The position numbers were made by a program, and so were the translations under genes. Below the pieces are notes generated by a model. That model was not told where the DNA came from and made no database searches. It was given only the letters and a program-made list of their open reading frames with translations. This document shows, piece after piece, positions 1 to 64,000 of a stretch of DNA of 64,000 nt (the stretch's first letter is position 1; each line of letters begins with the position of its first letter). The DNA lies in NCBI RefSeq assembly GCF_013344685.1, contig NZ_CP050137.1, forward strand, positions 2,721,001 through 2,785,000. Reading direction: 5' to 3'. This DNA comes from Sphingomonas sp. CL5.1 (GTDB lineage: Bacteria; Pseudomonadota; Alphaproteobacteria; Sphingomonadales; Sphingomonadaceae).

Positions 1-2
1 CT

Positions 3-373
3 CCGTCGCCTATATTCAGAAGGTTCCTCACCAAGGCGCTGGCCGATCCTGTCTGGGGATGGTTCGTGGTGAACGCATCGACCGACCTGCCGCAGATGTG
101 GTGCGTCTTCGCGACTGCTAGCCGGACGCATATCGAGAAAGGCCGCGAGCTTAAGCGGTCCACGCCTCCGATCCTGACGTCGTGGTGCGCATCACCTTGA
201 TCTCGCTCGTGGCCGGGACGCGCGACCTGCTCGAAGGCGATGTGCCTAAATCCTGGGGCAGTAACATCATCCAGTCGATCCTCCAGATGCTCGGCGTGCC
301 GTTCGACGAGGCGAAAGCGCTCAGCCGCAAGAAGCTGCCGGCTTATGTGACGCGGATATTCGATGAAGCCTGA
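3..373 (+). pseudogene. Frameshifted C-terminal part of a TetR/AcrR regulator
   Basis: Reading from base 3 gives a stretch typical of the ligand-binding half of TetR regulators (FRRFLTKALADPVWGWFVV...) until a stop near 180. The continuation typical of the same family (DPDVVVRITLISLVAGTRDLLEG..., then a helix ending ...VTRIFDEA) is in the next frame and ends at 373. The switch lies at about 155-170. The DNA-binding half would be upstream of the window. I infer a gene inactivated by a frameshift, or a sequencing error; family assignment is from pattern recognition only. Confidence 0.55.
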
Positions 374-477
374 TAATCCGCTACTTGGCTCGACACGCTG
401 TTGCGTGATGCCGGGGTCGGGTATGAGGCACAGGGCGCAGGCGTGGTGGCAGCGGCTGGTGGAGGCCGGGAACCGAT

Positions 478-744
478 CTAGTCGAGTGTCGCCTGCACGG
501 CCTCGATCGGCAGCAACGGGAACAACTCGCCGAGTGGTGAGCGCGTAAAGCCGTGGCGCTCGTAAAAGGCTGCCGCGTCGGCATTGATCGCATGGACGAT
601 CACGGCGCGCGCGCCCGCGATCTCCGAAGCCGCCACGCATCGCCGGAGCGCATCGGCCAGCAAATCCGCGCCGAGACCGATGCCTTGAAATGCCGCGTCG
701 ACCGCGAGCCGTCCGATCAGCAGCAGCGGCGTCGCGTCCGGCAT
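478..744 (-). pseudogene. Truncated GNAT acetyltransferase (TacT-like) remnant
   Basis: From the ATG at 744 the protein reads MPDATPLLLIGRLAVD, followed by the acetyl-CoA loop (QGIGLGADLL) and the terminal YERHGF motif of GNAT acetyltransferases, closest in style to those that act as toxins with DUF1778 antitoxins. The usual N-terminal third, expected directly upstream on the minus strand, is not readable in this frame: the open frame extends to 858 but that part is Arg/Pro-rich and unlike the family. No antitoxin gene is next to it. I read it as a decayed toxin-type acetyltransferase; a short functional protein cannot be excluded. Confidence 0.5.
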
Positions 745-858
745 ACCCCGGCAGCTTTGCGGTCGGGAGAACGGAGCGCTGCTCTTGATCAAGGCCGCCT
801 TGTAGCGCTCCCACGCTTGCCGTAGCGTTGGCCCCACCGGTCGCCTCGGTCTTCTCAT

Positions 859-1135
859 CCGCGGATTGTTGCTTCTCTACCATGTCCGCGACAGCAGACA
901 GTCGCTTTACCGCGTCGGGCTTATCCCGGATGATCTAAAAATCGGGGAGGCGGAATATCAATATTGATGTAGCTGCGTGGAATAGTCTTGCATATTCCTC
1001 ATTCTTCTCCATATTGACGCTGCTACAGTCGCAAATCGACGGTCTTCGGTGCTTTGCGGCCCTTCTTCCTTCTTTATGCCCTTGCAGCCACAGGCGCATC
1101 CGCATGGGGCGCGCCGTCAAAGAAGGAATATTTTC
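859..1135. other. Gene-free stretch ahead of the cold-shock gene
   Basis: No convincing coding region was seen on either strand. The proximal part is probably debris of the GNAT gene's 5' side. The distal part is the 5' leader and promoter region of the cold-shock gene at 1136, with the purine-rich ribosome-binding site AGAAGGAA at about 1120-1127. I could not pick out a confident -35/-10 pair. Confidence 0.4.
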
Positions 1136-1348
1136 ATGAGTCAGATCGGCACCGTCAAATTCTTCGATGCGACCAAGGGCTTCGGCTTTATCTCTCCCGA
1201 CAGCGGCGGGCAGGATGCGTTCGTCCATATCAGCGCGGTCGAGCGCGCCGGCATGAACACCCTCAACCAGAGCCAGCGCGTCAGCTATGAACTCGAGGCG
1301 GACAAGCGCGGCCGTCAATCGGCCTGCAATCTCGAATCCGTCGACTGA
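1136..1348 (+). CDS. cspA: CspA-type cold-shock protein
   Basis: A 70-residue single cold-shock-domain protein. It starts MSQIGTVKFFDATKGFGFISPD, carrying RNP1 (KGFGFI, about residues 14-19) and RNP2 (DAFVHISAV, about residues 29-37), which bind single-stranded RNA or DNA through stacked aromatics. The length is that of the family. The ATG at 1136 is preferred over longer in-frame starts because the RBS AGAAGGAA precedes it and the domain begins immediately. Cytoplasmic RNA chaperone by family knowledge; the long leader would fit post-transcriptional cold control, which is inference. Confidence 0.93.
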   Translation: MSQIGTVKFFDATKGFGFISPDSGGQDAFVHISAVERAGMNTLNQSQRVSYELEADKRGRQSACNLESVD

Positions 1349-1415
1349 GGAGCGATTCTCAACGCCAGGCGGCGCTCCGCGTCAATTCGGAGCGTCGTCA
1401 ACTTATCGAAGGGAG

Positions 1416-1634
1416 ATGCCCTTGGCCCAGCCTTCCGATTTCCGGGCGCAGGCTGTCCGCTGCCGCGCCGAGGCGGAAGCCGCAACGTTGCACAACGTCC
1501 GTGAGCGGTGCCTTCGCGCCGAAGCCGCGTGGCTGGAAATGGCGCAACGTCATGAACGTGTCGCCAGTGCCCGCGCCGCGCGGGAATTGCGCCCCGGCAT
1601 CGCTGGCGGCGATCCACTACAGGAACCTGCATGA
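1416..1634 (+). CDS. Small conserved protein behind cspA
   Basis: A 72-residue protein preceded by the ribosome-binding site GAAGGGA. The sequence is Ala/Arg/Glu-rich and predicted helical, with a pattern (FRAQAVRCRAEAEAATLHNVRE, cut here for brevity, then LEMAQRHERVA) that resembles small alphaproteobacterial proteins of unknown function found near stress genes. Its stop overlaps the start of the next small ORF as ATGA, suggesting coupling. I do not know a function. Confidence 0.55.
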   Translation: MPLAQPSDFRAQAVRCRAEAEAATLHNVRERCLRAEAAWLEMAQRHERVASARAARELRPGIAGGDPLQEPA

Positions 1635-1777
1635 ACTTTATCAACAAGACTGCCAACACCACGAACATCCGCCGCAAAGCGCGAATATTCCCTCCGCTTT
1701 CGCGTCGCGACCCCTCATCTTCCAAGCCATGTCAGCGCGCCATCGCCCGCGCGACGGTGCTGGAGGTCCTCGGCTGA
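1631..1777 (+). CDS. Possible 48-residue small protein, coupled to upstream gene
   Basis: The ATG at 1631 overlaps the TGA of the preceding gene (ATGA). The frame runs 48 codons, from MNFINKTANTTNIRRKARIF to TGA at 1775-1777. It is basic, with no recognisable domain. The only support is the translational-coupling geometry and the position in a run of small genes after cspA; it could be a chance frame. Confidence 0.3.
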   Translation: MNFINKTANTTNIRRKARIFPPLSRRDPSSSKPCQRAIARATVLEVLG

Positions 1778-1959
1778 AATAAAGCCGTCCGCATTCGCCC
1801 GCTCTCGCCGACTGTCCTGATTCGGCTCGTTGCCGATTGTCCGACCAAGCCGAAGCGCGCGAATGCCCGCCCGTCGGAACGGCTCTTGCGGAACTTCCCT
1901 TCGATGCGGAAGCGAGCGCGAGCGGCCGTCCGGCGCCTTATACGGCGAGCCGCTTAGCG

Positions 1960-2148
1960 TCAGTGCAGCTTCGCGAGCTTGAGTCCATCGAGCTTGGCGC
2001 GCTCCTTCACCGATTCCTCGCTTCGTGTCAGCGCCTTGGCGATTGCCTTCAGGGCCATTCCTTTCTTCGCAAGGGTATGGAGCTTCTGGATCTCGTCCGC
2101 GCGCCACGGTTGGCGATGTCGTTCGAAGCGATCGGCCATGCGCTTCAT
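1960..2148 (-). CDS. Small HTH/SANT-like protein of unknown function
   Basis: A 62-residue basic protein. Its core (PWRADEIQKLHTLAKKGMAL, then IAKALTRSEESVKERAK) reads like a short helix-turn-helix of the Myb/SANT or sigma-like kind: an aromatic start, DEIxxLxxLxxxG, then IAxxLxRSEExVxxRA. Such small proteins are frequent in sphingomonads and rhizobia. The start is either the ATG at 2148 or at 2139. It lies 29 bases after the YaiI-like gene on the same strand, so probably the same transcript. A nucleic-acid-binding role is inference. Confidence 0.55.
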   Translation of the reverse strand: MKRMADRFERHRQPWRADEIQKLHTLAKKGMALKAIAKALTRSEESVKERAKLDGLKLAKLH

Positions 2149-2177
2149 TAATCCATCGCCCCGCCGATCGCCACCGC

Positions 2178-2627
2178 TCACTTTCGCGCGAGGCGCACGA
2201 GCGCTTCGTCCAGCGCCTGGAGGAAACGCGAGCGATCCGCCTTCGCGAAGGGGGGCGCGCGATTGACCTGATCGCCCCCCGCGCGAAGATCGGCCATGAT
2301 CGCGCGGGTGGCGATGGCGGCGCCGATCGAATTTGCCGTGAAGGGCCTGCCGGCGGGCGAGATCACCGCGGCGCCGGCCTTCAGGCAGCGATCCGCGAGC
2401 AGGATATCGGAGGTGATCACCACCATCCGATCGTTCGCGCGCCCGGCGATCCAGTCATCCGCCGCGTCGAACCCGTCGCCGACGATGACGCGATCGATCA
2501 GGGGATGGGCGGGGATGCGGATCGGGCTGTTGCTGACGATGGTCACGGCCACCATCCGCCTCAACGCCACCTTGTAGATCTCGTCCTTGACCGGGCAGGC
2601 ATCGGCATCGACGAGGATATTGGTCAT
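2178..2627 (-). CDS. yaiI: YaiI/YqxD family protein (DUF188)
   Basis: The 149-residue length fits the family. The hallmark N-terminus ILVDADACPVKDEIYKVA is present, followed by the conserved VGDGFDAADDWIA and TSDILLADRCLKAGA blocks and the GRPFT element, all typical of UPF0178 proteins, which have a PIN-like nuclease fold with conserved Asp residues. Biochemical role unproven in the family. The ATG at 2627 begins exactly at the conserved N-terminus. The following small HTH-like gene is probably co-transcribed. Confidence 0.9.
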   Translation of the reverse strand: MTNILVDADACPVKDEIYKVALRRMVAVTIVSNSPIRIPAHPLIDRVIVGDGFDAADDWIAGRANDRMVVITSDILLADRCLKAGAAVISPAGRPFTANSIGAAIATRAIMADLRAGGDQVNRAPPFAKADRSRFLQALDEALVRLARK

Positions 2628-2779
2628 GAGGTCTTCCCCGAAGGATGCCGGTTTGCGCCCACGCGATCCCGGCAAGGTTCCGCGTTCGCCTGATATAGCG
2701 GATGCGCTGGCGATCCCCAGGCCTCGGCGGGGCGATTTCGAGGGCGGCGATCGTCCGGCTCCTCGCGCCGCGCGGGCGC

Positions 2780-3820
2780 TCAGCAATGTGGGCCGGCGCA
2801 GCGGGACAGCATATAGAGCCGCATGTTCTCGCGCCGGTTGACGCGATAGGCGCCGGTGACGACGCCGCACACGGCCGCGAAGATCAGCAGCGCGAAGCTG
2901 GCGAGGCCGATCGCCATCCGCTTGTTCTTCGGCTCGGCCATCGCGCGCAGCGCCCGCCCGGTCTGCGGATAGAGCAGGATCGCGGAATTGGACGGCGACC
3001 ATTGCGTGCGCTTGAGGTCCATCCGCGTCTCGTGGCGGCCCCACATATCGATCACGACGATCATCGCGAGCAGCGAGAGGAGCGCGCTCGGCACCCAGAT
3101 CATGAAGCCGCCGCGCTGCTCGTCGACGATCGGCGCGATCATCGCCAGCCGCTCGGTCGCGGCATAAGCGTGATACAGCACGCTGCTCTTGACCGTGAGA
3201 TAGGCGCCGAGAAGGATCTGCGCGAGGATCGCCAGCCAGATCATCATCAGCCGCTCGCCGTGGCTCACGCCCAGCGGCGCCGGCCTGCGTCCGGCGATCC
3301 GGCTCCAGAACAAGAGGCCGGTGAACAACAGGCTGAGGTGCATCGCCAGCCCGATCGCGGCATTGTCCAGCGCGGCGGACTGGAGGGCGGGAAGCTCCCA
3401 GAGATAGAAGGTACCGATATAGAGGAGCAGGGCGACCGCCGGATGGGCGATGCTCCGCCATGCTCCCCGCGTCGCTGGCGCGAGCAGCGCGGGCCGCAGG
3501 ACGCGCCGCCGCACCGGCCGCGGCAGGCCGGCGACAAGCGTGGCGGCGGGCCGCGCGACCGCGATCAGGATCGGGGTGACGATCCGGGCGACGATGATGC
3601 CGATCTGGTGGACGTAGAACAGTTCGTGCGCCCATTCCGCGAACGGCCATTGCAGCGACAGGAACAGCATCGCCAGCCCCGCCGCGAAGGCGCAATGGCG
3701 CGGGATATCGGTCGGCCGCCGGCTCGCCCCCCGCCGCCGCGCGCCCCGCAGATAGACCAGGGCGACCAGCAGGATCGGCGCGCCGCCCGCCACGAAGAAG
3801 AGGGGGCCGGGAAGAGTCAT
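2780..3820 (-). CDS. CtaG-like (Caa3-type) cytochrome oxidase assembly membrane protein
   Basis: A 346-residue protein with multiple hydrophobic segments. The middle is a CtaG/Caa3 family (PF09678-like) membrane domain: HQIGIIVARIVTP, then membrane helices, an AMHLSLLFTGLLFWSRI segment and a conserved Trp/His/Glu pattern. A C-terminal extension carries one more helix near the end (IGLASFALLIFAAVCGVVTG). The family is linked to copper insertion into haem-copper oxidases. A second homologue starts divergently 123 bases away and a Sco1-like gene follows it, which supports a copper/oxidase-assembly role; no oxidase subunits are in the window. Confidence 0.78.
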   Translation of the reverse strand: MTLPGPLFFVAGGAPILLVALVYLRGARRRGASRRPTDIPRHCAFAAGLAMLFLSLQWPFAEWAHELFYVHQIGIIVARIVTPILIAVARPAATLVAGLPRPVRRRVLRPALLAPATRGAWRSIAHPAVALLLYIGTFYLWELPALQSAALDNAAIGLAMHLSLLFTGLLFWSRIAGRRPAPLGVSHGERLMMIWLAILAQILLGAYLTVKSSVLYHAYAATERLAMIAPIVDEQRGGFMIWVPSALLSLLAMIVVIDMWGRHETRMDLKRTQWSPSNSAILLYPQTGRALRAMAEPKNKRMAIGLASFALLIFAAVCGVVTGAYRVNRRENMRLYMLSRCAGPHC

Positions 3821-3943
3821 GGGCCTTGCCCCTAGGCTGCGCGAATATGACGGTCCAATGAAAATCCCGTCATCTTTCGCTGCTTGGTCGCGGGCTTCCG
3901 AAGGTCTAGCAAAAGCGCGGACAGGCAGGCCGAGTCGCCCATT

Positions 3944-4930
3944 ATGACTGATATCCGTGGCCGATCCGGTCCGCTTTCCCCGGAGCTGTTCGCATCGCCG
4001 GACGCGCGCGCGGCGCTCGCGCTGGGGGCGGCGAGCCTGGTCCTGTGGTGGCTGTGCCGCTTCCATGCCGCCGCGCTTCCGGCGATCGCGCCGTGGGATT
4101 TCTCCTTCTCGTGGTTCTTCGCCACCACATTCCCGCTGTGGTGGTACTGGCGCGGCTTGCGGGCGACCGCGCCGGCGGAACGTCCGTCGCGATGGCGCTC
4201 GGCGGCGTTCCTGATCGGCATGGCGGTGATCTACGGCGTGCTCCAGACGCGGTTCGAATATCTCGCCGAGCATATGTTCTTCCTGAACCGCTTCCAGCAT
4301 GTGGTGATGCACCATCTGGGGCCGTTCTTCATCGCGCTCGCCTGGCCGTGGCCGACGATCCTGCGCGGGATGCCGGCGCGGATGCGGCGGCTGGCGGTGG
4401 CGCCTCCCGTGCTGCGCTTCCTCCACGTCGTCCGCAAGCCGTTGCTCGCCGCGTTCCTGTTCGTCGGGCTGATCGCATTGTGGCTGGTGCCCGCGATCCA
4501 CTTCCGCGCGATGATCGACCCCCGGCTCTATCTGGTGATGAACTGGTCGATGGTGGGCGACGGCGTGCTGTTCTGGAGCGTGGTGCTCGACCGGCGCGAC
4601 CGCGCGCGGGCCGGCATATCCTTCGGGATGCGCGCGGCGCTGGCGATCGGGGTGATGTTCCCGCAGATCCTGATCGGCGCGATCATCGCGCTGTCGCGCC
4701 ACGATCTCTATGGCTTCTACGCGTGGTGCGGCCGCATCTATCCCGGCATCGGCGCGCTCGACGATCAGGCCTATGGCGGGCTTATCATCTGGATTCCGCC
4801 GGCGATGATGAGCGTCGTCTCGCTGCTGCTCGTGCTCGATGCGCTGCGCCGCGCCGAGGAAGCGGCGGAGAAGCCGCGAGCGCCGGGCGACGGCGCGCGG
4901 ATATCGGCCTCGAGCTGGACGGGGCGCTGA
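3944..4930 (+). CDS. Second CtaG-like oxidase-assembly membrane protein
   Basis: A 328-residue polytopic membrane protein. It has the typical CtaG pattern: a short N-terminal helix, FQHVVMHHLGPFFIALAWPW (histidines in a helix that could bind copper), MNWSMVGDGVLFW, and a C-terminal YGGLIIWIPPAMMSVVSLLL helix. The ATG at 3944 is chosen because upstream in-frame codons overlap the divergent promoter region. It is divergent from the CtaG-like gene at 2780-3820 and convergent with the Sco1 gene, 6 bases apart. Likely function: copper or haem-copper oxidase assembly at the inner membrane, by family inference. Confidence 0.75.
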   Translation: MTDIRGRSGPLSPELFASPDARAALALGAASLVLWWLCRFHAAALPAIAPWDFSFSWFFATTFPLWWYWRGLRATAPAERPSRWRSAAFLIGMAVIYGVLQTRFEYLAEHMFFLNRFQHVVMHHLGPFFIALAWPWPTILRGMPARMRRLAVAPPVLRFLHVVRKPLLAAFLFVGLIALWLVPAIHFRAMIDPRLYLVMNWSMVGDGVLFWSVVLDRRDRARAGISFGMRAALAIGVMFPQILIGAIIALSRHDLYGFYAWCGRIYPGIGALDDQAYGGLIIWIPPAMMSVVSLLLVLDALRRAEEAAEKPRAPGDGARISASSWTGR

Positions 4931-4936
4931 ACCGCG

Positions 4937-5554
4937 TCAGCCGTTGCTTTCGACCAGCCGCCGCAAATCGGCGGCGGCGCCTTTCACGTCCGCGTCCTGC
5001 GTCGAAAGCGAGCTGACCAGCAGCCGTGCCGCGCCGCCGCGATCGAAGACGTAGATGCCGGAGCTGTGCGTCACCTCATAGTCCGGCCCCGGCCGCACCG
5101 AATAGGCGACGCGGTATCGCCGGGCGAGCGCGGCCAGCGCATCGGGATCGCCGCGCAGGCCATCGACCTGGGGGCCGAACGCGGCGACATATTGCCTGAG
5201 CACCGGCAGCGTGTCGCGATCCGGATCGACCGTGGCGAACAGCACGCGGACCGCGCTGGCGTCGCCCCCGATCCGGCGCAGCACCTGCCCGACATTGGCC
5301 AGCGTCATCGGGCATATGTCGGGGCAACTGGCGTAGCCGAAATAGAGCAATGTCACCTTGCCGCGATAGTCGGCCGCCGTCACCGGCTTGCCGTCATTGG
5401 CCCTGGTCATGTCGAACGCCAGCGTCGGCAGGCCGGTGACGACGGTGTTATGCCACCCCGTCTGCCGGGCGCAGGCGCTCGCCAGCATCAGCATCAGCGA
5501 GGCGGCGAGCAGGCGGGCCACGCTCCGCCGGACGGGGTGATGATCGGTGGGCAC
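4937..5554 (-). CDS. SCO1/SenC family copper chaperone lipoprotein
   Basis: A 205-residue protein. The N-terminus has a hydrophobic signal ending in a lipobox (LASAC, Cys28), so it is probably anchored facing the periplasm. The thioredoxin-fold domain contains the copper-binding CPDIC motif (Cys77, Cys81) in the context YFGYASCPDICPMT, and the third ligand histidine at about 163 (THSSGIYVF), plus the DPxRDT motif (about residues 110-115). Sco proteins deliver Cu to the CuA site of cytochrome c oxidase or keep its cysteines reduced. The two CtaG-like neighbours fit that role. Confidence 0.9.
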   Translation of the reverse strand: MPTDHHPVRRSVARLLAASLMLMLASACARQTGWHNTVVTGLPTLAFDMTRANDGKPVTAADYRGKVTLLYFGYASCPDICPMTLANVGQVLRRIGGDASAVRVLFATVDPDRDTLPVLRQYVAAFGPQVDGLRGDPDALAALARRYRVAYSVRPGPDYEVTHSSGIYVFDRGGAARLLVSSLSTQDADVKGAAADLRRLVESNG

Positions 5555-5566
5555 GGGCGGCTCCTT

Positions 5567-8305
5567 TCAACGGCCGCTCATCGGCGCAATGGAGTCGCGA
5601 TGCAACGCCTGCCTCAGCATCAGATATTTTCGATGCTGGAACACATCGGCCCGCGGCGATCCATAGGCGGCCGCCACCGCATCCAGCTTCGCGGCGGCCT
5701 CCGCGCGGCGGCCGGCGTGGAGTGCGATCTCCGCCTGCGCGAGATCGACGTTCGCGCCCCAGTTGCGGTCACCGGACAGATCGGCGACCGCCTTGCGATC
5801 GACCCCGACGAGAAGCGGCGCGGCTTCGGCGTTCTTACCGCCCTCGATCAGGCATTGCGCCAGCGCCGTGGCGACGCCCTGCGTCAGCGCGGCATCGTCC
5901 CCGAACGCGCTGCGCGAGGCGAGCCATGCGCGCCGCGCGTCGGCGATGCCATGCGCGGTGTCGGGGATGCGGCATTCGCTGGTCGCGAGATCGGAGAGCG
6001 CGGCGATGGTGCGGAACGCGCCCATCCCCTGCTGCGCCAGCGCGATCGCATAGAGCTTCCGCCCGTCGGCCACGGAATCGCGATAATCGCCCATACCGCC
6101 GTAAGCCTCCAGCCGTGCGGCGAGCGTCTGCTGCGCGAGCCGGTGGTTCGGGCCGAGCTGCCGCTCGATCAGCGGCAGCACCGCCGACAATTCCGCCACC
6201 GCTTCGGGAAAGCGCCGCTGGAAAAGATAGGCTTGCCCGAGGTTCATCCGCAGCAGCAACACATCGGGATTGAGCGGCCCGAGCAGGGTGGTCTGCGCCG
6301 CGAGCAAGGGCTTGATGAGCGCCTCCCCGCGCGCGCCGTCGCCCGAGCGGATATAGGAGAAAGCGAGGCGCTGGCGGAAATCGTTGCGCGTCCGCTCGTC
6401 GAAGCGATCGGGCAAGGTGTCGGCGAGCCGCGTGGCGAGCGCGAAACGGTCGCGCGCCACTTTCATGTCCCCGCCGGCCAGTTCGACCATCCCCTCGGCG
6501 GTGGCGAGCCATACGCGGGTTTCGGGGTCGGCGGCATCGGCATCGCCGAGCCGCTTGCGCTCCGCCGCGATCAGCGCGCGGGCGCGCTCGACCGAGCCTT
6601 GCTCATAGGACAATGCCTCCATGAAGGCGTGCTGGAGCCGCGACACGATCGCCGGCTCGCTATCGCCGAGATGCGCGCGGGCGAAGGCGTCGTCGGCCTT
6701 GCCATAGGCTATGCGCGCCGCCTTCCAGTCCGATTGCTGGGCATAGACGCGCGCCAGCGTGTGATAGAGCTGGGCCGCGATCCGGGGCGCGTTGGCGAAG
6801 CGGCGGTCGATCTCCGGCTCGGCGCGATGAGTGGCGTCGATCAGCGTCTCGCGCGCGTCGCCGCTGCGCGCGGGATCGCCGCGCCCGAGCAGGTCGTCGG
6901 CGAGGAAGCCGTTGATCGCCAGCGTGATCGCGGTCTGCCGCTCGGCCTCGTCGCGCTGGCGCGCCGCCTGCCATGCCGCCGCCGAAGCCGCCACCACGCC
7001 CAGCGAGAGCGCGACACCCGCGCCGATCACCCACGGCCGCCGCATCCGCGCGCGCTCCGCCTCGCGGCTCGCCTGTTCGGTCGCGCGCGCTTCCTCCGCC
7101 TCGCGCCGCGCCGCCTCGCGCCGTTGCTCCAGCGTGGCGAGATGCCCGGCCAGCGTGTCCGCCGATGCGAACCGGTCGCCCGGATCGAGCGCGCAGGCGC
7201 GGGCGATATCGACGCGGAGCAGCGGGTCGTCGATCAACGCCTCCCAGCCCGGCGCGAGCGGGCGGTGGAGATCGCCGACGACCAACTGGAACAGCAGCAG
7301 CCCGAGCGCATAGATGTCCGACGCGACCGATGGCGTGCCCTCGCCGATCAACTCAGGCGCGCGATAGAGCGGCGTGCCGGCGGGGGAGGGGGCGTCCGGC
7401 TCGGCGGTTTCGGTCAGCGCGAGGCCCGGCGCGCGCGGAAGATCGAGCAGGGCGCTGCTGCCGAAATCGATCAGCCGGACATGCGGCGGCCCTCCCGCCA
7501 TATCGGTCACGAGCAGATTGGCCGGCTTCAGGTCGAGGTGCAGCACGCCCACCGCATGGGCCGCCGCAGCCGCGCGCGCGGCTTGCCCTGCCAGCGCGAT
7601 CCGCCCCTCGCGATCGAGCGCGGCGCCATGCCGCACGAACCATTGGCCTAGGTCGATTCCCGCATCCGGAAAGGCGAGCCACGCCGGCACGCGATCGAAC
7701 GCCTGCGCGATCGGCAGGACGAAGCGGCTCGCCGCGTAGGCGGTGCCGGCGAGGACGTGGCCGACCCGCGCCTCGCGCTTCAACTGGCGCAGCCGGCCCG
7801 GCGTCTCGGCGAACTTGAACACCCGCGCCGCGCCCGCGTCCGATCGCGCCAGCCATACGTCGTCGGCCTCGCCGCGCGCCAGCATCCGCTCCAGCCGCCA
7901 GCCGGGTGCGCCGGGCACCGCATCGCCCGCGACCAATCCGATCAGCGGCCGGTCGCCAAGCTCGGTGCAGCGTATCTCGCATCCCGCCGCGATCCGGTAG
8001 CCGAGGCGCTGCACCGTCTCGACGATCGACGCGTCGTCGCCCAGCGCGCGGCGCAGCTTCGCGATCGCCGTCGGCAGCGACGAGGCGACGACCGTCACGC
8101 CCGGCCACACCAGATCGAGCAACTCCTCCTTGGTGACGACCTCGCCGTTGCGGTGGAGCAGCGCGAGCAGCAGCTCCATCGGTTTCTGCTCGATCTCCAC
8201 GCCGCGACCGCCGACCCTGAGCCGCCAGCTCGACTCGTCCAACTCGACCGATCCGACCGTCCAGATCAGTCTCGCCCGGCGGGAGTTTCCCGATTTCAAA
8301 GACAT
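5567..8305 (-). CDS. Winged-helix / Ser-Thr protein kinase / TM / TPR one-piece regulator
   Basis: A 912-residue protein from the ATG at 8305. Order: OmpR/PhoB-type winged helix (about 12-108, ending LGYRI); eukaryotic-like kinase domain (about 132-395) with candidate Lys164, a catalytic loop HLDLKPAN (about 256-263), DFG (about 280-282) and TPLYRAPEL; an Ala/Glu/Arg-rich coiled segment; one membrane helix (about 424-445); then a long TPR-rich C-terminus. The catalytic loop is HLD, not HRD, and the glycine loop is weak, so activity is plausible but unproven. A membrane-tethered DNA-binding kinase with an external TPR sensor is inference. Longer starts (8365, 8479) are possible. A cold-shock-domain membrane gene is divergent. 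Confidence 0.82.
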   Translation of the reverse strand: MSLKSGNSRRARLIWTVGSVELDESSWRLRVGGRGVEIEQKPMELLLALLHRNGEVVTKEELLDLVWPGVTVVASSLPTAIAKLRRALGDDASIVETVQRLGYRIAAGCEIRCTELGDRPLIGLVAGDAVPGAPGWRLERMLARGEADDVWLARSDAGAARVFKFAETPGRLRQLKREARVGHVLAGTAYAASRFVLPIAQAFDRVPAWLAFPDAGIDLGQWFVRHGAALDREGRIALAGQAARAAAAAHAVGVLHLDLKPANLLVTDMAGGPPHVRLIDFGSSALLDLPRAPGLALTETAEPDAPSPAGTPLYRAPELIGEGTPSVASDIYALGLLLFQLVVGDLHRPLAPGWEALIDDPLLRVDIARACALDPGDRFASADTLAGHLATLEQRREAARREAEEARATEQASREAERARMRRPWVIGAGVALSLGVVAASAAAWQAARQRDEAERQTAITLAINGFLADDLLGRGDPARSGDARETLIDATHRAEPEIDRRFANAPRIAAQLYHTLARVYAQQSDWKAARIAYGKADDAFARAHLGDSEPAIVSRLQHAFMEALSYEQGSVERARALIAAERKRLGDADAADPETRVWLATAEGMVELAGGDMKVARDRFALATRLADTLPDRFDERTRNDFRQRLAFSYIRSGDGARGEALIKPLLAAQTTLLGPLNPDVLLLRMNLGQAYLFQRRFPEAVAELSAVLPLIERQLGPNHRLAQQTLAARLEAYGGMGDYRDSVADGRKLYAIALAQQGMGAFRTIAALSDLATSECRIPDTAHGIADARRAWLASRSAFGDDAALTQGVATALAQCLIEGGKNAEAAPLLVGVDRKAVADLSGDRNWGANVDLAQAEIALHAGRRAEAAAKLDAVAAAYGSPRADVFQHRKYLMLRQALHRDSIAPMSGR

Positions 8306-8411
8306 GGGGATCGACCAGCCAATCTTGAGAACTTCTTCATCAGCGTCCGGCCGCCATGTGTGCATATCCTGCGGCGCGGGATCAATGATCCGTGGATGAT
8401 GGGAGATGACG

Positions 8412-9134
8412 ATGAAGGGCAAGGTTCTGGGATTCTCGGCCGACGCCGGCACGGGGGCGATCGCGGGCGACGACGGCAAGCGCTACGTCTTTTCCGTCGC
8501 GGACTGGCAGGGCGGCCAGCCAGTCAATCCCGGCGCGCGGGTCGATTTCGAGGCGGATGGGCAGGTGGCGCGCGGCATCTACGCCGAAGCGGGCGGGGCC
8601 GGCATCGACATGGGGGCGATCGCCGCCTCGCCCGCGGTGGGCAGGGCGAAGTCGCTGCTCACCGGCACGATCGCGGTGCCGATCGCGATCGTCGCCCTGC
8701 TGGCCTGTGTGATGCCCGCGCTCTCCATGCCGCAGAAAAGCGTGTCGCTGCTCGATCTTCCGTCGATCCTGACGATCCTCAACCCGTTCGGCGCGCTCGG
8801 CGGCGGGGACGAGGGCGCGGGCGGCCCAAGCGCGGGATTCAAGCTGCTGCTGATGCTGCGCTTCGCCGCGCCTCTGCTGTCGGCGCTGCTGCTGTGGCAG
8901 GCGTGGCGCGGCGGCGCGCTCCGTATGGTGACGCTGGCGGCGGGCGCGGCGTCTATCCTCGCCTTCCTGCTGGTGATGCTGGTCAGGACGGGGATCACCT
9001 CGCAAGGCGGGATGTTCGGGGAGGCGATCGGCTCGGCGCTGAGCACCGGCTTCGGCGCGTGGCTGTTGCTGTTGTGCGGGATCGGCCTCATCCTCGCCGG
9101 GCTGGGCAAGATCACCAGCCCGTTCAAGGCGTGA
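8412..9134 (+). CDS. Cold-shock-domain protein fused to a four-helix membrane region
   Basis: A 240-residue protein. The first 60 residues read as an OB-fold cold-shock-like domain (MKGKVLGFSADAGTGAIAGD, then GKRYVFSVADW), but RNP1 is degenerate (GTGAIAG instead of GFGFI). Four hydrophobic segments follow at about 80-105, 150-170, 180-200 and 213-238. The start at 8412 has GGGAG six bases upstream; the ATG at 8406 would leave no spacing. Divergent from the kinase gene, with about 100 bases between them. Function unknown; a membrane-tethered nucleic-acid-binding or stress protein is only a guess. Confidence 0.7.
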   Translation: MKGKVLGFSADAGTGAIAGDDGKRYVFSVADWQGGQPVNPGARVDFEADGQVARGIYAEAGGAGIDMGAIAASPAVGRAKSLLTGTIAVPIAIVALLACVMPALSMPQKSVSLLDLPSILTILNPFGALGGGDEGAGGPSAGFKLLLMLRFAAPLLSALLLWQAWRGGALRMVTLAAGAASILAFLLVMLVRTGITSQGGMFGEAIGSALSTGFGAWLLLLCGIGLILAGLGKITSPFKA

Positions 9135-9157
9135 CGCGGCGAAGGGAGGATCAGGCG

Positions 9158-10336
9158 ATGACCACGCATTCACGCACGCTCGCATCGGCCGTGCTCGTCT
9201 TGCTCGGCGCGGCGATCCCGGCGGTCGTCGCCGCGCAGGCGCAGCCGTCCCGCCCGGCGGCGGTGGCGCAACTGTTCGCGCGCTTCCTGCTGCCGGCCAA
9301 CGTCGATTATTCGCTCGGCGACTGGGACACGGCGCGCAAGGTCTCCGGCGTCCAATGGGGGAAGGGGCCGCTGCCGCTCGACAAGGCGACGCCGGACGGC
9401 GATTTCTTCGCCATGCCGGGCCGCGCGATGATCGGTGGCCAGCCGGTGACGCTGGCCGCCAATGGCGCGCGGACGATGGTGGGAAGCGTCTATCTGCTCG
9501 ATCCGCAGCCGCTCCCCTCGCCGGAGGGGGTGGTGGCGGGGTTCCGGGCCGCCGGCTTCACGCTTGCCCCGGCGCGCTGCACGATCGGCAACCGGCCCTA
9601 TCCCGACGGGCGGCGCTGGTATCGCATCGGCTATCCCGCGAAGCGGGCGGCGTTCCTCTACGCCGCGCCGCTCAGGTCCGGCGGGACGGGCTATATCCTC
9701 TATCTCGGCGGCCTGCCCGCGATGTCGGAACGCGACGCCGGCCTCTACACCGAAGATTGTTCCGGCAAGGCCGCGCCCACGCCGGGCGCTCGCACCGGCA
9801 CCGAGGCGGTCGTGACGCTGATCGACCGGCTGATGCGCCCGGCGGGCGCGCCGCCCGCGCTGAACTGGGCGGAGGTGCAGAAGCTGCCGGCGCTTTCGTG
9901 GCACCCGCCCGTGAAGAAGCTGACGGTGCCCTATCCGCCCGGCGGGGACGATCCCAATCCCTATACGCTGGACGGCGCGCTCGATACGCCGACCACGAAA
10001 TCCGAGGCGCGGGCGACGGGCAATGCGCAGATGGCGACGCGCTTCTATTTCCTGGGCCTCGATCACATGCGGCCGACCGAGGTGTTCGACCGGCTCCGCG
10101 CGCAGGGCTATCGCATTGCCGCCGTCCGCTGCGGCAAGCCCTATACGAAGATGAGCGAGAACTGGTTCGCGATCACCGCGCCCGGCAAGCGGCCGGCGAT
10201 CCTCTATCGCTCCGCCTATCTCGATACCGGCACGCCGGTGATGAACTATGTGCTGCGGATCGACAACGTGATGCCCCCGATCGCGCAGGGCCAGCGCCCC
10301 GCGCCGTCGGCGGGCTGCCCCGATCTGTTCCGCTAG
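9158..10336 (+). CDS. Secreted protein with two repeated domains, function unknown
   Basis: A 392-residue protein with a Sec signal peptide (residues 1-27, cleavage near AVVAAQA). It contains an internal duplication: a block at about 125-190 (VVAGFRAAGFTLAPARCTIG ... AAFLYAAPLRSGGTGYILYL) is echoed at about 310-375 (VFDRLRAQGYRIAAVRCGKP ... PAILYRSAYLDTGTPVMNYV). Each copy has one cysteine at the equivalent position. An RBS (GGGAGGA, 9144-9150) precedes the ATG. It follows the cold-shock-domain membrane gene by 23 bases and is probably co-transcribed. I do not recognise the family. Confidence 0.72.
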   Translation: MTTHSRTLASAVLVLLGAAIPAVVAAQAQPSRPAAVAQLFARFLLPANVDYSLGDWDTARKVSGVQWGKGPLPLDKATPDGDFFAMPGRAMIGGQPVTLAANGARTMVGSVYLLDPQPLPSPEGVVAGFRAAGFTLAPARCTIGNRPYPDGRRWYRIGYPAKRAAFLYAAPLRSGGTGYILYLGGLPAMSERDAGLYTEDCSGKAAPTPGARTGTEAVVTLIDRLMRPAGAPPALNWAEVQKLPALSWHPPVKKLTVPYPPGGDDPNPYTLDGALDTPTTKSEARATGNAQMATRFYFLGLDHMRPTEVFDRLRAQGYRIAAVRCGKPYTKMSENWFAITAPGKRPAILYRSAYLDTGTPVMNYVLRIDNVMPPIAQGQRPAPSAGCPDLFR

Positions 10337-10343
10337 GGCGATG

Positions 10344-11042
10344 CTACAATAGCCAGGAGAAAGCGCGGCGCAGGTAATCCTCGCCCCCGGTCCGGGCTAT
10401 CTCGCCGTGCGCCACGATGACGCGCTCGGGATGCGCGTCGAGCAAGGCGCGCATCCTGGGCCGGGCTGCCGCGCGATGCCGAAAGCTGAGGCGGTATTCG
10501 GGCGGGGGATAGCCCCAGCCTTCGACCATCTTCGCCATTCTGGCGATCGTCCGCAGCCACCACGGCCAATGGTCCGCCAGGAACGCCTTGCCGAACGGCT
10601 GTGACAGGTCCGCGATGATCGCGGTGCGCGAGGCGCGATGATAGAAGATCAGCTCGTCGAGCAGCGGCGAGTTGGTGAAATGGAACTGGTCGATCTGACC
10701 CGCCCATTCCGGCGGCGGATCATCCCCCAGCGTTCCGGAGAAGCTCAGGGCCTCAAGCTTCGCGATGGTCGATGGAGTGCCCCACATGCGCGCATCGGGG
10801 AAGGCCCGCTGCCACGCGCCGAGGAACAGATAATGGAGCCTGTTCGGGCTGACGAGGTGCCGCACCGGCCCGAGCGCCCGCACCTGCCGTTCGATGTCCG
10901 CCGTCAGCTCGACCGGCGACCAGATCCACAGGTCACCGTTGTCGAGGCGCACCACCGCCATGCGGGTGGGATAATCGTATCCGAAGAACGGAACGATTCC
11001 GCCATCTCCCGTCCAGATGTCCGGCCCCAGGGGTTCCAGCAT
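10344..11042 (-). CDS. DUF4336 family protein (metallo-beta-lactamase-like fold)
   Basis: A 232-residue protein. The start is typical of DUF4336 proteins (MLEPLGPDIWTGDG, then GYDYPTRMAVVRL and LWIWSPVEL), and HLVSPNRLHYLFLGAWQRAF occupies the place of the metal-binding loop of metallo-beta-lactamases. The classical HxHxDH motif is not present, so it may not be a hydrolase. Convergent with the secreted repeat-domain gene, 7 bases between stops. Confidence 0.8.
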   Translation of the reverse strand: MLEPLGPDIWTGDGGIVPFFGYDYPTRMAVVRLDNGDLWIWSPVELTADIERQVRALGPVRHLVSPNRLHYLFLGAWQRAFPDARMWGTPSTIAKLEALSFSGTLGDDPPPEWAGQIDQFHFTNSPLLDELIFYHRASRTAIIADLSQPFGKAFLADHWPWWLRTIARMAKMVEGWGYPPPEYRLSFRHRAAARPRMRALLDAHPERVIVAHGEIARTGGEDYLRRAFSWLL

Positions 11043-11276
11043 GACGACTCACCAAGGAATGAAAAACCGGGATTGCCGCGATATTGTCCCCGAACGCCGT
11101 CCGATGAAAGGCCCGTCGTCCGTGCGGGGCGGGAAGTCGGCAGAGACAAGTCCGCCTTCGCGCGGGCGCGTCGAAGGCGGATTGTCGAGGCAATGCGGGG
11201 AGGCTGGTCGCCCGGTTCGGGAAACCGGAATCATCCGGGGTGTAAACGGCGCGTCAAAGCCCTAAGCGGGCCGGAT

Positions 11277-12578
11277 ATGATCGACTCGCCTCCCGTGAAG
11301 CGCGACACGATGCGCCGGACCAGGGTCCTGCTCCGGCGCCACGGCCCGACCGCCCCGGTGTGGCGCGGCCGCGCGGCGATCATCGGCGGGGCGGTGTTCG
11401 TCGGCCTCGCCGCGATTTCCTTCGCGTGGCTCGCCGACCGGGCGAACGGGTTGTTCCACCTCCTCGTGATGCATTGCTGGTGGTTGCCGCTGCTGGTGAC
11501 GCCGGCCGGCTATGTCCTCATCATCTGGATCACCAACCGGCTGGCGCCCGCCGCGCGCGGATCGGGCATCCCCCAGATCATCGCGGCCAAGCGTGACCCG
11601 GCCGGCGCCATGGGCGATCTCACCTCCGGGCGCACCGCCGTGCTGAAGGCGATCCTCACCGCCGGCGCGCTGACGATCGGCGCGTCGGTCGGGCGCGAGG
11701 GGCCGACCGTCCAGCTCGGCGCGACGATCATGGCCTATGCGCACCGGCTGCTGCGGGTGCCGCTCAACGCCTCGGTGCTGGTGGCGGGCGCTGCGGCCGG
11801 CGTCGCGGCGGCGTTCAACACGCCGCTGGCGGGCGTCGCCTTCGCGATCGAGGAGCTGGCCGCCGCCTATGAGCAGCGCATGACCCTGCTGGTGATGACC
11901 GCCGTGCTGATCGCCGGCATGGTCGCGCAGGGCGTGGCGGGCGATTACGTCTATTTCGGCATCGTCGGCCAGACCCTGCCGTTCACCGCCGTGGTGATCC
12001 TGGCCCCGGTCGCGGGGGTGCTGGGCGGCGCTTTCGGCGGCCTGTTCTCCAGGCTAACCCTGTGGTTCGCGCGCGGCGGCGCCAGCCGCATCTCGGGCGG
12101 GCGGCCGTTGCTGCTCGCGGGCGTGTGCGGGCTGATCGTCGCGGGGATCGGCGTTGCGAGCGGGATGACATGGGGGACGGGCTACGGCCCCGCGCGCGCC
12201 ATCATCGAAGGGCATGATGCGCCGCTCTCGTTCGGCGCGGCCAAGTTCGTCAGCACGCTGGCGACCGCCGCCGCCGGATTGCCGGGCGGAATCTTCGCGC
12301 CGAGCCTCGCCACCGGGGCGGGATTGGGGAACCTGCTCCACGCGCTCTTCCCGAACGAGCCGACCGGCGCGCTCGTGCTGCTGGCGATGGCCGGTTACTT
12401 CACCGGCGTCGTGCGCGCGCCGCTGACGGCGGTCATCATCATGTCCGAGACGACCGGCAGCCGCGGGCTGATGCTCCCGCTGCTCGCCACCGCGCTGATC
12501 GCCGAACCCGTCGCCTCGCTCGTTTGCCGGGAGCGGCTGTATCACGGTCTGTCGATGGGATTCTTGCGGCCTCGTTGA
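11277..12578 (+). CDS. CLC-type chloride/proton antiporter
   Basis: A 433-residue polytopic protein with the CLC signature loops: GSGIPQ (about 95-100), GREGPTVQ with the gating glutamate (about 138-145) and the GIFAPSLATGAGLG selectivity element (about 338-351), plus the EELAAAYEQ helix that supplies the internal proton glutamate in exchangers. Inner-membrane 2Cl-/H+ exchange is the family role; acid resistance or charge compensation is inference. The ATG at 11277 is the first plausible start after a 234-base gap in which I see no gene. No CBS domain is present. Confidence 0.9.
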   Translation: MIDSPPVKRDTMRRTRVLLRRHGPTAPVWRGRAAIIGGAVFVGLAAISFAWLADRANGLFHLLVMHCWWLPLLVTPAGYVLIIWITNRLAPAARGSGIPQIIAAKRDPAGAMGDLTSGRTAVLKAILTAGALTIGASVGREGPTVQLGATIMAYAHRLLRVPLNASVLVAGAAAGVAAAFNTPLAGVAFAIEELAAAYEQRMTLLVMTAVLIAGMVAQGVAGDYVYFGIVGQTLPFTAVVILAPVAGVLGGAFGGLFSRLTLWFARGGASRISGGRPLLLAGVCGLIVAGIGVASGMTWGTGYGPARAIIEGHDAPLSFGAAKFVSTLATAAAGLPGGIFAPSLATGAGLGNLLHALFPNEPTGALVLLAMAGYFTGVVRAPLTAVIIMSETTGSRGLMLPLLATALIAEPVASLVCRERLYHGLSMGFLRPR

Positions 12579-12598
12579 GGCGCTGTGCCGGCCGCCCG

Positions 12599-13387
12599 TC
12601 ACGATCGGCAGCCCGCCGCGCGAGGCGCGCCAGCGACGTTTTGATGCAGGAATTCCCTTATCGACAGCGCGTTGCCGGTGGCGGCGAACGCGGCGGTGTT
12701 GTCGAATATGCACCACGGCGTCAGTCCGCGACCGGTCTCCGCGCGAAGCCGCTCCGCGTAGCGCGCGATCGCCTGCGTGTCGTATGGCGAGTGATACATT
12801 GCCGGCGATCCGTGCAGGCGCCAGTAGGCCAGCCCGCGCCATCCTCCCGGAGCGGCCGCCGCCGCTACGGGCGCGGGATCGGCTGCCACCCGCGCGACCC
12901 GGAGCCGATCGAGCGCCGCATCGGCCGCGCCGGTGAACCACGTCGCATTGCGCGGCTCACAGGCGATTTCCGCGTCGATCGCATCCCGCAAACCGGTGAA
13001 GAACCGCTCGGCCACGCTGGCGTCGTAGCGAAGCCCCGGCGGCAATTGCACGAGCAGGACCCCCAGCTTGCTCCCCAGTTGCGTCACTTCGCCGGCGAAC
13101 CGGGCGATCAGCGGATCAACATCGATCAGCCTCGCGTGATGGGTGATCGCTCGCGGGACCTTCACCGAGAAGCGGAACCATCCGGGCGTGCTCGCCGCCC
13201 ATCTTTCCCAGGTCTGGGGCCGGTGCGCCCGATAGAAGGAGGAATTCACTTCCACCGCGTCGAAGGTCCGGGAATAGCGTTCCAGCACCGTGCCTTCCGC
13301 CGGAAACGCCGCCGCGTCGTGGCGCGCGATGCTCCAGCCCGCTGTCCCGATCATCGCGCGAATTTCGCTCTTTCCGGGCGGACGCAT
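12599..13387 (-). CDS. DUF72 family protein
   Basis: A 262-residue protein starting IGTAGWSIARHDAAAFP, followed by LERYSRTFDAVEVNSSFYR and FRFSVKVPRAITH, which are diagnostic DUF72 (YecE-like TIM-barrel) blocks. LGVLLVQLPPGL and the C-terminal CIFDNTAAFAATGNAL also match. Biochemical activity unknown in the family. It follows the DUF1989 gene by 12 bases on the same strand, so it is probably the last gene of a three-gene operon. An alternative start is the ATG at 13354. Confidence 0.9.
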   Translation of the reverse strand: MRPPGKSEIRAMIGTAGWSIARHDAAAFPAEGTVLERYSRTFDAVEVNSSFYRAHRPQTWERWAASTPGWFRFSVKVPRAITHHARLIDVDPLIARFAGEVTQLGSKLGVLLVQLPPGLRYDASVAERFFTGLRDAIDAEIACEPRNATWFTGAADAALDRLRVARVAADPAPVAAAAAPGGWRGLAYWRLHGSPAMYHSPYDTQAIARYAERLRAETGRGLTPWCIFDNTAAFAATGNALSIREFLHQNVAGAPRAAGCRS

Positions 13388-13399
13388 AGCCGGTCCGCC

Positions 13400-14002
13400 C
13401 TACCCGAGCGGCGCATCGATGCGGTAATGGATCGGCTTGAAGGAGCCGCCATTGGAATCGGGCGCCGAACAGGCGGTCAGCCCGACGATCAGGTCCATCT
13501 CCGCGCGGAAGGAGATATGATCGCCGGCCTTGCTGATCGGCGGCAACACCCTGAGCCTGCCGGAATCCGCGTCGACGGGCACGTTCATGAAGCAATTGAA
13601 CGCGACCGGAATGCGATCCGGGCCGATGCCATGGGGGTGCAGCGCTTCCGCCAGGTTGCCGAAGCATCCGCGATGCGGCGGCAGGTCGGGATAGAAATGC
13701 AGGAAGGTGTCGATCGAGCAGGGCGTCAGCAGGAAATCGTGGCACCCCACGCTGTCGTCGACGATCGTCAGCATGACACGCGAGCGGTTCGAATAGAGCT
13801 TGTACCCCACGGTGAGCCTTATCGTCTCGGCATAGTCGAGCGTGCGCCCTGACGAGATCACCTCATCCGTATCCTCGGCATTATAGGCCAGCAGATCGGC
13901 GACCTGCTCGCCGCGCGGATCGATCACGGTCAGCGTCGCGCCCAGCGGGAGGCGGAAGGCGGTGCCGCTCCGTTCGGGGATGACCTGCACGTCCGGGGTC
14001 AT
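13400..14002 (-). CDS. DUF1989 family (urea carboxylase-associated) protein
   Basis: A 200-residue protein. Family blocks seen: GTAFRLPLGATLTVIDPRGEQVADL near the start (given in part), the central DSVGCHDFLLTPCS with its conserved Gly-Cys-His-Asp, PVAFNCFMNVPV and the closing AEMDLIVGLTACSAPDSN. Related proteins occur beside urea amidolyase or guanidine-metabolism genes. Its start overlaps the stop of the upstream YqcI/YcgG-like gene by 4 bases (13999-14002, ATGA), so the two are translationally coupled and probably act together on a guanidino or urea-like compound; this is inference. Confidence 0.85.
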   Translation of the reverse strand: MTPDVQVIPERSGTAFRLPLGATLTVIDPRGEQVADLLAYNAEDTDEVISSGRTLDYAETIRLTVGYKLYSNRSRVMLTIVDDSVGCHDFLLTPCSIDTFLHFYPDLPPHRGCFGNLAEALHPHGIGPDRIPVAFNCFMNVPVDADSGRLRVLPPISKAGDHISFRAEMDLIVGLTACSAPDSNGGSFKPIHYRIDAPLG

Positions 14003-14685
14003 TCGCTCGCCCCACGATATTCGAACGGCGCTTTCCAGTCATGGTCGACCATCCGGCCCGAATATTGCCGCGCCTCGCTCGTTTCTCCGTGGCGGGCGAG
14101 CATCGGGTTGCTGGAACCGGCGAGCTGCTCGTCGCGAACGAGTATCTTCTCGCGCAACCCTTCATATTTGTCGGCGTCGCGCAGGCGCTCGAACTGGTCG
14201 TGCAGGTTGAACACCAGCGCGGGATGTTCGAAACGCCGCGCCGGGCGACTGGCGTTCGGGTGCAGCCCGACGATGAAGAAGGCCTCCCCGCCAAAACTCA
14301 GCGAGAAATGCGGGTTGGCCGGGTCCGCGCTCACACGATCATCATATTCCTGACCGCGCCAGACGTCCTTGTCGCTGAGCGATTGCACGCGTGCCCATAG
14401 CGCCGCCTCGAACTCTCGCTCGGTCAGCTTCTCGGGGCCGTTGAACACCACGGCATAGCTCTGGAAAAGGACGGGATCGGCGCGATAGCCCTGAACAAAC
14501 CGCAGCAGTCCCTCATGGATCCTCAGGTCATCCCACGCACTGTCGATCCGGTCGCAGGCCAGGACGGTAAGCCTGCCGCGCGCGAGGGCGGATTTCGCCC
14601 CGACACATGGGAACGGTGCAGCCGCGACATGCGCGGAAAGTTTCCGCTCGAGCTTCGCCTGAGCGTCGTGAGTCCAATGGAACAT
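13999..14685 (-). CDS. YqcI/YcgG family protein, GntA/DcsA-like heme N-hydroxylase candidate
   Basis: A 228-residue protein of the YqcI/YcgG family: FPCVGAKSALARGRL with its conserved cysteine near residue 27, FQSYAVVFNGPE, FEAALWARVQSLSDKD, and HFSLSFGGEAFFIVGLHPNA followed by ARRFEHPALVFNLHDQFE. Members include heme-dependent enzymes that N-hydroxylate arginine-type guanidino groups (GntA in guanitoxin, DcsA in cycloserine biosynthesis). The coupled DUF1989 gene and absence of other biosynthetic genes leave the substrate open. Confidence 0.82.
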   Translation of the reverse strand: MFHWTHDAQAKLERKLSAHVAAAPFPCVGAKSALARGRLTVLACDRIDSAWDDLRIHEGLLRFVQGYRADPVLFQSYAVVFNGPEKLTEREFEAALWARVQSLSDKDVWRGQEYDDRVSADPANPHFSLSFGGEAFFIVGLHPNASRPARRFEHPALVFNLHDQFERLRDADKYEGLREKILVRDEQLAGSSNPMLARHGETSEARQYSGRMVDHDWKAPFEYRGASE

Positions 14686-14754
14686 GAATATGTCTCGCCG
14701 GAAATTGGCAGGGATTGCACACGATCGGACGAACGATCGGGATCGTCGGTGGTT

Positions 14755-14977
14755 TCAGGCAAGCTGGCGGGCGCCGATCCGTTTGCGGCCGTGTTCGGGA
14801 AAATATTGGTCGGGCGATCCGACGCGCGGTGGCGAATCCTTGCTCGCCTTCCTTCGCCAAAACCTGAACAGCGGCGTCGAGCACCGCCTCGACCAGCAGG
14901 TTGGATCGCACCTCTCCCGGCCCCTTCCGCGAGGAAAGGCGGGGGTTCCGGGCGGCCGTCATGCGGTTTTCCGCCAA
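14755..14977 (-). pseudogene. TetR/AcrR N-terminal remnant with internal deletion
   Basis: From the ATG at 14977 the frame reads like a TetR DNA-binding domain (LLVEAVLDAAVQVLAKEGEQ then GFATARRIA). The recognition-helix segment expected next is missing; a YQYFP-like block (DQYFPEH) appears immediately afterwards in another frame and stops at 14755. This looks like a deletion of roughly 30 bases in the helix-turn-helix, leaving a dead regulator. It is divergent from the O-methyltransferase gene, a pair often seen intact, so that gene may have lost its repressor. Confidence 0.5.
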
Positions 14978-15059
14978 TGCGAATAGTCAAACCTGACGAA
15001 TTGATCGTATTTTTCGTGGAGGCAAGCAAATCGAACCGCCTGCCGATCGGAGAATCCAC

Positions 15060-15725
15060 ATGACCACGCTTTCGAGCGCCCCCGTGGCGCCTCTTCTCAC
15101 GCGCCTGTTCGCCGAAGCCGACGCCAACCCGCCGGCGCAAAGCCCGGTCTTCGCCGGAGTCGCCGGCGAGGATCAGGATCGGATGATGCGCAGCAAGACC
15201 GACTATCGCGATTTCTACGCCAGGCTGAAGGACTTCGCCCTGCCGGTATCGCCCCAGGTAGGCGGCTTGCTCTACATGCTCGCGCGCGCCATCAACGCGC
15301 GCTCGATCGTCGAGTTCGGCACGTCGTTCGGCCTGTCGACGCTGCATCTGGCGGCCGCGCTGCGCGACAACGGCGGCGGCCGGCTTGTCACCAGTGAGTT
15401 CGAGCCGGCCAAGCTCGCCAGGGCAAGGGCCAATCTCGCCGAAGGCGGTCTCGCCGACCTCGTCGAGTTCCGCGAGGGCGATGCGCTCGAAACGCTGGCG
15501 GTGGACCTGCCGGAGACGATCGACCTGCTGCTCCTCGATGGCGCGAAGGCGCTCTACCCGGATATCCTTGACCGGGTGGAGGATCGCTTGCGGCCGGGCG
15601 CGATCCTGATCGCCGACAATGCCGATTATTGCCCGGAATATCTGGCGCGTGTCCGTAATGTTGCAGATGGCTATATGTCGATGCCCTTCACCGACGACGT
15701 GGAGCTGTCCATCCGCCTCGGCTGA
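15060..15725 (+). CDS. SAM-dependent O-methyltransferase
   Basis: A 221-residue class I methyltransferase of the catechol-OMT-like O-methyltransferase family 3. SAM-binding motif I is ARSIVEFGTSFGLSTLHLA (about 80-98); acidic motif II is in VTSEFEPAKLARARANL; the DLLLLDGAKALYPDIL stretch (about 157-172) carries the metal and SAM Asp residues, and IADNADY is the second metal motif (Asp-Asn). The start has GGAGAA just upstream. A truncated TetR gene is divergent. Substrate unknown. Confidence 0.88.
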   Translation: MTTLSSAPVAPLLTRLFAEADANPPAQSPVFAGVAGEDQDRMMRSKTDYRDFYARLKDFALPVSPQVGGLLYMLARAINARSIVEFGTSFGLSTLHLAAALRDNGGGRLVTSEFEPAKLARARANLAEGGLADLVEFREGDALETLAVDLPETIDLLLLDGAKALYPDILDRVEDRLRPGAILIADNADYCPEYLARVRNVADGYMSMPFTDDVELSIRLG

Positions 15726-15914
15726 TCTTCCGGCTCGCACGAGGACGACCGGCCGCCCGGTTCCCCCATCGGGGGCCGGGCTTGCGGGCGGGGGATGCCG
15801 ACGCGGACGGTGGCCGGACGGGTGTCCCAGACGCGGAAAAGGGCGAAAACCCGGTTGCCGATTCAACCGATTGGCGTATTATTGCGAATGACTTGCAAAT
15901 AGTTGGGAGGTTGT

Positions 15915-16298
15915 ATGAGTGCCGCCGATATTGCCGTTGGCGATCAAGCCGTTCTCATCGCGCTGAGATGCTGGTCGATGGCGCGATGCGGCGGCGAACC
16001 CGTACAGTCGGTCCTGTCCCGCGCGCTTGATCGCTTCGAGCTCGCGATCCTGTCGCCGGTGCTCGACAGCCTGCTCCGATTCTACGAGATCGCGCTCGGG
16101 CGACGGATCGTGGTGGGTCATGGGGCGGGGCCGAGCGACGACGAGCGCCTGCTTCAGGACCTGATCGCGGGACGCGCTCTCTCGAACGACTGTTTGAACT
16201 GCGAGAAGCGCGCGAGGAGCGATTTCCAATGCGCGCTCTGCTCGGCGCGCATCATGCTGCGGCTCGCCTGCGCGGATCGAACGGGGCTTGCGCGATGA
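15915..16298 (+). CDS. Hypothetical protein with cysteine cluster
   Basis: A 127-residue protein starting at the ATG at 15915, preceded by GGGAGG (15905-15910). It is helical and Cys-rich toward the C-terminus: CLNCEKRARSDFQCALC gives CxxC and CxxC pairs that could bind a metal such as zinc. The last four bases overlap the next gene's start (ATGA at 16295), so the pair is coupled. I do not recognise a family. Confidence 0.7.
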   Translation: MSAADIAVGDQAVLIALRCWSMARCGGEPVQSVLSRALDRFELAILSPVLDSLLRFYEIALGRRIVVGHGAGPSDDERLLQDLIAGRALSNDCLNCEKRARSDFQCALCSARIMLRLACADRTGLAR

Positions 16299-17302
16299 GC
16301 GACGCCGCCATCACCACGCTTGAGGGTCTCGAGGCCGTGATCGGCAAGACGCCCGGCCCGGTCAACCTCAAGGTGATCGATCATCTCGACGATCACGCGT
16401 GCCGCTGGATCGCCAACTCGCCACTGTTGTTTGCCGGATTCGACAATGGATCGGGGCCTCGCCTGACGGTGGCGGGCGGCATCGCCGGTTTCGCGTCGGG
16501 CGATCGCGATCGCCTTGTCGTTCCGCTGTCCGGCCTGGATGATCCCGAACTCGCGGAGCCGGGAGCAGTTTTCGGCGGGCTTTTCCTCATCCCGACAATC
16601 GGCGAGACGTTGCGCGTGAACGGGCGCGTGGCGGCGATCGAGCGTGACGACGCGATCGTCCGTGTCGACGAATGCTATGGGCATTGTGCGAAGGCGCTCA
16701 TCCGATCGAATTTCTGGTCGGCGGCGCGGCTTGAGCCATTTACCGTCGATCTCGCGGCCTGCGTCGCCGCCGCGCGGTTCGTGGCGCTGGCAACCTCGGA
16801 TGGAAAGGGTCATGCCGATATCAGCCCCAAGGGCGATCCGGCGGGCGCCATGGCTATCCTTGAAGGCGACACGCTGCTGTTCGCCGACCGGCCGGGCAAT
16901 CGCCGCACCGACAGTTTCCGCAACATCATCGACGCGCCCGATGTCGAACTCGCGCTCATCATGCCGGGCAGTCTTGATGTCGTGAACGTAAGGGGCCGCG
17001 CCGCGCTGTCGACCGCGCCGGTGTTGCGGGACCGGTTCGTCGTTCAGGACAAGATACCCGCGCTCGTCACGAGCGTCGCCATTTCATCGGCCGGCGTGAG
17101 ATCGAGCCGGGCGCTGGCCGCCGCCGCCATTTGGCCGGCGCGCGAGCCAGCCACGAAGATCGACCCGGCACAGATGTTCGTCGATCACGTCAAATCCAAT
17201 CGAGGCCGGAGCATCGAGGCCAGGCTGGTGAGCGCCGCGGTCTCGATCCCCGGTGCGCTTCGGCGTGGCCTCGAGAAGGATTACAAGACCAACCTCTACT
17301 AA
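16295..17302 (+). CDS. PNPOx-like flavin/FMN-fold protein (MSMEG_1061-like)
   Basis: A 335-residue protein with a pyridoxamine-5'-phosphate-oxidase split-barrel domain in the second half: ARFVALATSDGKGHADISPK, GDTLLFADRPGNRRTDSFRN, DVELALIMPG and VVNVRGRAALS, the usual order of FMN-contacting strands. A first half with another VVPLSGLDDPELAEPG ... LFLIPTIGETLRVNGRVAAI resembles a second, diverged barrel. Such proteins may bind FMN or F420-like cofactors. Coupled to the upstream Cys-cluster gene by ATGA. Confidence 0.8.
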   Translation: MSDAAITTLEGLEAVIGKTPGPVNLKVIDHLDDHACRWIANSPLLFAGFDNGSGPRLTVAGGIAGFASGDRDRLVVPLSGLDDPELAEPGAVFGGLFLIPTIGETLRVNGRVAAIERDDAIVRVDECYGHCAKALIRSNFWSAARLEPFTVDLAACVAAARFVALATSDGKGHADISPKGDPAGAMAILEGDTLLFADRPGNRRTDSFRNIIDAPDVELALIMPGSLDVVNVRGRAALSTAPVLRDRFVVQDKIPALVTSVAISSAGVRSSRALAAAAIWPAREPATKIDPAQMFVDHVKSNRGRSIEARLVSAAVSIPGALRRGLEKDYKTNLY

Positions 17303-17340
17303 ATCGGTCGCGCGGGGGCTTCGGGGCGGAAGCGCCGGCG

Positions 17341-18921
17341 TCAAAACACCAATTGCACCTTCTTTCCATCTATCTCGGTGCGATATTCGCGGCGGCTGGG
17401 GAAAGCCGGGTCGATATTGGACCGGTTCCAGCGCTCGAAGAGATCCTGCAAGCGCGCAACGATTTCGGGATGTTGCGCGGCAACGTCATGATGCTCGCCG
17501 GGATCGCGATCGAGATTGAACAACATGTTCCATTGTCCCAGCGGCGAGACGCCACCCGGAAGGCCGGAAAGGATCGGCTTGCCGAGGACATCGGATAGAC
17601 TCTCGGTCTTGTCGGTCTTGTTGACCGTCACCAGCTTCCACGGCCCTTCGCGCAGCCAGTGATTGGGGCCTTGGCGCCAGTAGAGCGGTCGCGCCGTCGC
17701 CGGCCGTGGCGCGAACAGGCTGTGCCCCTCGCTGCCGGCGGGGACGGGCTGGTGTGTCGCCGCCGCGATGGTCGGCATGAAGTCGAGCGTCGAAACCATC
17801 TCGTGACTGACCTGGCCGGCCTTGATGTGCCCCGGCCAGCTCATCATGAAGGGCACGCGGTCGCCACCTTCCAGCGGGAACGCCTTCCATCCGCTCAACG
17901 GCTTGTTCGAGCATGCGCCGCGATCGTAATTGGGGCATCCGTTGTCGCTGACGAACAGGATGAGCGTGTTCTTTTCCAGCCCCTGCCGGCGAACCTCGCT
18001 CACCACGCGCCCGACGCCCTTGTCGAGCGTCGTCACCATCGCCTTGTAGACCCGCGAATAGATCGACGGATCGGCGGCAAACGGCTTGACCTCCTCCGGC
18101 GTCGCTTCCAGCGGCATGTGCGGCGCATTATATGCTAGATAGAGGAAGAAGGGCCGGTCGCTTTTCTGGTCGATCACCTGGATCGCCTTGTCGGTGAAGA
18201 CATCGGTGATATTGCCGGGCGGATCGACGATCGTGCGGCCGTCGAGAATCGGGAATTTCGTGCGTGTGACGAGCCGGTCAGGCCCGGTATCGGCGTAGAT
18301 CAGGCCCTTGGTACTGTCGGGGAAATAATTGGTCGCCCCGCCCAGGAAACCGTAGAAACTGTCGAAACCCTGATCGAGCGGGGCCATGCCGGGCGCTTCG
18401 CCGACGTGCCATTTGCCGACCATCGCCGTGCGGTAATTGGCCTGTCTGGCGACCTTGGCGATCGTCGTCTCGTTCGCCGGCATCCCCGCCTGCCGGCCGA
18501 CGAGCAGGTAATAGAAGCCGAACCGTCCCTGGAAACGTCCCGACAGCAGGCCGGCGCGCGAGGGCGAGCAGACCGGCGCGGTCGCATAGGCGGTATCGTA
18601 GCGGATGCCGGAGCGCGCCAGCGCGTCGATATTGGGGGTCGGAATCCTGCCGCCATAGGCGCTCAGGTCGCCGTAGCCGAGATCGTCGGCGACGATCACG
18701 ATTATGTTGGGGCGATCAGCGGGCCGGCGCGGCGCATTCGCGGCCGATTGCGCCCCCGCCGCCGAACAGGAAGACAGCGCCGCAGCCGCGCCCATTACCG
18801 ATACGCCCGTCAAGCATCGTCTGACAATTTTGCGAAATGTTCGGAAGCTTGGCGTCGGTGCGCCGTCGTTGCGCTCCGCAAAATCTCCCTGACCGTTCGG
18901 ATTATGGATCGCAAGACTCAC
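17341..18921 (-). CDS. Type I sulfatase (formylglycine-type), lipoprotein-like
   Basis: A 526-residue protein. The core has NIIVIVADDLGYGDLSAYGG with the metal-binding Asp pair (79-80) and the CxPxR sulfatase motif CSPSRAGLLSG, whose Cys118 would be converted to formylglycine. KWHVGEAPG, NAPHMPLEA and ILFVSDNG follow as in arylsulfatases. The N-terminus holds a hydrophobic signal with a possible lipobox (ALSSC, Cys52). The start is GTG at 18921 with GGAGG at 18930-18934. It is the last gene of the minus-strand catabolic operon, after the GntR gene, with a FadR-type operator sequence between them. No formylglycine-generating enzyme is seen nearby. Substrate unknown. Confidence 0.88.
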   Translation of the reverse strand: MSLAIHNPNGQGDFAERNDGAPTPSFRTFRKIVRRCLTGVSVMGAAAALSSCSAAGAQSAANAPRRPADRPNIIVIVADDLGYGDLSAYGGRIPTPNIDALARSGIRYDTAYATAPVCSPSRAGLLSGRFQGRFGFYYLLVGRQAGMPANETTIAKVARQANYRTAMVGKWHVGEAPGMAPLDQGFDSFYGFLGGATNYFPDSTKGLIYADTGPDRLVTRTKFPILDGRTIVDPPGNITDVFTDKAIQVIDQKSDRPFFLYLAYNAPHMPLEATPEEVKPFAADPSIYSRVYKAMVTTLDKGVGRVVSEVRRQGLEKNTLILFVSDNGCPNYDRGACSNKPLSGWKAFPLEGGDRVPFMMSWPGHIKAGQVSHEMVSTLDFMPTIAAATHQPVPAGSEGHSLFAPRPATARPLYWRQGPNHWLREGPWKLVTVNKTDKTESLSDVLGKPILSGLPGGVSPLGQWNMLFNLDRDPGEHHDVAAQHPEIVARLQDLFERWNRSNIDPAFPSRREYRTEIDGKKVQLVF

Positions 18922-18972
18922 GTGCTTAACCTCCGCAGTCGATCGATCGAAAGCTAAGAGGGAAACAAAATA

Positions 18973-18983
18973 TTGTCAAACGA
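18973..18983. promoter_or_regulatory. Candidate FCD-GntR operator (site 1)
   Basis: TTGTCAAACGA matches the FadR-subfamily consensus TNGTNNNACNA. It lies just after the gntR stop and 52 bases ahead of the sulfatase start. Two further near-identical sites are at 24138 and 24213. Local sequence is AT-rich, as expected for a promoter. Binding is inference. Confidence 0.5.
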
Positions 18984-18985
18984 TT

Positions 18986-19693
18986 CTACAGTGGCCAGCG
19001 CGGTTCGATCGGATTCCGGTCCGGTTCGGGATGCAGCGCGTGGCGCGTGATGAGCATGATCGACCTCGCCGCATGGGCGGCAACGTCGCGCTGGCGGGAT
19101 TTGATCGCCGCGGCCATCAGGCGATGCGCGAACAGCGATTCGGTTTCGGACTCGACCGTACCCGGCCGGTGAAGCCGCTGCTGCCACAGCGCGAGCCGGC
19201 CGACATGGTGCAGCATCCGCTGCACGATCGGGCTGCCCGAATGCTGACCGATGAACGCGCCGACGGTGAACGAGATGCGATACATCTGCCCCTTGTCGGC
19301 CGTGTCGGGAAGCAATGCCGCGTCCCTGGGGATCATGCTGTCGAGTTCGGCGAATGCTGTTTCGGGCATCCGCTCGGCCGCGAGCGCGGCGCAGCGCGCA
19401 TAGATGTCCTCGAGCATCCCGAGAATGTCCAGGAACTGATCCATGTCGATATTGGCGACGCGCGCGCCGCGCCACGGCAGGATCTCGACGAAGCCGGCCT
19501 GCGCGGCAAGGCGCAGCGCCTCGCGCGCCGACGGACGGCTGACCTTGTAGCGGTCGGCGATCTCCTGCTCGCGCAGCGGCATCCCCGGTTGATGGCGCTG
19601 GACGATGATCTCGCGGATGATCGCCTCCGAAAGCCATGCATCGGTGGTCCGGTTGCCGGCGCTGCTTTTCGTCTTGCTGCTTTCCTTCGCCAT
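18986..19693 (-). CDS. GntR family regulator, FadR/FCD subfamily
   Basis: A 235-residue protein from the ATG at 19693 (a GTG at 19702 is also in frame). Winged helix at about 20-80: IIREIIVQRHQPGMPLREQE, then IADRYKVSRPSAREALRLAA and VEILPWRGARVA. A C-terminal FCD ligand-binding domain follows (MLEDIYARCAALAAERM ... FIGQHSGSPIVQRML ... HRLMAAAIKSRQRDVAAHAARSI in part), with the arginine/histidine positions typical for metal and carboxylate ligands. It sits between the alpha/beta hydrolase and sulfatase genes. Three matching operator sequences in this cluster suggest it controls both divergent transcripts. Confidence 0.87.
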   Translation of the reverse strand: MAKESSKTKSSAGNRTTDAWLSEAIIREIIVQRHQPGMPLREQEIADRYKVSRPSAREALRLAAQAGFVEILPWRGARVANIDMDQFLDILGMLEDIYARCAALAAERMPETAFAELDSMIPRDAALLPDTADKGQMYRISFTVGAFIGQHSGSPIVQRMLHHVGRLALWQQRLHRPGTVESETESLFAHRLMAAAIKSRQRDVAAHAARSIMLITRHALHPEPDRNPIEPRWPL

Positions 19694-19756
19694 TCTCGTC
19701 ACCGTCGCGCCCGCCAGCGGGATGCGCGGACTCCGCCTGTTCGCGTTATCCGCCCT

Positions 19757-20665
19757 TCAATTCAACCCGATCGATTTCAGGAACGTATCGATCGTCACGG
19801 TATAGGCCCCGTCGGCGCCCGCCAGTTGGTTGATCTCGGCGTGCGTCATATCGACGGGCGCGACCGTCGCGCGGCCGTGGAGCGCCCGCACCCTGGCGGC
19901 GAACGCTTCGGCCGGCGGACACGAATCCGCGCGCCTGGTCGAGCACACCAGCAGCATCGGCGCGGGCGCGCTTTCGAGCCGCAGCATCGGCGATGCATCG
20001 TGCCACAATCGTGGGTCGCTGCCGAACGCGTCATCATAGAGCGAGAGATGCTGCCGTTGCATGATCGGGGGGATATCGTATGCCGCGCTGTCCAGCGCGA
20101 TCGTGCCGATCCATGGCGCCGCGCCCTGGGCCTTGGCGATCCCCGGCGCCGCGGCGAGCAAGGCAACCAGATGCGCGCCTGCGGAATGCCCCATCAGGAC
20201 AACGCGCCCGGCGTCTCCGCCCCATTCCCTGGCACGCGCCTGCACGAAGGCGAGGGCCTTCGCGACGTCGTTCGCCTGTTCGAGCGGGTTGGCCCCGGGA
20301 ACCATCCGGTAGTTTATCGACACGAGGATGAAGCCCCTGGGAAGCCAGTGGTTCACCTTGTTGGCGACCACGCCGGGATTGGCCTTGTCGCCGCGCGACC
20401 AGCCGCCGCCGTGAACCATGACGAGGATCGGCGCGCCCTCGGCTTTCGCCGGCCGATAGAGATCGAGGCGTTGCGCCGGATCGGCGCCATAGGCGATGTC
20501 GCGTTCGATCCGCGCGCCGGGCGGCGGCACCGGCTTCATCGATGCCCGCCCCGCCCATTGCCCCCGGATGGCGCCAAACCCGCGCTGCTGCGCCGTCACG
20601 GTCGAGCCGGTCATGGCCAGAACGATGGCCGGGCCGGTGAGAAATGCCTTGATCGTTCCGGTCAT
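19757..20665 (-). CDS. Secreted alpha/beta hydrolase (HSL-type esterase)
   Basis: A 302-residue protein with an N-terminal signal (about 1-25). HSL/BD-FAE-type motifs: oxyanion HGGGW (about 85-89) and nucleophile GHSAGAH (about 159-165); catalytic Asp and His probably in the C-terminal third (His in THAEINQL). An esterase or lipase acting on small acyl esters in the periplasm is a family inference. It is 22 bases downstream of a beta-lactamase-fold hydrolase and upstream of gntR in the same operon. Confidence 0.85.
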   Translation of the reverse strand: MTGTIKAFLTGPAIVLAMTGSTVTAQQRGFGAIRGQWAGRASMKPVPPPGARIERDIAYGADPAQRLDLYRPAKAEGAPILVMVHGGGWSRGDKANPGVVANKVNHWLPRGFILVSINYRMVPGANPLEQANDVAKALAFVQARAREWGGDAGRVVLMGHSAGAHLVALLAAAPGIAKAQGAAPWIGTIALDSAAYDIPPIMQRQHLSLYDDAFGSDPRLWHDASPMLRLESAPAPMLLVCSTRRADSCPPAEAFAARVRALHGRATVAPVDMTHAEINQLAGADGAYTVTIDTFLKSIGLN

Positions 20666-20687
20666 TTGCCGATTCCCCCGACAGCCT

Positions 20688-21764
20688 CTAGCGAGTTGTT
20701 TCCTGATCCGCGGCGATGATCATGTCGCGCGCCGCGCGCAGATCCCCGACCACCTCGGGCAGGCGATATTTCAGGAAGAAGACGCCGTAGAGGCCGCTGC
20801 GCCGGTCGATCCACGGGAACGTTCCGAACGCGCCGGGGCTGGAGACCAGCCAGCAGCGGTCACTGCCGCTCTCCACCGCGTCGCACCAATTGCCCAGCGC
20901 GTATTTGTCGATATCGCCCGCGCCGGGTGGGAGATAGGCCATCCGCCGGCCCCGGGTCTGCCAGGTCTCCATCCGGTCTACCGCCTCGGCAGACAGGATG
21001 CGCTTGCCGCGATAGACGCCGCCCGCCGCCAGCATGGTGAGGAACTTCGCATAGTCTTCGGCGGTGGTATAGACGCCGGCCTGCAGATTGGGGTTGTGCA
21101 CCGCCGCCGGCTTCAATTCCGGGTTCAGCGGATTGGCCCAATAAGTATGGGTCATGCCCAGCGGGCCAGCGATCCGTTCCTGGAACAATGTCGCCCAACT
21201 CTTGCCTGTCGCTTGCTCCACGAGGGCGCCGGCCACCTGCATCGAAGGCCCGCCATAGCGGAACGTCGTGCCCGGCTCATCGACCAGCGGCCGCGCCGCC
21301 ACTTGCGCGGCGGCTTCGGCCAGGGAGATGCGCGGATCCTGGCGCAGGTCGAACATATCCGGCTTCAGCCCACCCTGACCGGCGGTGAACGACAACAATT
21401 CGCGCAGGGTGATCTGTCCCGCGCGGCCGGTGAATTGCGGCAGCAGCTTGCCGATCGGTTCGTCCAGCTTGAGCTTGCCCTCGTCGACCACGGTCATCAC
21501 CAGGCTCGCGGTCATCCATTTGGAGGCGGATGCGACGGCCAACCGGGCGTCGGGTGCGATGGCGCCTTCGTCGAGACGGTAGAGCAGTCGCCCGTTCTTC
21601 AACACCAGGGCGGTGACGCCCGGCGCGCCGTCGCGGGACACGACCTGTCGCAGCTTGGCCGCCAGCCCCGGCGGCGGGCTTTCGGCCAGCGCGGCGGAGA
21701 CCGTCAGGCCGGCCGCGATCGTCGCGGCGACAATCGATCTTGTCACGGATAACGCTCTGCGCAT
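20688..21764 (-). CDS. Secreted serine hydrolase, beta-lactamase class C fold
   Basis: A 358-residue protein from the ATG at 21764, chosen because GGAG lies six bases upstream and the frame then begins with a signal peptide (cleavage near AALAES). Motifs: SASK (SxxK nucleophile, about residues 80-83), and YGG in FRYGGPSMQVAG (YxN-like position). The third KTG-like box is not evident; the SPGAFGTFPW stretch is in the right place. Family members are esterases, beta-lactamases or DD-peptidases. 32 bases after the TonB receptor, in the same operon. Confidence 0.85.
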   Translation of the reverse strand: MRRALSVTRSIVAATIAAGLTVSAALAESPPPGLAAKLRQVVSRDGAPGVTALVLKNGRLLYRLDEGAIAPDARLAVASASKWMTASLVMTVVDEGKLKLDEPIGKLLPQFTGRAGQITLRELLSFTAGQGGLKPDMFDLRQDPRISLAEAAAQVAARPLVDEPGTTFRYGGPSMQVAGALVEQATGKSWATLFQERIAGPLGMTHTYWANPLNPELKPAAVHNPNLQAGVYTTAEDYAKFLTMLAAGGVYRGKRILSAEAVDRMETWQTRGRRMAYLPPGAGDIDKYALGNWCDAVESGSDRCWLVSSPGAFGTFPWIDRRSGLYGVFFLKYRLPEVVGDLRAARDMIIAADQETTR

Positions 21765-21796
21765 GATTTTCTCCGGCGCGGGCCGGCGCTGACGCC

Positions 21797-24055
21797 TCAC
21801 CATTTGAAGGTCAATTGCAGGCCGTAGGTACGCGGCTGGCTCCAGCGTCGCACGCTGGTGGCCTCCATCGTGATGTAGGTGGTGTTGAACAGGTTGTTCG
21901 CCCAGGCGGACAGCTCCAGCGGCCCCTGCCGCGCGCCGAGCCGCGCATTGAAAATCTGGTAATCGTGGAGGTCTGGCGTCTGGGCGATCTCCTGCACCCC
22001 GCCGAAGCGGCCGCTATACACCAGATTGACGAACGCGGTCGTGTCCGGCGTCACGGGATGGCTGTAATTGAGGTTGGCCGAGGTCAGGTAGTGCGGCAAT
22101 TGCGGAGGGGCGTCGCCGTCATATATCCCGGCGGTGATCTTGCCTTCCTGGAAAGAGCCTCCAAAAGTCCCGGCCAGCATCCCGCCGGCCAGCGCCAGCC
22201 TGACCGTCGCTTCCGCCTCCACGCCATAGAGTCGTGCCTTGCCGCCGTCGGTGGCAAAAGGGGTGGGCGCGCGCGGACAGACGGCGTTGGTGGGCCGGCA
22301 GCCGTTGTCCACCTGAATAATGAGGTTGGTCACGTCCGTGTAATAGGCCGCGAGCGTGACATAGAGCCCACGGCTCAGGTTGCCCTTGGCGCCCACTTCA
22401 TAGGACAGCGTGTTCTCGTTGCCATAGCTTACCGGGATCGGGATCGGCTGCTGCGGCACGCCCAGATTGGAATTGAAGCCACCTGCGCGAAAGCCGGTGC
22501 CCGCCTTCAGATACCCCATCCATTCCGGGCTGAATTTATAGGATGCGGTTGCATCCCACGAGATGTTGGTCGGGTTGAAATGCGCGTCGATCAGCTTGCC
22601 CGGCACGGCGGTCGCGGTGGTCAGGTCGAACTGGTTCGTCTGGAAGGATTTGCTGTCGTTGGTGTAACGGACCTGTCCGGTGACGTCGAAGCCGTTCTGA
22701 AAGTCGTATTCAAGGCTGCCATAGGCCGCCCATGACCGCAGTTGCTGGGCGCTGATCGTGACGGTCCCGGCGCTTGGGCTGGCTTTGGTCGGCGTTCGCG
22801 TGGCGGTGATGTTGCTGTCGTCGTCGAGGTGCAGATATTCGGCACCCGCGAGCCACTTCCAATGTCCGCCGAAATCACCGGAGATGTAGAGTTCCTGATT
22901 GAAGCTCCTGGTGTGCCCGCGATTTTGCTGCGTGCCGTTGATCTCGCCCAGGCTCGCGCCCGGCGCCAGCAGGCCGGCGGCGGCGATCTCGGCCACGAAG
23001 GACGGAGTCAGCAGATCGCTATCGAATTGCTGCAGATCCCTCCGGTCACGCCACAGGCTGATCCACGTCAGCGTCCCGAAGCCGAATTTGTAGTGCGAGG
23101 TGAACTCGATGTCGTTCACCCTGTCGGTGTCGAGATTCTCGAAATTGGCGTGCCGTATGAACATCGGCTCGATATAGATGCCCTTCGGCGCCGAAGCGCT
23201 CGGGTCCACCCAATATTGCAGGTTCAGCGCCGGATATTTGTTGCTGGCGTGTTCCCCCATGAGGTTGGCGTCGAACGCGCCATTCTCGTATCGAAGCTGG
23301 GCGCGATAGGCATAGGTCGACTGGGAATCGACGTAATTGCCCAGTTCCGGATTGTAGAAGAAACCCTTCTGCTGATACATGATATTGGTGCTGAACCGCG
23401 CGGCCAGATGCTCGGTCAGCGGCTCGTTCACCACCCCTCCGAACTCGACGAACCCGTTGTTGCCGCCGGAGAAGGACATGTAGCCGGTCCGCTCCTGGGT
23501 GGGGCGCGCGGTGATGATGTTGATCGCGCCGCCCACCGCATCGCGGCCGTAAAGCGCGCCCTGCGTGCCGCGCAGCACCTCGATCTGGCTCACGTCGAAC
23601 AGGTCGAAGCGGCTATAGGTGCGGCCGCCCTGCGCGCCGCCGCCGACGAACGCGCCGTCGCGATAGAGGCCGACGCCGCTGTCGGCGCTGGTCCCGCGAC
23701 TGGTGCCCGAACCCCGGATCGAGATTTCGGAGGTGAGCGGCGTCGAGGTGTCGCCGAAGGCCACGCTGGGAACGGTGGTGACGAGATCCTTCACCCCCTG
23801 CAAGCCGCCGCGTCGCGCGATATCGCTCGCATCGACGACGCTGGCGGCGATCGGCACGTCGCGCAGGCGCTCGGCGCGCTTGCGCGCGGTGACGACGATG
23901 TCGCCGATCGCTCCTGCGCTGTCCGCTTGAGCCTGATCCGTCGCGCCGGCCGGCGCGGTATCCGCCTGCTGCTCGCCGGCGGAGGTCGTCTGGCCCCATG
24001 CCGGCATTGCGGCGATCAGCGCCAGGGTGGCGGTGGCGGCAAGATGCTCTCGCAT
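21797..24055 (-). CDS. TonB-dependent outer-membrane receptor
   Basis: A 752-residue protein. Signal peptide (1-21, ending AMPAWGQ), a TonB-box-like DIVVTARKR (about 52-60), plug domain with DVSQIEVLRGTQGALYGRDA and GGAINIITARP, then a long beta-barrel ending in aromatic YGLQLTFKW. GGGAGGGA precedes the ATG. It heads the minus-strand operon with two hydrolases, a GntR regulator and a sulfatase, so it probably imports the substrate (or an ester/sulfate-bearing fragment) they process. Ligand unknown. Confidence 0.93.
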   Translation of the reverse strand: MREHLAATATLALIAAMPAWGQTTSAGEQQADTAPAGATDQAQADSAGAIGDIVVTARKRAERLRDVPIAASVVDASDIARRGGLQGVKDLVTTVPSVAFGDTSTPLTSEISIRGSGTSRGTSADSGVGLYRDGAFVGGGAQGGRTYSRFDLFDVSQIEVLRGTQGALYGRDAVGGAINIITARPTQERTGYMSFSGGNNGFVEFGGVVNEPLTEHLAARFSTNIMYQQKGFFYNPELGNYVDSQSTYAYRAQLRYENGAFDANLMGEHASNKYPALNLQYWVDPSASAPKGIYIEPMFIRHANFENLDTDRVNDIEFTSHYKFGFGTLTWISLWRDRRDLQQFDSDLLTPSFVAEIAAAGLLAPGASLGEINGTQQNRGHTRSFNQELYISGDFGGHWKWLAGAEYLHLDDDSNITATRTPTKASPSAGTVTISAQQLRSWAAYGSLEYDFQNGFDVTGQVRYTNDSKSFQTNQFDLTTATAVPGKLIDAHFNPTNISWDATASYKFSPEWMGYLKAGTGFRAGGFNSNLGVPQQPIPIPVSYGNENTLSYEVGAKGNLSRGLYVTLAAYYTDVTNLIIQVDNGCRPTNAVCPRAPTPFATDGGKARLYGVEAEATVRLALAGGMLAGTFGGSFQEGKITAGIYDGDAPPQLPHYLTSANLNYSHPVTPDTTAFVNLVYSGRFGGVQEIAQTPDLHDYQIFNARLGARQGPLELSAWANNLFNTTYITMEATSVRRWSQPRTYGLQLTFKW

Positions 24056-24137
24056 ACGGACATCCCTCCCAGGGCGCTCGTTTTGGTGTGGCCCGTCGCT
24101 GCATTCATCCGGCCACTACCACCCAATGTCAATAGGA

Positions 24138-24148
24138 TTGTAAGACGA
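24138..24148. promoter_or_regulatory. Candidate FCD-GntR operator (site 2)
   Basis: TTGTAAGACGA matches TNGTNNNACNA and differs from site 1 (18973) at two positions. It is 83 bases ahead of the TonB receptor start in the AT-rich divergent promoter region, consistent with control of the minus-strand operon. Confidence 0.5.
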
Positions 24149-24212
24149 TATAGGATGGTTCTGGCGATTTTCCTTGATAAATATCATCATCTGACCTAGA
24201 TAATCGACATAA

Positions 24213-24223
24213 TCGTTCGACAA
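24213..24223. promoter_or_regulatory. Candidate FCD-GntR operator (site 3)
   Basis: TCGTTCGACAA (reverse complement TTGTCGAACGA) matches TNGTNNNACNA and is nearly identical to sites 1 and 2. It lies 69 bases ahead of the plus-strand serine hydrolase gene, so one regulator could control both divergent operons. An additional palindrome (TGATA-AA-TATCA) lies between sites 2 and 3 at about 24174-24185. Confidence 0.5.
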
Positions 24224-24292
24224 TTATCCGCTCCCGCCTTCCGCCATACGGGCGAGGAACGGACGTGGCACAACCGGCAATTCGAGGTGAGG

Positions 24293-25345
24293 ATGGCTGC
24301 CCGATCGCCCGCCAGGATCCTGCTGTCGGCAATGCTCGCCATGCCGGGCATCACCGCCGTCGGCGCGGTGTCGCTCACGCCGGGTGCGATGGCCGCGACG
24401 CGGGTCAGTTCCGCCGCGATGACGCTGTTGATCGATTATGCGCGGAGCCAGAACACCACGGGATTTTTGGTCATCAAGGACGGAAAGGTCCTGATCGAGA
24501 AGAACTGGCCGGCGCCCGCTGGCGATCCGGCATTCGCCAGCTTCACTTATGGGCGCGCGGCTGACGGTGCGCTGCTGGAGGATGTGGCTTCCCAGCAGAA
24601 GAGCTTCGTCTCGATGCTCGTCGCCATCGCGATCGACAAGGGCCTGATCGACGTCGAAAAGCCGGTTTCGGATTATATCGGCGCGGGCTGGTCTCGCGCG
24701 ACATCGGGGCAGGAAGCGAAGATCCGCGTCATCGACGTGCTGACGATGAGCTCGGGCCTCGACCGGAAATTCGGCTATGCGGCACCGCCCGGAACGCGCT
24801 TTCTCTACAACACGCCGGTATATGCGATCACCGGGCGGATCGTGACGGCGGCGGCGCGCGAGCCGCTCGACGCGATCACGCGTGATTGGCTGACCGGGCC
24901 GGTCGGCATGGCGGAGACGGCGTGGCGCAACCGGCCGATGGCGCTCGCAGACGTCGGCAACGACATCGGGCTGATCACCTCCCCGCGCGACATCGCGAAG
25001 TTCGGCCTCATGATCCTGCACGGCGGCGTGGCCGAAAACGGCAGGCGCGTCGTCTCGCGAAGAAGTCTCGCGGCGATGTTTGCGCGTTCGCCGACCAATC
25101 CGGCTTACGGCCGGCTGTGGTGGCTGAACGGGGGCGCCTATACGATCGGTGCGCACGCGGATCGCCGGGACGGTCCGTTGGTCGCAGCGGCGCCCGCCGA
25201 CATGGTGGCCGCGCTCGGCGCCTTCGATCGCCAACTCTACATCGTTCCCAGCCGCCGGCTGGTGGTCGTCAGGACCGGCGCGGCGGCGCCGGACAGGGAT
25301 TTCAGTCAGCAATTGTGGATACGGCTGATGAAGGTCGTCGACTGA
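24293..25345 (+). CDS. Secreted serine hydrolase, beta-lactamase class C-like
   Basis: A 350-residue protein with a signal peptide (cleavage near GAMAAT). The SxxK motif is SQQK (about residue 101), in the context VASQQKSFVSMLVAIA; FLYNTPVYAITG provides the YxN-like motif (Tyr-Asn). DVLTMSSGLD is the conserved loop. It differs clearly from the paralogue at 20688-21764. First gene of a plus-strand operon, with a candidate GntR operator upstream. A GTG at 24287 is an alternative start. Hydrolysis of an ester or amide is inference. Confidence 0.83.
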   Translation: MAARSPARILLSAMLAMPGITAVGAVSLTPGAMAATRVSSAAMTLLIDYARSQNTTGFLVIKDGKVLIEKNWPAPAGDPAFASFTYGRAADGALLEDVASQQKSFVSMLVAIAIDKGLIDVEKPVSDYIGAGWSRATSGQEAKIRVIDVLTMSSGLDRKFGYAAPPGTRFLYNTPVYAITGRIVTAAAREPLDAITRDWLTGPVGMAETAWRNRPMALADVGNDIGLITSPRDIAKFGLMILHGGVAENGRRVVSRRSLAAMFARSPTNPAYGRLWWLNGGAYTIGAHADRRDGPLVAAAPADMVAALGAFDRQLYIVPSRRLVVVRTGAAAPDRDFSQQLWIRLMKVVD

Positions 25346-25413
25346 CCGATTGCCGGTGATGATCCTGAAGAAATCGATACGCTTGAAAGGCATAAGGCAA
25401 TGGAGATGCTGGC

Positions 25414-26733
25414 ATGATCGACCGGAGAGGGCTGATGACGGGCGGGGCGGCGATGATCGGCGGGTTGACGCTCGGCGGGCGCGCTTTCGCCGCGACGCCG
25501 TCGCTGCAAGGCGCCGCGCGCGAGGCGTGGCTTTATTCGGTCCCGCTCGTTGAAGTCGCCAACGTGCGGCGGCGCATCCTCGCCAGGGGGCAGGCCAACG
25601 TCTTCGTCCATAATCGCGATTTGACCAACGTCAGGACGCAGAAGGTGACCTCGCCGAACAACGATACGATGTATTCGCGCGCGATGCTCGACCTGCGCGC
25701 GGGGCCGGTCGAGGTGACGCTTCCCGCGACGGGGGAGCGCTACATCTCGCTGCAACTCGTCGACATGTACACCAACAACATTGCGGTGCTGGGCACGCGC
25801 ACCACGGGCGGCAATGGCGGCCGCTTCCTTGTCGTCGGGCCGCGCGGCGACGCGCCGGCGGGTGCGATCCGGGCGCCGTCCGACTGGGTCTTCGCGCTCG
25901 TGCGGACGCTGGTCGATGGCCCGGTGGATGTCGCCGCGGTGCGCGCGGTGCAGGATGGACTCGCCATCCGGGGCGGTCTCGGCCCCGCGCTCGACATGCC
26001 GGTGCCAGCGCGCGATGCCACCTGGCAGGAATATTTCGGCGACGCGGGCGCGCTGATCGTCGAATCGCCCCCGCCGGTCACCGACGACGCGCTGTTCGAG
26101 CGGATCGCGCCGCTTGGCCTGTCGCGTGCGGGATTCCGGCCGCCCCGGTTTTCCGCCGCGGCTATCCGCGAGATCGAGGCCGGGATGGCCGAAGCGCGCG
26201 TCGTGGCGACCCAATCGCGGCTCGGCAAGCAAGTCGTCGGCGGCTGGGCCTATCCGTCGTGGGATCTGGGCCGGTTCGAGCAGGATTACGAGTTTCGCGC
26301 GCAGACGTCGGTCGCCGGCCTGTTCGCCCTGCCGCTCGACGAGGCGCTCTATACCCGCTCGGTCGGCGACGCGCCCGACGGGCTGTTCCACAAGGACAGA
26401 TATCATCTGCGTTTCGCGGGCGATGCGCTGCCGCCGGTCGACGGATTCTGGTCGATCACGCTCTACGAGGCGACGCCCGACGGGCAATTCTTCTTCACCC
26501 CCAACGCGATCGATCGTTATTCGATCGGAAACCGGACGAAAGGGCTGACGCGCGGCGCGGACGGATCGCTCGACATCTGGATCGCGCGCGACGATCCGGG
26601 CGCGGCGCGGCGTGCCAACTGGCTGCCCGCGCCGAGGGACAAGCCGTTCGTCCTGAGCATGCGCGCGTTCATGCCGCGCGCGCCGTTGCTCAACGGCACT
26701 TATCGTTTCCCGCCGTTGCGCGCCTTCGCCTGA
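25414..26733 (+). CDS. DUF1254/DUF1214 domain protein with Tat-like signal
   Basis: A 439-residue protein. The N-terminus (DRRGLMTGGAAMIGG) has a twin-arginine-like signal. DUF1254: REAWLYSVPLVEVANVRRR and SPNNDTMYSRAMLDL, AGPVEVTLP, YISLQLVDMYTNN. DUF1214 at the C-terminus: GLPP-like LPPVDGFWSITLYEATPDGQ and YSIGNRTKGL, WLPAP and LSMRAFMP. The domain pair is common in secreted proteins of unknown enzymatic role. 68 bases after the serine hydrolase; likely operon. Confidence 0.88.
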   Translation: MIDRRGLMTGGAAMIGGLTLGGRAFAATPSLQGAAREAWLYSVPLVEVANVRRRILARGQANVFVHNRDLTNVRTQKVTSPNNDTMYSRAMLDLRAGPVEVTLPATGERYISLQLVDMYTNNIAVLGTRTTGGNGGRFLVVGPRGDAPAGAIRAPSDWVFALVRTLVDGPVDVAAVRAVQDGLAIRGGLGPALDMPVPARDATWQEYFGDAGALIVESPPPVTDDALFERIAPLGLSRAGFRPPRFSAAAIREIEAGMAEARVVATQSRLGKQVVGGWAYPSWDLGRFEQDYEFRAQTSVAGLFALPLDEALYTRSVGDAPDGLFHKDRYHLRFAGDALPPVDGFWSITLYEATPDGQFFFTPNAIDRYSIGNRTKGLTRGADGSLDIWIARDDPGAARRANWLPAPRDKPFVLSMRAFMPRAPLLNGTYRFPPLRAFA

Positions 26734-26765
26734 ACCTCGATGGCGCGGGATGGCGGCGCTTGACG

Positions 26766-28064
26766 ATGACGACGATGCGGCGCGAAATGCTCGCCGGTAT
26801 CGGCCTGACCCTGGGGGTGGCGACGGCGGGGAGGGTAGGAGTCGCGATGCGCGATCATGACGACCAGGTCTCGGCCGATCTCGATCATTATCGCGGTCTG
26901 GGCAGCAAGGCATCGGGCGGCACGGGCGACATCGCCGTGGGCGATTGGCTCGCCACCGAGCTGGCGGCGCTCGGCTTCACGATCGAGCGACAGCCGATCT
27001 CCGTCCCGTTCTTCACGGTCGATAGGGCGGAGGTGGAGGCGAACGGCGCGCGCGCCGAGGTCGTTCCTCAGGCGATCGTGGTGCCGACCGCTCCGAACGG
27101 CGTCACCGGAACGCTCGTCCGGGTCGATCCCGCCACCGCGTCGGCAAACGCCGGCCGGCTCGACGGCGCGATAGCGCTGGTCGATCTGCCGTTCGCGCGC
27201 TGGTCTTCGGCCAGGCCGATCCGGGGCTTCGTCGACGGGCTGTTCGCCGCCGGCGCGAAGGCTGCGCTGCTCGTCACCAACGGCCCTGCCGGTGGCGCGA
27301 TCGCGCTCAACGCCGATGGCGCGGGGCCGATGTTCGCCGGCCCGGTCGCGGTGCTCGCCCCCAGCGATGCCGCCCGTTTCCACGTCGCCGCCGCGCATGG
27401 CGGCACCGCGACTCTGCGGATCACCGGCGAGGGCGGACGCCGGCCCGCGTTCAACATCGCCGCGAGGCTCGATCGCGGGAGCGGCGCATGGCTCGCCGTC
27501 TCGACGCCCCGTTCCGGCTGGTTCACCTGTGCGGGGGAGCGCGGCCCCGGCGTCGCCGTCTGGCTCGGCCTTGCCCGCTGGGCGGTCGCCGCATTGCCGG
27601 CGCACGATCTCGCCTTCATCTGCACCAGCGGCCATGAATATGAAAACCTGGGCGCTGAGCAGGCGTTGGCGCAGGCGGCGCCCGCGCTGCGCGACACGGC
27701 GCTATGGCTTCATCTCGGCTCGAATGTCGCCGCGCGCGACTGGCATGATCTCACGCCGCGCCCGACGCCGCTGACGACCGCCGATCCGCAGCGTTATCTG
27801 GTCGTCAGCCCGGCGTTGATCGCATTGGCGCGCCGCGCCTTCGCTGGCCAGCCCGGACTGGCGGACCCGTATCCCTGCGACATCGCCGCCGAGGGCGAGC
27901 TGAGGAATGTGATCGCCGCCGGTTATCCCGTCGTCGCGGGCGTGTACGGCGCGCATCGCTTCCATCATGCGCGTGACGACACGGAGCAATGCCTGCTTCC
28001 CGAAGCGACCGTCGCGGCGCTCAAGGGCTTTCGCACCTTCGTGGCCGGGGCGCTCGGGCGATGA
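26766..28064 (+). CDS. M28-peptidase-like secreted protein (putative)
   Basis: A 432-residue protein starting MTTMRREMLAGIGLTLG, a twin-arginine-like signal. The middle resembles a PA-type insert (VDLPFARWSSARPIRGFVDG, AAGAKAALLVTNGP) and the C-terminal half resembles an M28 aminopeptidase fold (HDLAFICTSGHEYENLGAEQ). I can see a GHEYE block where M28 enzymes have GHEE, and a late HHARDD pattern that could bind metal, but not a complete zinc-ligand set. Starts 32 bases after the DUF1254 gene. Hydrolase of unknown substrate. Confidence 0.65.
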   Translation: MTTMRREMLAGIGLTLGVATAGRVGVAMRDHDDQVSADLDHYRGLGSKASGGTGDIAVGDWLATELAALGFTIERQPISVPFFTVDRAEVEANGARAEVVPQAIVVPTAPNGVTGTLVRVDPATASANAGRLDGAIALVDLPFARWSSARPIRGFVDGLFAAGAKAALLVTNGPAGGAIALNADGAGPMFAGPVAVLAPSDAARFHVAAAHGGTATLRITGEGGRRPAFNIAARLDRGSGAWLAVSTPRSGWFTCAGERGPGVAVWLGLARWAVAALPAHDLAFICTSGHEYENLGAEQALAQAAPALRDTALWLHLGSNVAARDWHDLTPRPTPLTTADPQRYLVVSPALIALARRAFAGQPGLADPYPCDIAAEGELRNVIAAGYPVVAGVYGAHRFHHARDDTEQCLLPEATVAALKGFRTFVAGALGR

Positions 28065-28121
28065 TGATGGTTCACGATCGGGGCGGCTCGGCGGTCCAGG
28101 CCAGCACGCCGGCGCGATCGA

Positions 28122-30773
28122 TCACCCCGATTCCAGCGCGAAATCCAGCGCGAACACCGCCCCGCCTTCCGCGCGGTCGCTCGCGCTGATCCGCACGTTC
28201 ATCACCTCCGCGAAGCTGCGCGCGATGGCGAGGCCGAGGCCGCTGCCGCCACGGCTGTCGGAGCCGGTGCCGCGCGCGAACGCCTCGAACAGCGCCTCGG
28301 CGCCGCCCGGCGGCAGGCCCGGCCCCTGATCGGCGATCGACAGCCGCACGCCATGGGGCAGCCGCTCGCCGGCGATCGTCACGTTGCCCGCGCCGTGCGT
28401 CGCGGCATTGGTGAGCAGGTTGAGCAGGATGTGATGCAGCAATCGCGGATCGGCCGGCACCAGCGGCAGGTCCGGCGGCACGCGGAAATCGAGCCGCGCG
28501 TCGGGCAGCAGGTCGCGCACGTCATGCACCGCGCCGGCCACCGCGTCGGTCAGGTCGACCGGCTCGATCGCCGCCGCCAGCGTGCCGCTGTCGATCCGCA
28601 CCATCTCGATCAGATTGGCGAGGAAGCGCCGCAGCCGCGCCAGCTCGCCGCGCGCGATCGGCAGCGCCGGCTCGCCCGGATGGTTGGCCGCGATCGCATC
28701 GAGCGCGCCGCCCACCGCCGTCAGCGGCGTGCGCAGGTCATGCCCGATCGAGGAGAGCAGCGCCGAGCGCAGCCGGTCGCGCTCCTCGATCACCCGCACC
28801 TCGCGAAGCTGGTCCTCCAGCCGCAGCCGCTCGTGCGCCAGCGCGGCTTGCCCCAGCAGGGTCGAGAGCAATGTCGCGCGCGTGGCGGGCACGGGTGTCC
28901 CGCCGTCGCCGCGCGCCAGCGCCACCACCGCGAGCGTGCCGAGCGTCGTGCGCAGCGGATGGAACTGCCAGTCCGCCGCGTTGAGCGTGCCGGTGTCGCG
29001 GCCGGTCACCTCGCCCCGGCTCCACGCCCATTCCGCCGCCGCGCGATCGACCGGGCTGAGGTCCGGCAGGTCGGGCGGGCAGGCGGCGACGATCGCCAGT
29101 TTGCCCTCCCGCTGGACGAGCAGCAGCACCGAGACGTCGAGCGTCCGCGCCAGCTCGTTGCACACCGTGTCGCTGGTCGATTGCCAGTCGGAGCAGCGCG
29201 CCAGCGCTTGGCCGAACGCCGCCACCGCCGCATTCTCCACCGCGCTGCGCGCGCCGATCGAGGCGCGGTTGCGCAGCCGGTCGGCGAGGCTGGCGACGAA
29301 CACCGCGATGCCGAGCAGCACGATCACCGTCAGCACGCTCTGCGGATCGGCGATGGTGAAAGTGTAGAGCGGCGGCAGGAAGAAGAAATTGTACGCCAGC
29401 CCCGCCAGCGCCCCGGTCACGATCCCCGGCCAGCGGCCGAACATCAGCGAGATCAGGATGACGGGCAGCAGATAGACGAGGTCGATCGCTCCGGTGCCGA
29501 TCACCGGCTCGATCAGGGTCGCGAGCGCGGTGGTGCCCGCGATCGCCAGCGTGCCGGCGCCGATGCCGCCCCAGTCGATCCGCCGCCGCACCCGCTCCGC
29601 GCGCGGGGCAGGGGGCGCGGTCTCGGAGGGGATGACGTGGACGGCCAGCCCCTCGCTCTCGCGCAGCAATTGCTCGACCACCGATCCGTGGCGCAGCTCG
29701 AACCACCAGCTTCGCCGCGAGCGGCCGAGCACGAGCTGGGTGGCGCGCATGCCGGCGATATGCGTGGTCAGCCCCTCGATCACCGTTTCCGCCGGCACGC
29801 TGGCGATCGTCGCGCCGAGGCTGGCGGCGAGTTGCAGCGTCTCGGCCACCCGCCGCCGCTCGTCCGGTCCGAAGCCGGCGGTGCGCGGCGTCTCGATATG
29901 CACCGCCTGCCACGGCGCGCGCAGGGCGTCCGACAGCCGCTTGCCGGCGCGGACCAGCGCGTCGCTGCCGGGCAATTCGCTCACCGCCACCAGCACGCGC
30001 TCGCCGCCCGCGAAGGTGCCGGAGACGGCATGGGCGTCGAGGAAATCGACCAGGCTGCGATCGACGCTCTGTGCGGCGCGGCGCAACGCCATCTCGCGCA
30101 GGGCGGAGAGGTTCTCCTTGGAGAAGAAATGGCCGAGCGCCCGCGTCGCCTCGGCGGGGACATAGACCTTGCCCGCCTTCAGCCGCTCGATCAGCTCGTC
30201 GGGCGGCAGGTCCACCACCTCGATCTCGGCGCCCTCCAGCACATGATCCGGCACCGTCTCGCGCACGCGGACGCGGGTGAAGCTCGCCACCACGTCGTTG
30301 AGGCTTTCGACATGCTGGATGTTGAGCGTGGTCAGCACGTCGATCCCGGCGTCGAGCAATTCCTCCACGTCCTGCCAGCGCTTCGCGTGGCGGCAGCCTT
30401 CGGCATTGCTGTGGGCAAGCTCGTCGACCAGCGCGAGTCGCGGGGCGCGGGCGAGCACCGCGTCGAGGTCCATCTCCTCCAGCGCATGGCCGCGATGCTC
30501 GATCCGGCGGCGCGGGATCGTCGGCAGCGGCGCGGCGAGGCGTTCGGTGTCCTGCCGTCCGTGCGTCTCGACCACCGCGATCACGACGTCCACCCCGGCG
30601 GCGAGCCGTTCCGCGCCCTCGCGCAGCATCTCGAAGGTCTTGCCGACGCCGGGCGCCGCGCCGAGGAAGATCTTCAGCCGCCCGCGCTTCTCCCGCGCGG
30701 CGGCGCGGAGCAGGGCTTCCGGCGATGGGCGGCGATCGGTCAAACGCTTCCTCCTTGCCGGGCCGTTCGACAT
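28122..30773 (-). CDS. kdpD: KdpD sensor histidine kinase
   Basis: An 883-residue protein. N-terminal KdpD domain with Walker A GAAPGVGKTFEM (about 38-49) and ALVDELAHSNAEG (about 114-126), a Usp-like domain (260-380), four membrane helices (about 403-500), a GAF-like region (510-640), then HisKA with H-box SSIGHDLRTPLTA (His678) and HATPase with NLLTNAATHG and GGSGLGLAIARS. It senses K+/turgor and phosphorylates KdpE. Unusually it is divergent from kdpF-A-B-C-E rather than placed between kdpC and kdpE. Confidence 0.96.
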   Translation of the reverse strand: MSNGPARRKRLTDRRPSPEALLRAAAREKRGRLKIFLGAAPGVGKTFEMLREGAERLAAGVDVVIAVVETHGRQDTERLAAPLPTIPRRRIEHRGHALEEMDLDAVLARAPRLALVDELAHSNAEGCRHAKRWQDVEELLDAGIDVLTTLNIQHVESLNDVVASFTRVRVRETVPDHVLEGAEIEVVDLPPDELIERLKAGKVYVPAEATRALGHFFSKENLSALREMALRRAAQSVDRSLVDFLDAHAVSGTFAGGERVLVAVSELPGSDALVRAGKRLSDALRAPWQAVHIETPRTAGFGPDERRRVAETLQLAASLGATIASVPAETVIEGLTTHIAGMRATQLVLGRSRRSWWFELRHGSVVEQLLRESEGLAVHVIPSETAPPAPRAERVRRRIDWGGIGAGTLAIAGTTALATLIEPVIGTGAIDLVYLLPVILISLMFGRWPGIVTGALAGLAYNFFFLPPLYTFTIADPQSVLTVIVLLGIAVFVASLADRLRNRASIGARSAVENAAVAAFGQALARCSDWQSTSDTVCNELARTLDVSVLLLVQREGKLAIVAACPPDLPDLSPVDRAAAEWAWSRGEVTGRDTGTLNAADWQFHPLRTTLGTLAVVALARGDGGTPVPATRATLLSTLLGQAALAHERLRLEDQLREVRVIEERDRLRSALLSSIGHDLRTPLTAVGGALDAIAANHPGEPALPIARGELARLRRFLANLIEMVRIDSGTLAAAIEPVDLTDAVAGAVHDVRDLLPDARLDFRVPPDLPLVPADPRLLHHILLNLLTNAATHGAGNVTIAGERLPHGVRLSIADQGPGLPPGGAEALFEAFARGTGSDSRGGSGLGLAIARSFAEVMNVRISASDRAEGGAVFALDFALESG

Positions 30774-30805
30774 AATGCCGACCGGCGCAAGCGTCAGCCC
30801 GCGAT

Positions 30806-30858
30806 CTTTACGCGATCCTTATGCGAAACGCTTATGTTCGCCCGCGAAACCTTATGCC
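30806..30858. promoter_or_regulatory. Direct-repeat array in the kdpD/kdpFABC divergent promoter region
   Basis: Four CTT(T/A)-type elements occur on the plus strand: CTTTACGCG at 30806, CTTATGCGA at 30818, CTTATGTTC at 30831 and CTTATGCCC at 30851. Spacings are 12, 13 and 20 bases. Direct repeats with about one helical turn are typical of OmpR-family response-regulator sites, and KdpE is encoded downstream. Binding is inference. Confidence 0.4.
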
Positions 30859-30913
30859 CATCCGGCCTAGCTGACCGTCGACAGCCGCATCCCGCGGCCC
30901 GCGAGGCATATCC

Positions 30914-30997
30914 ATGTCCGATCTATTGTGGCTCGCCCTGCTCGGCGGCCTATTCGCGCTGACCCTGGCGTTCGTGCGCCTGTGTGACGGGGCCTGA
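30914..30997 (+). CDS. Tiny membrane protein upstream of kdpF
   Basis: A 27-residue ORF (starts MSDLLWLALLGGLFALTLAF) consisting of a single hydrophobic helix with a Cys-containing tail, ending 4 bases before the kdpF start. Its position and composition suggest a second KdpF-like stabilising peptide or a leader of the kdp operon. The first ATG after the divergent promoter region. Expression is not shown by sequence alone. Confidence 0.5.
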   Translation: MSDLLWLALLGGLFALTLAFVRLCDGA

Positions 30998-31001
30998 CGC
31001 C

Positions 31002-31091
31002 ATGACGCTGCACCTCTGGCTCGCCGGGCTGACGGCGCTTGCCCTGCTCGCCTATCTCGTCGCCGTGCTCGTGCGGCCGGAGCGGTTCTGA
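31002..31091 (+). CDS. kdpF: KdpF small subunit
   Basis: A 29-residue protein with one membrane helix and the family C-terminus VLVRPERF. KdpF stabilises the KdpABC complex in the inner membrane. The stop at 31089-31091 is one base from the kdpA start at 31093. Too short for most automatic gene callers. Confidence 0.85.
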
Positions 31092-31092
31092 C

Positions 31093-32796
31093 ATGACCGT
31101 GCAGGGCTGGGCGCTGATCGCCCTCTTCGTCGCCATCCTCGGCTTGGCCGCAAAGCCGGTCGGGCTGTGGCTGTTCGCGCTCTACGAGGGGCGCCGCACG
31201 CCGCTTCATGCCGTGCTCGGCCCGGTGGAGCGCGGTTTCTACCGCCTCTCCGGTGTCGATCCGGCGAAGGAGCAGGGCTGGCGCGCCTATGCGCTGCACA
31301 TGCTGCTGTTCCAGCTCGCAACCGCGCTGCTCACCTATCTGCTGCTCCGCGCGCAGGGCTTGCTGCCGCTCAACCAGCGCGGCCTGCCCGGCATCGGGCC
31401 GGACGGGGCGATGAACGTCGCCATCTCGTTCGTCACCAACACCAACTGGCAATGGTACACCGGCGAGGCGAAGCTCTCGAACCTCAGCCAGATGCTCGCG
31501 CTGGCGATCCACAATTTCCTTTCCGCCGCGACCGGCATCGCCATCGCCTTCGCGCTGTTCCGCGGCTTCGCGCGGCGGGAGTGCGCGACGGTCGGCAATT
31601 TCTGGGCCGATATGACGCGGGTGACGCTCTACCTGCTGCTGCCGGTCTGCGTCGTCTATGCGCTTTATCTGGTGTGGGCGGGCGTGCCGCAGACCTTCGC
31701 CGCCTCCATCGACGCGCATACGCTGGAGGGCGCGAGGCAGACGATCGCGCTCGGCCCGGTCGCCAGCCAGGAGGCGATCAAGCTGCTCGGCACCAACGGC
31801 GGCGGCTTCTTCAACGCCAATTCGGCGCACCCGTTCGAGAATCCGACGGCGATGACCAACCTCGTCCAGATGCTGTCGATCTTCCTGATCGGCGTCGGCC
31901 TCACCTATACCTTCGGCAAGGCGGTGGGCGACACGCGGCAGGGCTGGGCGATCCTCGCCGCGATGACCATCCTGTTCCTCGCCGGCGTCGCGGTCGCTTA
32001 TGGCATGGAGGCGCATTCCACGCCGCTGATGCACCGGCTCGGCCTCGCGGGAGGCAACATGGAGGGCAAGGAGGTGCGATTCGGCATCGTCGGCTCCGCC
32101 CTGTTCGCGGTGGTGACGACGGCGGCGTCGTGCGGCGCGGTCAATGCCATGCACGACAGCTTCACCGCGCTCGGCGGGCTGATCCCGCTGTTCAACATGG
32201 AACTGGGCGAGGTGGTGATCGGCGGCGTTGGCGCGGGCATCTACGGCTTCCTGCTGTTCGCGATCCTCGCCGTGTTCGTCGCCGGGCTGATGGTCGGCCG
32301 CACGCCGGAATATGTCGGCAAGAAGATCGAGGCGCGCGAGGTGAAGCTGGCGGTGCTGGCGATCGCCGTGCTGCCGCTGATGATCCTCGGCGGCAGCGCG
32401 ATCGCCGCCGTCGCGCAAGCCGGGCTGGCCGGGCCGCTCAACAAGGGGCCGCACGGCTTCTCGGAGATCCTCTACGCCTTCTCCTCCGCCACCGCCAATA
32501 ACGGCTCGGCCTTCGCCGGGCTGAGCGCGGGGACGCCGTTCTACAACGCGCTGCTCGGCATCGCGATGTGGATCGGGCGCTTCTTCATCATCGTGCCGGT
32601 GCTGGCGATCGCCGGCAGCCTCGCCGCGAAGAAGCACACGCCGGCCGGCGCCGGCTCCTTCCCCACCACCGGCGCGCTGTGGGTGGGGCTGCTCGTCGGG
32701 ATCATCCTGATCGTCGGCGGCCTCACCTTCCTGCCGGGCCTCGCGCTCGGGCCGGTCGCCGATCACCTCACGGCCGCCGCCGGCCAGCTTTTCTGA
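31093..32796 (+). CDS. kdpA: KdpA potassium-translocating subunit
   Basis: A 567-residue polytopic protein. The four selectivity-filter-type loops of KdpA are visible: [50 protein letters not shown] and [16 protein letters not shown]+ channel-like subunit of the P-type ATPase complex. The start at 31093 immediately follows kdpF and is followed by kdpB after 13 bases. Confidence 0.97.
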
Positions 32797-32809
32797 AGGC
32801 TATTCGATC

Positions 32810-34837
32810 ATGGACAAGGCAATTTCCATGTTTTCCCCGGCGCTCGTCGTGCCCGCCATCGGCGACGCCTTCCGCAAGCTCGATCCGCGCGCGCTGGTGA
32901 AGAACCCGGTGCTGTTCGTCACCGCCTGCGTCGCGCTGTTGCTCACATTGTTCCTCGCGATCGGCGGCGAGCAGGTGTCGGCCGGCTTCCTCGCGCAGCT
33001 CATCGCGTGGCTGTGGCTGACGGTGCTGTTCGGCACCTTCGCCGAGGCGCTGGCGGAGGGGCGCGGCCGCGCGCAGGCCGCCTCGCTGCGCGCCACCAAG
33101 TCTGAGCTGCGCGCGAAGCTGCTCACCGGCATCGGCGAGACATGGGAGATGGTCGCCGCCGCCCAGCTCGAAAAGGGCGAGCTGGTGCTGGTCGAGACCG
33201 GCGACCTGATCCCCGCCGACGGCGAGGTGGTGGAGGGTGTCGCCAGCGTCAACGAGGCGGCGATCACCGGCGAGAGCGCGCCGGTGATCCGCGAGGCGGG
33301 CGGCGACCGCTCCGCCGTCACCGCCGGCACGCGCGTCATCTCGGACCGGATCAAGGTGCGCGTCACCGCGGAGCCGGGGCACGGCTTCCTCGACCGCATG
33401 ATCGCGCTGGTCGAGGGTGCGGAACGGCAGAAGACGCCGAACGAGGTGGCGCTCACCATCCTGCTCGTCGGTCTGACGATCATCTTCCTGATCGCGGTCG
33501 GCACGATCCCCAGCTTCGCGCATTATGCCGGCGGCGGCGTGCCGGTGGCGATCCTCGCGGCTCTGCTCATCACCCTGATCCCTACCACGATCGCCGCCCT
33601 GCTCTCCGCGATCGGCATCGCCGGGATGGACCGGCTGGTGCGCTTCAACGTGCTCGCCAAATCGGGCCGCGCGGTGGAGGCGGCGGGCGATTGCGACGTG
33701 TTGCTGCTCGACAAGACCGGCACGATCACGATCGGCGACCGTCAGGCGAGCGCCTTCCTGCCGCTCACCGGCATCGAGGAGCGCGCGCTGGCCGAGGCGG
33801 CGCTGCTCGCCAGCCTTGCCGACGAGACGCCGGAGGGGCGCTCGATCGTCGCCCTCGCGCGTGAGAAGCATGGCCTGTCGCAGACGCTGCCCGCCGATGC
33901 GGCGGCGATCCCCTTCACCGCGCAGACGCGGCTTTCCGGCCTCAGCTTCGGCGACAGCCTGATCCACAAGGGCGCGGTCGATTCGGTGCTGCGCGCGCAT
34001 CCCGATCTCGACGCCACCGTGGCGGCGATCGAGCTGCGCCGCGCCACCGACGAGATCGCCCGCGCCGGGCAGACCCCGCTTGCGGTGGTGCGCGACGGGC
34101 GGCTGATGGGCGCGGTGGCGCTCAAGGACGTGGTGAAGGCCGGCGTGCGCGAGCGGTTCGCGGAGCTGCGCCGCATGGGCATCCGCACGGTGATGATTAC
34201 CGGCGACAACCCGCTCACCGCCGCCGCCATCGCCGCCGAGGCCGGCGTGGACGATTTCCTCGCGGAGGCGACGCCGGAGGACAAGCTCGCGCTGATCCGC
34301 CGCGAGCAGCAGGGCGGCAAGCTCGTCGCGATGTGCGGCGACGGCACCAACGACGCCCCCGCGCTCGCCCAGGCCGATGTCGGCGTGGCGATGAACACCG
34401 GCACGCAGGCGGCGCGCGAGGCGGGCAACATGGTCGACCTCGACAGCGACCCGACGAAGCTGATCGAGATCGTCGGCCTCGGCAAGCAATTGCTGATGAC
34501 GCGCGGCGCGCTCACCACCTTCTCGGTCGCCAACGATGTGGCCAAATATTTCGCGATCATCCCGGCGATGTTCGTCGTGCTTTATCCTGGCCTAGCCGCG
34601 CTCAACGTGATGCGCCTCGCCAGCCCGCAGAGCGCGATCCTGTCGGCGATCATCTTCAACGCGCTCATCATCCCGGCGCTGGTGCCGCTGGCGCTGCGCG
34701 GCGTGAGGTATCGGCCGATGGGCGCGGGGCCGCTGCTCGCGCGCAACCTCGCCGTCTACGGCGTCGGCGGGCTGGCCGCGCCGTTCGCCGGCATCAAGCT
34801 GATCGACCTCGCGGTCAGCGCGCTCCATCTCGCCTGA
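32810..34837 (+). CDS. kdpB: KdpB P-type ATPase subunit
   Basis: A 675-residue protein. Phosphorylation motif DKTGT (Asp301), TGES actuator motif (153-156), [11 protein letters not shown] hinge motif in the C-terminal half and membrane helices at both ends identify the ATP-hydrolysing subunit of the high-affinity K+ pump. The IPTT sequence in helix M4 replaces the PEGL type of other P-ATPases, as expected for KdpB. 13 bases from kdpA and 12 from kdpC. Confidence 0.97.
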
Positions 34838-34849
34838 AAGGTTCGTCTC

Positions 34850-35425
34850 ATGCTCAACGAGATCAGGTCCGGCCTCCGTCCGGCGCTCGTCCTCACCCTG
34901 CTGTTCGCGGCCTTGCTCGGCCTCGCCTATCCGGCGCTCATCACCGGGATCGGCCGGATCGCCTTTCCGTGGCAGGCCAGCGGCAGCCTCGTCCGGGATG
35001 CGCGTGGGGTCGCGATCGGCTCCGCGATCATCGGGCAGCAATTCGCGAGTCCTGGCTATTTCCACGGCCGCCCCTCCGCCGCCGGCAAGGGCTATGACGC
35101 GCTCGCCTCCTCCGGCTCGAACTACGGCCCGGCCGCGAAGCCGCTCGCCGACCGGATTTCCGCCACCCTCGCATCGCCAGACGCATTGGCTCCTCCTGCC
35201 GATCTGGTGACTGCCTCCGCCTCGGGGCTGGATCCCGATCTCAGCCCCGAGGCGGCCTTGTATCAGGCGCCGCGCGTCGCGGCCGCCCGGCATGTCGATC
35301 CGGCGAAGGTCCGCGCCCTGGTCGACCGGCACACCGCGCGCCCGCTGCTCGGCTTCATCGGCGAGCCGCGCGTCAACGTGCTGGCGCTGAACCGCGCGCT
35401 CGACGCCGCCGCGCCGCGCCCGTAA
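34850..35425 (+). CDS. kdpC: KdpC subunit
   Basis: A 191-residue protein with one N-terminal membrane helix (RPALVLTLLFAALLGLAYPAL) and the periplasmic domain motifs IGQQFASPGYFHGRPSAAG, SGSNYGP, ASASGLDPDLSPEAA and LGFIGEPRVNVLALN. KdpC helps KdpA/KdpB assembly and ATP affinity. It follows kdpB by 12 bases; kdpE starts 4-10 bases after its stop. Confidence 0.96.
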   Translation: MLNEIRSGLRPALVLTLLFAALLGLAYPALITGIGRIAFPWQASGSLVRDARGVAIGSAIIGQQFASPGYFHGRPSAAGKGYDALASSGSNYGPAAKPLADRISATLASPDALAPPADLVTASASGLDPDLSPEAALYQAPRVAAARHVDPAKVRALVDRHTARPLLGFIGEPRVNVLALNRALDAAAPRP

Positions 35426-35435
35426 CACGGTGCGG

Positions 35436-36158
35436 ATGACGAATGCCGCCCGCGTCCTGCTGGTCGAGGATGACGCCGCGATCCGCCGCCTGCTCCACGC
35501 GGCGCTGACGCGGGCGGGCTATCGCGCCAGTCAGGCCGGGACGGCGCGCGAGGCGATGAGCCTCGTCGATATCGAGCGGCCCGACGCGGTGCTGCTCGAT
35601 CTCGGCCTGCCGGACCGCGACGGGCTGGAACTGGTCCAGCTCATCAAGGCGCGGGGCGACGCGGTGCTGCTGGTCGTCTCCGCCCGCGACGAGACGGCGG
35701 ACAAGGTCGCCGCGCTCGATCTCGGCGCCGACGATTATCTCACCAAGCCGTTCGACACCGAGGAGCTGCTGGCCCGCATCCGCACCGCGCTGCGCCACCG
35801 CCGCGCCGGCGCGGCGATCGACGAGGTGCTGGAGGCGGGGCCGGTCGCGATCGACCTCTCCCACCGCCGGGTCGTTCGCGACGGCGCGGACATCCACCTG
35901 ACGCCGAAGGAATATGGCGTGCTGGCGGAGCTGGCGCGGCATCCCGACCGGGTGATCAGCCACGCGCAACTGCTGCGCGCGGCATGGGGGCCGGCGCAGG
36001 AGGATCACGTCGAATATCTCCGCATCGTGATCCGCGCGCTGCGGCACAAGCTGGAGGCCGATCCCGCGCAACCGCGCCTGATCGTCAACGAACTGGGGAT
36101 CGGATATCGGTTGATCACGGCCGGCCCGGCGGCGAGGCGCGACCACCCCGGTCGATAG
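35436..36158 (+). CDS. kdpE: KdpE response regulator
   Basis: A 240-residue OmpR-family protein. Receiver domain: VLLVEDDAAIRRLL (acidic pair), LLDLGLPDRDG (phospho-Asp) and LTKPF (Lys); a C-terminal winged helix with HLTPKEYGVLAELARHPDR and RIVIRALRHKLE, ending NELGIGYRL. The ATG at 35436 is chosen; a GTG at 35430 is also in frame. In the same operon as kdpC, far from its kinase gene kdpD, which is transcribed divergently from the head of the operon. Confidence 0.95.
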   Translation: MTNAARVLLVEDDAAIRRLLHAALTRAGYRASQAGTAREAMSLVDIERPDAVLLDLGLPDRDGLELVQLIKARGDAVLLVVSARDETADKVAALDLGADDYLTKPFDTEELLARIRTALRHRRAGAAIDEVLEAGPVAIDLSHRRVVRDGADIHLTPKEYGVLAELARHPDRVISHAQLLRAAWGPAQEDHVEYLRIVIRALRHKLEADPAQPRLIVNELGIGYRLITAGPAARRDHPGR

Positions 36159-36301
36159 GAGAGCGATCGCGGGCGGCCGTGGCGGTTCTTACGTAGGGGT
36201 TATCTCGGCGCGATTGTGCGACGACGCAAAACAGGCCGCCGCGCGATCCGATATTCCTGTTGCCACCGCGATCGCGCGGACAACAGGAAAGGAATCTGGA
36301 A

Positions 36302-37156
36302 ATGGGCAAATCGAAGCTCGTCGTTGGCGCGGCCGCGGCTGTCGCGCTCGGAGCGGCCATTCCCGCGCTCGCGCAAACCAGCTCGGGCGGTTCGACCTCC
36401 AGCGCCGGCGGTTCGAACGTGACCGGGGCAGCGGGCAATCACAGCGACACGTCGGTCAGCACCAGCAATTCGACCGACACCAACAGCACGACGCTCACCT
36501 TCTCCCCGAGCAAGACCAGCAACAACACCAAGAACCTGACGTGGAGCAGCAGCAGCAGCGACAGCTCGCAGCACACGAAGAATGTGACTGCGGACAGCAA
36601 CAACAGCGACAGCTCCCAGAACACCAAGAACATCGGCAGCTACAACACCAAGAACGTGACGGCCGACAGCAACAACACCGATAATTCGCAGCGCACCAAG
36701 AATGTCGCGCTGGGCAGCTACAACACGAAGAACGTGACGGCTGACAGCAACAATACCGACAATTCCCAGCGCACCAAGACGGTGGCGGTCGGCAGCTACA
36801 ACACCGATAACTCGCAACGCACCAAGACGCTGACGCTGGACAGCAACAATTCGGACAGCTCTCAGCACAACAAGGCGATCGCGATCGGCAGCTACAACAC
36901 CGATAATTCCCAGCGGAACGGCAACATCCATCTCGTCGCCGATCAATCGCTGGACGCGTCGGTGAGCAGCCACGGCAAGCTGAACTTCAGCGGGCGCGGC
37001 GCGACCTACAACAGCGGCGCGAACACCATCGGCGGCAGCGCGTTCGCGGCCTATTCCGGCATCCTGAACCAAGGCTGGAACACCGGCAACAACAGCGCAT
37101 CGCAGGCCGCGACCAATATCGCGGCGCAAGGCACCACCAGCTTCGCGACGCATTGA
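36302..37156 (+). CDS. Secreted Ser/Asn/Thr-rich repeat protein, candidate amyloid subunit (FapB/C-like)
   Basis: A 284-residue protein with a Sec signal (1-25, ending AIPALAQ). The mature protein is extremely rich in Ser, Asn, Thr, Asp and Gln. From about residue 112 it holds repeats starting GSYNT (at 36635, 36713, 36791 and 36887). The first three are spaced exactly 78 bases (26 residues) and carry VTADSNNTDNSQRTK-type units; the next spacing is 32 residues. The C-terminus ends AQGTTSFATH. Low complexity, polar repeats and export fit Fap-type functional amyloid subunits, and the neighbours resemble FapD and FapF. An RTX or adhesin reading is less likely as no calcium nonapeptides are present. 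Confidence 0.75.
   Translation: MGKSKLVVGAAAAVALGAAIPALAQTSSGGSTSSAGGSNVTGAAGNHSDTSVSTSNSTDTNSTTLTFSPSKTSNNTKNLTWSSSSSDSSQHTKNVTADSNNSDSSQNTKNIGSYNTKNVTADSNNTDNSQRTKNVALGSYNTKNVTADSNNTDNSQRTKTVAVGSYNTDNSQRTKTLTLDSNNSDSSQHNKAIAIGSYNTDNSQRNGNIHLVADQSLDASVSSHGKLNFSGRGATYNSGANTIGGSAFAAYSGILNQGWNTGNNSASQAATNIAAQGTTSFATH
36635..36940 (+). repeat. Tandem 78-base (26-residue) repeats
   Basis: Repeat units begin at 36635, 36713 and 36791 (period 78) and a shorter-related unit begins at 36887 (period 96). Each begins with GGCAGCTACAACAC. The coding variants differ mostly at silent or conservative positions, so the period is preserved at protein level. Confidence 0.85.
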
Positions 37157-37166
37157 TGCCCCGCCT

Positions 37167-37198
37167 GCCGGGCGGGATTTCCCGCCCGGCGGTTTTTT
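37167..37198 (+). terminator. Intrinsic terminator after the repeat-protein gene
   Basis: Stem GCCGGGCGGG (37167-37176), loop ATTT, stem CCCGCCCGGC (37181-37190), then GG and six T (37193-37198). It lies just after the repeat protein's stop (37156) and before the next gene at 37230, so partial read-through would make the repeat protein far more abundant than the downstream products. Confidence 0.85.
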
Positions 37199-37229
37199 CG
37201 TCGCAAGCGCGGATGCAAGGAGACTCGTG

Positions 37230-37595
37230 ATGTCGATCTCTTCCCTCCGGCGCGGTATCGCGACCGGCTCCGCCGTCGTTCTCGCGTCGCTAGTCGCCCA
37301 TGCGGCAATCGCCCAGACGGCCGCGCCGCCGCCGGCCGCAAGACCGACGGTCGTCGCGCTCGACGATGCGCAACTCGGGCAGGAACGCGGCGGGCAGGCG
37401 ATCGTCGTCGGCAACCAGACGCTCAACAGCAGCCTCACCGGCAACACGATCGCCGGCAACTACACCGCCGGGGCGATCACCCTGTCGGACAATGCCTTCG
37501 CCAATTTCAACGGCATGGGCAATGTCGTGATCAATTCCGGCGCGCAGGCCAATCTGCAGAGCGCGATGAACCTCACCGTCAACCTGGGGAATTGA
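37230..37595 (+). CDS. Small secreted protein with double-glycine leader-like motif
   Basis: A 121-residue protein. Sec signal at 1-29 (ending AHAAIAQ). At 44-55 the sequence LDDAQLGQERGG resembles double-glycine leaders (hydrophobic at -12 and -7, GG at -2/-1). The remaining 66 residues (QAIVVGNQTLNSSLTGNTIA, then SDNAFANFNGMGNVVINSGA) are Asn/Ser/Gly/Ala-rich and could form beta-structure. The next gene encodes a C39 peptidase, the enzyme class that cuts after such motifs. Start at ATG 37230. Probably a minor subunit or nucleator of the amyloid-like system; that is inference. Confidence 0.75.
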   Translation: MSISSLRRGIATGSAVVLASLVAHAAIAQTAAPPPAARPTVVALDDAQLGQERGGQAIVVGNQTLNSSLTGNTIAGNYTAGAITLSDNAFANFNGMGNVVINSGAQANLQSAMNLTVNLGN

Positions 37596-37597
37596 TC

Positions 37598-38374
37598 ATG
37601 GGCAGCCGGGGTGCCGCCCCGCGTCACTGGCTCGCGGCGGCGATCGTGTTTTCGAGCATGGCCGCGATCGCCGCCGCGGCACAGACGCCGCCGCTCGCGC
37701 GGATGCCGGTCGACGCGCCGGGGCGCGCGCCGGGCTTCACCGTACGCGTGCGGAGCTGGGCCGAGATTCCGTTCCGCACGATCGTGCGCCAGCGTTACGA
37801 TTACAGCTGCGGCTCGGCGGCGGTCGCCACGTTGCTCACCTATCAATATGGCACGCCGACCGACGAGACCCAGCCGTTCAGGGCGATGTACGACAAGGGC
37901 GATCAGCCGAAGATCCGCGAGAAGGGCTTCTCGCTGCTCGACATGAAGAATTACCTCGTCGCGCGCGGGTTCGGCGCGCAGGGCTACCGGCTCGGGATCG
38001 AGGACATGCGCGCGCTGGCCAGGCCGATGATCGCGCTGATAAACGTCCGCGGCTACACCCATTTCGTCGTCGTCAAGGGCGCGCGCGGCGGGCGCGTGCT
38101 GATCGGCGATCCGGCGCGCGGGCTGCTCAAGGTGCCCGATGCCGAATTCGCGAAGATGTGGAGCGGGATCGCGCTGATCGTCACCGATCCGCCGGCGGGG
38201 GTGAGCGGCGCGTTCAACCTCGCGCGGGACTGGGACCCGTGGTCGACCTCGCCGACGCGGATCTTCCAGGGCGAGCGCAGCATCACCGCCACCACCGACA
38301 ACCTGCCGCCGATCTACCAGATCCAGCAGCAGGTCATGCCCAATATCCGCGTCGGAGGCGTGGGGGTGCCATGA
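37598..38374 (+). CDS. Periplasmic C39-family cysteine peptidase (FapD-like)
   Basis: A 258-residue protein. Signal peptide (about 12-29), then a C39 papain-like domain: Cys71 in YDYSCGSAAVATLL, His155 in GYTHFVVVKG and Asp171 in LIGDPARGLL form the expected catalytic set. No ABC-transporter domains are attached, so this is a stand-alone periplasmic peptidase like FapD of Pseudomonas. ATG at 37598 follows the upstream stop directly. It is flanked by two small proteins that each carry a GG leader-like motif, its likely substrates. Function by family and context. Confidence 0.85.
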   Translation: MGSRGAAPRHWLAAAIVFSSMAAIAAAAQTPPLARMPVDAPGRAPGFTVRVRSWAEIPFRTIVRQRYDYSCGSAAVATLLTYQYGTPTDETQPFRAMYDKGDQPKIREKGFSLLDMKNYLVARGFGAQGYRLGIEDMRALARPMIALINVRGYTHFVVVKGARGGRVLIGDPARGLLKVPDAEFAKMWSGIALIVTDPPAGVSGAFNLARDWDPWSTSPTRIFQGERSITATTDNLPPIYQIQQQVMPNIRVGGVGVP

Positions 38375-38952
38375 GCCGTCCAGCCATATATCGCGCGCTG
38401 CGCATCGCGGCGCTCGCGCCGGCGGCGTGGATCGCCCCCGCCGCCGCCGACGAGCTTCCCGTCGCCGCGCAGGTCGCGCCGCACATGGTCGCCATGACCG
38501 ACGCGGAAATGGCCGAAGCGCATGGCGGGTTCGACTGGGGCGGGATGAACATAACCTTCGGCGCCGACGTGCAGACCTATCTCAACGGCCAGCTCGCCTT
38601 GCAGACGGTGGTCAACTGGACCGCCAACGGCGCGACGACGCAGACGATCGTCGGCAGCCAGCTGATGCTCGCGGACGTCACGGCGGCGGGCGGGGCGGGG
38701 GGCGGCATCGCCGTTCCGGCGAACCTCTCGAACAGCGTCGTCTATCTCGCCAATGCCGGGCAGACCGCGCTGGTCCAGAATACCAGCGGCGCGTTGCAGA
38801 ACGTGCTGGTCAACGCGATGGCCAATCTCAACGCGGTGCAGCAGACCAACGCCACCGTCACGCTCGGCAATTACGCCGCCTTCGCGGCGACGCTCTGCGC
38901 CGGGGCGCTCAACATGGGGCTGGGGCGCGAGATCGCGAGCTTCTCGCATTGA
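38371..38952 (+). CDS. Second secreted protein with double-glycine leader-like motif
   Basis: A 193-residue protein whose start overlaps the peptidase stop (ATGA at 38371). Sec signal (about 1-27, ending APAAADE). MTDAEMAEAHGG (42-53) mirrors the motif of the protein at 37230: hydrophobic at -12 and -7, acidic at -8, GG at -2/-1. The mature part is Asn/Ala/Gln/Gly-rich with NAGQTALVQNTSGALQNVLV and NATVTLGNYAAF. Possibly FapE/FapA-like minor subunit. Function unproven. Confidence 0.75.
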   Translation: MSRPAIYRALRIAALAPAAWIAPAAADELPVAAQVAPHMVAMTDAEMAEAHGGFDWGGMNITFGADVQTYLNGQLALQTVVNWTANGATTQTIVGSQLMLADVTAAGGAGGGIAVPANLSNSVVYLANAGQTALVQNTSGALQNVLVNAMANLNAVQQTNATVTLGNYAAFAATLCAGALNMGLGREIASFSH

Positions 38953-38965
38953 CGGGATGCGCCGG

Positions 38966-40270
38966 TCAGAAGGTGAAGGGCAGGCGCAGCGTCATCGCCA
39001 CGCCCGGCGCGTCCTGCGTCACCCCGAACTGGAACGCGAGCGTCACCGATTGCCGCTGGTTGACGCGATAGGACATGCCGAGATCGAGCGTGCCGGCCTG
39101 AAGCGTCGAGGAATCCTGGAAGCTGCCGTTCAGCTCGGTCCGCGTCGGCATGATATAGGTATGGCTGTAGCCGAGCGAGAAGGAGAAGCGCGGGTTGATC
39201 GCGAAGCCGAAGCCGATGTTCGCGGTGATCGCGCCGCCCGGCCGGACATGGCCGATCAGCGTGCCGTTGACGGTGCGGTCGATGTCGCGCGCGAACTGAT
39301 AAAGATAGGATATTCCTCCATAGATCACCGCCGGATCCGACGGCAGCAGCACCGTCAGCCCCGGCTGCACGCCCCAGAATCCCGATCCGGTCGCCAGCCC
39401 GTGCGCGATACCGAATTCGTCATAGGCGATCGAGAACGGGCTGACCCCGGTATCGCTCTTCACGCGCAGCCCAGCGATGAAGATCGGCGCCTCGGGGTTG
39501 AGCGGGGCGTTGATCTGCCAGCGCAGCGCGCCTTCGATATCGCCGATCGCGCTTTCATGCAGGTCGAAGCCCTCGGTCACGGTGCCGTCGCGGACCTGCG
39601 ACAGGTGGATGCTGTCGGTGCGGATCATCGCCGGGATCATCAATTCGCCTTCGAGCCGGCTGGTGAAGCCGTGCCAGATCGTCAGCGCGTCGATCGTCGT
39701 GTTGCGATCGGCGGTCGACGCCTGGATCGAGCCGATCTGCAATCCCGGCACCAGCTCTATCCCGGCGAACACCAGCCGGTCGTTGGCGGAGCGGATATAG
39801 GTCAGCGATGCCTGTACGGTGGTCTTGCCGGCGGGAGTCAGCACGCCTTGGCCCTGCGGCACCGCCTGCGTCTTGTCCGCGATATCGGGCTTGGCCGCCT
39901 GCGCGTCACCCACTGTTTCCTGCGGCGGGGCGGAACTGGTTTGCGTCGCCGGTACCGCGGCCTGCGTGCCGATGCCGGTGGCGCGCGCCGCGGCGAGATC
40001 CGTGGCGGTTTCGCGGCGCAGCACCGCGATCTCCTCGCGATCCGCCGTGATCTGCTTCTGCTGGGCGTCGATCTGCGCCTGTTGCGCCGCGACCCTGGCG
40101 GTGAGATCGGCGAGTTGCCGCTCGATCGAGGGGGCGGCTTGCGTCGCGGCGGCGGGGGGCGCCGAAGCGGGCGCCGCCTGCGTGGGCGCCGGATCGTCCG
40201 CCGCCCATGCCGCGCGGGGGAAAAGGATCAGGCAACCGGCGCAGAGCCAGCGGGTCGTTGCGTGGGACAT
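38966..40270 (-). CDS. Outer-membrane beta-barrel with N-terminal coiled coil (FapF-like)
   Basis: A 434-residue protein. Signal peptide (about 1-23), an Ala/Pro/Thr-rich linker, a coiled-coil (about 49-85: RQLADLTARVAAQQAQIDAQ, then ITADREEIAVLRRE), and a C-terminal beta-barrel (about 140-434, ending LRLPFTF with the terminal Phe typical of outer-membrane proteins). This layout resembles FapF, the trimeric amyloid exporter, and its length is similar. Its start overlaps the stop of the upstream Crp/Fnr gene (TGATG), so it is translationally coupled to it. It is convergent with the secreted-protein operon. A generic phenol-degradation-type porin is an alternative. Confidence 0.7.
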   Translation of the reverse strand: MSHATTRWLCAGCLILFPRAAWAADDPAPTQAAPASAPPAAATQAAPSIERQLADLTARVAAQQAQIDAQQKQITADREEIAVLRRETATDLAAARATGIGTQAAVPATQTSSAPPQETVGDAQAAKPDIADKTQAVPQGQGVLTPAGKTTVQASLTYIRSANDRLVFAGIELVPGLQIGSIQASTADRNTTIDALTIWHGFTSRLEGELMIPAMIRTDSIHLSQVRDGTVTEGFDLHESAIGDIEGALRWQINAPLNPEAPIFIAGLRVKSDTGVSPFSIAYDEFGIAHGLATGSGFWGVQPGLTVLLPSDPAVIYGGISYLYQFARDIDRTVNGTLIGHVRPGGAITANIGFGFAINPRFSFSLGYSHTYIMPTRTELNGSFQDSSTLQAGTLDLGMSYRVNQRQSVTLAFQFGVTQDAPGVAMTLRLPFTF

Positions 40271-40935
40271 CAGTGGGTTATCCCTGGAGAAAAAGACGGC
40301 AGGTGGTTTTCGGAAGCGAACAGCGGGCCTTCGTTGGCGATTTCGCGCAGCCGATCGGTCTGCGTGATCGTGAAGACCCGACCGCGCCCTTGCCGCAGCA
40401 CGCCGCGCCGCCGGAATTCGGTGAGCGTGCGGCTGATGGTGTGGAGCGTCAGCCCGAGATGGTCCGCAAGGTCGGTGAGCGGCAGCGGCAGGCGAAACTC
40501 GGTGCCCAGCCGGCGCCCGGCGAGATCGAGCAGGAACGCCGCGACCCGTGCCCGCGCATGTCGCCGGGAGCGGATCGCGAGCACGAAATAGGTCTGGCGC
40601 AGCGCCAGCGAGAGCAGGCGGATCTTTCGCGGCGCGTCGTTCTCCTGCCCGTCCGACGACGATTCATGCACCATCACCGAAGTCGCGGCCTCCGCCGTCA
40701 GCATCTGGTGATCGTCGATCAGCCCGATGATGTCGCCGGGAAAGGCGAAGCCGACGATCACGCGCTGCCCGTCCGCGAGGTAGAGGCAGAGCCGCACGAT
40801 GCCCTCCTCGATCCGGAGCAGGCCGTGAGCGAGATCGCCGGGGGCATAGACCACCGCATCCTTTGGAAGGATCCGGCGTCGGCCGGACGGATGCATCATC
40901 ACCATATGCCGGTTCCACCAACAGGGTTCGCGCAC
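40270..40935 (-). CDS. Crp/Fnr family regulator
   Basis: A 221-residue protein. cNMP-like domain (about 25-125: GLLRIEEGIVRLCLYLADGQ, IVGFAFPGDIIGL) without the cysteine cluster of FNR; helix-turn-helix (about 160-190: LTDLADHLGLTLHTISRTLT EFRRRG in part). Effector unknown. The coupled downstream gene encodes the FapF-like exporter, so it probably regulates that system. The long divergent gap (40936-41123) holds an inverted repeat that may be its site. The start could be at internal Met codons 10-13. Confidence 0.86.
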   Translation of the reverse strand: MREPCWWNRHMVMMHPSGRRRILPKDAVVYAPGDLAHGLLRIEEGIVRLCLYLADGQRVIVGFAFPGDIIGLIDDHQMLTAEAATSVMVHESSSDGQENDAPRKIRLLSLALRQTYFVLAIRSRRHARARVAAFLLDLAGRRLGTEFRLPLPLTDLADHLGLTLHTISRTLTEFRRRGVLRQGRGRVFTITQTDRLREIANEGPLFASENHLPSFSPGITH

Positions 40936-41009
40936 GGTGGAACCCGGCCGTGGGAAAGGCCATTCGCGGAAACTCTTAGTAAAATTGCGCAGCGCGCGGG
41001 TCGAGTAAT

Positions 41010-41024
41010 CTTGCTGTAAGCAAG
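41010..41024. promoter_or_regulatory. Inverted repeat between crp-like and luxR-like genes
   Basis: CTTGCTGTAAGCAAG has perfect five-base arms (CTTGC and GCAAG) around TGTAA, within the divergent region of the Crp/Fnr gene (start 40935) and the LuxR-type gene (start 41124). It could be an operator for one of them; arm length fits a dimeric HTH protein, but the sequence is not the classical FNR box. Confidence 0.4.
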
Positions 41025-41123
41025 TGGTGCTACTGTCCCTCGGTGAGTCGGGATACGGGATGAAGATTCGGGCGCGCGTATCTTGACCCGTTGCGGTTTG
41101 AATACCGAAACAGGAGGTGCCCG

Positions 41124-41435
41124 ATGTCCCTGCTCAGCGATCAAGCGCTTGGCGTTTGCCTCACACCGCGCGAGCTTGAGGTGCTCGCGCTCGTCGCCGG
41201 GGGGCTTTCGGCGAAGGAGATCGCGTTGCGCATCGCGATCGCGCCACGCACGGTGGAGCGTCACATCGACAATGCCCGGCTGAAGATGCGCGCGCGCAAC
41301 CGCACTCACCTTGTCACGCGCGCGATCGCCAGCGGCCTGCTCGATGCGCCGGCCCGCGACGATAAGGATGCCCCGCTGTCCGCGCCGTTCATCGGCCAGG
41401 CGCACGGCGGGGTGGAGTCGATCCTGCTGCTCTGA
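41124..41435 (+). CDS. Stand-alone LuxR-type (GerE) HTH protein
   Basis: A 103-residue protein consisting almost entirely of a LuxR HTH: LTPRELEVLALVAGGLSAKE, IALRIAIAPRTVERHI, DNARLKMRARNR (about residues 13-60). No receiver or ligand domain. RBS AGGAGG lies 10 bases before the ATG at 41124. Divergent from the Crp/Fnr gene and beside an OmpR-type regulator; may regulate the amyloid-like operon, inference only. Confidence 0.85.
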   Translation: MSLLSDQALGVCLTPRELEVLALVAGGLSAKEIALRIAIAPRTVERHIDNARLKMRARNRTHLVTRAIASGLLDAPARDDKDAPLSAPFIGQAHGGVESILLL

Positions 41436-41448
41436 TCGAACGGCGCGC

Positions 41449-42117
41449 CTAGCGGGCGACGAGCATGTAGCCGATCCCGCGCAACGTGCGGATCGACACG
41501 TCGCTCTGGGACTCTATCTTGCGCCGCAGGCGGTGCACATAGACTTCGAGCGCGTTCGAGGTGACGCCGTCCCCGGGGCCGAATAGCTGATCCTCCAGCA
41601 ACCGGCGCGGGGTCGCCCGGTTGTTGCGGCGGATGAGGATTTCCGCGAGATCCGCCTCGCGCGAGGAAAGCTCGATCGCCGCGCCGTCGATCGACAATTG
41701 CCGCGACATGGTATCGAACGTGAGCGCGCCGGCGTGGATCGACGGGTCGGAAAAGCCGTCGCGCCGACGCACGATCGCATCGATGCGCGCGTGGAGCTCG
41801 TCGACGAAGAACGGCTTGAGCAGATAGTCGTCGGCGCCCGCGCGCAGCGCCGCGACACGCGCGACCACGCCGTCGCGCCCGCTCACCACCAGGATCGGCT
41901 CGCTATGCCCGCCCGCCCGCCAGCGCCGCACCAGCGCCGTGCCCTCGTCATCGGGCAGCCCCAGATCGAGGATGACGGCGGCGAACAGCGTGGTGGAGAG
42001 CAGCAGCTCCGCGTCAGCGGCGGTATGCGCAACATCGGCTGTTATGTCACGATGCGCCAAAGCCGCCCGCAACATGCCGGCGAAATCCGCGTCATCATCG
42101 ACGAGTAGCAGCCGCAT
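41449..42117 (-). CDS. Orphan OmpR-family response regulator
   Basis: A 222-residue protein. Receiver: LLLVDDDADFAGML, ILDLGLPDDEG, LKPFF; DNA-binding winged helix: IELSSREADLAEILIRRNNR, VHRLRRKI and IRTLRGIGYML. ATG at 42117. No histidine kinase is adjacent, so it is an orphan. It converges with the LuxR-type gene (13 bases between stops) and may belong to the regulators of the neighbouring surface-protein cluster. Confidence 0.9.
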   Translation of the reverse strand: MRLLLVDDDADFAGMLRAALAHRDITADVAHTAADAELLLSTTLFAAVILDLGLPDDEGTALVRRWRAGGHSEPILVVSGRDGVVARVAALRAGADDYLLKPFFVDELHARIDAIVRRRDGFSDPSIHAGALTFDTMSRQLSIDGAAIELSSREADLAEILIRRNNRATPRRLLEDQLFGPGDGVTSNALEVYVHRLRRKIESQSDVSIRTLRGIGYMLVAR

Positions 42118-42406
42118 GATTCCCGCACGTTCATCAGGTTCGGCGTTCGCCCGGTTGCGGCCTTGTAATCCGGAAGATCGTCGGTCAATCGCGCGTGCCT
42201 CGTGCTGAGCTTTCCTGTGCAGAACGAAGTCGCCAGTTGTGTATAAGCTCAACTACAACCAAAGGAAAGCACGAAGCCAACCCCTCGTGCCTCGCTGCTG
42301 GAACCGGTCGCGCGGCGATTGATCGAGACCTAATCTCTCGGCTGGCGCGGAAGCATCGGCTCCAATTCGTCCTTGCCTTTTCGCGCGATCGCGCAATTCA
42401 AGGGCA

Positions 42407-42886
42407 ATGAATCAGGAATCGGGACAGAAAAGTGAGGGGGAGAGCGGCACCGGGCAACTCGACCTGCGGATGTGGGTGCGCCTGCTCGGTTGCGCCAAGA
42501 TCATCGAGAAGCAGCTTCGCCGCAATTTCCAGGATCAGTTCGACACCACCCTGCCGCGCTTCGACGTGATGGCGGCGCTGGATCGCGTGGCGGAGGGGTT
42601 GACGATGGGGGCGCTGTCACGCGCGCTGCTGGTGTCGAACGGCAACGTCACCGCGATCGTGCGGCAGTTGCAGGAACTGGGCATGGTCATATCCCGGCCC
42701 GATCCGGCGGACGGCCGCTCGGCGATCGTCGCGCTCACCCCGCGCGGCAAGGTGCATTTCGCCACGCTGGCGTCGGCGCATCACCAGTGGGTGCGAACGG
42801 CGCTGAAGGACTTTCCGCCCGACCGGCAGGAACAACTGCTGACGCTATTGACCGATCTGCGCCGTTCGCTGTCGAGAGGGGAGTGA
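42407..42886 (+). CDS. MarR family regulator (ahead of the 2-aminobenzoyl-CoA genes)
   Basis: A 159-residue protein. MarR winged helix: LPRFDVMAALDRVAEGLTMG, SRALLVSNGNVTAIVRQLQE and the wing DPADGRSAIVALTPRG with the conserved D-x-R motif. 205 bases upstream of the flavoprotein gene on the same strand. Members of this family often sense aromatic acids or their CoA thioesters. Effector unknown. Confidence 0.9.
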   Translation: MNQESGQKSEGESGTGQLDLRMWVRLLGCAKIIEKQLRRNFQDQFDTTLPRFDVMAALDRVAEGLTMGALSRALLVSNGNVTAIVRQLQELGMVISRPDPADGRSAIVALTPRGKVHFATLASAHHQWVRTALKDFPPDRQEQLLTLLTDLRRSLSRGE

Positions 42887-43091
42887 TCTGAGCTTTGAGG
42901 CGCGGGGTGAGCCGCGCGCATGACGATCCGGCAGGGCACGGTCGCCGGCCTCGGCCCGTGGCGATGGTTTTTAATTTTGTTTCTCAGTGGTTTATATTCT
43001 GCGACGCTGGTCCACGCGTAGAGATATTTTATGCTTGAAATAATTTTATGACTCCCTAAGCTGGATATGTTCCTGAAATGAGGATGCGCAG
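42887..43091. promoter_or_regulatory. AT-rich promoter region ahead of the flavoprotein operon
   Basis: A 205-base gap whose second half (about 42966-43080) is strikingly AT-rich for this genome (GGTTTTTAATTTTG, TTTATATTCT, ATAATTTTATG). This is expected for a strong or regulated promoter. I did not find a clear inverted repeat shared with the MarR operator candidate at 54333. No gene is apparent here. Confidence 0.45.
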
Positions 43092-45410
43092 ATGAAGGTG
43101 GCATGCGTCGGTGGCGGCCCGGCCGGGTTGTATTTCGCGATCTCGATGATGCTGCGCGATCCCTCGCACGACATCACCGTGTTCGAGCGCAACCGGCCCG
43201 GCGACACGTTCGGCTGGGGCGTGGTGTTCTCCGACCAGACAATGGAGCATCTTCAGGAGAACGATCCCGTCAGCGCGCAGGCGATGATCGATGAGTTGGC
43301 GCATTGGGACGACATCGAGGTCCATATCGAGGACGGCGAGCGCAACGTATCCAATCGATCGAGCGGCCACGGCTTCATCGGCATCGGGCGCAAGCGCCTG
43401 CTCAACATCCTTCAGGATCGCGCCCGCGAACTGGGCGTCAGGCTGGAGTTCGAGGCCGAGATCGAGCCGGACGACGCTTTCCTCGACCAATATGATCTGG
43501 TGATCGCCGCTGACGGCCTGAACAGCAAGCTGCGCAAAAGGTTCGAGACGGAATTCCAGCTCGATCTCGACGTGAAGCGCAACAAGTTCGTCTGGCTCGG
43601 CACGCACCAGAGGTTCGACGCGTTCAACTTCATCTTCAAGAACACGCGCTTCGGCTGGATCTGGGCGCACGCCTATCAGTTCGACAAGGACACCGCGACC
43701 TTCATCGTCGAATGCGAGCCGGAAACCTATGACCGAGCCGGCTTCGCGGAGATGACGCAGGAGGAATCCTGCCGTCTGTGCGAGGAGATATTCGCCGACC
43801 ATCTCGGCGGGCACGAGCTGATGACCAACGCGAAGCATATTCGCGGCTCGGCGTGGATCAACTTCCCGCGCATCATCTGCCGCCAGTGGAGCCACCGCAA
43901 CATCGTCCTGCTGGGCGACGCGGCGCATACCGCGCATTTCTCGATCGGCTCGGGCACCAAGCTCGCGCTGGAGGATGCGATCAAGCTGGCCGAGGTGATG
44001 AACCGGCCGGGGATCGGCAGCGGCGATGCCTTGCAGCAAGGCCTCGTCGAATATCAGGAGGAGCGGCAGCTCGAGGTCGTCAAGCTCCAGAACGCGGCAC
44101 GCAACTCGACCGAATGGTTCGAGCATCTCGAGCGCTACCTGAAGATGGACCCGATGCAGTTCACCTATACGCTGCTGACGCGCAGCCAGCGGGTGAGCCA
44201 CGAGAATCTTCGGCTGCGCGACCCGGCATGGCTGGCGGCGTTGGAGCGCAGCCTGACCGAAAGCGCGCTCGGCGAGACGGTGGAGCAGCCGCTGCCGCCG
44301 ATGTTCCTGCCGTTCCGGCTGCGCGGGATGACGATGCGCAACCGCGTGGTCATGTCCCCGATGGCGATGTATTCGGCTGAGGATGGCATGCCCAACGATT
44401 TCCACCTCGTCCATTACGGCGCGCGCGCGCTGGGTGGGGCGGGGCTGATCGTCACCGAGATGACCTGCGTGTCGCCCGAAGGCCGCATCACCCCCGGCTG
44501 CACCGGCATGTGGAACGAGCAGCAGGCCGATGCTTGGCGGCGCATCACCGATTTCGTCCACACCCAGCCCGGCGCGCGCATCTGCATGCAGCTCGGCCAC
44601 AGCGGCTCCAAGGGTTCGACCCGCGTGGCGTGGGAGGGGATGGACAGGCCGCTGGTGAGCGGCAACTGGCAGGTGGTGGCGCCGTCGGACGTGCCGTGGA
44701 CGGCGGAAAACCAGGTGCCGGTGGCGCTCGACCGCGCGGGCATGGACCGCATCCGCGACGAGTTCGTCACCGCGACGCGGCTCGCGGACGCGGCCGGGTT
44801 CGACATGGTCGAGCTGCATTGCGGCCACGGCTATCTCCTGTCCGGCTTCATCAGCCCGACGCAGAACCGGCGCACCGACGAATATGGCGGCCCGCTCGCC
44901 AACCGGCTGCGTTATCCGCTGGAGGTTTTCCGGGCGATGCGCGCGGCGTGGCCCGAGGATAAGCCGATGTCGGTGCGCATTTCCGCGCACGATTGGGTGG
45001 GCGAGGATGGCGTGACCCCCGATGAGGCGGTCGAGATCGCGCGTGCCTTCAGCGCGGCGAGCGTCGACCTGATCGACGTGTCCTCGGGGCAGGTCACCAA
45101 GGCCGAGAAGCCGGTCTATGGCCGCATGTTCCAGACACCCTTCTCGGACCAGATCCGCAACGAGCTGGGCGTGGCGACGATGGCGGTCGGCAACATCTAC
45201 GAGATCGATCACGTCAATTCGATCATCGCCGCCGGCCGCGCGGACCTCTGCGCGATGGGCCGCCCGCACCAGATGGACCCGAATTTCACCATCCACGCCT
45301 CGGCGACCTACCAGCTCGACGACACGCACATCCCGGTCCAGTATCGCAGCGGCTATTTCCAGCTCAAGCTCAACACCGCGCGCGCCAGCCAGTTGGTCAC
45401 GATCAAGTGA
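43092..45410 (+). CDS. Fused FAD monooxygenase / OYE-type reductase (2-aminobenzoyl-CoA or salicylyl-CoA type)
   Basis: A 772-residue fusion. Residues 1-390: a salicylate-hydroxylase-type FAD domain with [11 protein letters not shown] and [20 protein letters not shown]. Residues 400-765: an old-yellow-enzyme domain ([53 protein letters not shown]). This architecture is that of 2-aminobenzoyl-CoA monooxygenase/reductase (and salicylyl-CoA 5-hydroxylase/oxidoreductase), which hydroxylates and partly reduces the ring. Which CoA ester is used cannot be read off; the neighbouring genes favour 2-aminobenzoyl-CoA. The SDR gene overlaps its stop. Confidence 0.9.
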
Positions 45411-46165
45411 GCGCGGCGACCCATGCCGTCGTGACCGGCGGGGGCAGCGGGATCGGGCTGGCGATCGCGCGCGCGCTGGCCGGGGCGGGGCATCGCGTCA
45501 CCATCATGGGGCGCAACCCCGCGCGGCTCGATGGCGCGCTGGCGTCGCTGCCGGGCGCGGCGTCGATCCCGTGCGACGTGGCGGATGCGGCGTCGGTGGA
45601 GGCGGCATTCGGCGCGGCGGCGGAGCGGCAGGGCGCGGTCGGCATCCTCGTCAACGCCGCCGGCGTCGCGCGCACCGCGCCGTTCGAATCGTCGTCCGAT
45701 GACCTGTGGAACGAATTGTGGCGCATCAACGTGATGGGCGCGGTCCACACCAGCCGCGCGGTGCTGCCGGCGATGCGCGGGCTGGAGAGCGGGCGCATCG
45801 TCAACGTCGCCAGCACAGCCTCGCTCAAGGGCTATGCCTATGTCAGCGCCTATAGCGCGACCAAGCACGCGCTGCTGGGCATGACGCGCGCGCTGGCGCT
45901 GGAGCTGGCCAGGACCGCGATCACCGTCAACGCGCTGTGCCCCGGCTATACCGATACCGATCTGATCCGCGATGCGGTCGCCAATATCGTCGCCAAAACC
46001 GGCCGCACGGAGGCGCAGGCGCTCGCCAGCTTCACCGCCACCAATCCGCAGGGCCGGCTGATCGAGCCGGAGGAAGTGGTCGGCGCGATCGCGTGGCTGA
46101 TCTCGCCCGCCGCGCGATCGGTCACGGGGCAGGCAATCACCATCGCCGGCGGCGAGATCATGTAA
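45407..46165 (+). CDS. Short-chain dehydrogenase/reductase
   Basis: A 252-residue classical SDR. NAD(P)-binding [15 protein letters not shown] (about 10-24), [15 protein letters not shown], catalytic Ser and [10 protein letters not shown] (YxxxK), [11 protein letters not shown] start overlapping the flavoprotein stop (45407-45410). Closest in style to 3-hydroxyacyl-CoA or 3-hydroxybutyrate-type dehydrogenases. A step in processing the dearomatised ring is likely by context. Confidence 0.92.
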
Positions 46166-46176
46166 GGAGAATGAGG

Positions 46177-46992
46177 ATGGAGTTCGACGCCGCGGCCTAT
46201 CGGCCAAGCCATTTCGCCTATGCGTTCGCCGATCGCGTCGCGACGATCACGCTCAACCGGCCGGAGCGCAAGAACCCGCTGACCTTCGAATCCTATGCCG
46301 AGCTGCGCGACCTGTTCCGCGCGCTCGTCTATGCGCCCGCCGTGAAGGCGGTGGTCGTCACCGGCGCGGGCGGCAATTTCTGCTCCGGCGGCGACGTGCA
46401 CGAGATCATCGGGCCGCTGACCAGGATGGACATGCCCGAACTTCTCGCCTTCACGCGGATGACGGGCGATCTGGTCAAGGCGATGCGCAAATGCCCGCAG
46501 CCGATCGTCGCGGCGATCGACGGCGTGTGCGCGGGCGCGGGCGCGATCATGGCGATGGCGTCCGACATCCGCTTCGCCACCCCCGCCGCCAGGACGGCTT
46601 TCCTGTTCACCCGCGTCGGGCTGGCGGGCGCGGACATGGGGGCCTGCGCGATCCTGCCGCGCATCATCGGGCAGGGGAGGGCGGCGGACCTCCTGTTCAG
46701 CGGCCGCTCCTTCTCCGCCGAGGAGGGCGAGCGCTGGGGCTTCTTCAACCGCGTCGTCGCGGCGGATGCGCTCCAGGGCGAGGCCGCCGCTTATGCCGCG
46801 ATGCTCGCGCAGGGGCCGACCTTCGCGCACGGCATGACCAAGAACCAGCTCGAGATGGAATGGGCGCTGCCGGTCGAAACCGCGATCGAGGCGGAGGCGC
46901 AGGCGCAGGCGATCTGCATGCAGACCAGGGATTTCGAGCGCGCCTATCACGCCTTCGTCGCGAAGCAGAAGCCGGTGTTCGAGGGGAACTGA
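46177..46992 (+). CDS. Enoyl-CoA hydratase/isomerase family (crotonase) protein
   Basis: A 271-residue crotonase-fold protein: [36 protein letters not shown] (oxyanion hole), [24 protein letters not shown] in part, and [20 protein letters not shown]. The ATG at 46177 is preferred over 46171 because AAGGAG (46164-46169) then has seven bases spacing. A C-C bond hydrolase, hydratase or isomerase role on the ring-derived CoA ester is inferred. Confidence 0.9.
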
Positions 46993-46993
46993 C

Positions 46994-48175
46994 ATGGCCG
47001 ACGACAGCTTCATCCACTGGCCGTTCTTCGACGACAGCCACCGCGCGCATCTCGCCGAACTGAACGCATGGTGCGCCGCCAACGCGCACGCGCTGCATGT
47101 CGAGACGGACGACGTGAACGCCGATTGCCGCAAGCTGGTGGCGCTGCTTGGCGCGGCGGGGGTGTTCCGCAACGCCGTGCCGGCCGCGCATGGCGGCACG
47201 CGCGATCGGGTCGACGTGCGTATGCTCTGCCTGACGCGGCAGACGCTCGCCTGGCATTCGGGGCTGGCCGATTTCGCCTTCGCGATGCAGGCGCTCGGCA
47301 CCGGCGCGCTGGCGCTGGCCGGCGCGGAGACCGCCAAGGCACGCTATTTGCCGGGCGTCGCGGCGGGCGAACTGATCGCCGGTTTCGCGCTGTCCGAGAA
47401 GGAAGCCGGATCCGATGTCGCCGCGATGACGACGCGCGCCGAGAAGGTGCCGGGCGGTTGGCGGATCGATGGCGAGAAGACGTGGATATCGAACGGCCCG
47501 ATCGCCGATGTGCTCACCGTCTTCGCCCGCACCGGGGGGGCAGGCGCGAAGGGCATCTCCGCCTTCTTCGTGCCGACCGCGACGCCGGGCTTCTCGGTGG
47601 TCGAGGAGATCGACGTGATCGCGCCGCATCCGCTGGCGACGATCCGCTTCGACGGCTGCATCGTCCCCGACGATCACCTGATCGGCGCGGAGGGCGAGGG
47701 CTTCAAGGTGGCGATGGCGACGCTCGACATGCTGCGCTCCACCGTCGGCGCGGCCGCGCTCGGCTTCGCGCGGCGGGCGACCGACGAGGCGCTGGCTCGC
47801 GTCACCACGCGCAAATTGTTCGGCGGCGTGCTCGCCGATCTGCAACTGACGCAGGCGTCGCTGGCGGACATGGCGCTGGGCAATGATGCGAGCGCGCTGC
47901 TGATTTATCGCGCGGCATGGGCCAAGGATCAGGGCCAGCCGCGCATCACGCGCGAGGCGGCGATGGCCAAGCTCTACGCCACCGACACCGCGCAGGCGAC
48001 GATCGACAAGGCGGTGCAATTGTTCGGCGGCGCCGGCGTCGCGCGTGGCAACATGGTCGAGCGGCTCTATCGCGAGGTGCGCGCGCTGCGCATCTACGAG
48101 GGCGCGAGCGAGGTGCAGAAGGTAGTGATCGCCCGCGCGGCGATCGCCGATTTCCAGAAGGGAGCGAAGGCATGA
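46994..48175 (+). CDS. Acyl-CoA dehydrogenase
   Basis: A 393-residue FAD-dependent dehydrogenase: [20 protein letters not shown] and [19 protein letters not shown] at the FAD/substrate interface, [19 protein letters not shown], and the C-terminal [16 protein letters not shown] with the catalytic-type Glu. Substrate not deducible; operon context suggests a cyclic or branched CoA ester from ring dearomatisation. Two bases from the crotonase gene. Confidence 0.92.
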
Positions 48176-48564
48176 GGGTGCTGCAACCGGCCGGCTGGCC
48201 GCGTCCCAAAGGTTATTCCAACGGGATCGAGGTGCGCGGACGGCAGATCTTCGTCGCCGGCCTGATCGGCTGGAACGCCGAGGAGAAGTTCGAGGCGAAG
48301 GACCTGCCTGGCCAGTTCGAGCAACTGCTGCACAACCTGATCGCCGTGCTCGCCGAGGCGGATGCCGGGCCGGAGCATGTCGTGCGGATGACGTGGTACA
48401 TCACCGACAAGCAGGCCTATCTGCGCGACGCGAAGCGGATCGGCGAAATCTACCGCGCGATCATGGGCCGCGTCTTTCCGGTGATGGCGGTGGTGCAGGT
48501 CGTCGCGCTGATGGAAGACGAGGCGAAGATCGAGATCGAGGTGACGGCGGTCGTTCCCGACTGA
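48172..48564 (+). CDS. RidA/YjgF-family protein
   Basis: A 130-residue protein of the RidA fold, starting [20 protein letters not shown], with [18 protein letters not shown] and a C-terminal [20 protein letters not shown]. The canonical imine-deaminase arginine in the FPARS position is replaced (FPVMA), so it belongs to a different Rid subfamily and may not act like E. coli RidA. Start overlaps the acyl-CoA dehydrogenase stop (ATGA). May process an enamine/imine product from the 2-amino-ene CoA ester, a guess. Confidence 0.88.
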
Positions 48565-48589
48565 CCGGATTTTTTTGAGGATTTCAGGC

Positions 48590-49765
48590 ATGACTCCTTT
48601 CGACTGGGCGGACCCTTTCTTTCTCGACGATCAGCTCTCCGATGACGAGCGGATGGTGCGGGACACGGCGCGCGCCTATGCGCGGGAGAGGCTGGCGCCG
48701 CGCGTGATCGACGCCTTCGCCAACGAGGTGACCGACCCGGCGATCTTCCGCGAGATGGGGGCGCTCGGCCTGCTCGGCCCGACGGTGCCGGAGGAATATG
48801 GCGGGGTCGGCGCGTCTTACGTCGCCTATGGCCTCGTCGCGCGCGAGGTGGAGCGGATCGACTCGGGCTATCGCTCGATGATGAGCGTGCAGTCGAGCCT
48901 CGTCATGTATCCGATCTACGCCTATGGCTCGGAGGAGCAGAAGCGCAAGTATCTGCCGAAGCTGGCGTCGGGCGAGTGGATCGGCTGCTTCGGCCTGACC
49001 GAGCCGGATGCGGGCTCCGACCCCGGCGGCATGAAGACCCGCGCGGTCAAGACCGACGGCGGCTATCGCATCTCGGGCAGCAAGACGTGGATATCGAACG
49101 CGCCGATCGCGGATGTGTTCGTGATCTGGGCGAAGTCCGACGCGCATGGCGGCGGCATCCGCGGCTTCGTGCTGGAGAAGGGCATGAAGGGCCTCTCCGC
49201 GCCGAAGATCGAGGGCAAGCTCAGCTTGCGTGCCTCGATCACCGGGATGGTGATGATGGACGAGGTGGAGGTCGGCGAGGACGCGCTGCTTCCCGAGGTG
49301 CAGGGGCTGAAGGGGCCGTTCGGCTGCCTCAACCGCGCGCGCTACGGCATCTCGTGGGGGGCGCTGGGCGCGGCGGAATTCTGCTTCCATGCCGCGCGGC
49401 AATATGGGCTGGACCGGCACCAGTTCGGCAGGCCGCTCGCCGCCAACCAGCTCTACCAGAAGAAGCTCGCCGACATGGAGACCGAGATCGCGCTCGGCTT
49501 GCAGGCGAGCCTGCGCGTCGGGCGGCTGATGGACGAGGGGAAGTTCGCGCCGGAGATGATCTCGATCGTCAAGCGCAACAATGTCGGCAAGGCGCTCGAT
49601 ATCGCGCGGATGAGCCGCGACATGCACGGCGGCAACGGTATCTCCGGCGAATATCAGGTGATGCGCCACCTCATCAACCTCGAGACCGTCAACACCTATG
49701 AGGGCGCCCATGACGTCCACGCCCTCATCCTCGGACGCGCCATCACCGGTATCGCCGCTTTCTGA
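48590..49765 (+). CDS. Glutaryl-CoA dehydrogenase-like acyl-CoA dehydrogenase
   Basis: A 391-residue protein very close to GcdH in its diagnostic segments: [18 protein letters not shown] (Arg95 is the glutarate-binding arginine), [56 protein letters not shown] and [20 protein letters not shown] followed by [19 protein letters not shown] with the catalytic Glu. It oxidises and decarboxylates glutaryl-CoA to crotonyl-CoA. ATG at 48590. Convergent with the IorB-like gene. Confidence 0.92.
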
Positions 49766-49866
49766 CGAACAGCGGCGATCAGCCCGCCGAACCGCGCGCG
49801 AATTGTCGTGTTGGCGCGAGCGGCTTGTGCGCGGAACAGCCTTGAGCGCGCTTCCGGATTGAACGA

Positions 49867-51369
49867 TCAGGCGGCGCGGTCGGACGCGACAGCGCAGGCC
49901 AGCGCCTTGCCGTTCTCATCGGCGAGCGCCGCCTCGCGCAGCGTCCGGATACGTTCCGCCGCATCGGGGTGGCCCGCGAATGGCCGCGCCGCGTCCATGA
50001 CCGTCCCGAAATTGGCGAGGCCGCGCTCGAACGTGTCGGAATAGCCTTTGATGAGCTGCTGGCAGGCGAGCAATTCGGTCGCCGCCGCGCGATCGCTCCG
50101 GGCGGTGTCACGGACGAAGGCCAGCCACTCCTCGATCCGCGCCTGCTCCTCGCGATAGCGCAAGGTCGAGCGGCGGATCGCGCGGAGCGATGCCAGCAGG
50201 CGCAATGTCAGGAACCAGCGCAGCCCCGTCGTCTCGACATGCCGGCCGCGTCGGAACAGCGGCTCCAGCCAGCGCGACAGGCGCGGGCTGCGCAGGATGA
50301 ACGCGCCGATCCCGGCGGGCATCGTCTCGCACACCTCGCGCAGGCGCGGGTGCATATATTCGGTGACGGTCATCACCTGATCCGGCGCGAGCCGCACCTC
50401 CGCCGCGACGCGCGCGCTGCGGGTGGCGCGGACCTTGAGGTCGGCGACGCGGATCGTGTCCTCATAGGCCATCCAAAGCGCGAGGTAACGCGCCGCCTCG
50501 CCGGTCATGCGTCCATCGTCGTCCAGCGCCGCGATCGGCGCGAGGCGCGACAGATAAAGATCGGCATAGGCGCGGTCCTGATAATCCATCAGTCGCCGCA
50601 CGCCCTCGATCGCGATCGGGCGCGCCGCCTCGGGCAGTTCCGCCTCGATCCGGGCGAGCAGGGCGCGGCCCGCCTCGGTGGTCGGCGCGGGCGGACTGGC
50701 CGGGACCGCCGCCGCCGGATCGCCGTCACGCGCGCGATCGAACCCCAGCCCGAAGCCCTTGAGGTTGCTTTCGATCGCCTTGCCGCCGTGGCGGATCGCT
50801 TCCTCGAACGCGTCGCGCGGGAAGGGGAGGCTTTCGCTCGCCGCCAGCGCGCCGAACATCACCGAACTGATGACGCTCCCTGAGGCCGAGGCGGCGGCCG
50901 CCATGTCGAAGCCGATGAAGCGATGTGACCGCCGCTCGGCCGCGTCGAGAATGCGGGCGCCCGCGCCGATGCCGTCGCCCAGCGCCGCTTTCTCGGAAAT
51001 GGCATAGACGCGGTGGGTCGATCCGATCAGCGTCGTGCGGTCCTCGCTGACGAAGCCGCGCAGGATCGCGCGGCCCGCCTCCATCAATTCGGAGGCGATC
51101 ACGATATCCACGTCGCCCGGCACCGGCATCATCGCCAGCACCGGATCGGGGCGGTTAGCGCCGCCCGCGCCGCGCCGGATCATCTCGATATAATAGACGG
51201 TCGATCCGGTGCGCTGCGCCACGCCGGGGACGGAGGTGCCCTGCGTGATATAGCCGTTGCGGCTGGCGACCTCCTGAATCCATTCGGCCAGCACGCCGCC
51301 GCCCTCGCCGCCGAGCGCGAGGATGGCGATGGTGATGCGATCGCGGTCGAGCGAAAAGGGAAGGTCCAT
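49867..51369 (-). CDS. Indolepyruvate:ferredoxin oxidoreductase, beta-type subunit
   Basis: A 500-residue protein. The N-terminal half is a gamma/beta-type POR-family domain (ITIAILALGGEGGGVLAEWI, GTSVPGVAQRTGSTVYYIEM, VIASELMEAGRAILRGFV), fused to a long C-terminal part (about 200-500) that is helical. Start at ATG 51369, overlapping the alpha subunit's stop (TGATG), so the pair is coupled. The enzyme oxidatively decarboxylates 2-oxoacids to acyl-CoA with ferredoxin. Here the likely substrate is an aryl 2-oxoacid such as 2-aminophenylglyoxylate (isatinate) or indolepyruvate. Confidence 0.9.
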   Translation of the reverse strand: MDLPFSLDRDRITIAILALGGEGGGVLAEWIQEVASRNGYITQGTSVPGVAQRTGSTVYYIEMIRRGAGGANRPDPVLAMMPVPGDVDIVIASELMEAGRAILRGFVSEDRTTLIGSTHRVYAISEKAALGDGIGAGARILDAAERRSHRFIGFDMAAAASASGSVISSVMFGALAASESLPFPRDAFEEAIRHGGKAIESNLKGFGLGFDRARDGDPAAAVPASPPAPTTEAGRALLARIEAELPEAARPIAIEGVRRLMDYQDRAYADLYLSRLAPIAALDDDGRMTGEAARYLALWMAYEDTIRVADLKVRATRSARVAAEVRLAPDQVMTVTEYMHPRLREVCETMPAGIGAFILRSPRLSRWLEPLFRRGRHVETTGLRWFLTLRLLASLRAIRRSTLRYREEQARIEEWLAFVRDTARSDRAAATELLACQQLIKGYSDTFERGLANFGTVMDAARPFAGHPDAAERIRTLREAALADENGKALACAVASDRAA

Positions 51370-53498
51370 CAGAAAGCCCTCGCGGCGATGCTGCGCGCCT
51401 GCCGCCGTTGCAGCCAGCCGATCACCGCCCCGCGCAGCCGCGCCTTGAAACGGTCCCGGCCGGTCGGGTTGGTGACGATGCTCGCCTTGTAGAAGGAGGG
51501 GCAGAGGATTGCGGCATGCGCGACCTCGCCGCAATTGCCGCAGCCCACGCAGCTATTGTCGATATGCGTCACCGGGTGCTGCCGCAGCGGATCGGGATTG
51601 GGCTGGATGCTCAGCGACGGGCAGCCGGAAAGGCGGATGCAGGCATGGTCCCCGGTGCAGGTGTCGGGATCGACGCCGAACCGCTCGCGCACCACGCGCT
51701 TGCCCTCCTTCGCCGCTTTGGCGAGCAGCGGCTTGATCCGGCGCTGCTTGTTCAGCATGCACTCGGATTGCGCGACGATCAGCTTCGGGCCTTTGTCCTT
51801 CGTGGTCAGCGCCTCGCGCAACGTGTCGCGCATCCGCGCCACGTCATAGGTGCGCGGCAGCGTGCGCGCCCATTTCACGCCGATACCGCGCGCCGCCTGC
51901 TCGATCGGATGGTTGGTCGCGCGCGTATCGTTCCGCGCGCGGGAGGAGAGGATGTCCTGCCCCCCGGTCGCGGCCGAATAGCCGTTGTCGACGACGATCG
52001 TCACCGTCTCGTCCTGGTTGAACACCGCGTTGCCGAGGCCGGAGGTGAGGCCGTTGTGCCAGAAGCCGCCGTCGCCCATCATCGCCACCGCGCGCTTGCC
52101 CTCCGGCTTGAACGCGGAGGCCGCCGCCGTGCCGAGGCCATAGCCCATCGTGGTGTTGCCGATGTGAAACGGCGGCAGGATCGAGAACAGGTGGCAGCCG
52201 ATATCGGCCGAGACATGCAGCTCGCCCAGCTCGCGCTGCACCAGCTTCATCGCGGAGAAGATCGGCCGCTCCGGGCAGCCGGTGCAGAACCCCGCCGGGC
52301 GTGGGGGGACGTTGCCGGCAAGCTCCGGCTCGGGCGGGGCGGGGGGGAGCGGCGCCGTCGGAGCGCGATCGGGAGCCCAGGCTTGCAGGAAGGCGATCAC
52401 GCCATCGCGGATCACCTGCCCTGAATATTCGCCCGCGCGCGGCATGACATCCTTGCCGACGATGCGCGTCTGGAGATCGGCCTTGCGGATCAGCGTGTTC
52501 AGTTCGTGCTCGATGAACTCGGGCTGCCCTTCCTCCAGCACCAGCACCGCCTTCTTGCCGGCGCAGAAGGCGCGCACCTCATCCGGGATCAGCGGATAGA
52601 CGACGTTGAGGCAATAGATCGGCAGCTTCGAGGCGGCATAGGCGTCGGACAGGCCCGCCAGCTCCAGCGCGCGGTTGAGCGTGTTGAACAGCCCGCCCTG
52701 CACGATGATGCCGATCTCGTCGCGCTCGGGGCCGAACCATTCGTTGAGGCGGCGTTCGGCGATGAACTTCAGCGCGGCGGGCCAGCGCCGCTCGATCTTC
52801 TCGATCTCGTGGAGGAAGTTCGCGGGCGGCAGCACGATGCGCTCCAGGTCGCGGCGCGGATTGGCGGCGGCCTGCCCCACCGTCAGCGGCGGACGCCTGT
52901 TGTCCTTCGCAACGAAGCTGCCGGTCATGTGGCAGCTCCGCACGCGCATCTCGATCATGACCGGCGTGTTCGACGCTTCGGACAGCTCGAAACCGGTTTC
53001 CACCATTTCGACGATCGTCGGCAGGTTGGGGCGCGGATCGAGCAGCCACATCTGCGACTTCATCGCGAAGGCGTGGGTGCGCTCCTGCATGATCGAGGAG
53101 CCTTCGCCATAATCCTCGCCGATGATGACGAGCGCGCCGCCGGTCACGCCGCCCGAGGCGAGATTCGACAATGCGTCCGAGGCGACGTTGGTGCCGACCA
53201 CCGATTTCCACGCCACCGCGCCGCGCAGCGGATAATTGACCGATGCGGCGAGCATCGCGCCCGCCGCCGCCTCGTTGGCATTGGATTCGAAATGGACGTC
53301 AAGCTCACGCAGCAAAGGATCGGCGTCCGAGAACACGTCCATCAGGTGGCTGATCGGCGATCCCTGATAGCCGCCGACATAGGCCACCCCCGCTTGCAAC
53401 AACGCCTTGGTGACGGCGAGGATGCCCTCGCCCTCGAACGTCTCGCCCGCGCCGAGACGGAGCTTTTCGACCTCTTTCTTGAACGAGCGTTCGGCCAT
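51369..53498 (-). CDS. Indolepyruvate:ferredoxin oxidoreductase, alpha-type subunit
   Basis: A 709-residue protein. N-terminal POR domain (YVGGYQGSPISHLMDVFSDA, VHFESNANEAAAGAMLAASV), a ThDP-binding domain with GFCTGCPERPIFSAMKL, GDGGFWHNGLTSGLGNAV and NGYSAATGGQ, and a C-terminal two-cluster ferredoxin-like domain (CTGDHACIRLSGCPS and CVGCGNCGEVAHAAILCPS). Accepts 2-oxoacids and makes acyl-CoA, CO2 and reduced ferredoxin. Six bases after the cyclase-family gene in the same operon. Confidence 0.92.
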   Translation of the reverse strand: MAERSFKKEVEKLRLGAGETFEGEGILAVTKALLQAGVAYVGGYQGSPISHLMDVFSDADPLLRELDVHFESNANEAAAGAMLAASVNYPLRGAVAWKSVVGTNVASDALSNLASGGVTGGALVIIGEDYGEGSSIMQERTHAFAMKSQMWLLDPRPNLPTIVEMVETGFELSEASNTPVMIEMRVRSCHMTGSFVAKDNRRPPLTVGQAAANPRRDLERIVLPPANFLHEIEKIERRWPAALKFIAERRLNEWFGPERDEIGIIVQGGLFNTLNRALELAGLSDAYAASKLPIYCLNVVYPLIPDEVRAFCAGKKAVLVLEEGQPEFIEHELNTLIRKADLQTRIVGKDVMPRAGEYSGQVIRDGVIAFLQAWAPDRAPTAPLPPAPPEPELAGNVPPRPAGFCTGCPERPIFSAMKLVQRELGELHVSADIGCHLFSILPPFHIGNTTMGYGLGTAAASAFKPEGKRAVAMMGDGGFWHNGLTSGLGNAVFNQDETVTIVVDNGYSAATGGQDILSSRARNDTRATNHPIEQAARGIGVKWARTLPRTYDVARMRDTLREALTTKDKGPKLIVAQSECMLNKQRRIKPLLAKAAKEGKRVVRERFGVDPDTCTGDHACIRLSGCPSLSIQPNPDPLRQHPVTHIDNSCVGCGNCGEVAHAAILCPSFYKASIVTNPTGRDRFKARLRGAVIGWLQRRQARSIAARAF

Positions 53499-53503
53499 TT
53501 CCG

Positions 53504-54283
53504 TTACTCCGCGACCAGCGCGAGCACGCGCAAGGGACTACCCGAGCCGCCCGCGATTTTGAGCGGGGCTGAGACGATCACCGCGCCGGTCGGCGGAAGC
53601 TGGTCGAGGTTCTGGAGGCACTGCAGGCCATAGCGGCCCGCGCCGTGGAACAGGGTGTGCGCGGGATAGGGCGGGTCCATCAGATGTGCCTGACCGGCAT
53701 CGGTGCCGATCGTCTCCACGCCGAAGCCGTGCGCGTCACGTTCCTCGATCAGGAAGCGGCACGCCTCCGGGTCCGGCCCCGGCGTGTGTGCGCCGTCCTC
53801 ACGGCGGTTGGTGTAGGCGTCCACGTCGCGCTTCGACCAGTCGGTGCGGAACAGCACCCAGCTACGCGGCGGGATGCGGCCATGCTTCGCCTCCCACGCC
53901 TCGATCACTTCGCGGGTCAGGACGAAATCGGCGTCCGCCGCGCATTCGGCCGAACAGTCGATCACCACGGCGGGCGCGATGAAATTCTCCGGCGCGATCG
54001 CATCGACGGTGTTGGCCGGCAGGTCCTTGCCCGTCACCCAATGGATCGGCGCGTCGAAATGCGTGCCGGTATGCTCGCCGACAGTGAAGTTGTTCCAATA
54101 CCAGGCGACGCCGCGCTCGTCATAGCGCGAAATCTCCTCGCGGCTGAACGCGGCGGTCTGGCCGAACGGCTCTGGCAGGACGAGGAGCGGCGTGTCCTCC
54201 GACAGCATCTGCGTCAGGTCGACGGTGCGGATCGAGCCGTTGGCGACGGCCTGCGCGAACTGGGTGAGCGTGGCGAGCGACAT
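53504..54283 (-). CDS. Cyclase-family hydrolase (isatin hydrolase / kynurenine formamidase-like)
   Basis: A 259-residue protein. The metal-binding motif HTGTHFDAPIHW (about 90-101) and PPRSWVLFRTDWSKR are characteristic of the cyclase superfamily (PF04199): kynurenine formamidase and Mn-dependent isatin hydrolase. IGTDAGQAHL and FHGAGRYGLQCLQNL also match. RBS AGAGGA precedes the ATG at 54283, giving a shorter product than the longest frame. The direct downstream neighbours encode an indolepyruvate-type oxidoreductase, so hydrolysis of isatin to isatinate (2-aminophenylglyoxylate) would supply its substrate; this is inference. Confidence 0.88.
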   Translation of the reverse strand: MSLATLTQFAQAVANGSIRTVDLTQMLSEDTPLLVLPEPFGQTAAFSREEISRYDERGVAWYWNNFTVGEHTGTHFDAPIHWVTGKDLPANTVDAIAPENFIAPAVVIDCSAECAADADFVLTREVIEAWEAKHGRIPPRSWVLFRTDWSKRDVDAYTNRREDGAHTPGPDPEACRFLIEERDAHGFGVETIGTDAGQAHLMDPPYPAHTLFHGAGRYGLQCLQNLDQLPPTGAVIVSAPLKIAGGSGSPLRVLALVAE

Positions 54284-54314
54284 GGTTCCTCTCCTGTCGG
54301 CTGTTTCGAGTCGA

Positions 54315-54343
54315 ACATTGCCCGAAAAAACGTGCATGTGCAA
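54315..54343 (-). promoter_or_regulatory. Candidate promoter and MarR operator ahead of the cyclase operon
   Basis: On the minus strand TTGCAC (54343-54338), 17 bases, CAATGT (54320-54315) give a plausible sigma-70 promoter. The inverted repeat TGCATGTGCA (54333-54342) overlaps the -35 box. It is in the divergent region with the MarR gene that starts at 54393. Confidence 0.4.
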
Positions 54344-54392
54344 CTAAATTGACAGCGTTGCGGCGGGTGGGTCACGGCGATATGCGCAGCGC

Positions 54393-54881
54393 ATGAAAAA
54401 GCAGCCTGCCGACAGCCGGGGTCTGGGCGATCCGGGCACCACCGCATTCCGCGTCGGCAAATATCCTTTCTTCCTGCTCAACCGGCTGGTGAGCCGCTAT
54501 AACGGCGTGATCGAGCCGCGATTGCGCGCGATCGGGCTGGATATCCCTTACTGGCGCGTGCTGATGATCCTCGGCGAGGCTTCCCCGCGCGGCGTGCGCG
54601 ATCTCGCCGATGCGGCGGTGATCCCGCTCTCCACCATGACCCGCATCGTCCAGCGCATGGCGACCGCCGGGCTGGTCGAGGCCGGCCCCAGCGCGGAGGA
54701 TGCACGGGTGACGATGGTGAAGCTCACCGCGACGGGCGAGGAGAAGCTGGCCGAGGCGCGTTCCGCGACTTCGCCGGTCTATGCCCGGACGATCGACGGC
54801 CTGTCCGCGCGCGATTTCGACCGATTGGTCGACCTGCTGGAGCGGCTTCACGCCAATCTGGGGGATCAGGCGATGTCGTAG
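54393..54881 (+). CDS. MarR family regulator
   Basis: A 162-residue protein: winged helix IPYWRVLMILGEASPRGVRD, DAAVIPLSTMTRIVQRMA, wing SAEDARVTMVKLTATGE. It is divergent from the cyclase operon (start 54283) with a candidate operator between them. Its last 16 bases overlap the convergent ABM-like gene. Likely autogenous and local control of the locus. Confidence 0.9.
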   Translation: MKKQPADSRGLGDPGTTAFRVGKYPFFLLNRLVSRYNGVIEPRLRAIGLDIPYWRVLMILGEASPRGVRDLADAAVIPLSTMTRIVQRMATAGLVEAGPSAEDARVTMVKLTATGEEKLAEARSATSPVYARTIDGLSARDFDRLVDLLERLHANLGDQAMS

Positions 54882-55162
54882 CAGATCAATTCCGTCGCCC
54901 GTGGCTTTTCACGTGAGAGGGCCATCGCCGCGCCGAGTTCGCCGGGCAGCACGGCTCCGGCTTCGGCGCGCGCTTCGGGCGAGGTCCATTTCTCGACGAA
55001 ATAGCAGGCGTCGTGCTCGCGATCGACGAGGATCTGGACGCCGATCAGCCCTGGCCGTCCGATCATCTCCGCGCCCAGTGCGTGCAGCGCCTCGACCAGC
55101 GCGTCCATCTGTCCGGGCAGCGGCAGGAAGCGGTAATCGAAGGCGTGGAGCGGCCCCTTCAT
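54866..55162 (-). CDS. ABM-like (antibiotic biosynthesis monooxygenase-fold) small protein
   Basis: A 98-residue protein. Dimeric alpha-beta-barrel pattern typical of ABM proteins: FLPLPGQMDALVEALHALGA, GVQILVDREHDACYFVEKWT, SPEARAEAGA. Such proteins oxidise or isomerise aromatic substrates without cofactor, or have no known role. Start overlaps the racemase-like gene stop (ATGA at 55159). Overlaps the MarR gene by 16 bases at its 3' end. Last gene of the minus-strand operon from 60109. Confidence 0.75.
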   Translation of the reverse strand: MKGPLHAFDYRFLPLPGQMDALVEALHALGAEMIGRPGLIGVQILVDREHDACYFVEKWTSPEARAEAGAVLPGELGAAMALSREKPRATELICYDIA

Positions 55163-55830
55163 GCAACCCCCGATGATGCGTGGTCGATCGCGGAGAAGAT
55201 ATCATGGACCGGCAATCGCACCGCATCGGCGATGGTGTCGCGATAGGGCGACAGGTTGGTGCATTCGAGGATGATCGCCTCCATCGAAGGAGAGCGCGCG
55301 ACGAAATCCGTAATCGCGCGGAGGATTTCCACCCGCGCGATATCGGGCGAGAAAGCGTCGCACGGGACCGCGCCGGTGAGTGCCCGATAGAGATAATGGT
55401 CGCCCCCCAGTCCGTGGAAGGCGACCCCCTCGATCCGCTCGCCGAACGTGCGCCGCCATAGGGGCAGGAAGCCCAGCTCGACGCTGACGACGCCCACGCC
55501 GCCGGGGTATTGCGCCCGCAGGTGGTCGAGCAGGCATAGGGCGGAACTGACGAACGGCACCGGGCTGTCGGCCTCCAGCCTTGCCTGCCACGGCCAGAGC
55601 ATCCCGCAGGACGTGGCGATGCATCGCGCCCCACACGCCACCAAAATGTCGCGGGCGCGTAGCAACGCGTCGAGCGACGAGGGGAGGAGGCCCTCGCGCA
55701 TCTCGCGCAGGAAATCCTGGAAGGCGATCGCCTCGTAGAGCGTGCCTTCGGGCATCGACGCCGCATCGCCGATTTCGCCCGGCACACGCGGGACGCTCGA
55801 ATTGGCGACGATGACGCCGAGGTCAGCCAT
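55159..55830 (-). CDS. Asp/Glu racemase superfamily protein (racemase, isomerase or arylmalonate-decarboxylase-like)
   Basis: A 223-residue protein. Two catalytic-type cysteines are visible in the expected places: IATSCGMLW (about residue 74) and IILECTNLSPY (about residue 188), with GVGVVSVELGFLPLWRRTF between. The superfamily includes Asp/Glu racemases, hydantoin racemase, maleate isomerase and arylmalonate decarboxylase. Which reaction is done here cannot be told. Eight-base overlap with the upstream FAD gene (55823-55830). Confidence 0.82.
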   Translation of the reverse strand: MADLGVIVANSSVPRVPGEIGDAASMPEGTLYEAIAFQDFLREMREGLLPSSLDALLRARDILVACGARCIATSCGMLWPWQARLEADSPVPFVSSALCLLDHLRAQYPGGVGVVSVELGFLPLWRRTFGERIEGVAFHGLGGDHYLYRALTGAVPCDAFSPDIARVEILRAITDFVARSPSMEAIILECTNLSPYRDTIADAVRLPVHDIFSAIDHASSGVA

Positions 55831-57133
55831 GATCGGGCCAATGCCGCGAGATATGATCGGCGACCCGCGCGCCGCTCAGCGCCGCCCCGCCGAGTAGGGG
55901 CTGGTAGAGATAGTCGCCGGCGTAGAACACCCGCCGCTTCGACGCCTCCTGCAACGCGCGGAACCGCAACGCTTCCTGCCCGTAGCCCGGCATGAACAGC
56001 GGCGTCTTGCTGGCGATCTTCTGCACGAACCAACGCTTAGGTGCGGCGTGCAGCGCGGGGAACAGGCCGCGCATGTCAGCGAGGCAATAGTCCAGCACTT
56101 CGTCGTCGGCGATATCCACGCCCGAACGCTGCACGATCTCCGGCGCGACCGTCAGGGTGACGTGCGTCGCTGGCTGGCCATCGTCCGTCACCGCCGACAC
56201 CTTGGCGGCGGAAATCCAAGGGAAGCGCGGGCCGGACAGGAACCATTGCCCGCCGGGATGCGCGCCAGCGAACAGGCAATGGCAGTAGATGGTGGCGTTA
56301 TAGGTCACCCTGTCGAGGAACGCCCGTTCCTGCGCCGGCAAGGTCGAGACAAGGCCGGCGGCGCGATTACCCTCCACCGCGACGATCGCGAGGTCGAACC
56401 CGCGCGACTCGCCATCAGCCAGCGTCACCGTGCAGCCGCCTGCCTGTTCGGCGACGTCGAGCACCCTTACGCCGATCGTGACGCCCGCGTCCTCGCCCAG
56501 CTTCGCGGTGATCGCGCCGATGCCGCCGTCGATCGCCATCACCGACCGGTCGAACGCGAGCGCGCGCATCATGCTGATGAAGGTGGAAGGGGAGATGTCG
56601 TCCAGCGCCATGCCGCGCGCCGAGCGATAGACGATCCCGACCATCTTCTCCGTCAGCACGCGCCCCATGCGCGGCTCGCAGAAGGCGCGTAACGTCTCGC
56701 CGTCATGGGCAAGCGTGGAGCAGGCGTCGTCGCCGTCCGATCCGCGCGCGCCGAGCACGATTCCCGCCATGAACCGGCCGAGCCGGAATTTGTCCGCGAC
56801 CGAGAAGTCCCGGCTGGTCAGGAATTGCGGCGTCGGGGTCATGTCGACCGACCATTGCCCGCTTTCGGCGATGCAGCGCGCCTGCAATCGCGGCAGGCGG
56901 CGCGTGATGTGGCTCAGCCCGTTGTCGGCGAGCAGCGTCCGCATCGCCGGGCTGAAGCCGTAGAAGATGTTGGCGCCGCTGGTGAAGCGCATCCCCTCGC
57001 GTTCGCAATTCGCCGCGCGGCCGCCGACCGTCGCCTGCGCTTCGTACACGGTCACGTCATATCCGGCGCGCTTCAGGCGGGTCGCGGCCGACAGCCCGGC
57101 GATGCCCGCGCCGATCACGCAGACCGTGGTCAT
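55823..57133 (-). CDS. FAD-dependent amine-oxidase-family oxidoreductase
   Basis: A 436-residue protein. The FAD-binding dinucleotide fold CVIGAGIAGLSAATRLKRAG (about 5-24), then VYEAQATVGGRA (about 31-42), as in protoporphyrinogen oxidase, phytoene desaturase or amine-oxidase-like enzymes. C-terminal FAD contact FYAGDYLYQPLLGGAALSGA. Overlaps the ThDP-enzyme stop (ATGA at 57130) and the racemase gene. Substrate unknown; an indole or dioxindole oxidation step is a speculative fit with the locus. Confidence 0.82.
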   Translation of the reverse strand: MTTVCVIGAGIAGLSAATRLKRAGYDVTVYEAQATVGGRAANCEREGMRFTSGANIFYGFSPAMRTLLADNGLSHITRRLPRLQARCIAESGQWSVDMTPTPQFLTSRDFSVADKFRLGRFMAGIVLGARGSDGDDACSTLAHDGETLRAFCEPRMGRVLTEKMVGIVYRSARGMALDDISPSTFISMMRALAFDRSVMAIDGGIGAITAKLGEDAGVTIGVRVLDVAEQAGGCTVTLADGESRGFDLAIVAVEGNRAAGLVSTLPAQERAFLDRVTYNATIYCHCLFAGAHPGGQWFLSGPRFPWISAAKVSAVTDDGQPATHVTLTVAPEIVQRSGVDIADDEVLDYCLADMRGLFPALHAAPKRWFVQKIASKTPLFMPGYGQEALRFRALQEASKRRVFYAGDYLYQPLLGGAALSGARVADHISRHWPDHG

Positions 57134-58785
57134 CGGGCGAAGCAGCGCCCGTCGTTGTCCACCGGCACCTCGATCACGAACGGCCCCGGCGTGGCGGCGG
57201 AATGGCGCAGCGTCTCCATGAAATCCTCCAGCGATTCCACCCGGCGCGCAGGCACGCTCATGCTGGCGGCGAACGCGGCGAAGTCGATCGGCGCGAGATC
57301 GGTGCCGACCGTCCGGCCGAAATGGCGCCGCTGGTTGGCGGCGATCGCGGTGAAGCGCGAATCGTTGAAGACGATGCAGGTGACGTTCGCGTCATAGAGC
57401 CGCGCGGTCGCCAGCTCGAACCCCGACATGGCGAAGCAGCCGTCGCCCGCGAAGCACAGGACGCGCGCGCTCCGGTCGGTCATCGCCGCGCCGATCGCGG
57501 CGGGGAGGCCATAGCCCATCGCCCCGCTCTTGGGACCGAAATAGCGTTGCGGCCGGGCGGTCGTGAGATAGCGTTGCGGCAGATGCGCATAACGCCCCGC
57601 GCCGACGGTGAACGCCGCAGCAGCGGGGACGAGGGCGTTCACCACCTCAGCGATCGCGCGGGGATCGCCCGGCTCCAGCGGGCCGGGGATGGCGGTATAA
57701 TCCTTGCGCAATCGCCGTAGCCGGGCCTGCCATGCGCCCCATCCGGCGCGCGCTTCTACCCGGTTCAGCAGCGCGACCACCGATGCCGGTCGGCCGCCCG
57801 TCGCGCGGTCCACCGGATAGGCGCTGAACGCGTCCGCCGGATCGGTCGAGACGGCGGCGATGAAGCGCTCGCCCGCATTGAATAGCCGAAAACCCTGGAA
57901 GCTGCCGGGCGCGAAGGTATTGATCTCGGACAGCCGCGCGCCTGCAAGCAAGACGAAATCCGCCTCGTCGAGCGCGGCCATCAATTGCGGGTCCGCGCCG
58001 ATGCCGATCTCGCCGGCAGATGCTGCGCTGTCGTCGGCGAGGATATCGTTGAAGCGATAGGCGGAAACCGCCGGCACGCCCAGCCGCTCCAGCGCGGCGC
58101 GCAGGCCCGACGCATCGGCATCGCTCCACGCGCCGCCGCCGACGATCAACACCGGCTTCGCCGCGCGTTGCATCCGCGCGATCAGCCGCTCGGCATCGGC
58201 GGCGGGTATCTCGGGCGCGGCGATCAGCGGCCAGCCTTCGGCGCGGGCAGGGCGCGGTGTGACGGCTTCGTGCCACGCATTGTCGGACACGACCATTACG
58301 CCGACGCCCATGCGCGGCAGCATCGCGGCGTTGAGCGCGGCGGCGAACGTCTCCTCGATCCGGTCGGCCGCGGGGCAATAAACCGCGTGGCCGGTGATCG
58401 CGCGCAGCGTGCCGGCCAATTCGTCGCCCAGCATCACGTCCCGCCCGGTGTCATGCGCGATGCAGTCGCCGACGACCAGCAGCACCGGCGTCTCGTCGGT
58501 GCGGCAGCTATGCAGCGCGAGCGCGGCGTTGAGCGCGCCCGGCGCGCGTCCGACGAGGCACACGCCCGGCGCGCCGCGCATCGCGCCCGACACGCCCGCC
58601 ATCGTCACCGCCGCATTCTCGTGCCGGCAGGTGACGAGGCGGCTCGCCTCGCCATCGCCCTCTACCGCGTCGATCAGCTCCAGCACGCCCTCGCCCGGTA
58701 CATGGAAGATCGGCCCGGCAGTCGCGCGGCGGATCAGGTCCGCGAGCAGCTTCGCGCCGGTCAATTCCTGTCCCTCATGCTGCAT
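57130..58785 (-). CDS. ThDP-dependent enzyme of the acetolactate synthase / benzoylformate decarboxylase superfamily
   Basis: A 551-residue protein. ThDP-activating Glu in TCRHENAAVTMAGVSG (about 56), a central domain with PVLIVGGGAWSDADA, and the cofactor motif GDGCFAMSGFELATA followed by Asn (about 450-480, FNDSRF). It lacks the oxidoreductase [4Fe-4S] parts. Candidates include decarboxylases of aryl 2-oxoacids (isatinate, indolepyruvate) or carboligases. Eleven-base overlap with the MFS gene. Confidence 0.88.
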   Translation of the reverse strand: MQHEGQELTGAKLLADLIRRATAGPIFHVPGEGVLELIDAVEGDGEASRLVTCRHENAAVTMAGVSGAMRGAPGVCLVGRAPGALNAALALHSCRTDETPVLLVVGDCIAHDTGRDVMLGDELAGTLRAITGHAVYCPAADRIEETFAAALNAAMLPRMGVGVMVVSDNAWHEAVTPRPARAEGWPLIAAPEIPAADAERLIARMQRAAKPVLIVGGGAWSDADASGLRAALERLGVPAVSAYRFNDILADDSAASAGEIGIGADPQLMAALDEADFVLLAGARLSEINTFAPGSFQGFRLFNAGERFIAAVSTDPADAFSAYPVDRATGGRPASVVALLNRVEARAGWGAWQARLRRLRKDYTAIPGPLEPGDPRAIAEVVNALVPAAAAFTVGAGRYAHLPQRYLTTARPQRYFGPKSGAMGYGLPAAIGAAMTDRSARVLCFAGDGCFAMSGFELATARLYDANVTCIVFNDSRFTAIAANQRRHFGRTVGTDLAPIDFAAFAASMSVPARRVESLEDFMETLRHSAATPGPFVIEVPVDNDGRCFAR

Positions 58786-60109
58786 AAGCCACTCCCGCCA
58801 CCGGATGCTCGCGCCGCAGGCAGGCGCGCCACACGAGCAAGGGGCCGAATATGCCGCACAGGCCGATCACGACCGCCTCGCCCCACAAGATTCCGCCATG
58901 ATCGGCGAAGACATGCTGCGCAAGATAGCCGACCAGGAACGAGCTGATCGACAGGCCGATCACGTTGTTGACGAACAGCAGCCCGGCGGAGAACTGGCCG
59001 CGCAGCTCCGGCTCCACCGCCATTTGCAGCGAGCTGTTCTCCGACGGCATCGACATGGCGGCGAAGAAGGTGCCGAAGAACAGCAGCACCATCGACTGCC
59101 CATAGCTCGGCGCGAACAGCGACCCCAGCACCAGCCCCGCCGCCAGCAGCCCGGACACCGCACCGACGATATAAGGCGCGGCGGTGCGGAAGCGCGGATA
59201 GAGCCGGTTGGCGATCGCGCCGCTCAACAGCGCGCCGCACCCGCCGCCCAGCGCGAAGCAGATGCCGACGTCGCGGCCGACCACCTCCGCCGGCATCTGG
59301 AAGCGCGAGAAATAAAGCGCCGCGCTCCATCCGAGCAGGGTGTAGAGAACGCAGGCGAGCATCGTATAGCCGCCCATCATCATGCAGAAGAATTGCCAGC
59401 GATCGCGGAACACGCGGATCGCCGATACGCGCGGCGCCGCTATCTTGCGCGCGGCCGCCATCGCGCGCGTCTCGGCGCTGCGCTTGGGATCGCGCAGGAA
59501 CAGGGCGATCAGCACCGCGATGACATAGCCGGGCAGCCCCGCCGCGATGAAGGCGACGCGCCACACCTCATATCCGTCAAGCGGCGATCCGCCCGGCAGG
59601 CTGAGGAGATAGCCGCCCAGCAGATAGGAGAAGCCCGCGCCGAGGAACGACCCGAAGGAAAATGCCCCGATCGCGCCCGCGAGGCGGCGTTCCTCGATAT
59701 AGTCGGCGAGATAGGAGAGCATCGCCGGGGCCAGCGCCGCTTCGCCGGCGCCGACCAATGCGCGCATCACGAACAGCTCCGCGAAGGAATTGGCGAAGCC
59801 GCAGCCGACCGTCGCGCTGCTCCACACGATGATCGAGACCAGGATGATCGGCAGGCGATTGCGCTTGTCGGTCTGCGTCGCCATCGGGAAGGCGATCAGC
59901 CCGAAGATGCACGAGAAGGCGAAGCCGGTGAGCAGCGCGAACTGCGTCGTGTCGATGTTCAGGTCGTGCTTGATCGGGTTGATGAGGATCGACAGGATCT
60001 GCCGGTCGATGAACGACATCAGATAGGCGAACATGAACAGCACCGTCGCCACCAGCCAGTTCGGCCGCTTGCCGGCATAGTCCTGCGCGGTGCTGGAAAC
60101 TGGAATCAT
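58775..60109 (-). CDS. MFS transporter
   Basis: A 444-residue protein with 12 predicted membrane helices. MFS features: FMFAYLMSFIDRQILSILIN, ATQTDKRNRLPIILVSIIVW (loop 2-3 DRxGRR-like) and RALVGAGEAALAPAMLSYLA. Closest in style to aromatic or organic-acid MFS families such as the spinster/sugar-phosphate and aromatic acid group. Probably imports the locus's substrate across the inner membrane. TonB receptor gene lies 180 bases upstream on the same strand. Confidence 0.9.
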   Translation of the reverse strand: MIPVSSTAQDYAGKRPNWLVATVLFMFAYLMSFIDRQILSILINPIKHDLNIDTTQFALLTGFAFSCIFGLIAFPMATQTDKRNRLPIILVSIIVWSSATVGCGFANSFAELFVMRALVGAGEAALAPAMLSYLADYIEERRLAGAIGAFSFGSFLGAGFSYLLGGYLLSLPGGSPLDGYEVWRVAFIAAGLPGYVIAVLIALFLRDPKRSAETRAMAAARKIAAPRVSAIRVFRDRWQFFCMMMGGYTMLACVLYTLLGWSAALYFSRFQMPAEVVGRDVGICFALGGGCGALLSGAIANRLYPRFRTAAPYIVGAVSGLLAAGLVLGSLFAPSYGQSMVLLFFGTFFAAMSMPSENSSLQMAVEPELRGQFSAGLLFVNNVIGLSISSFLVGYLAQHVFADHGGILWGEAVVIGLCGIFGPLLVWRACLRREHPVAGVAYAA

Positions 60110-60289
60110 GGCGCGGGCCGCTTTCCTGATGAGGTGACCGGAGCCGGCGCCGCGGCCAACCGCCGTGCCCGCCGGCCTGTCTGCGCCGATAGCGCGTTTG
60201 ACGGGGAACAGGCGACGGCAAACGCCTCCCGCGTCATGCCCCGCGCCGGTCGGGCCGGGGCATATCGTGAGAGGCGCCGCCGCAATGCG

Positions 60290-62623
60290 TCAGAAGCTCG
60301 CGCCGAGCCGGATCCCGTAGCGGGCCGGGCTTGCCGGATAGATCTTCGGCCCGTCGAGGCTGTTGTAGACGCCCATGTACGCCACCTTGTTCGTGACGTT
60401 CTCGGCATAGACCGAAACGTCCAGCCGCCCGGCGCGCACGCCGGCCTTCAGGTCCACCAGGACATAGGACGGCAGTACCGTGTAGAAATTGTCGTGGCTG
60501 TTGAACGTGCTCTGCGTGCGGTCGCGATAGGTCAGCCCGCCCTGGAGATAGGGAACGAGCTCCTTGCCCTGGTCGAACTCATATCGCGCCGTGAGCGATC
60601 CGGTCCAGCGCGGGGTGAAGGGGATCGGATCGCCCTTGTATCCCGGATTGCCGGTGCGCGCGATGTCGTCGGGCAATTGCATGGCCAGACGCGCATTCAC
60701 GTAATTCACCGCGCCGGTGAGGCTGAAGCCCTTGGCCGGGTCGATCTGCGCCGTCACCTCGACGCCGTCGGTCCGGGTCTTGCCCGCGTTGAGCGTGTAG
60801 GTGAACGCCGTAGCGGTCTGGGCCTGCAACTGCTGGTTGGTCCAGTCGATATGGTAATAAGAGGCGGTGAGATAGATCTTGCGATCGAGCAGATAGGCCT
60901 TCACGCCGCCTTCGTAGTTCCACAGCGAGTCCGGGTTGTAGAGCAGCGGGATGCTGTCGTCGCCATAGGCCAGCGCGGAGAAATGCGAGGTATTGACCCC
61001 ACCGAGGCGGAAGCCGGACGCCGCGCGGGCATAGAGGCTGATGTCCGGCGTCGGCTTGTAGAGAACCGCGAAGTTATAGGTCTTCTGCGATTGCCTGCCG
61101 CCGCCGTTGAAGGTCTGGCGCGGCGTGGTGACGCAGCCCTGCACCCAGCCGCACGCGCCGGAGATGTCCTGCACGGCATAGGAAACGTCGTTCAGCTTCG
61201 CGCTCATGTAGCGCATGCCGGCGGTGAGGGTGAGGTTCGGCAGCAGCTTCAGATCGGCCTGGCCGTAGATGCCATATTGCTTCGTCCGGATATCGACGGT
61301 GTTCGAATAGAGGACGACGTTGTGGAGCGTGCCGGACAGGTTCGAGCCGGGATTGACGAGGCCCTTCGCCTTGCATTCGGTATCCGTGTAGCAAGGGGCG
61401 TTGCCGTCCGCCCCGGTCAGGATCGTATTGCCGTCGGCGAAATTGTCGTCGTTCTGGTAATAGCCGCCCGCCACCATCTGGAACGGCCCCGAGAAGTGGG
61501 AGACGTAGCGCAATTCCCCGGTGGTCGCGGTATAGTCGATATTGCCCACATAGGAGGCGGGATAATTGATGCCTTTTCCCCTGGCGGTCGGCGTCGTGTC
61601 GTGGGGGGAGACGGTGTGCTTGTCGGTGCGCGTGAACACGCCGATGAAATCGCCGATCGCGCTCTTGTACGTGCCCGTCACGTTATAGGTGTTGTAGAGA
61701 TCCTCGTAGATCTCGTTGGTGGCGAAAGGCGCGTTATAGGCGCCGGCGCTTTCGAGGAAGCCCTGCGTCCCGTCGACTCTGGTCTTCTGATGATTGACCG
61801 AGGCGGTGATGTCGAAATCATCCGTCACCTTCAGCGTGGCGATGATGCGCCCGCCGAACATGTGGGTGTCGTTGACGTTCCGGTGATTGGCTTGCAGCCC
61901 CTGCCAGTCGATGAAGCCGCCGCCCTGCTCGGTCCAGCCGACCACGCGGATGCCCAGCCGGTCCTTGATGATCGGCAGGTTGACGGCGGCATCGCCCGCA
62001 AGGAACGCATTGCCGCCCCTGACCCCGGCCACCTCGAGATTCTCGGTGGCGCCGAATTCTTCCAGGTCGGGCTTGCGGGTGATGACGCGCAGCGTGCCCG
62101 CCATCGACATCGCGCCGAACAGCGTGCCCTGCGGACCCTTCAGCACCTCGATCCGCTCGATATCGTGCAGTCGCAGGCCCGGCGTGCCGTCGCCGCGCAC
62201 GTTCGAGTTGTAGCCGCCGAGCAGCGGGGTCTCGTCCAGATAGATGCCGGTGGTCTGGCCGACCGTGGAGGCGACGCCGCGGATGATGAGATTCTGCTGC
62301 GCCGCGCCATAGGTCTGGAGCGCGAGCGAGGGGTCGATCTTGCCGACGTCGCTCAGGGTGGTGACGGCGAAATCCTGAAGCTTCTGGCTGCTCAGGACGT
62401 CGACGGCGGACGGGATGTTGTTGACCGCTTCGCTGCGGCGATTGGCGGTTACCAGGATGTCCTGCGGCACGGCGGCGGTCTGACCGGTGCCGGCCGCCGT
62501 CGCGCTGGCCGCCTGCGTCTCGTCCGCATAGGCTGGCGAACAGGCCAGCACCGCCACGGCGTTGAAGGCGGAGAATCCAAGCAGCGTGAACTTCAGTTTC
62601 TTACGGATGTCGCGATCGTGCAT
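60290..62623 (-). CDS. TonB-dependent outer-membrane receptor
   Basis: A 777-residue protein. Signal peptide (about 10-33, ending CSPAYAD), TonB-box-like DILVTANRR (about 54-62), plug domain (LQDFAVTTLSDVGKIDPSLA, IERIEVLKGPQGTLFGAMSM, GTLRVITRKPDLEEFG) and a barrel ending YGIRLGASF. GGGAGGA lies 8 bases before the start. It lacks the GGAINI motif of the other receptor but has a GTLRVITR variant. Heads the minus-strand uptake and conversion operon, so a plausible route for the aromatic substrate into the periplasm. Confidence 0.92.
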   Translation of the reverse strand: MHDRDIRKKLKFTLLGFSAFNAVAVLACSPAYADETQAASATAAGTGQTAAVPQDILVTANRRSEAVNNIPSAVDVLSSQKLQDFAVTTLSDVGKIDPSLALQTYGAAQQNLIIRGVASTVGQTTGIYLDETPLLGGYNSNVRGDGTPGLRLHDIERIEVLKGPQGTLFGAMSMAGTLRVITRKPDLEEFGATENLEVAGVRGGNAFLAGDAAVNLPIIKDRLGIRVVGWTEQGGGFIDWQGLQANHRNVNDTHMFGGRIIATLKVTDDFDITASVNHQKTRVDGTQGFLESAGAYNAPFATNEIYEDLYNTYNVTGTYKSAIGDFIGVFTRTDKHTVSPHDTTPTARGKGINYPASYVGNIDYTATTGELRYVSHFSGPFQMVAGGYYQNDDNFADGNTILTGADGNAPCYTDTECKAKGLVNPGSNLSGTLHNVVLYSNTVDIRTKQYGIYGQADLKLLPNLTLTAGMRYMSAKLNDVSYAVQDISGACGWVQGCVTTPRQTFNGGGRQSQKTYNFAVLYKPTPDISLYARAASGFRLGGVNTSHFSALAYGDDSIPLLYNPDSLWNYEGGVKAYLLDRKIYLTASYYHIDWTNQQLQAQTATAFTYTLNAGKTRTDGVEVTAQIDPAKGFSLTGAVNYVNARLAMQLPDDIARTGNPGYKGDPIPFTPRWTGSLTARYEFDQGKELVPYLQGGLTYRDRTQSTFNSHDNFYTVLPSYVLVDLKAGVRAGRLDVSVYAENVTNKVAYMGVYNSLDGPKIYPASPARYGIRLGASF

Positions 62624-62702
62624 CGCCCAATCCTCCCATGAGTTAGGTTTCTATGATATTGATTATATTTATTTATTCCGGGCCTTGCGGGCCGGGGCGG
62701 GT

Positions 62703-63146
62703 TCATCCCGGGGAAACACATGCGACCACTTCGATCTCGCAAACTCCGTCGGGGTTCGCGAGCGACCCGGCGCCGATCACGGACCAGGCCGGATAGGGCT
62801 TGCGGCAGAACTCGTCCTTGACGGCGGCCATGACGCGGATGTCCGCGCCGATATCGAGATGGAAGGAGGTCAGCTTGACGACATCGTCCCAGCCCGCGCC
62901 GCTCGCTTCGAGCACCTCGCCGATCTGCCGGAAAGCGTTGCGAAATCCTTCGGCGCGGTCGTCGCCCTGGCGGCAGACGGCGATCACGCCGGTCAGATAG
63001 ACGGTCGAGCCGGCGACGAATGCGGAAGGAACATGGAACGCCAGATGCGCCGCCGCGAGCGAGGGGTGCACCACCTCGCGGCCACGCCCTCGCGCGCTGT
63101 GCGGGGCGGCGGATTCGAGCGCGACCGAGGTCGATTGTTCCGTCAT
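62703..63146 (-). CDS. RidA/YjgF-family protein
   Basis: A 147-residue protein of the RidA fold (VHPSLAAAHLAFHVPSAFVA, GSTVYLTGVIAVCRQGD, AEGFRNAFRQIGEVLEASGA GWDDVVKL in part, YPAWSVIGAGSLANPDGVCE). The R of the RidA active site is replaced by W (PAWSV), so not a canonical imine deaminase. ATG at 63146, or 63158 four codons earlier. It lies 79 bases upstream of the TonB-receptor gene, in the same direction. Confidence 0.82.
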   Translation of the reverse strand: MTEQSTSVALESAAPHSARGRGREVVHPSLAAAHLAFHVPSAFVAGSTVYLTGVIAVCRQGDDRAEGFRNAFRQIGEVLEASGAGWDDVVKLTSFHLDIGADIRVMAAVKDEFCRKPYPAWSVIGAGSLANPDGVCEIEVVACVSPG

Positions 63147-63158
63147 CTCAGAACGCAT

Positions 63159-63477
63159 CCCCGGCGCGCGACCGGGTGCGCCGGCGATCGGTCAGGGGCA
63201 ACGGTTCGGTCTGGCTTCGCGCCATCGCGATCTTCCTCTCGGCTCTGTGGGGCGTTTTGCTCGTGAGGATCGAGCCTACACGCAAAGCGAATGAGCGGAA
63301 GGTCGCGGGGTTTGGCTGTCGGAAGTCCCGCTTAAGCAATCGGCAGAATGGCGCGCGATCGCTTCGCGGGCGGCGGCGGAACGGCCCGACGCGGCGTTGT
63401 CGCGCCCGTCCTTACGCCGATTCCGTTACATCTGAAACCAGCCGGCGTCACGCCGGTTTTGTCCTGGCGGTGGCGGC
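63159..63477. other. Gene-free gap between the RidA-like and AraC genes
   Basis: No coding region convinces on either strand. A 6-bp hairpin CCGGCG-TCA-CGCCGG followed by TTTT lies at 63442-63460, close to the AraC stop. On the plus strand it resembles a weak terminator; for the minus-strand AraC gene it would serve only as a hairpin without a strong T-run. The right part presumably carries the promoter for the RidA-like and TonB-receptor genes. Confidence 0.35.
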
Positions 63478-64000
63478 TTATTCCATCCCGCCGGCCGGAT
63501 CGGCTGCGGCCTCGCGCGCCGCTCCCTTCCATACGAAGGAAGGGGTGAAACCGAAGAAATTGTGGAACGCCGTGGCGAAGCTCGCCTGATGGCGATAGCC
63601 GACCGCGACCGCCACCGATTTGACCGACAGCCCCCGCGCCAGCAACTGCTGGGCCTCGGTCATCCGGCAATGCAGGCTGTATTCGAACACCGTCATGCCG
63701 AACAGCAGCTTGAAGCCGCGCTTCAGCTTGTCGGTGTTGGTGCCCACCGCGCGCGCCAGGCTGGCGATGGTTGGCGGATTCTCGATGTCGCGCTTCAGGA
63801 TTTCGCGAGCGCGTTCGAGCATATCGATCTCGGACGCGGTCAGCGTCAGCGCGAAAGGGGCGGAATCGATCGTCCTCAGCTCGTCAACGACGTCGCAGAG
63901 GATTTCGAGCGACTTGGCGCGGATCATCTGCAAACGGTGGCGGTCGAACGGCCGGTGCTCGGTCAGCGACTTGACCGCGCCGAGCAGCGGCAGCCGCGCG
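63478..64000 (-). CDS. AraC family regulator, partial (5' end outside window)
   Basis: The frame stays open from 63478 to the window edge. The start is beyond 64000, since in-frame LPLLGAVKSLTEHRPFDRHR precedes the Met at 63933. AraC-type double helix-turn-helix at the C-terminus: PPTIASLARAVGTNTDKLKR, LFGMTVFEYSLHCRMTEAQQ and VAVAVGYRHQASFATAFHNF. It probably regulates the TonB-receptor/RidA operon to its left. Ligand domain not seen. Confidence 0.9.
   Translation of the reverse strand, partial: ARLPLLGAVKSLTEHRPFDRHRLQMIRAKSLEILCDVVDELRTIDSAPFALTLTASEIDMLERAREILKRDIENPPTIASLARAVGTNTDKLKRGFKLLFGMTVFEYSLHCRMTEAQQLLARGLSVKSVAVAVGYRHQASFATAFHNFFGFTPSFVWKGAAREAAADPAGGME

Follow-up and report, generated by a model that had tools for sequence, protein, structure and literature searches.

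A putative route from isatin to 2-aminobenzoyl-CoA in Sphingomonas sp. CL5.1, joining IorAB-type genes to an ABMR-type flavoprotein operon

How could isatin, which arises in the breakdown of the plant hormone auxin, feed ring cleavage as a CoA thioester where no CoA ligase gene is at hand? The question is raised by a gene cluster of Sphingomonas sp. CL5.1, within a 64,000 nt stretch of contig NZ_CP050137.1 (positions 2,721,001–2,785,000) that we refer to as the window. From the sequence alone, a first-pass annotation had proposed a pathway from isatin to 2-aminobenzoyl-CoA that bypasses free anthranilate and ATP-dependent CoA ligation, and had listed cyclase, IorAB, FAD/OYE fusion, SDR, crotonase, acyl-CoA dehydrogenase, RidA-like and GcdH-like genes. 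All of these were found as open frames with profile matches at positions 43092–54283, and the inventory of the locus holds no CoA ligase gene, as had been noted. The features are as follows (ABMR, 2-aminobenzoyl-CoA monooxygenase/reductase):

42407–42886, + strand, MarR-family regulator, upstream of the ABMR operon (PF12802, 46 bits)
43092–45410, + strand, ABMR-type fusion of FAD monooxygenase and Old Yellow Enzyme domains (NF006101, PF01494 and PF00724)
45407–46165, + strand, SDR dehydrogenase, recurrent in ABMR clusters, proposed for a keto/hydroxy step on the ring product (PF00106, 189 bits)
46177–46992, + strand, crotonase-family protein (PRK08258), proposed hydratase or ring-opening hydrolase (NF006107, 486 bits, cut-off 330)
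46994–48175, + strand, acyl-CoA dehydrogenase (PF00441, 147 bits)
48175–48564, + strand, Rid-family protein, proposed enamine/imine deaminase for amino-group removal (PF01042, 69 bits)
48590–49765, + strand, glutaryl-CoA dehydrogenase (630 bits to 3d6b, a glutaryl-CoA dehydrogenase; 683 bits to 4w9u, which is deposited as an acyl-CoA dehydrogenase)
49867–51369, − strand, IorB/IadB-type beta subunit with DUF6537 (NF006179, PF01558 and PF20169)
51369–53498, − strand, IorA/IadA-type alpha subunit, proposed CoA-acylating isatinate:acceptor oxidoreductase (TIGR03336, ThDP motif, Cys clusters)
53504–54283, − strand, isatin hydrolase of the IadI type, cyclase family (5nmp, 5nnb; PF04199, 143 bits)
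54393–54881, + strand, MarR-family regulator, divergent from the cyclase (best PDB match 7kua)

The ABMR operon (+ strand) thus faces the genes IorB-IorA-isatin hydrolase (− strand). This set of genes is found together in further genera as well, and its grouping therefore exceeds chance. In our reading, which we consider probable, the locus is a module for the breakdown of auxin or another indole, in which isatin would reach 2-aminobenzoyl-CoA through isatinate and IorAB and then enter the ABMR route. The cyclase would convert isatin to isatinate (2-aminophenylglyoxylate), and IorAB (IadAB) would convert isatinate and CoA to 2-aminobenzoyl-CoA, CO2 and a presumed reduced acceptor. The ABMR-type flavoprotein would then hydroxylate and reduce the ring, the Rid protein would remove the amino group and, in a presumed order, the SDR, the crotonase and the acyl-CoA dehydrogenase would open and shorten the ring product in a beta-oxidation-like manner, with glutaryl-CoA dehydrogenase yielding crotonyl-CoA. 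Reports of free anthranilate would then reflect a shunt or the action of a thioesterase, and not an obligatory intermediate. This reading is built on gene content, family membership, co-occurrence and the frequent absence of the ligase, from which we infer every catalytic step.

Among solved structures, the best matches of the cyclase, checked for its likeness to isatin hydrolases, were all isatin hydrolases: 5nmp (165/252 identical, 65.5%; 372 bits), 5nnb (157/256 identical; 363 bits) and 4j0n (260 bits). The HTGTHFDAPIHW that the first-pass annotation had seen in this protein was found, and the HxGTHxD motif of isatin hydrolases has the form HTGTHFD. Kynurenine formamidase was discarded as an identity, with 29 bits to the arylformamidase model (cut-off 223) and at most 26 bits to the solved formamidases. 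The TTG-opened frame extends to 54343, but an ATG at 54283 that has a Shine-Dalgarno-like stretch is the likelier start. The cyclase is thus very probably an isatin hydrolase, with isatin to isatinate as its predicted reaction.

IorB, scanned from position 51420, matched NF006179 (PRK08312) with 671 bits, above the cut-off of 348, and contains DUF6537; its ATG overlaps the IorA stop codon as TGATG. IorA has a GDG...N (ThDP) motif at residue 475, and 13 of its 14 cysteines are shared by 40 or more of the 43 relatives aligned with it. By sequence, no solved relatives were found for IorA (E ≤ 0.001) or IorB (E ≤ 1). The superfamily, the ThDP motif and the conserved cysteines are shared with archaeal indolepyruvate ferredoxin oxidoreductase, although IorA scored only 273.3 bits against the equivalog TIGR03336 (IOR_alpha; cut-off 650.9) and the beta subunit differs by its DUF6537. 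Phenylglyoxylate oxidoreductase, which converts phenylglyoxylate to benzoyl-CoA and differs from IorAB in subunit make-up, offers the same chemistry as proposed here (arylglyoxylate and CoA to aroyl-CoA and CO2), except that the putative IorAB substrate carries a 2-amino group. The IorA proteins of isatin hydrolase-bearing genomes form their own clade, in which 35 of 36 rows are so labeled as against none of seven in the other clade; the window IorA falls within it, together with those from named loci of the Variovorax, Bradyrhizobium and Castellaniella types.

By sequence match, the window IorA, IorB and cyclase are counterparts of iadA, iadB and iadI from the iad loci of Variovorax, Achromobacter and Bradyrhizobium. 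The uncut stretches from named Variovorax read IorA-IorB-iadC-D-E-F-G-H-isatin hydrolase, with the letters beyond A–E matched by order and from PMC12633357. Unlike these loci, the window has no iadCDEFGH beside IorAB and the cyclase, and adds the ABMR operon; the same genome carries iadFGH and a second isatin hydrolase at a distance of 0.8 Mb. The Rieske oxygenase IadDE, which starts IAA degradation, is not in the window, and a search of the whole genome for a close IadD found eight Rieske alpha subunits at best 30–32% identical. In the literature consulted, the iad pathway ends at anthranilate, with no assigned step for IadAB, and IorAB (iadA/iadB) are called exclusive iad markers (PMC9613470).

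The flavoprotein is a full-length fusion (PF01494 at residues 2–328, PF00724 at 404–737) that matched NF006101 with 1287 bits, above the cut-off of 1078, along model positions 1–762 of 768. It is 56% identical to each of two ABMR-type proteins of Aromatoleum evansii KB740, which we take to be the ABMR reference strain. This common family membership agrees with its annotation as an ABMR; its separation from salicylyl-CoA enzymes, in turn, is not given by the phylogeny, whose rows include no reference sequence for them. The protein is accordingly a proposed 2-aminobenzoyl-CoA monooxygenase/reductase. An ABMR-type protein, SDR, crotonase, acyl-CoA dehydrogenase and, often, Rid are shared with the aerobic 2-aminobenzoate (anthranilate) CoA pathway of Azoarcus/Aromatoleum evansii and Arthrobacter Rue61a, but the ATP-dependent 2-aminobenzoate-CoA ligase of that pathway is absent from the window, where IorAB and isatin hydrolase take its place. 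The parts belong to known families and what is new is their connection; we did not find a link between IorAB, isatinate and ABMR in the published literature.

Gene content of the compared loci was scored with tblastn, because a gene caller trained on the GC-rich window gave few or no genes in four of them (L108, L109, L114, L115). IorB and isatin hydrolase occur together in 23 of 398 Pseudomonadota (IorB in 29, isatin hydrolase in 26; P = 9e-29, in Fisher tests that, here and below, count genomes as independent), leaving six IorB genomes without isatin hydrolase and three with the reverse, which count against the association. A full-length ABMR is present in all 23, as against 48 of the 375 others (P = 2e-19). 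Likewise, among 249 sampled Sphingomonadaceae all 27 IorB-bearing genomes contain isatin hydrolase and ABMR, with IorB within 6 kb of isatin hydrolase in 26. Of 80 named stretches around isatin hydrolase genes, many of them cut by contig ends, only 42 include both IorA and IorB and only three include ABMR, which speaks against the linkage; ABMR was found in all 18 named genomes picked from these places. In one genome (G327), isatin hydrolase, the ligase and ABMR are present but IorB is missing, which also counts against the pairing. The distribution of IorAB on the ABMR tree requires seven changes, and the IorAB-ABMR pairing is therefore not one inherited accident.

A gene of the benzoate-CoA ligase family is a usual member of ABMR clusters, and is found near four of the five nearest rows to the window flavoprotein in the ABMR tree, which also agrees with the annotation of the latter as an ABMR. 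At E ≤ 1e-20, the CL5.1 genome has 36 AMP-ligase-like matches, of which the highest-scoring one reaches 157 bits and 29% identity to the ABMR-linked ligase, as against at least 263 bits (36%) for the ABMR-adjacent ligases of other sphingomonads; none matches this family at E ≤ 1e-60, as in 18 of the 27 IorB sphingomonads, CL5.1 included. Genome-wide, the ligase is missing at this threshold from 15 of the 17 sphingomonads whose ABMR and IorAB are no more than 30 kb apart, as against three of the 10 in which the two are more distant (P = 0.0036); counting only ligase matches of at least 48% identity, the figures are 16 of 17 and five of 10 (P = 0.015). Among 70 ABMR loci (73 minus three with ABMR at a contig end), no ligase was in reach in 12 of 16 with IorAB vs. 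five of 54 without, the former having been searched further out and the latter only around 10 kb to each side. A ligase accompanied one of the 16 IorAB-linked loci in 20-kb stretches and four further out (adding G331, G197, and G194), and some of the five ligase-lacking loci without IorAB have one beyond the stretch (12.6 kb away in G167). Of 71 ABMR genomes, five have no match to this ligase at E ≤ 1e-70, and all five carry IorAB and isatin hydrolase (P = 0.0026), including one, G296, with only 20 of 74 candidates scored. Conversely, 18 of the 23 genomes with IorAB and isatin hydrolase keep a ligase somewhere, which counts against a ligase bypass, and phylogenetic pairing left six independent pairs for the IorAB/ligase contrast (median sign-test p = 0.22), too few to decide. 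The annotated lack of a CoA ligase gene holds for the window locus, while many IorAB genomes also retain one. Gene co-occurrence and the missing ligase give independent support to the putative IorAB step from isatinate to 2-aminobenzoyl-CoA and, along with the identity of the isatin hydrolase, favor the annotated reading as a whole.

An alternative that we consider unlikely is that isatinate becomes free anthranilate by other means and is activated by a CoA ligase encoded elsewhere, IorAB serving another 2-oxoacid such as indolepyruvate. Published accounts give anthranilate as the end product of iad (PMC9613470, PMC12633357), and free anthranilate is reported for Variovorax and Bradyrhizobium (PMC9613470); in Variovorax, iadC-K2 without iadAB restores anthranilate (PMC12633357). 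A gene cluster for 2-aminobenzoyl-CoA that includes its ligase is described as vital to an indole-degrading strain for the degradation of anthranilate (PMC6221969). The gene content of G327 and the 36 AMP-ligase-like genes of CL5.1 would also fit. Against this alternative stand the 18 sphingomonads without an ABMR-linked ligase match, the tight linkage of IorB to isatin hydrolase, the separate IorA clade and the induction of iorA (30.7-fold) and iorB (7.64-fold) by IAA in B. japonicum (PMC3788728), whose IAA degradation runs through isatin (PMC9613470). Compounds C8H7NO3 and C7H7NO accumulate strongly only in Variovorax overexpressing iadC-K2 in a locus-deletion background (PMC12633357); by our own assignment these are the formulas of isatinate and 2-aminobenzaldehyde, and the strains appear to lack iadAB. 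We lean slightly toward IadAB being an ATP-free isatinate:acceptor oxidoreductase, with the iad route of many genera passing through 2-aminobenzoyl-CoA and the anthranilate of cultures being a leak or thioesterase product. As to the annotated bypass of free anthranilate, that compound would not be obligatory but, given the above reports, probably still arises as a side product.

Conversion by IorAB to 2-aminobenzoyl-CoA is retained in a variant, possible though somewhat short of even chances, in which certain hosts would proceed to 5-hydroxyanthraniloyl-CoA, thioesterase release and gentisate-type cleavage, ring reduction being one of two branches. Four loci (L095, L099, L102, L108) have genes of the thioesterase, gentisate-1,2-dioxygenase-like, FAA-hydrolase and nitrilase kinds next to IorAB and/or ABMR, as does R. 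pomeroyi next to IorAB but with no ABMR, and one dioxygenase reached 322 bits against gentisate 1,2-dioxygenase, short of the cut-off of 442; the window locus, instead, has the SDR/crotonase/ACAD/Rid/GcdH set, and a thioesterase is within 600 bp in only six of 75 IorB places, of which two belong to the clade that lacks isatin hydrolase. It is very improbable that salicylyl-CoA or another aryl-CoA is the substrate of the flavoprotein and that its gene neighbors isatin hydrolase by coincidental catabolic clustering: NCBI names NF006101 a bifunctional salicylyl-CoA 5-hydroxylase/oxidoreductase, but the family includes both ABMR-type genes of A. evansii KB740, the operon has a Rid-family gene, for which a salicylyl substrate would have no obvious need, and ABMR co-occurred in every set (23/23, 18/18, 27/27).

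With the proposed IadAB reaction, two auxin-degradation genes (iadA and iadB) without an assigned step in the literature consulted would gain a role. In plant-associated bacteria iad loci control auxin removal, and iadA and iadB serve as family markers; a defined reaction would complete the iad pathway, account for the entry of isatin into ring cleavage where no ligase is present, alter the contents wanted in engineered iad constructs and offer a clean biochemical test with isatinate and CoA.

Two MarR-family genes flank the locus. No inverted repeats that could serve as MarR sites were found in two intergenic stretches. The regulator beside the cyclase has as best PDB match 7kua, IacR from P. 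putida (96 bits), followed by 7l19 (63 bits), 7l1i (56 bits), 3cdh (44 bits) and 7kym (43 bits), the last two close to an OhrR at 42 bits; by sequence, it is nearest to the auxin-binding IacR, in keeping with the proposed role of the locus in auxin breakdown. Genes related to the other regulator, upstream of the ABMR operon, recur beside ABMR clusters.

The window lies in a genome of 4.57 Mb and carries two operons on opposite strands, together with two MarR genes:

42,407, MarR gene
43,092–49,765, + strand, operon for an ABMR-type fusion (2-aminobenzoyl-CoA monooxygenase/reductase type), an SDR, a crotonase-family protein (above the NF006107 cut-off), an acyl-CoA dehydrogenase (ACAD), a Rid protein and a glutaryl-CoA dehydrogenase (GcdH)
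First gene of the 43,092–49,765 operon, + strand, FAD-monooxygenase/Old-Yellow-Enzyme fusion (NF006101, 1287 bits, cut-off 1078)
54,283–49,867, − strand, operon for isatin hydrolase, IorA and IorB
54,393, MarR gene

The best solved matches of the cyclase are isatin hydrolases (5nmp, 372 bits, 165/252 residues identical; 5nnb, 157/256 identical; 4j0n, 260 bits), and it scores at most 26 bits against solved kynurenine formamidases, a function that we therefore discarded; hydrolysis of isatin to isatinate is thus a well-founded prediction from the sequence. The IorA stop codon overlaps the start of IorB (TGATG). IorA, whose closest named relatives come from Sphingomonas, contains the thiamine-diphosphate motif GDG...N, and its cysteines are clustered as is typical of [4Fe-4S] binding. 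Of the 14 cysteines in IorA, 13 are shared by 40 or more of the 43 aligned relatives, and 12 by every one of them.

In the most probable pathway, proposed by the first-pass annotation as a bypass of free anthranilate, the cyclase would supply isatinate, and IorAB would convert isatinate and CoA to 2-aminobenzoyl-CoA, CO2 and two electrons. ABMR would then hydroxylate and reduce the ring; the available text of PMC3534580 describes this reaction, together with a related cyclohexanedione-carboxyl-CoA. All later steps are ones that we infer: deamination would be due to Rid, reduction, ring opening and beta-oxidation to the SDR, crotonase and ACAD, and conversion of glutaryl-CoA to crotonyl-CoA to GcdH. 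Additionally, thioesterase, gentisate-dioxygenase-like, FAA-hydrolase and nitrilase genes accompany IorAB or ABMR in other loci (L095, L099, L102, L108, L355), which suggests a second branch, by hydroxylation, in loci such as these.

Of 398 sampled Pseudomonadota genomes, 29 have IorB, 26 have isatin hydrolase (E≤1e-40) and 23 have both. ABMR was above cut-off in 64 genomes and full-length below it in another seven, i.e., 71 at ≥968 bits (two candidates scored per genome; the 71 counted from the match table); it was present in 23/23 genomes with IorB and isatin hydrolase vs. 48/375 others (Fisher 2e-19). IorB was found in 27 of 249 Sphingomonadaceae, all 27 with isatin hydrolase (<6 kb from IorB in 26) and with full-length ABMR, which scored above cut-off in 25 and lay no more than 30 kb from IorB in 17. 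The layout of the window recurs in another genus code (G489, locus L351) as Rid-ACAD-crotonase-SDR-ABMR, GcdH, IorB-IorA-isatin hydrolase and MarR, with no ligase in the 17 kb of that locus.

The usual partner of ABMR is a benzoate-CoA-ligase-family gene (a representative gives 384 bits to TIGR02262, cut-off 375). When the neighbors of 73 full-length ABMR genes were scored by tblastn, leaving out three loci with ABMR at a contig end, this ligase was near ABMR in 49/54 loci without IorAB vs. 4/16 with IorAB (Fisher 8e-7), although eight of the 16 belong to one genus code and the contrast is not phylogenetically clean. The IorAB label needs seven changes on the ABMR tree (FastTree), whose starred branches provide only six independent pairs, too few for a sign test to settle the contrast. 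Genome-wide, with the best 20 candidates per genome scored (best 20 of 74 in G296), any such ligase at E≤1e-70 was missing from 5/71 ABMR genomes (the window's own genome, G349, G055, G376 and G296); all five have IorAB and isatin hydrolase, and the other 18 of those 23 genomes have a ligase somewhere. Likewise, 18 of the 27 IorB sphingomonads lacked the ligase at E≤1e-60: 15/17 of those with ABMR within 30 kb of IorAB vs. 3/10 with both apart (Fisher 0.004; 16/17 vs. 5/10 at a 48% identity threshold, 0.015). Where ABMR was apart from IorAB, six of seven ligases were within 8 kb of ABMR. Such a pattern is as expected if IorAB can replace the ligase as the source of the ABMR substrate.

Several observations run against the proposed pathway. 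Isatin hydrolase, ligase and ABMR are linked without IorB in genome G327; among the 398 genomes, 3/26 with isatin hydrolase lack IorB and 6/29 with IorB lack isatin hydrolase (five of these six gave IorA sequences in a separate clade; the sixth, G262, falls among isatin-hydrolase-linked sequences); and NCBI names the ABMR flavoprotein model salicylyl-CoA 5-hydroxylase. Moreover, according to the available text of PMC12633357, Variovorax forms anthranilate without need of IadAB, the IorAB counterparts. Other published physiology fits the pathway. In Variovorax, C8H7NO3 and C7H7NO built up markedly only where iadC-K2 was overexpressed in strains deleted for the locus, a background that we take to lack iadAB (PMC12633357). 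The authors place these compounds ahead of anthranilate; by our own assignment, the formulas are those of isatinate and 2-aminobenzaldehyde. Build-up of isatinate without IadAB is what the IorAB model predicts, but overexpression alone is another explanation for its accumulation there. In Bradyrhizobium japonicum given IAA, iorA was up 30.7-fold and iorB 7.64-fold (PMC3788728), and the available text presents both as candidates for IAA degradation without naming a reaction on IAA intermediates. A route by which indole degradation can reach 2-aminobenzoyl-CoA, through anthranilate and the corresponding ligase, has been published (PMC6221969, available text); we found no proposal that IorAB forms it from isatinate in the literature searched (open-licence papers only, most of them as listings).

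The IorA tree (43 sequences) placed 36 in one clade, 35 of which have isatin hydrolase in their locus or genome (for L102, L105 and L108 on a different contig of that genome, for some others in a neighboring stretch). Its named sequences were drawn from the isatin-hydrolase scan, which partly biases the tree. The other seven form the separate clade (G139, G205, G191, two from G019, G231 and a second copy of G379).

That scan searched named genomes with an alignment of isatin hydrolases, and the best 80 of its 580 confirmed places were used. Uncut Variovorax stretches and those of Achromobacter showed the order IorA-IorB-iadC-D-E-F-G-H-isatin hydrolase, and are iad (auxin-degradation) loci. IorA and IorB were both in 42 of the 80 stretches, many of which end at contig ends, and in 38 of the 52 reaching 20 kb. 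ABMR was rarely within these stretches (3/80), which also counts against the pathway. Of the genomes that they come from, we chose 18 by hand, including some whose stretch lacked IorAB, and ABMR occurred in 18/18; A. evansii KB740 carries two copies. The accessible part of PMC11630574 describes iad clusters as fragmentary in Sphingomonas and Sphingopyxis, and the window locus is probably one of this type. PMC9613470 treats IorAB (IadAB) as markers exclusive to iad loci. The available main text of PMC12633357 contains neither iadA nor iadB, and PMC10374108, in its available part, deals with IadCDE.

Elsewhere in the genome, 0.8 Mb away (L122, 3,563,000–3,582,999), a second cluster holds iadF, iadG, iadH and an isatin hydrolase 59% identical to that of the window, with two MarR-like genes, a thioesterase, an FAA hydrolase and a gentisate-dioxygenase-like gene; iadCDE were absent from its 20 kb. 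The module crosses phyla, occurring on an actinobacterial plasmid as well as in Pseudomonadota: Tsukamurella plasmid NZ_LR134455.1 (L354) has an AMP-binding protein, an ABMR-type protein, cyclase, IorAB, two FAD oxidoreductases and RidA. The 96-kb plasmid NZ_CP069000.1 (L353) of Sulfitobacter mediterraneus, from a diatom, groups cyclase, FAD oxidoreductase, MarR and IorAB, and IorA matched 19 Sulfitobacter plasmid records. In several lineages (L116–L120, L103, L109, L113, L288, L353, L354), isatin hydrolase has CrtO-like or other FAD oxidoreductase genes nearby, often in pairs; these may catalyze a preceding step of indole breakdown.

The closest solved relative of the MarR protein at 54,393 is P. 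putida IacR (7kua, 96 bits), followed by 7l19 (63) and 7l1i (56), all from one auxin study. Weaker matches were R. pomeroyi 3cdh (44 bits; it bound IAA with a KD of 0.24 μM in the same study) and 7kym (43), barely over an OhrR (42), and Variovorax IadR (7kfo, 38 bits). In the alignment of the window's MarR with IacR, Tyr36 and a Trp-Arg pair fall at residues taken for IAA contacts, using an inferred numbering offset.

Beside this gene, a second operon (54866–60109, − strand) encodes an ABM-domain protein, an Asp/Glu-racemase-like protein, an amine-oxidase-like flavoprotein, an acetolactate-synthase-like ThDP enzyme (153 bits to 4rjj) and an MFS transporter; for the racemase, flavoprotein and ThDP enzyme, no matches were listed adjoining IorAB in L094 or L351. 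It is followed (60290–63933, − strand) by genes for a TonB receptor, a second Rid-family protein and an AraC-type regulator. At 37592–40270, a C39-peptidase gene (+ strand) and a FapF-like amyloid-exporter gene (− strand, 117 bits, cut-off 700) point to a functional-amyloid cluster.
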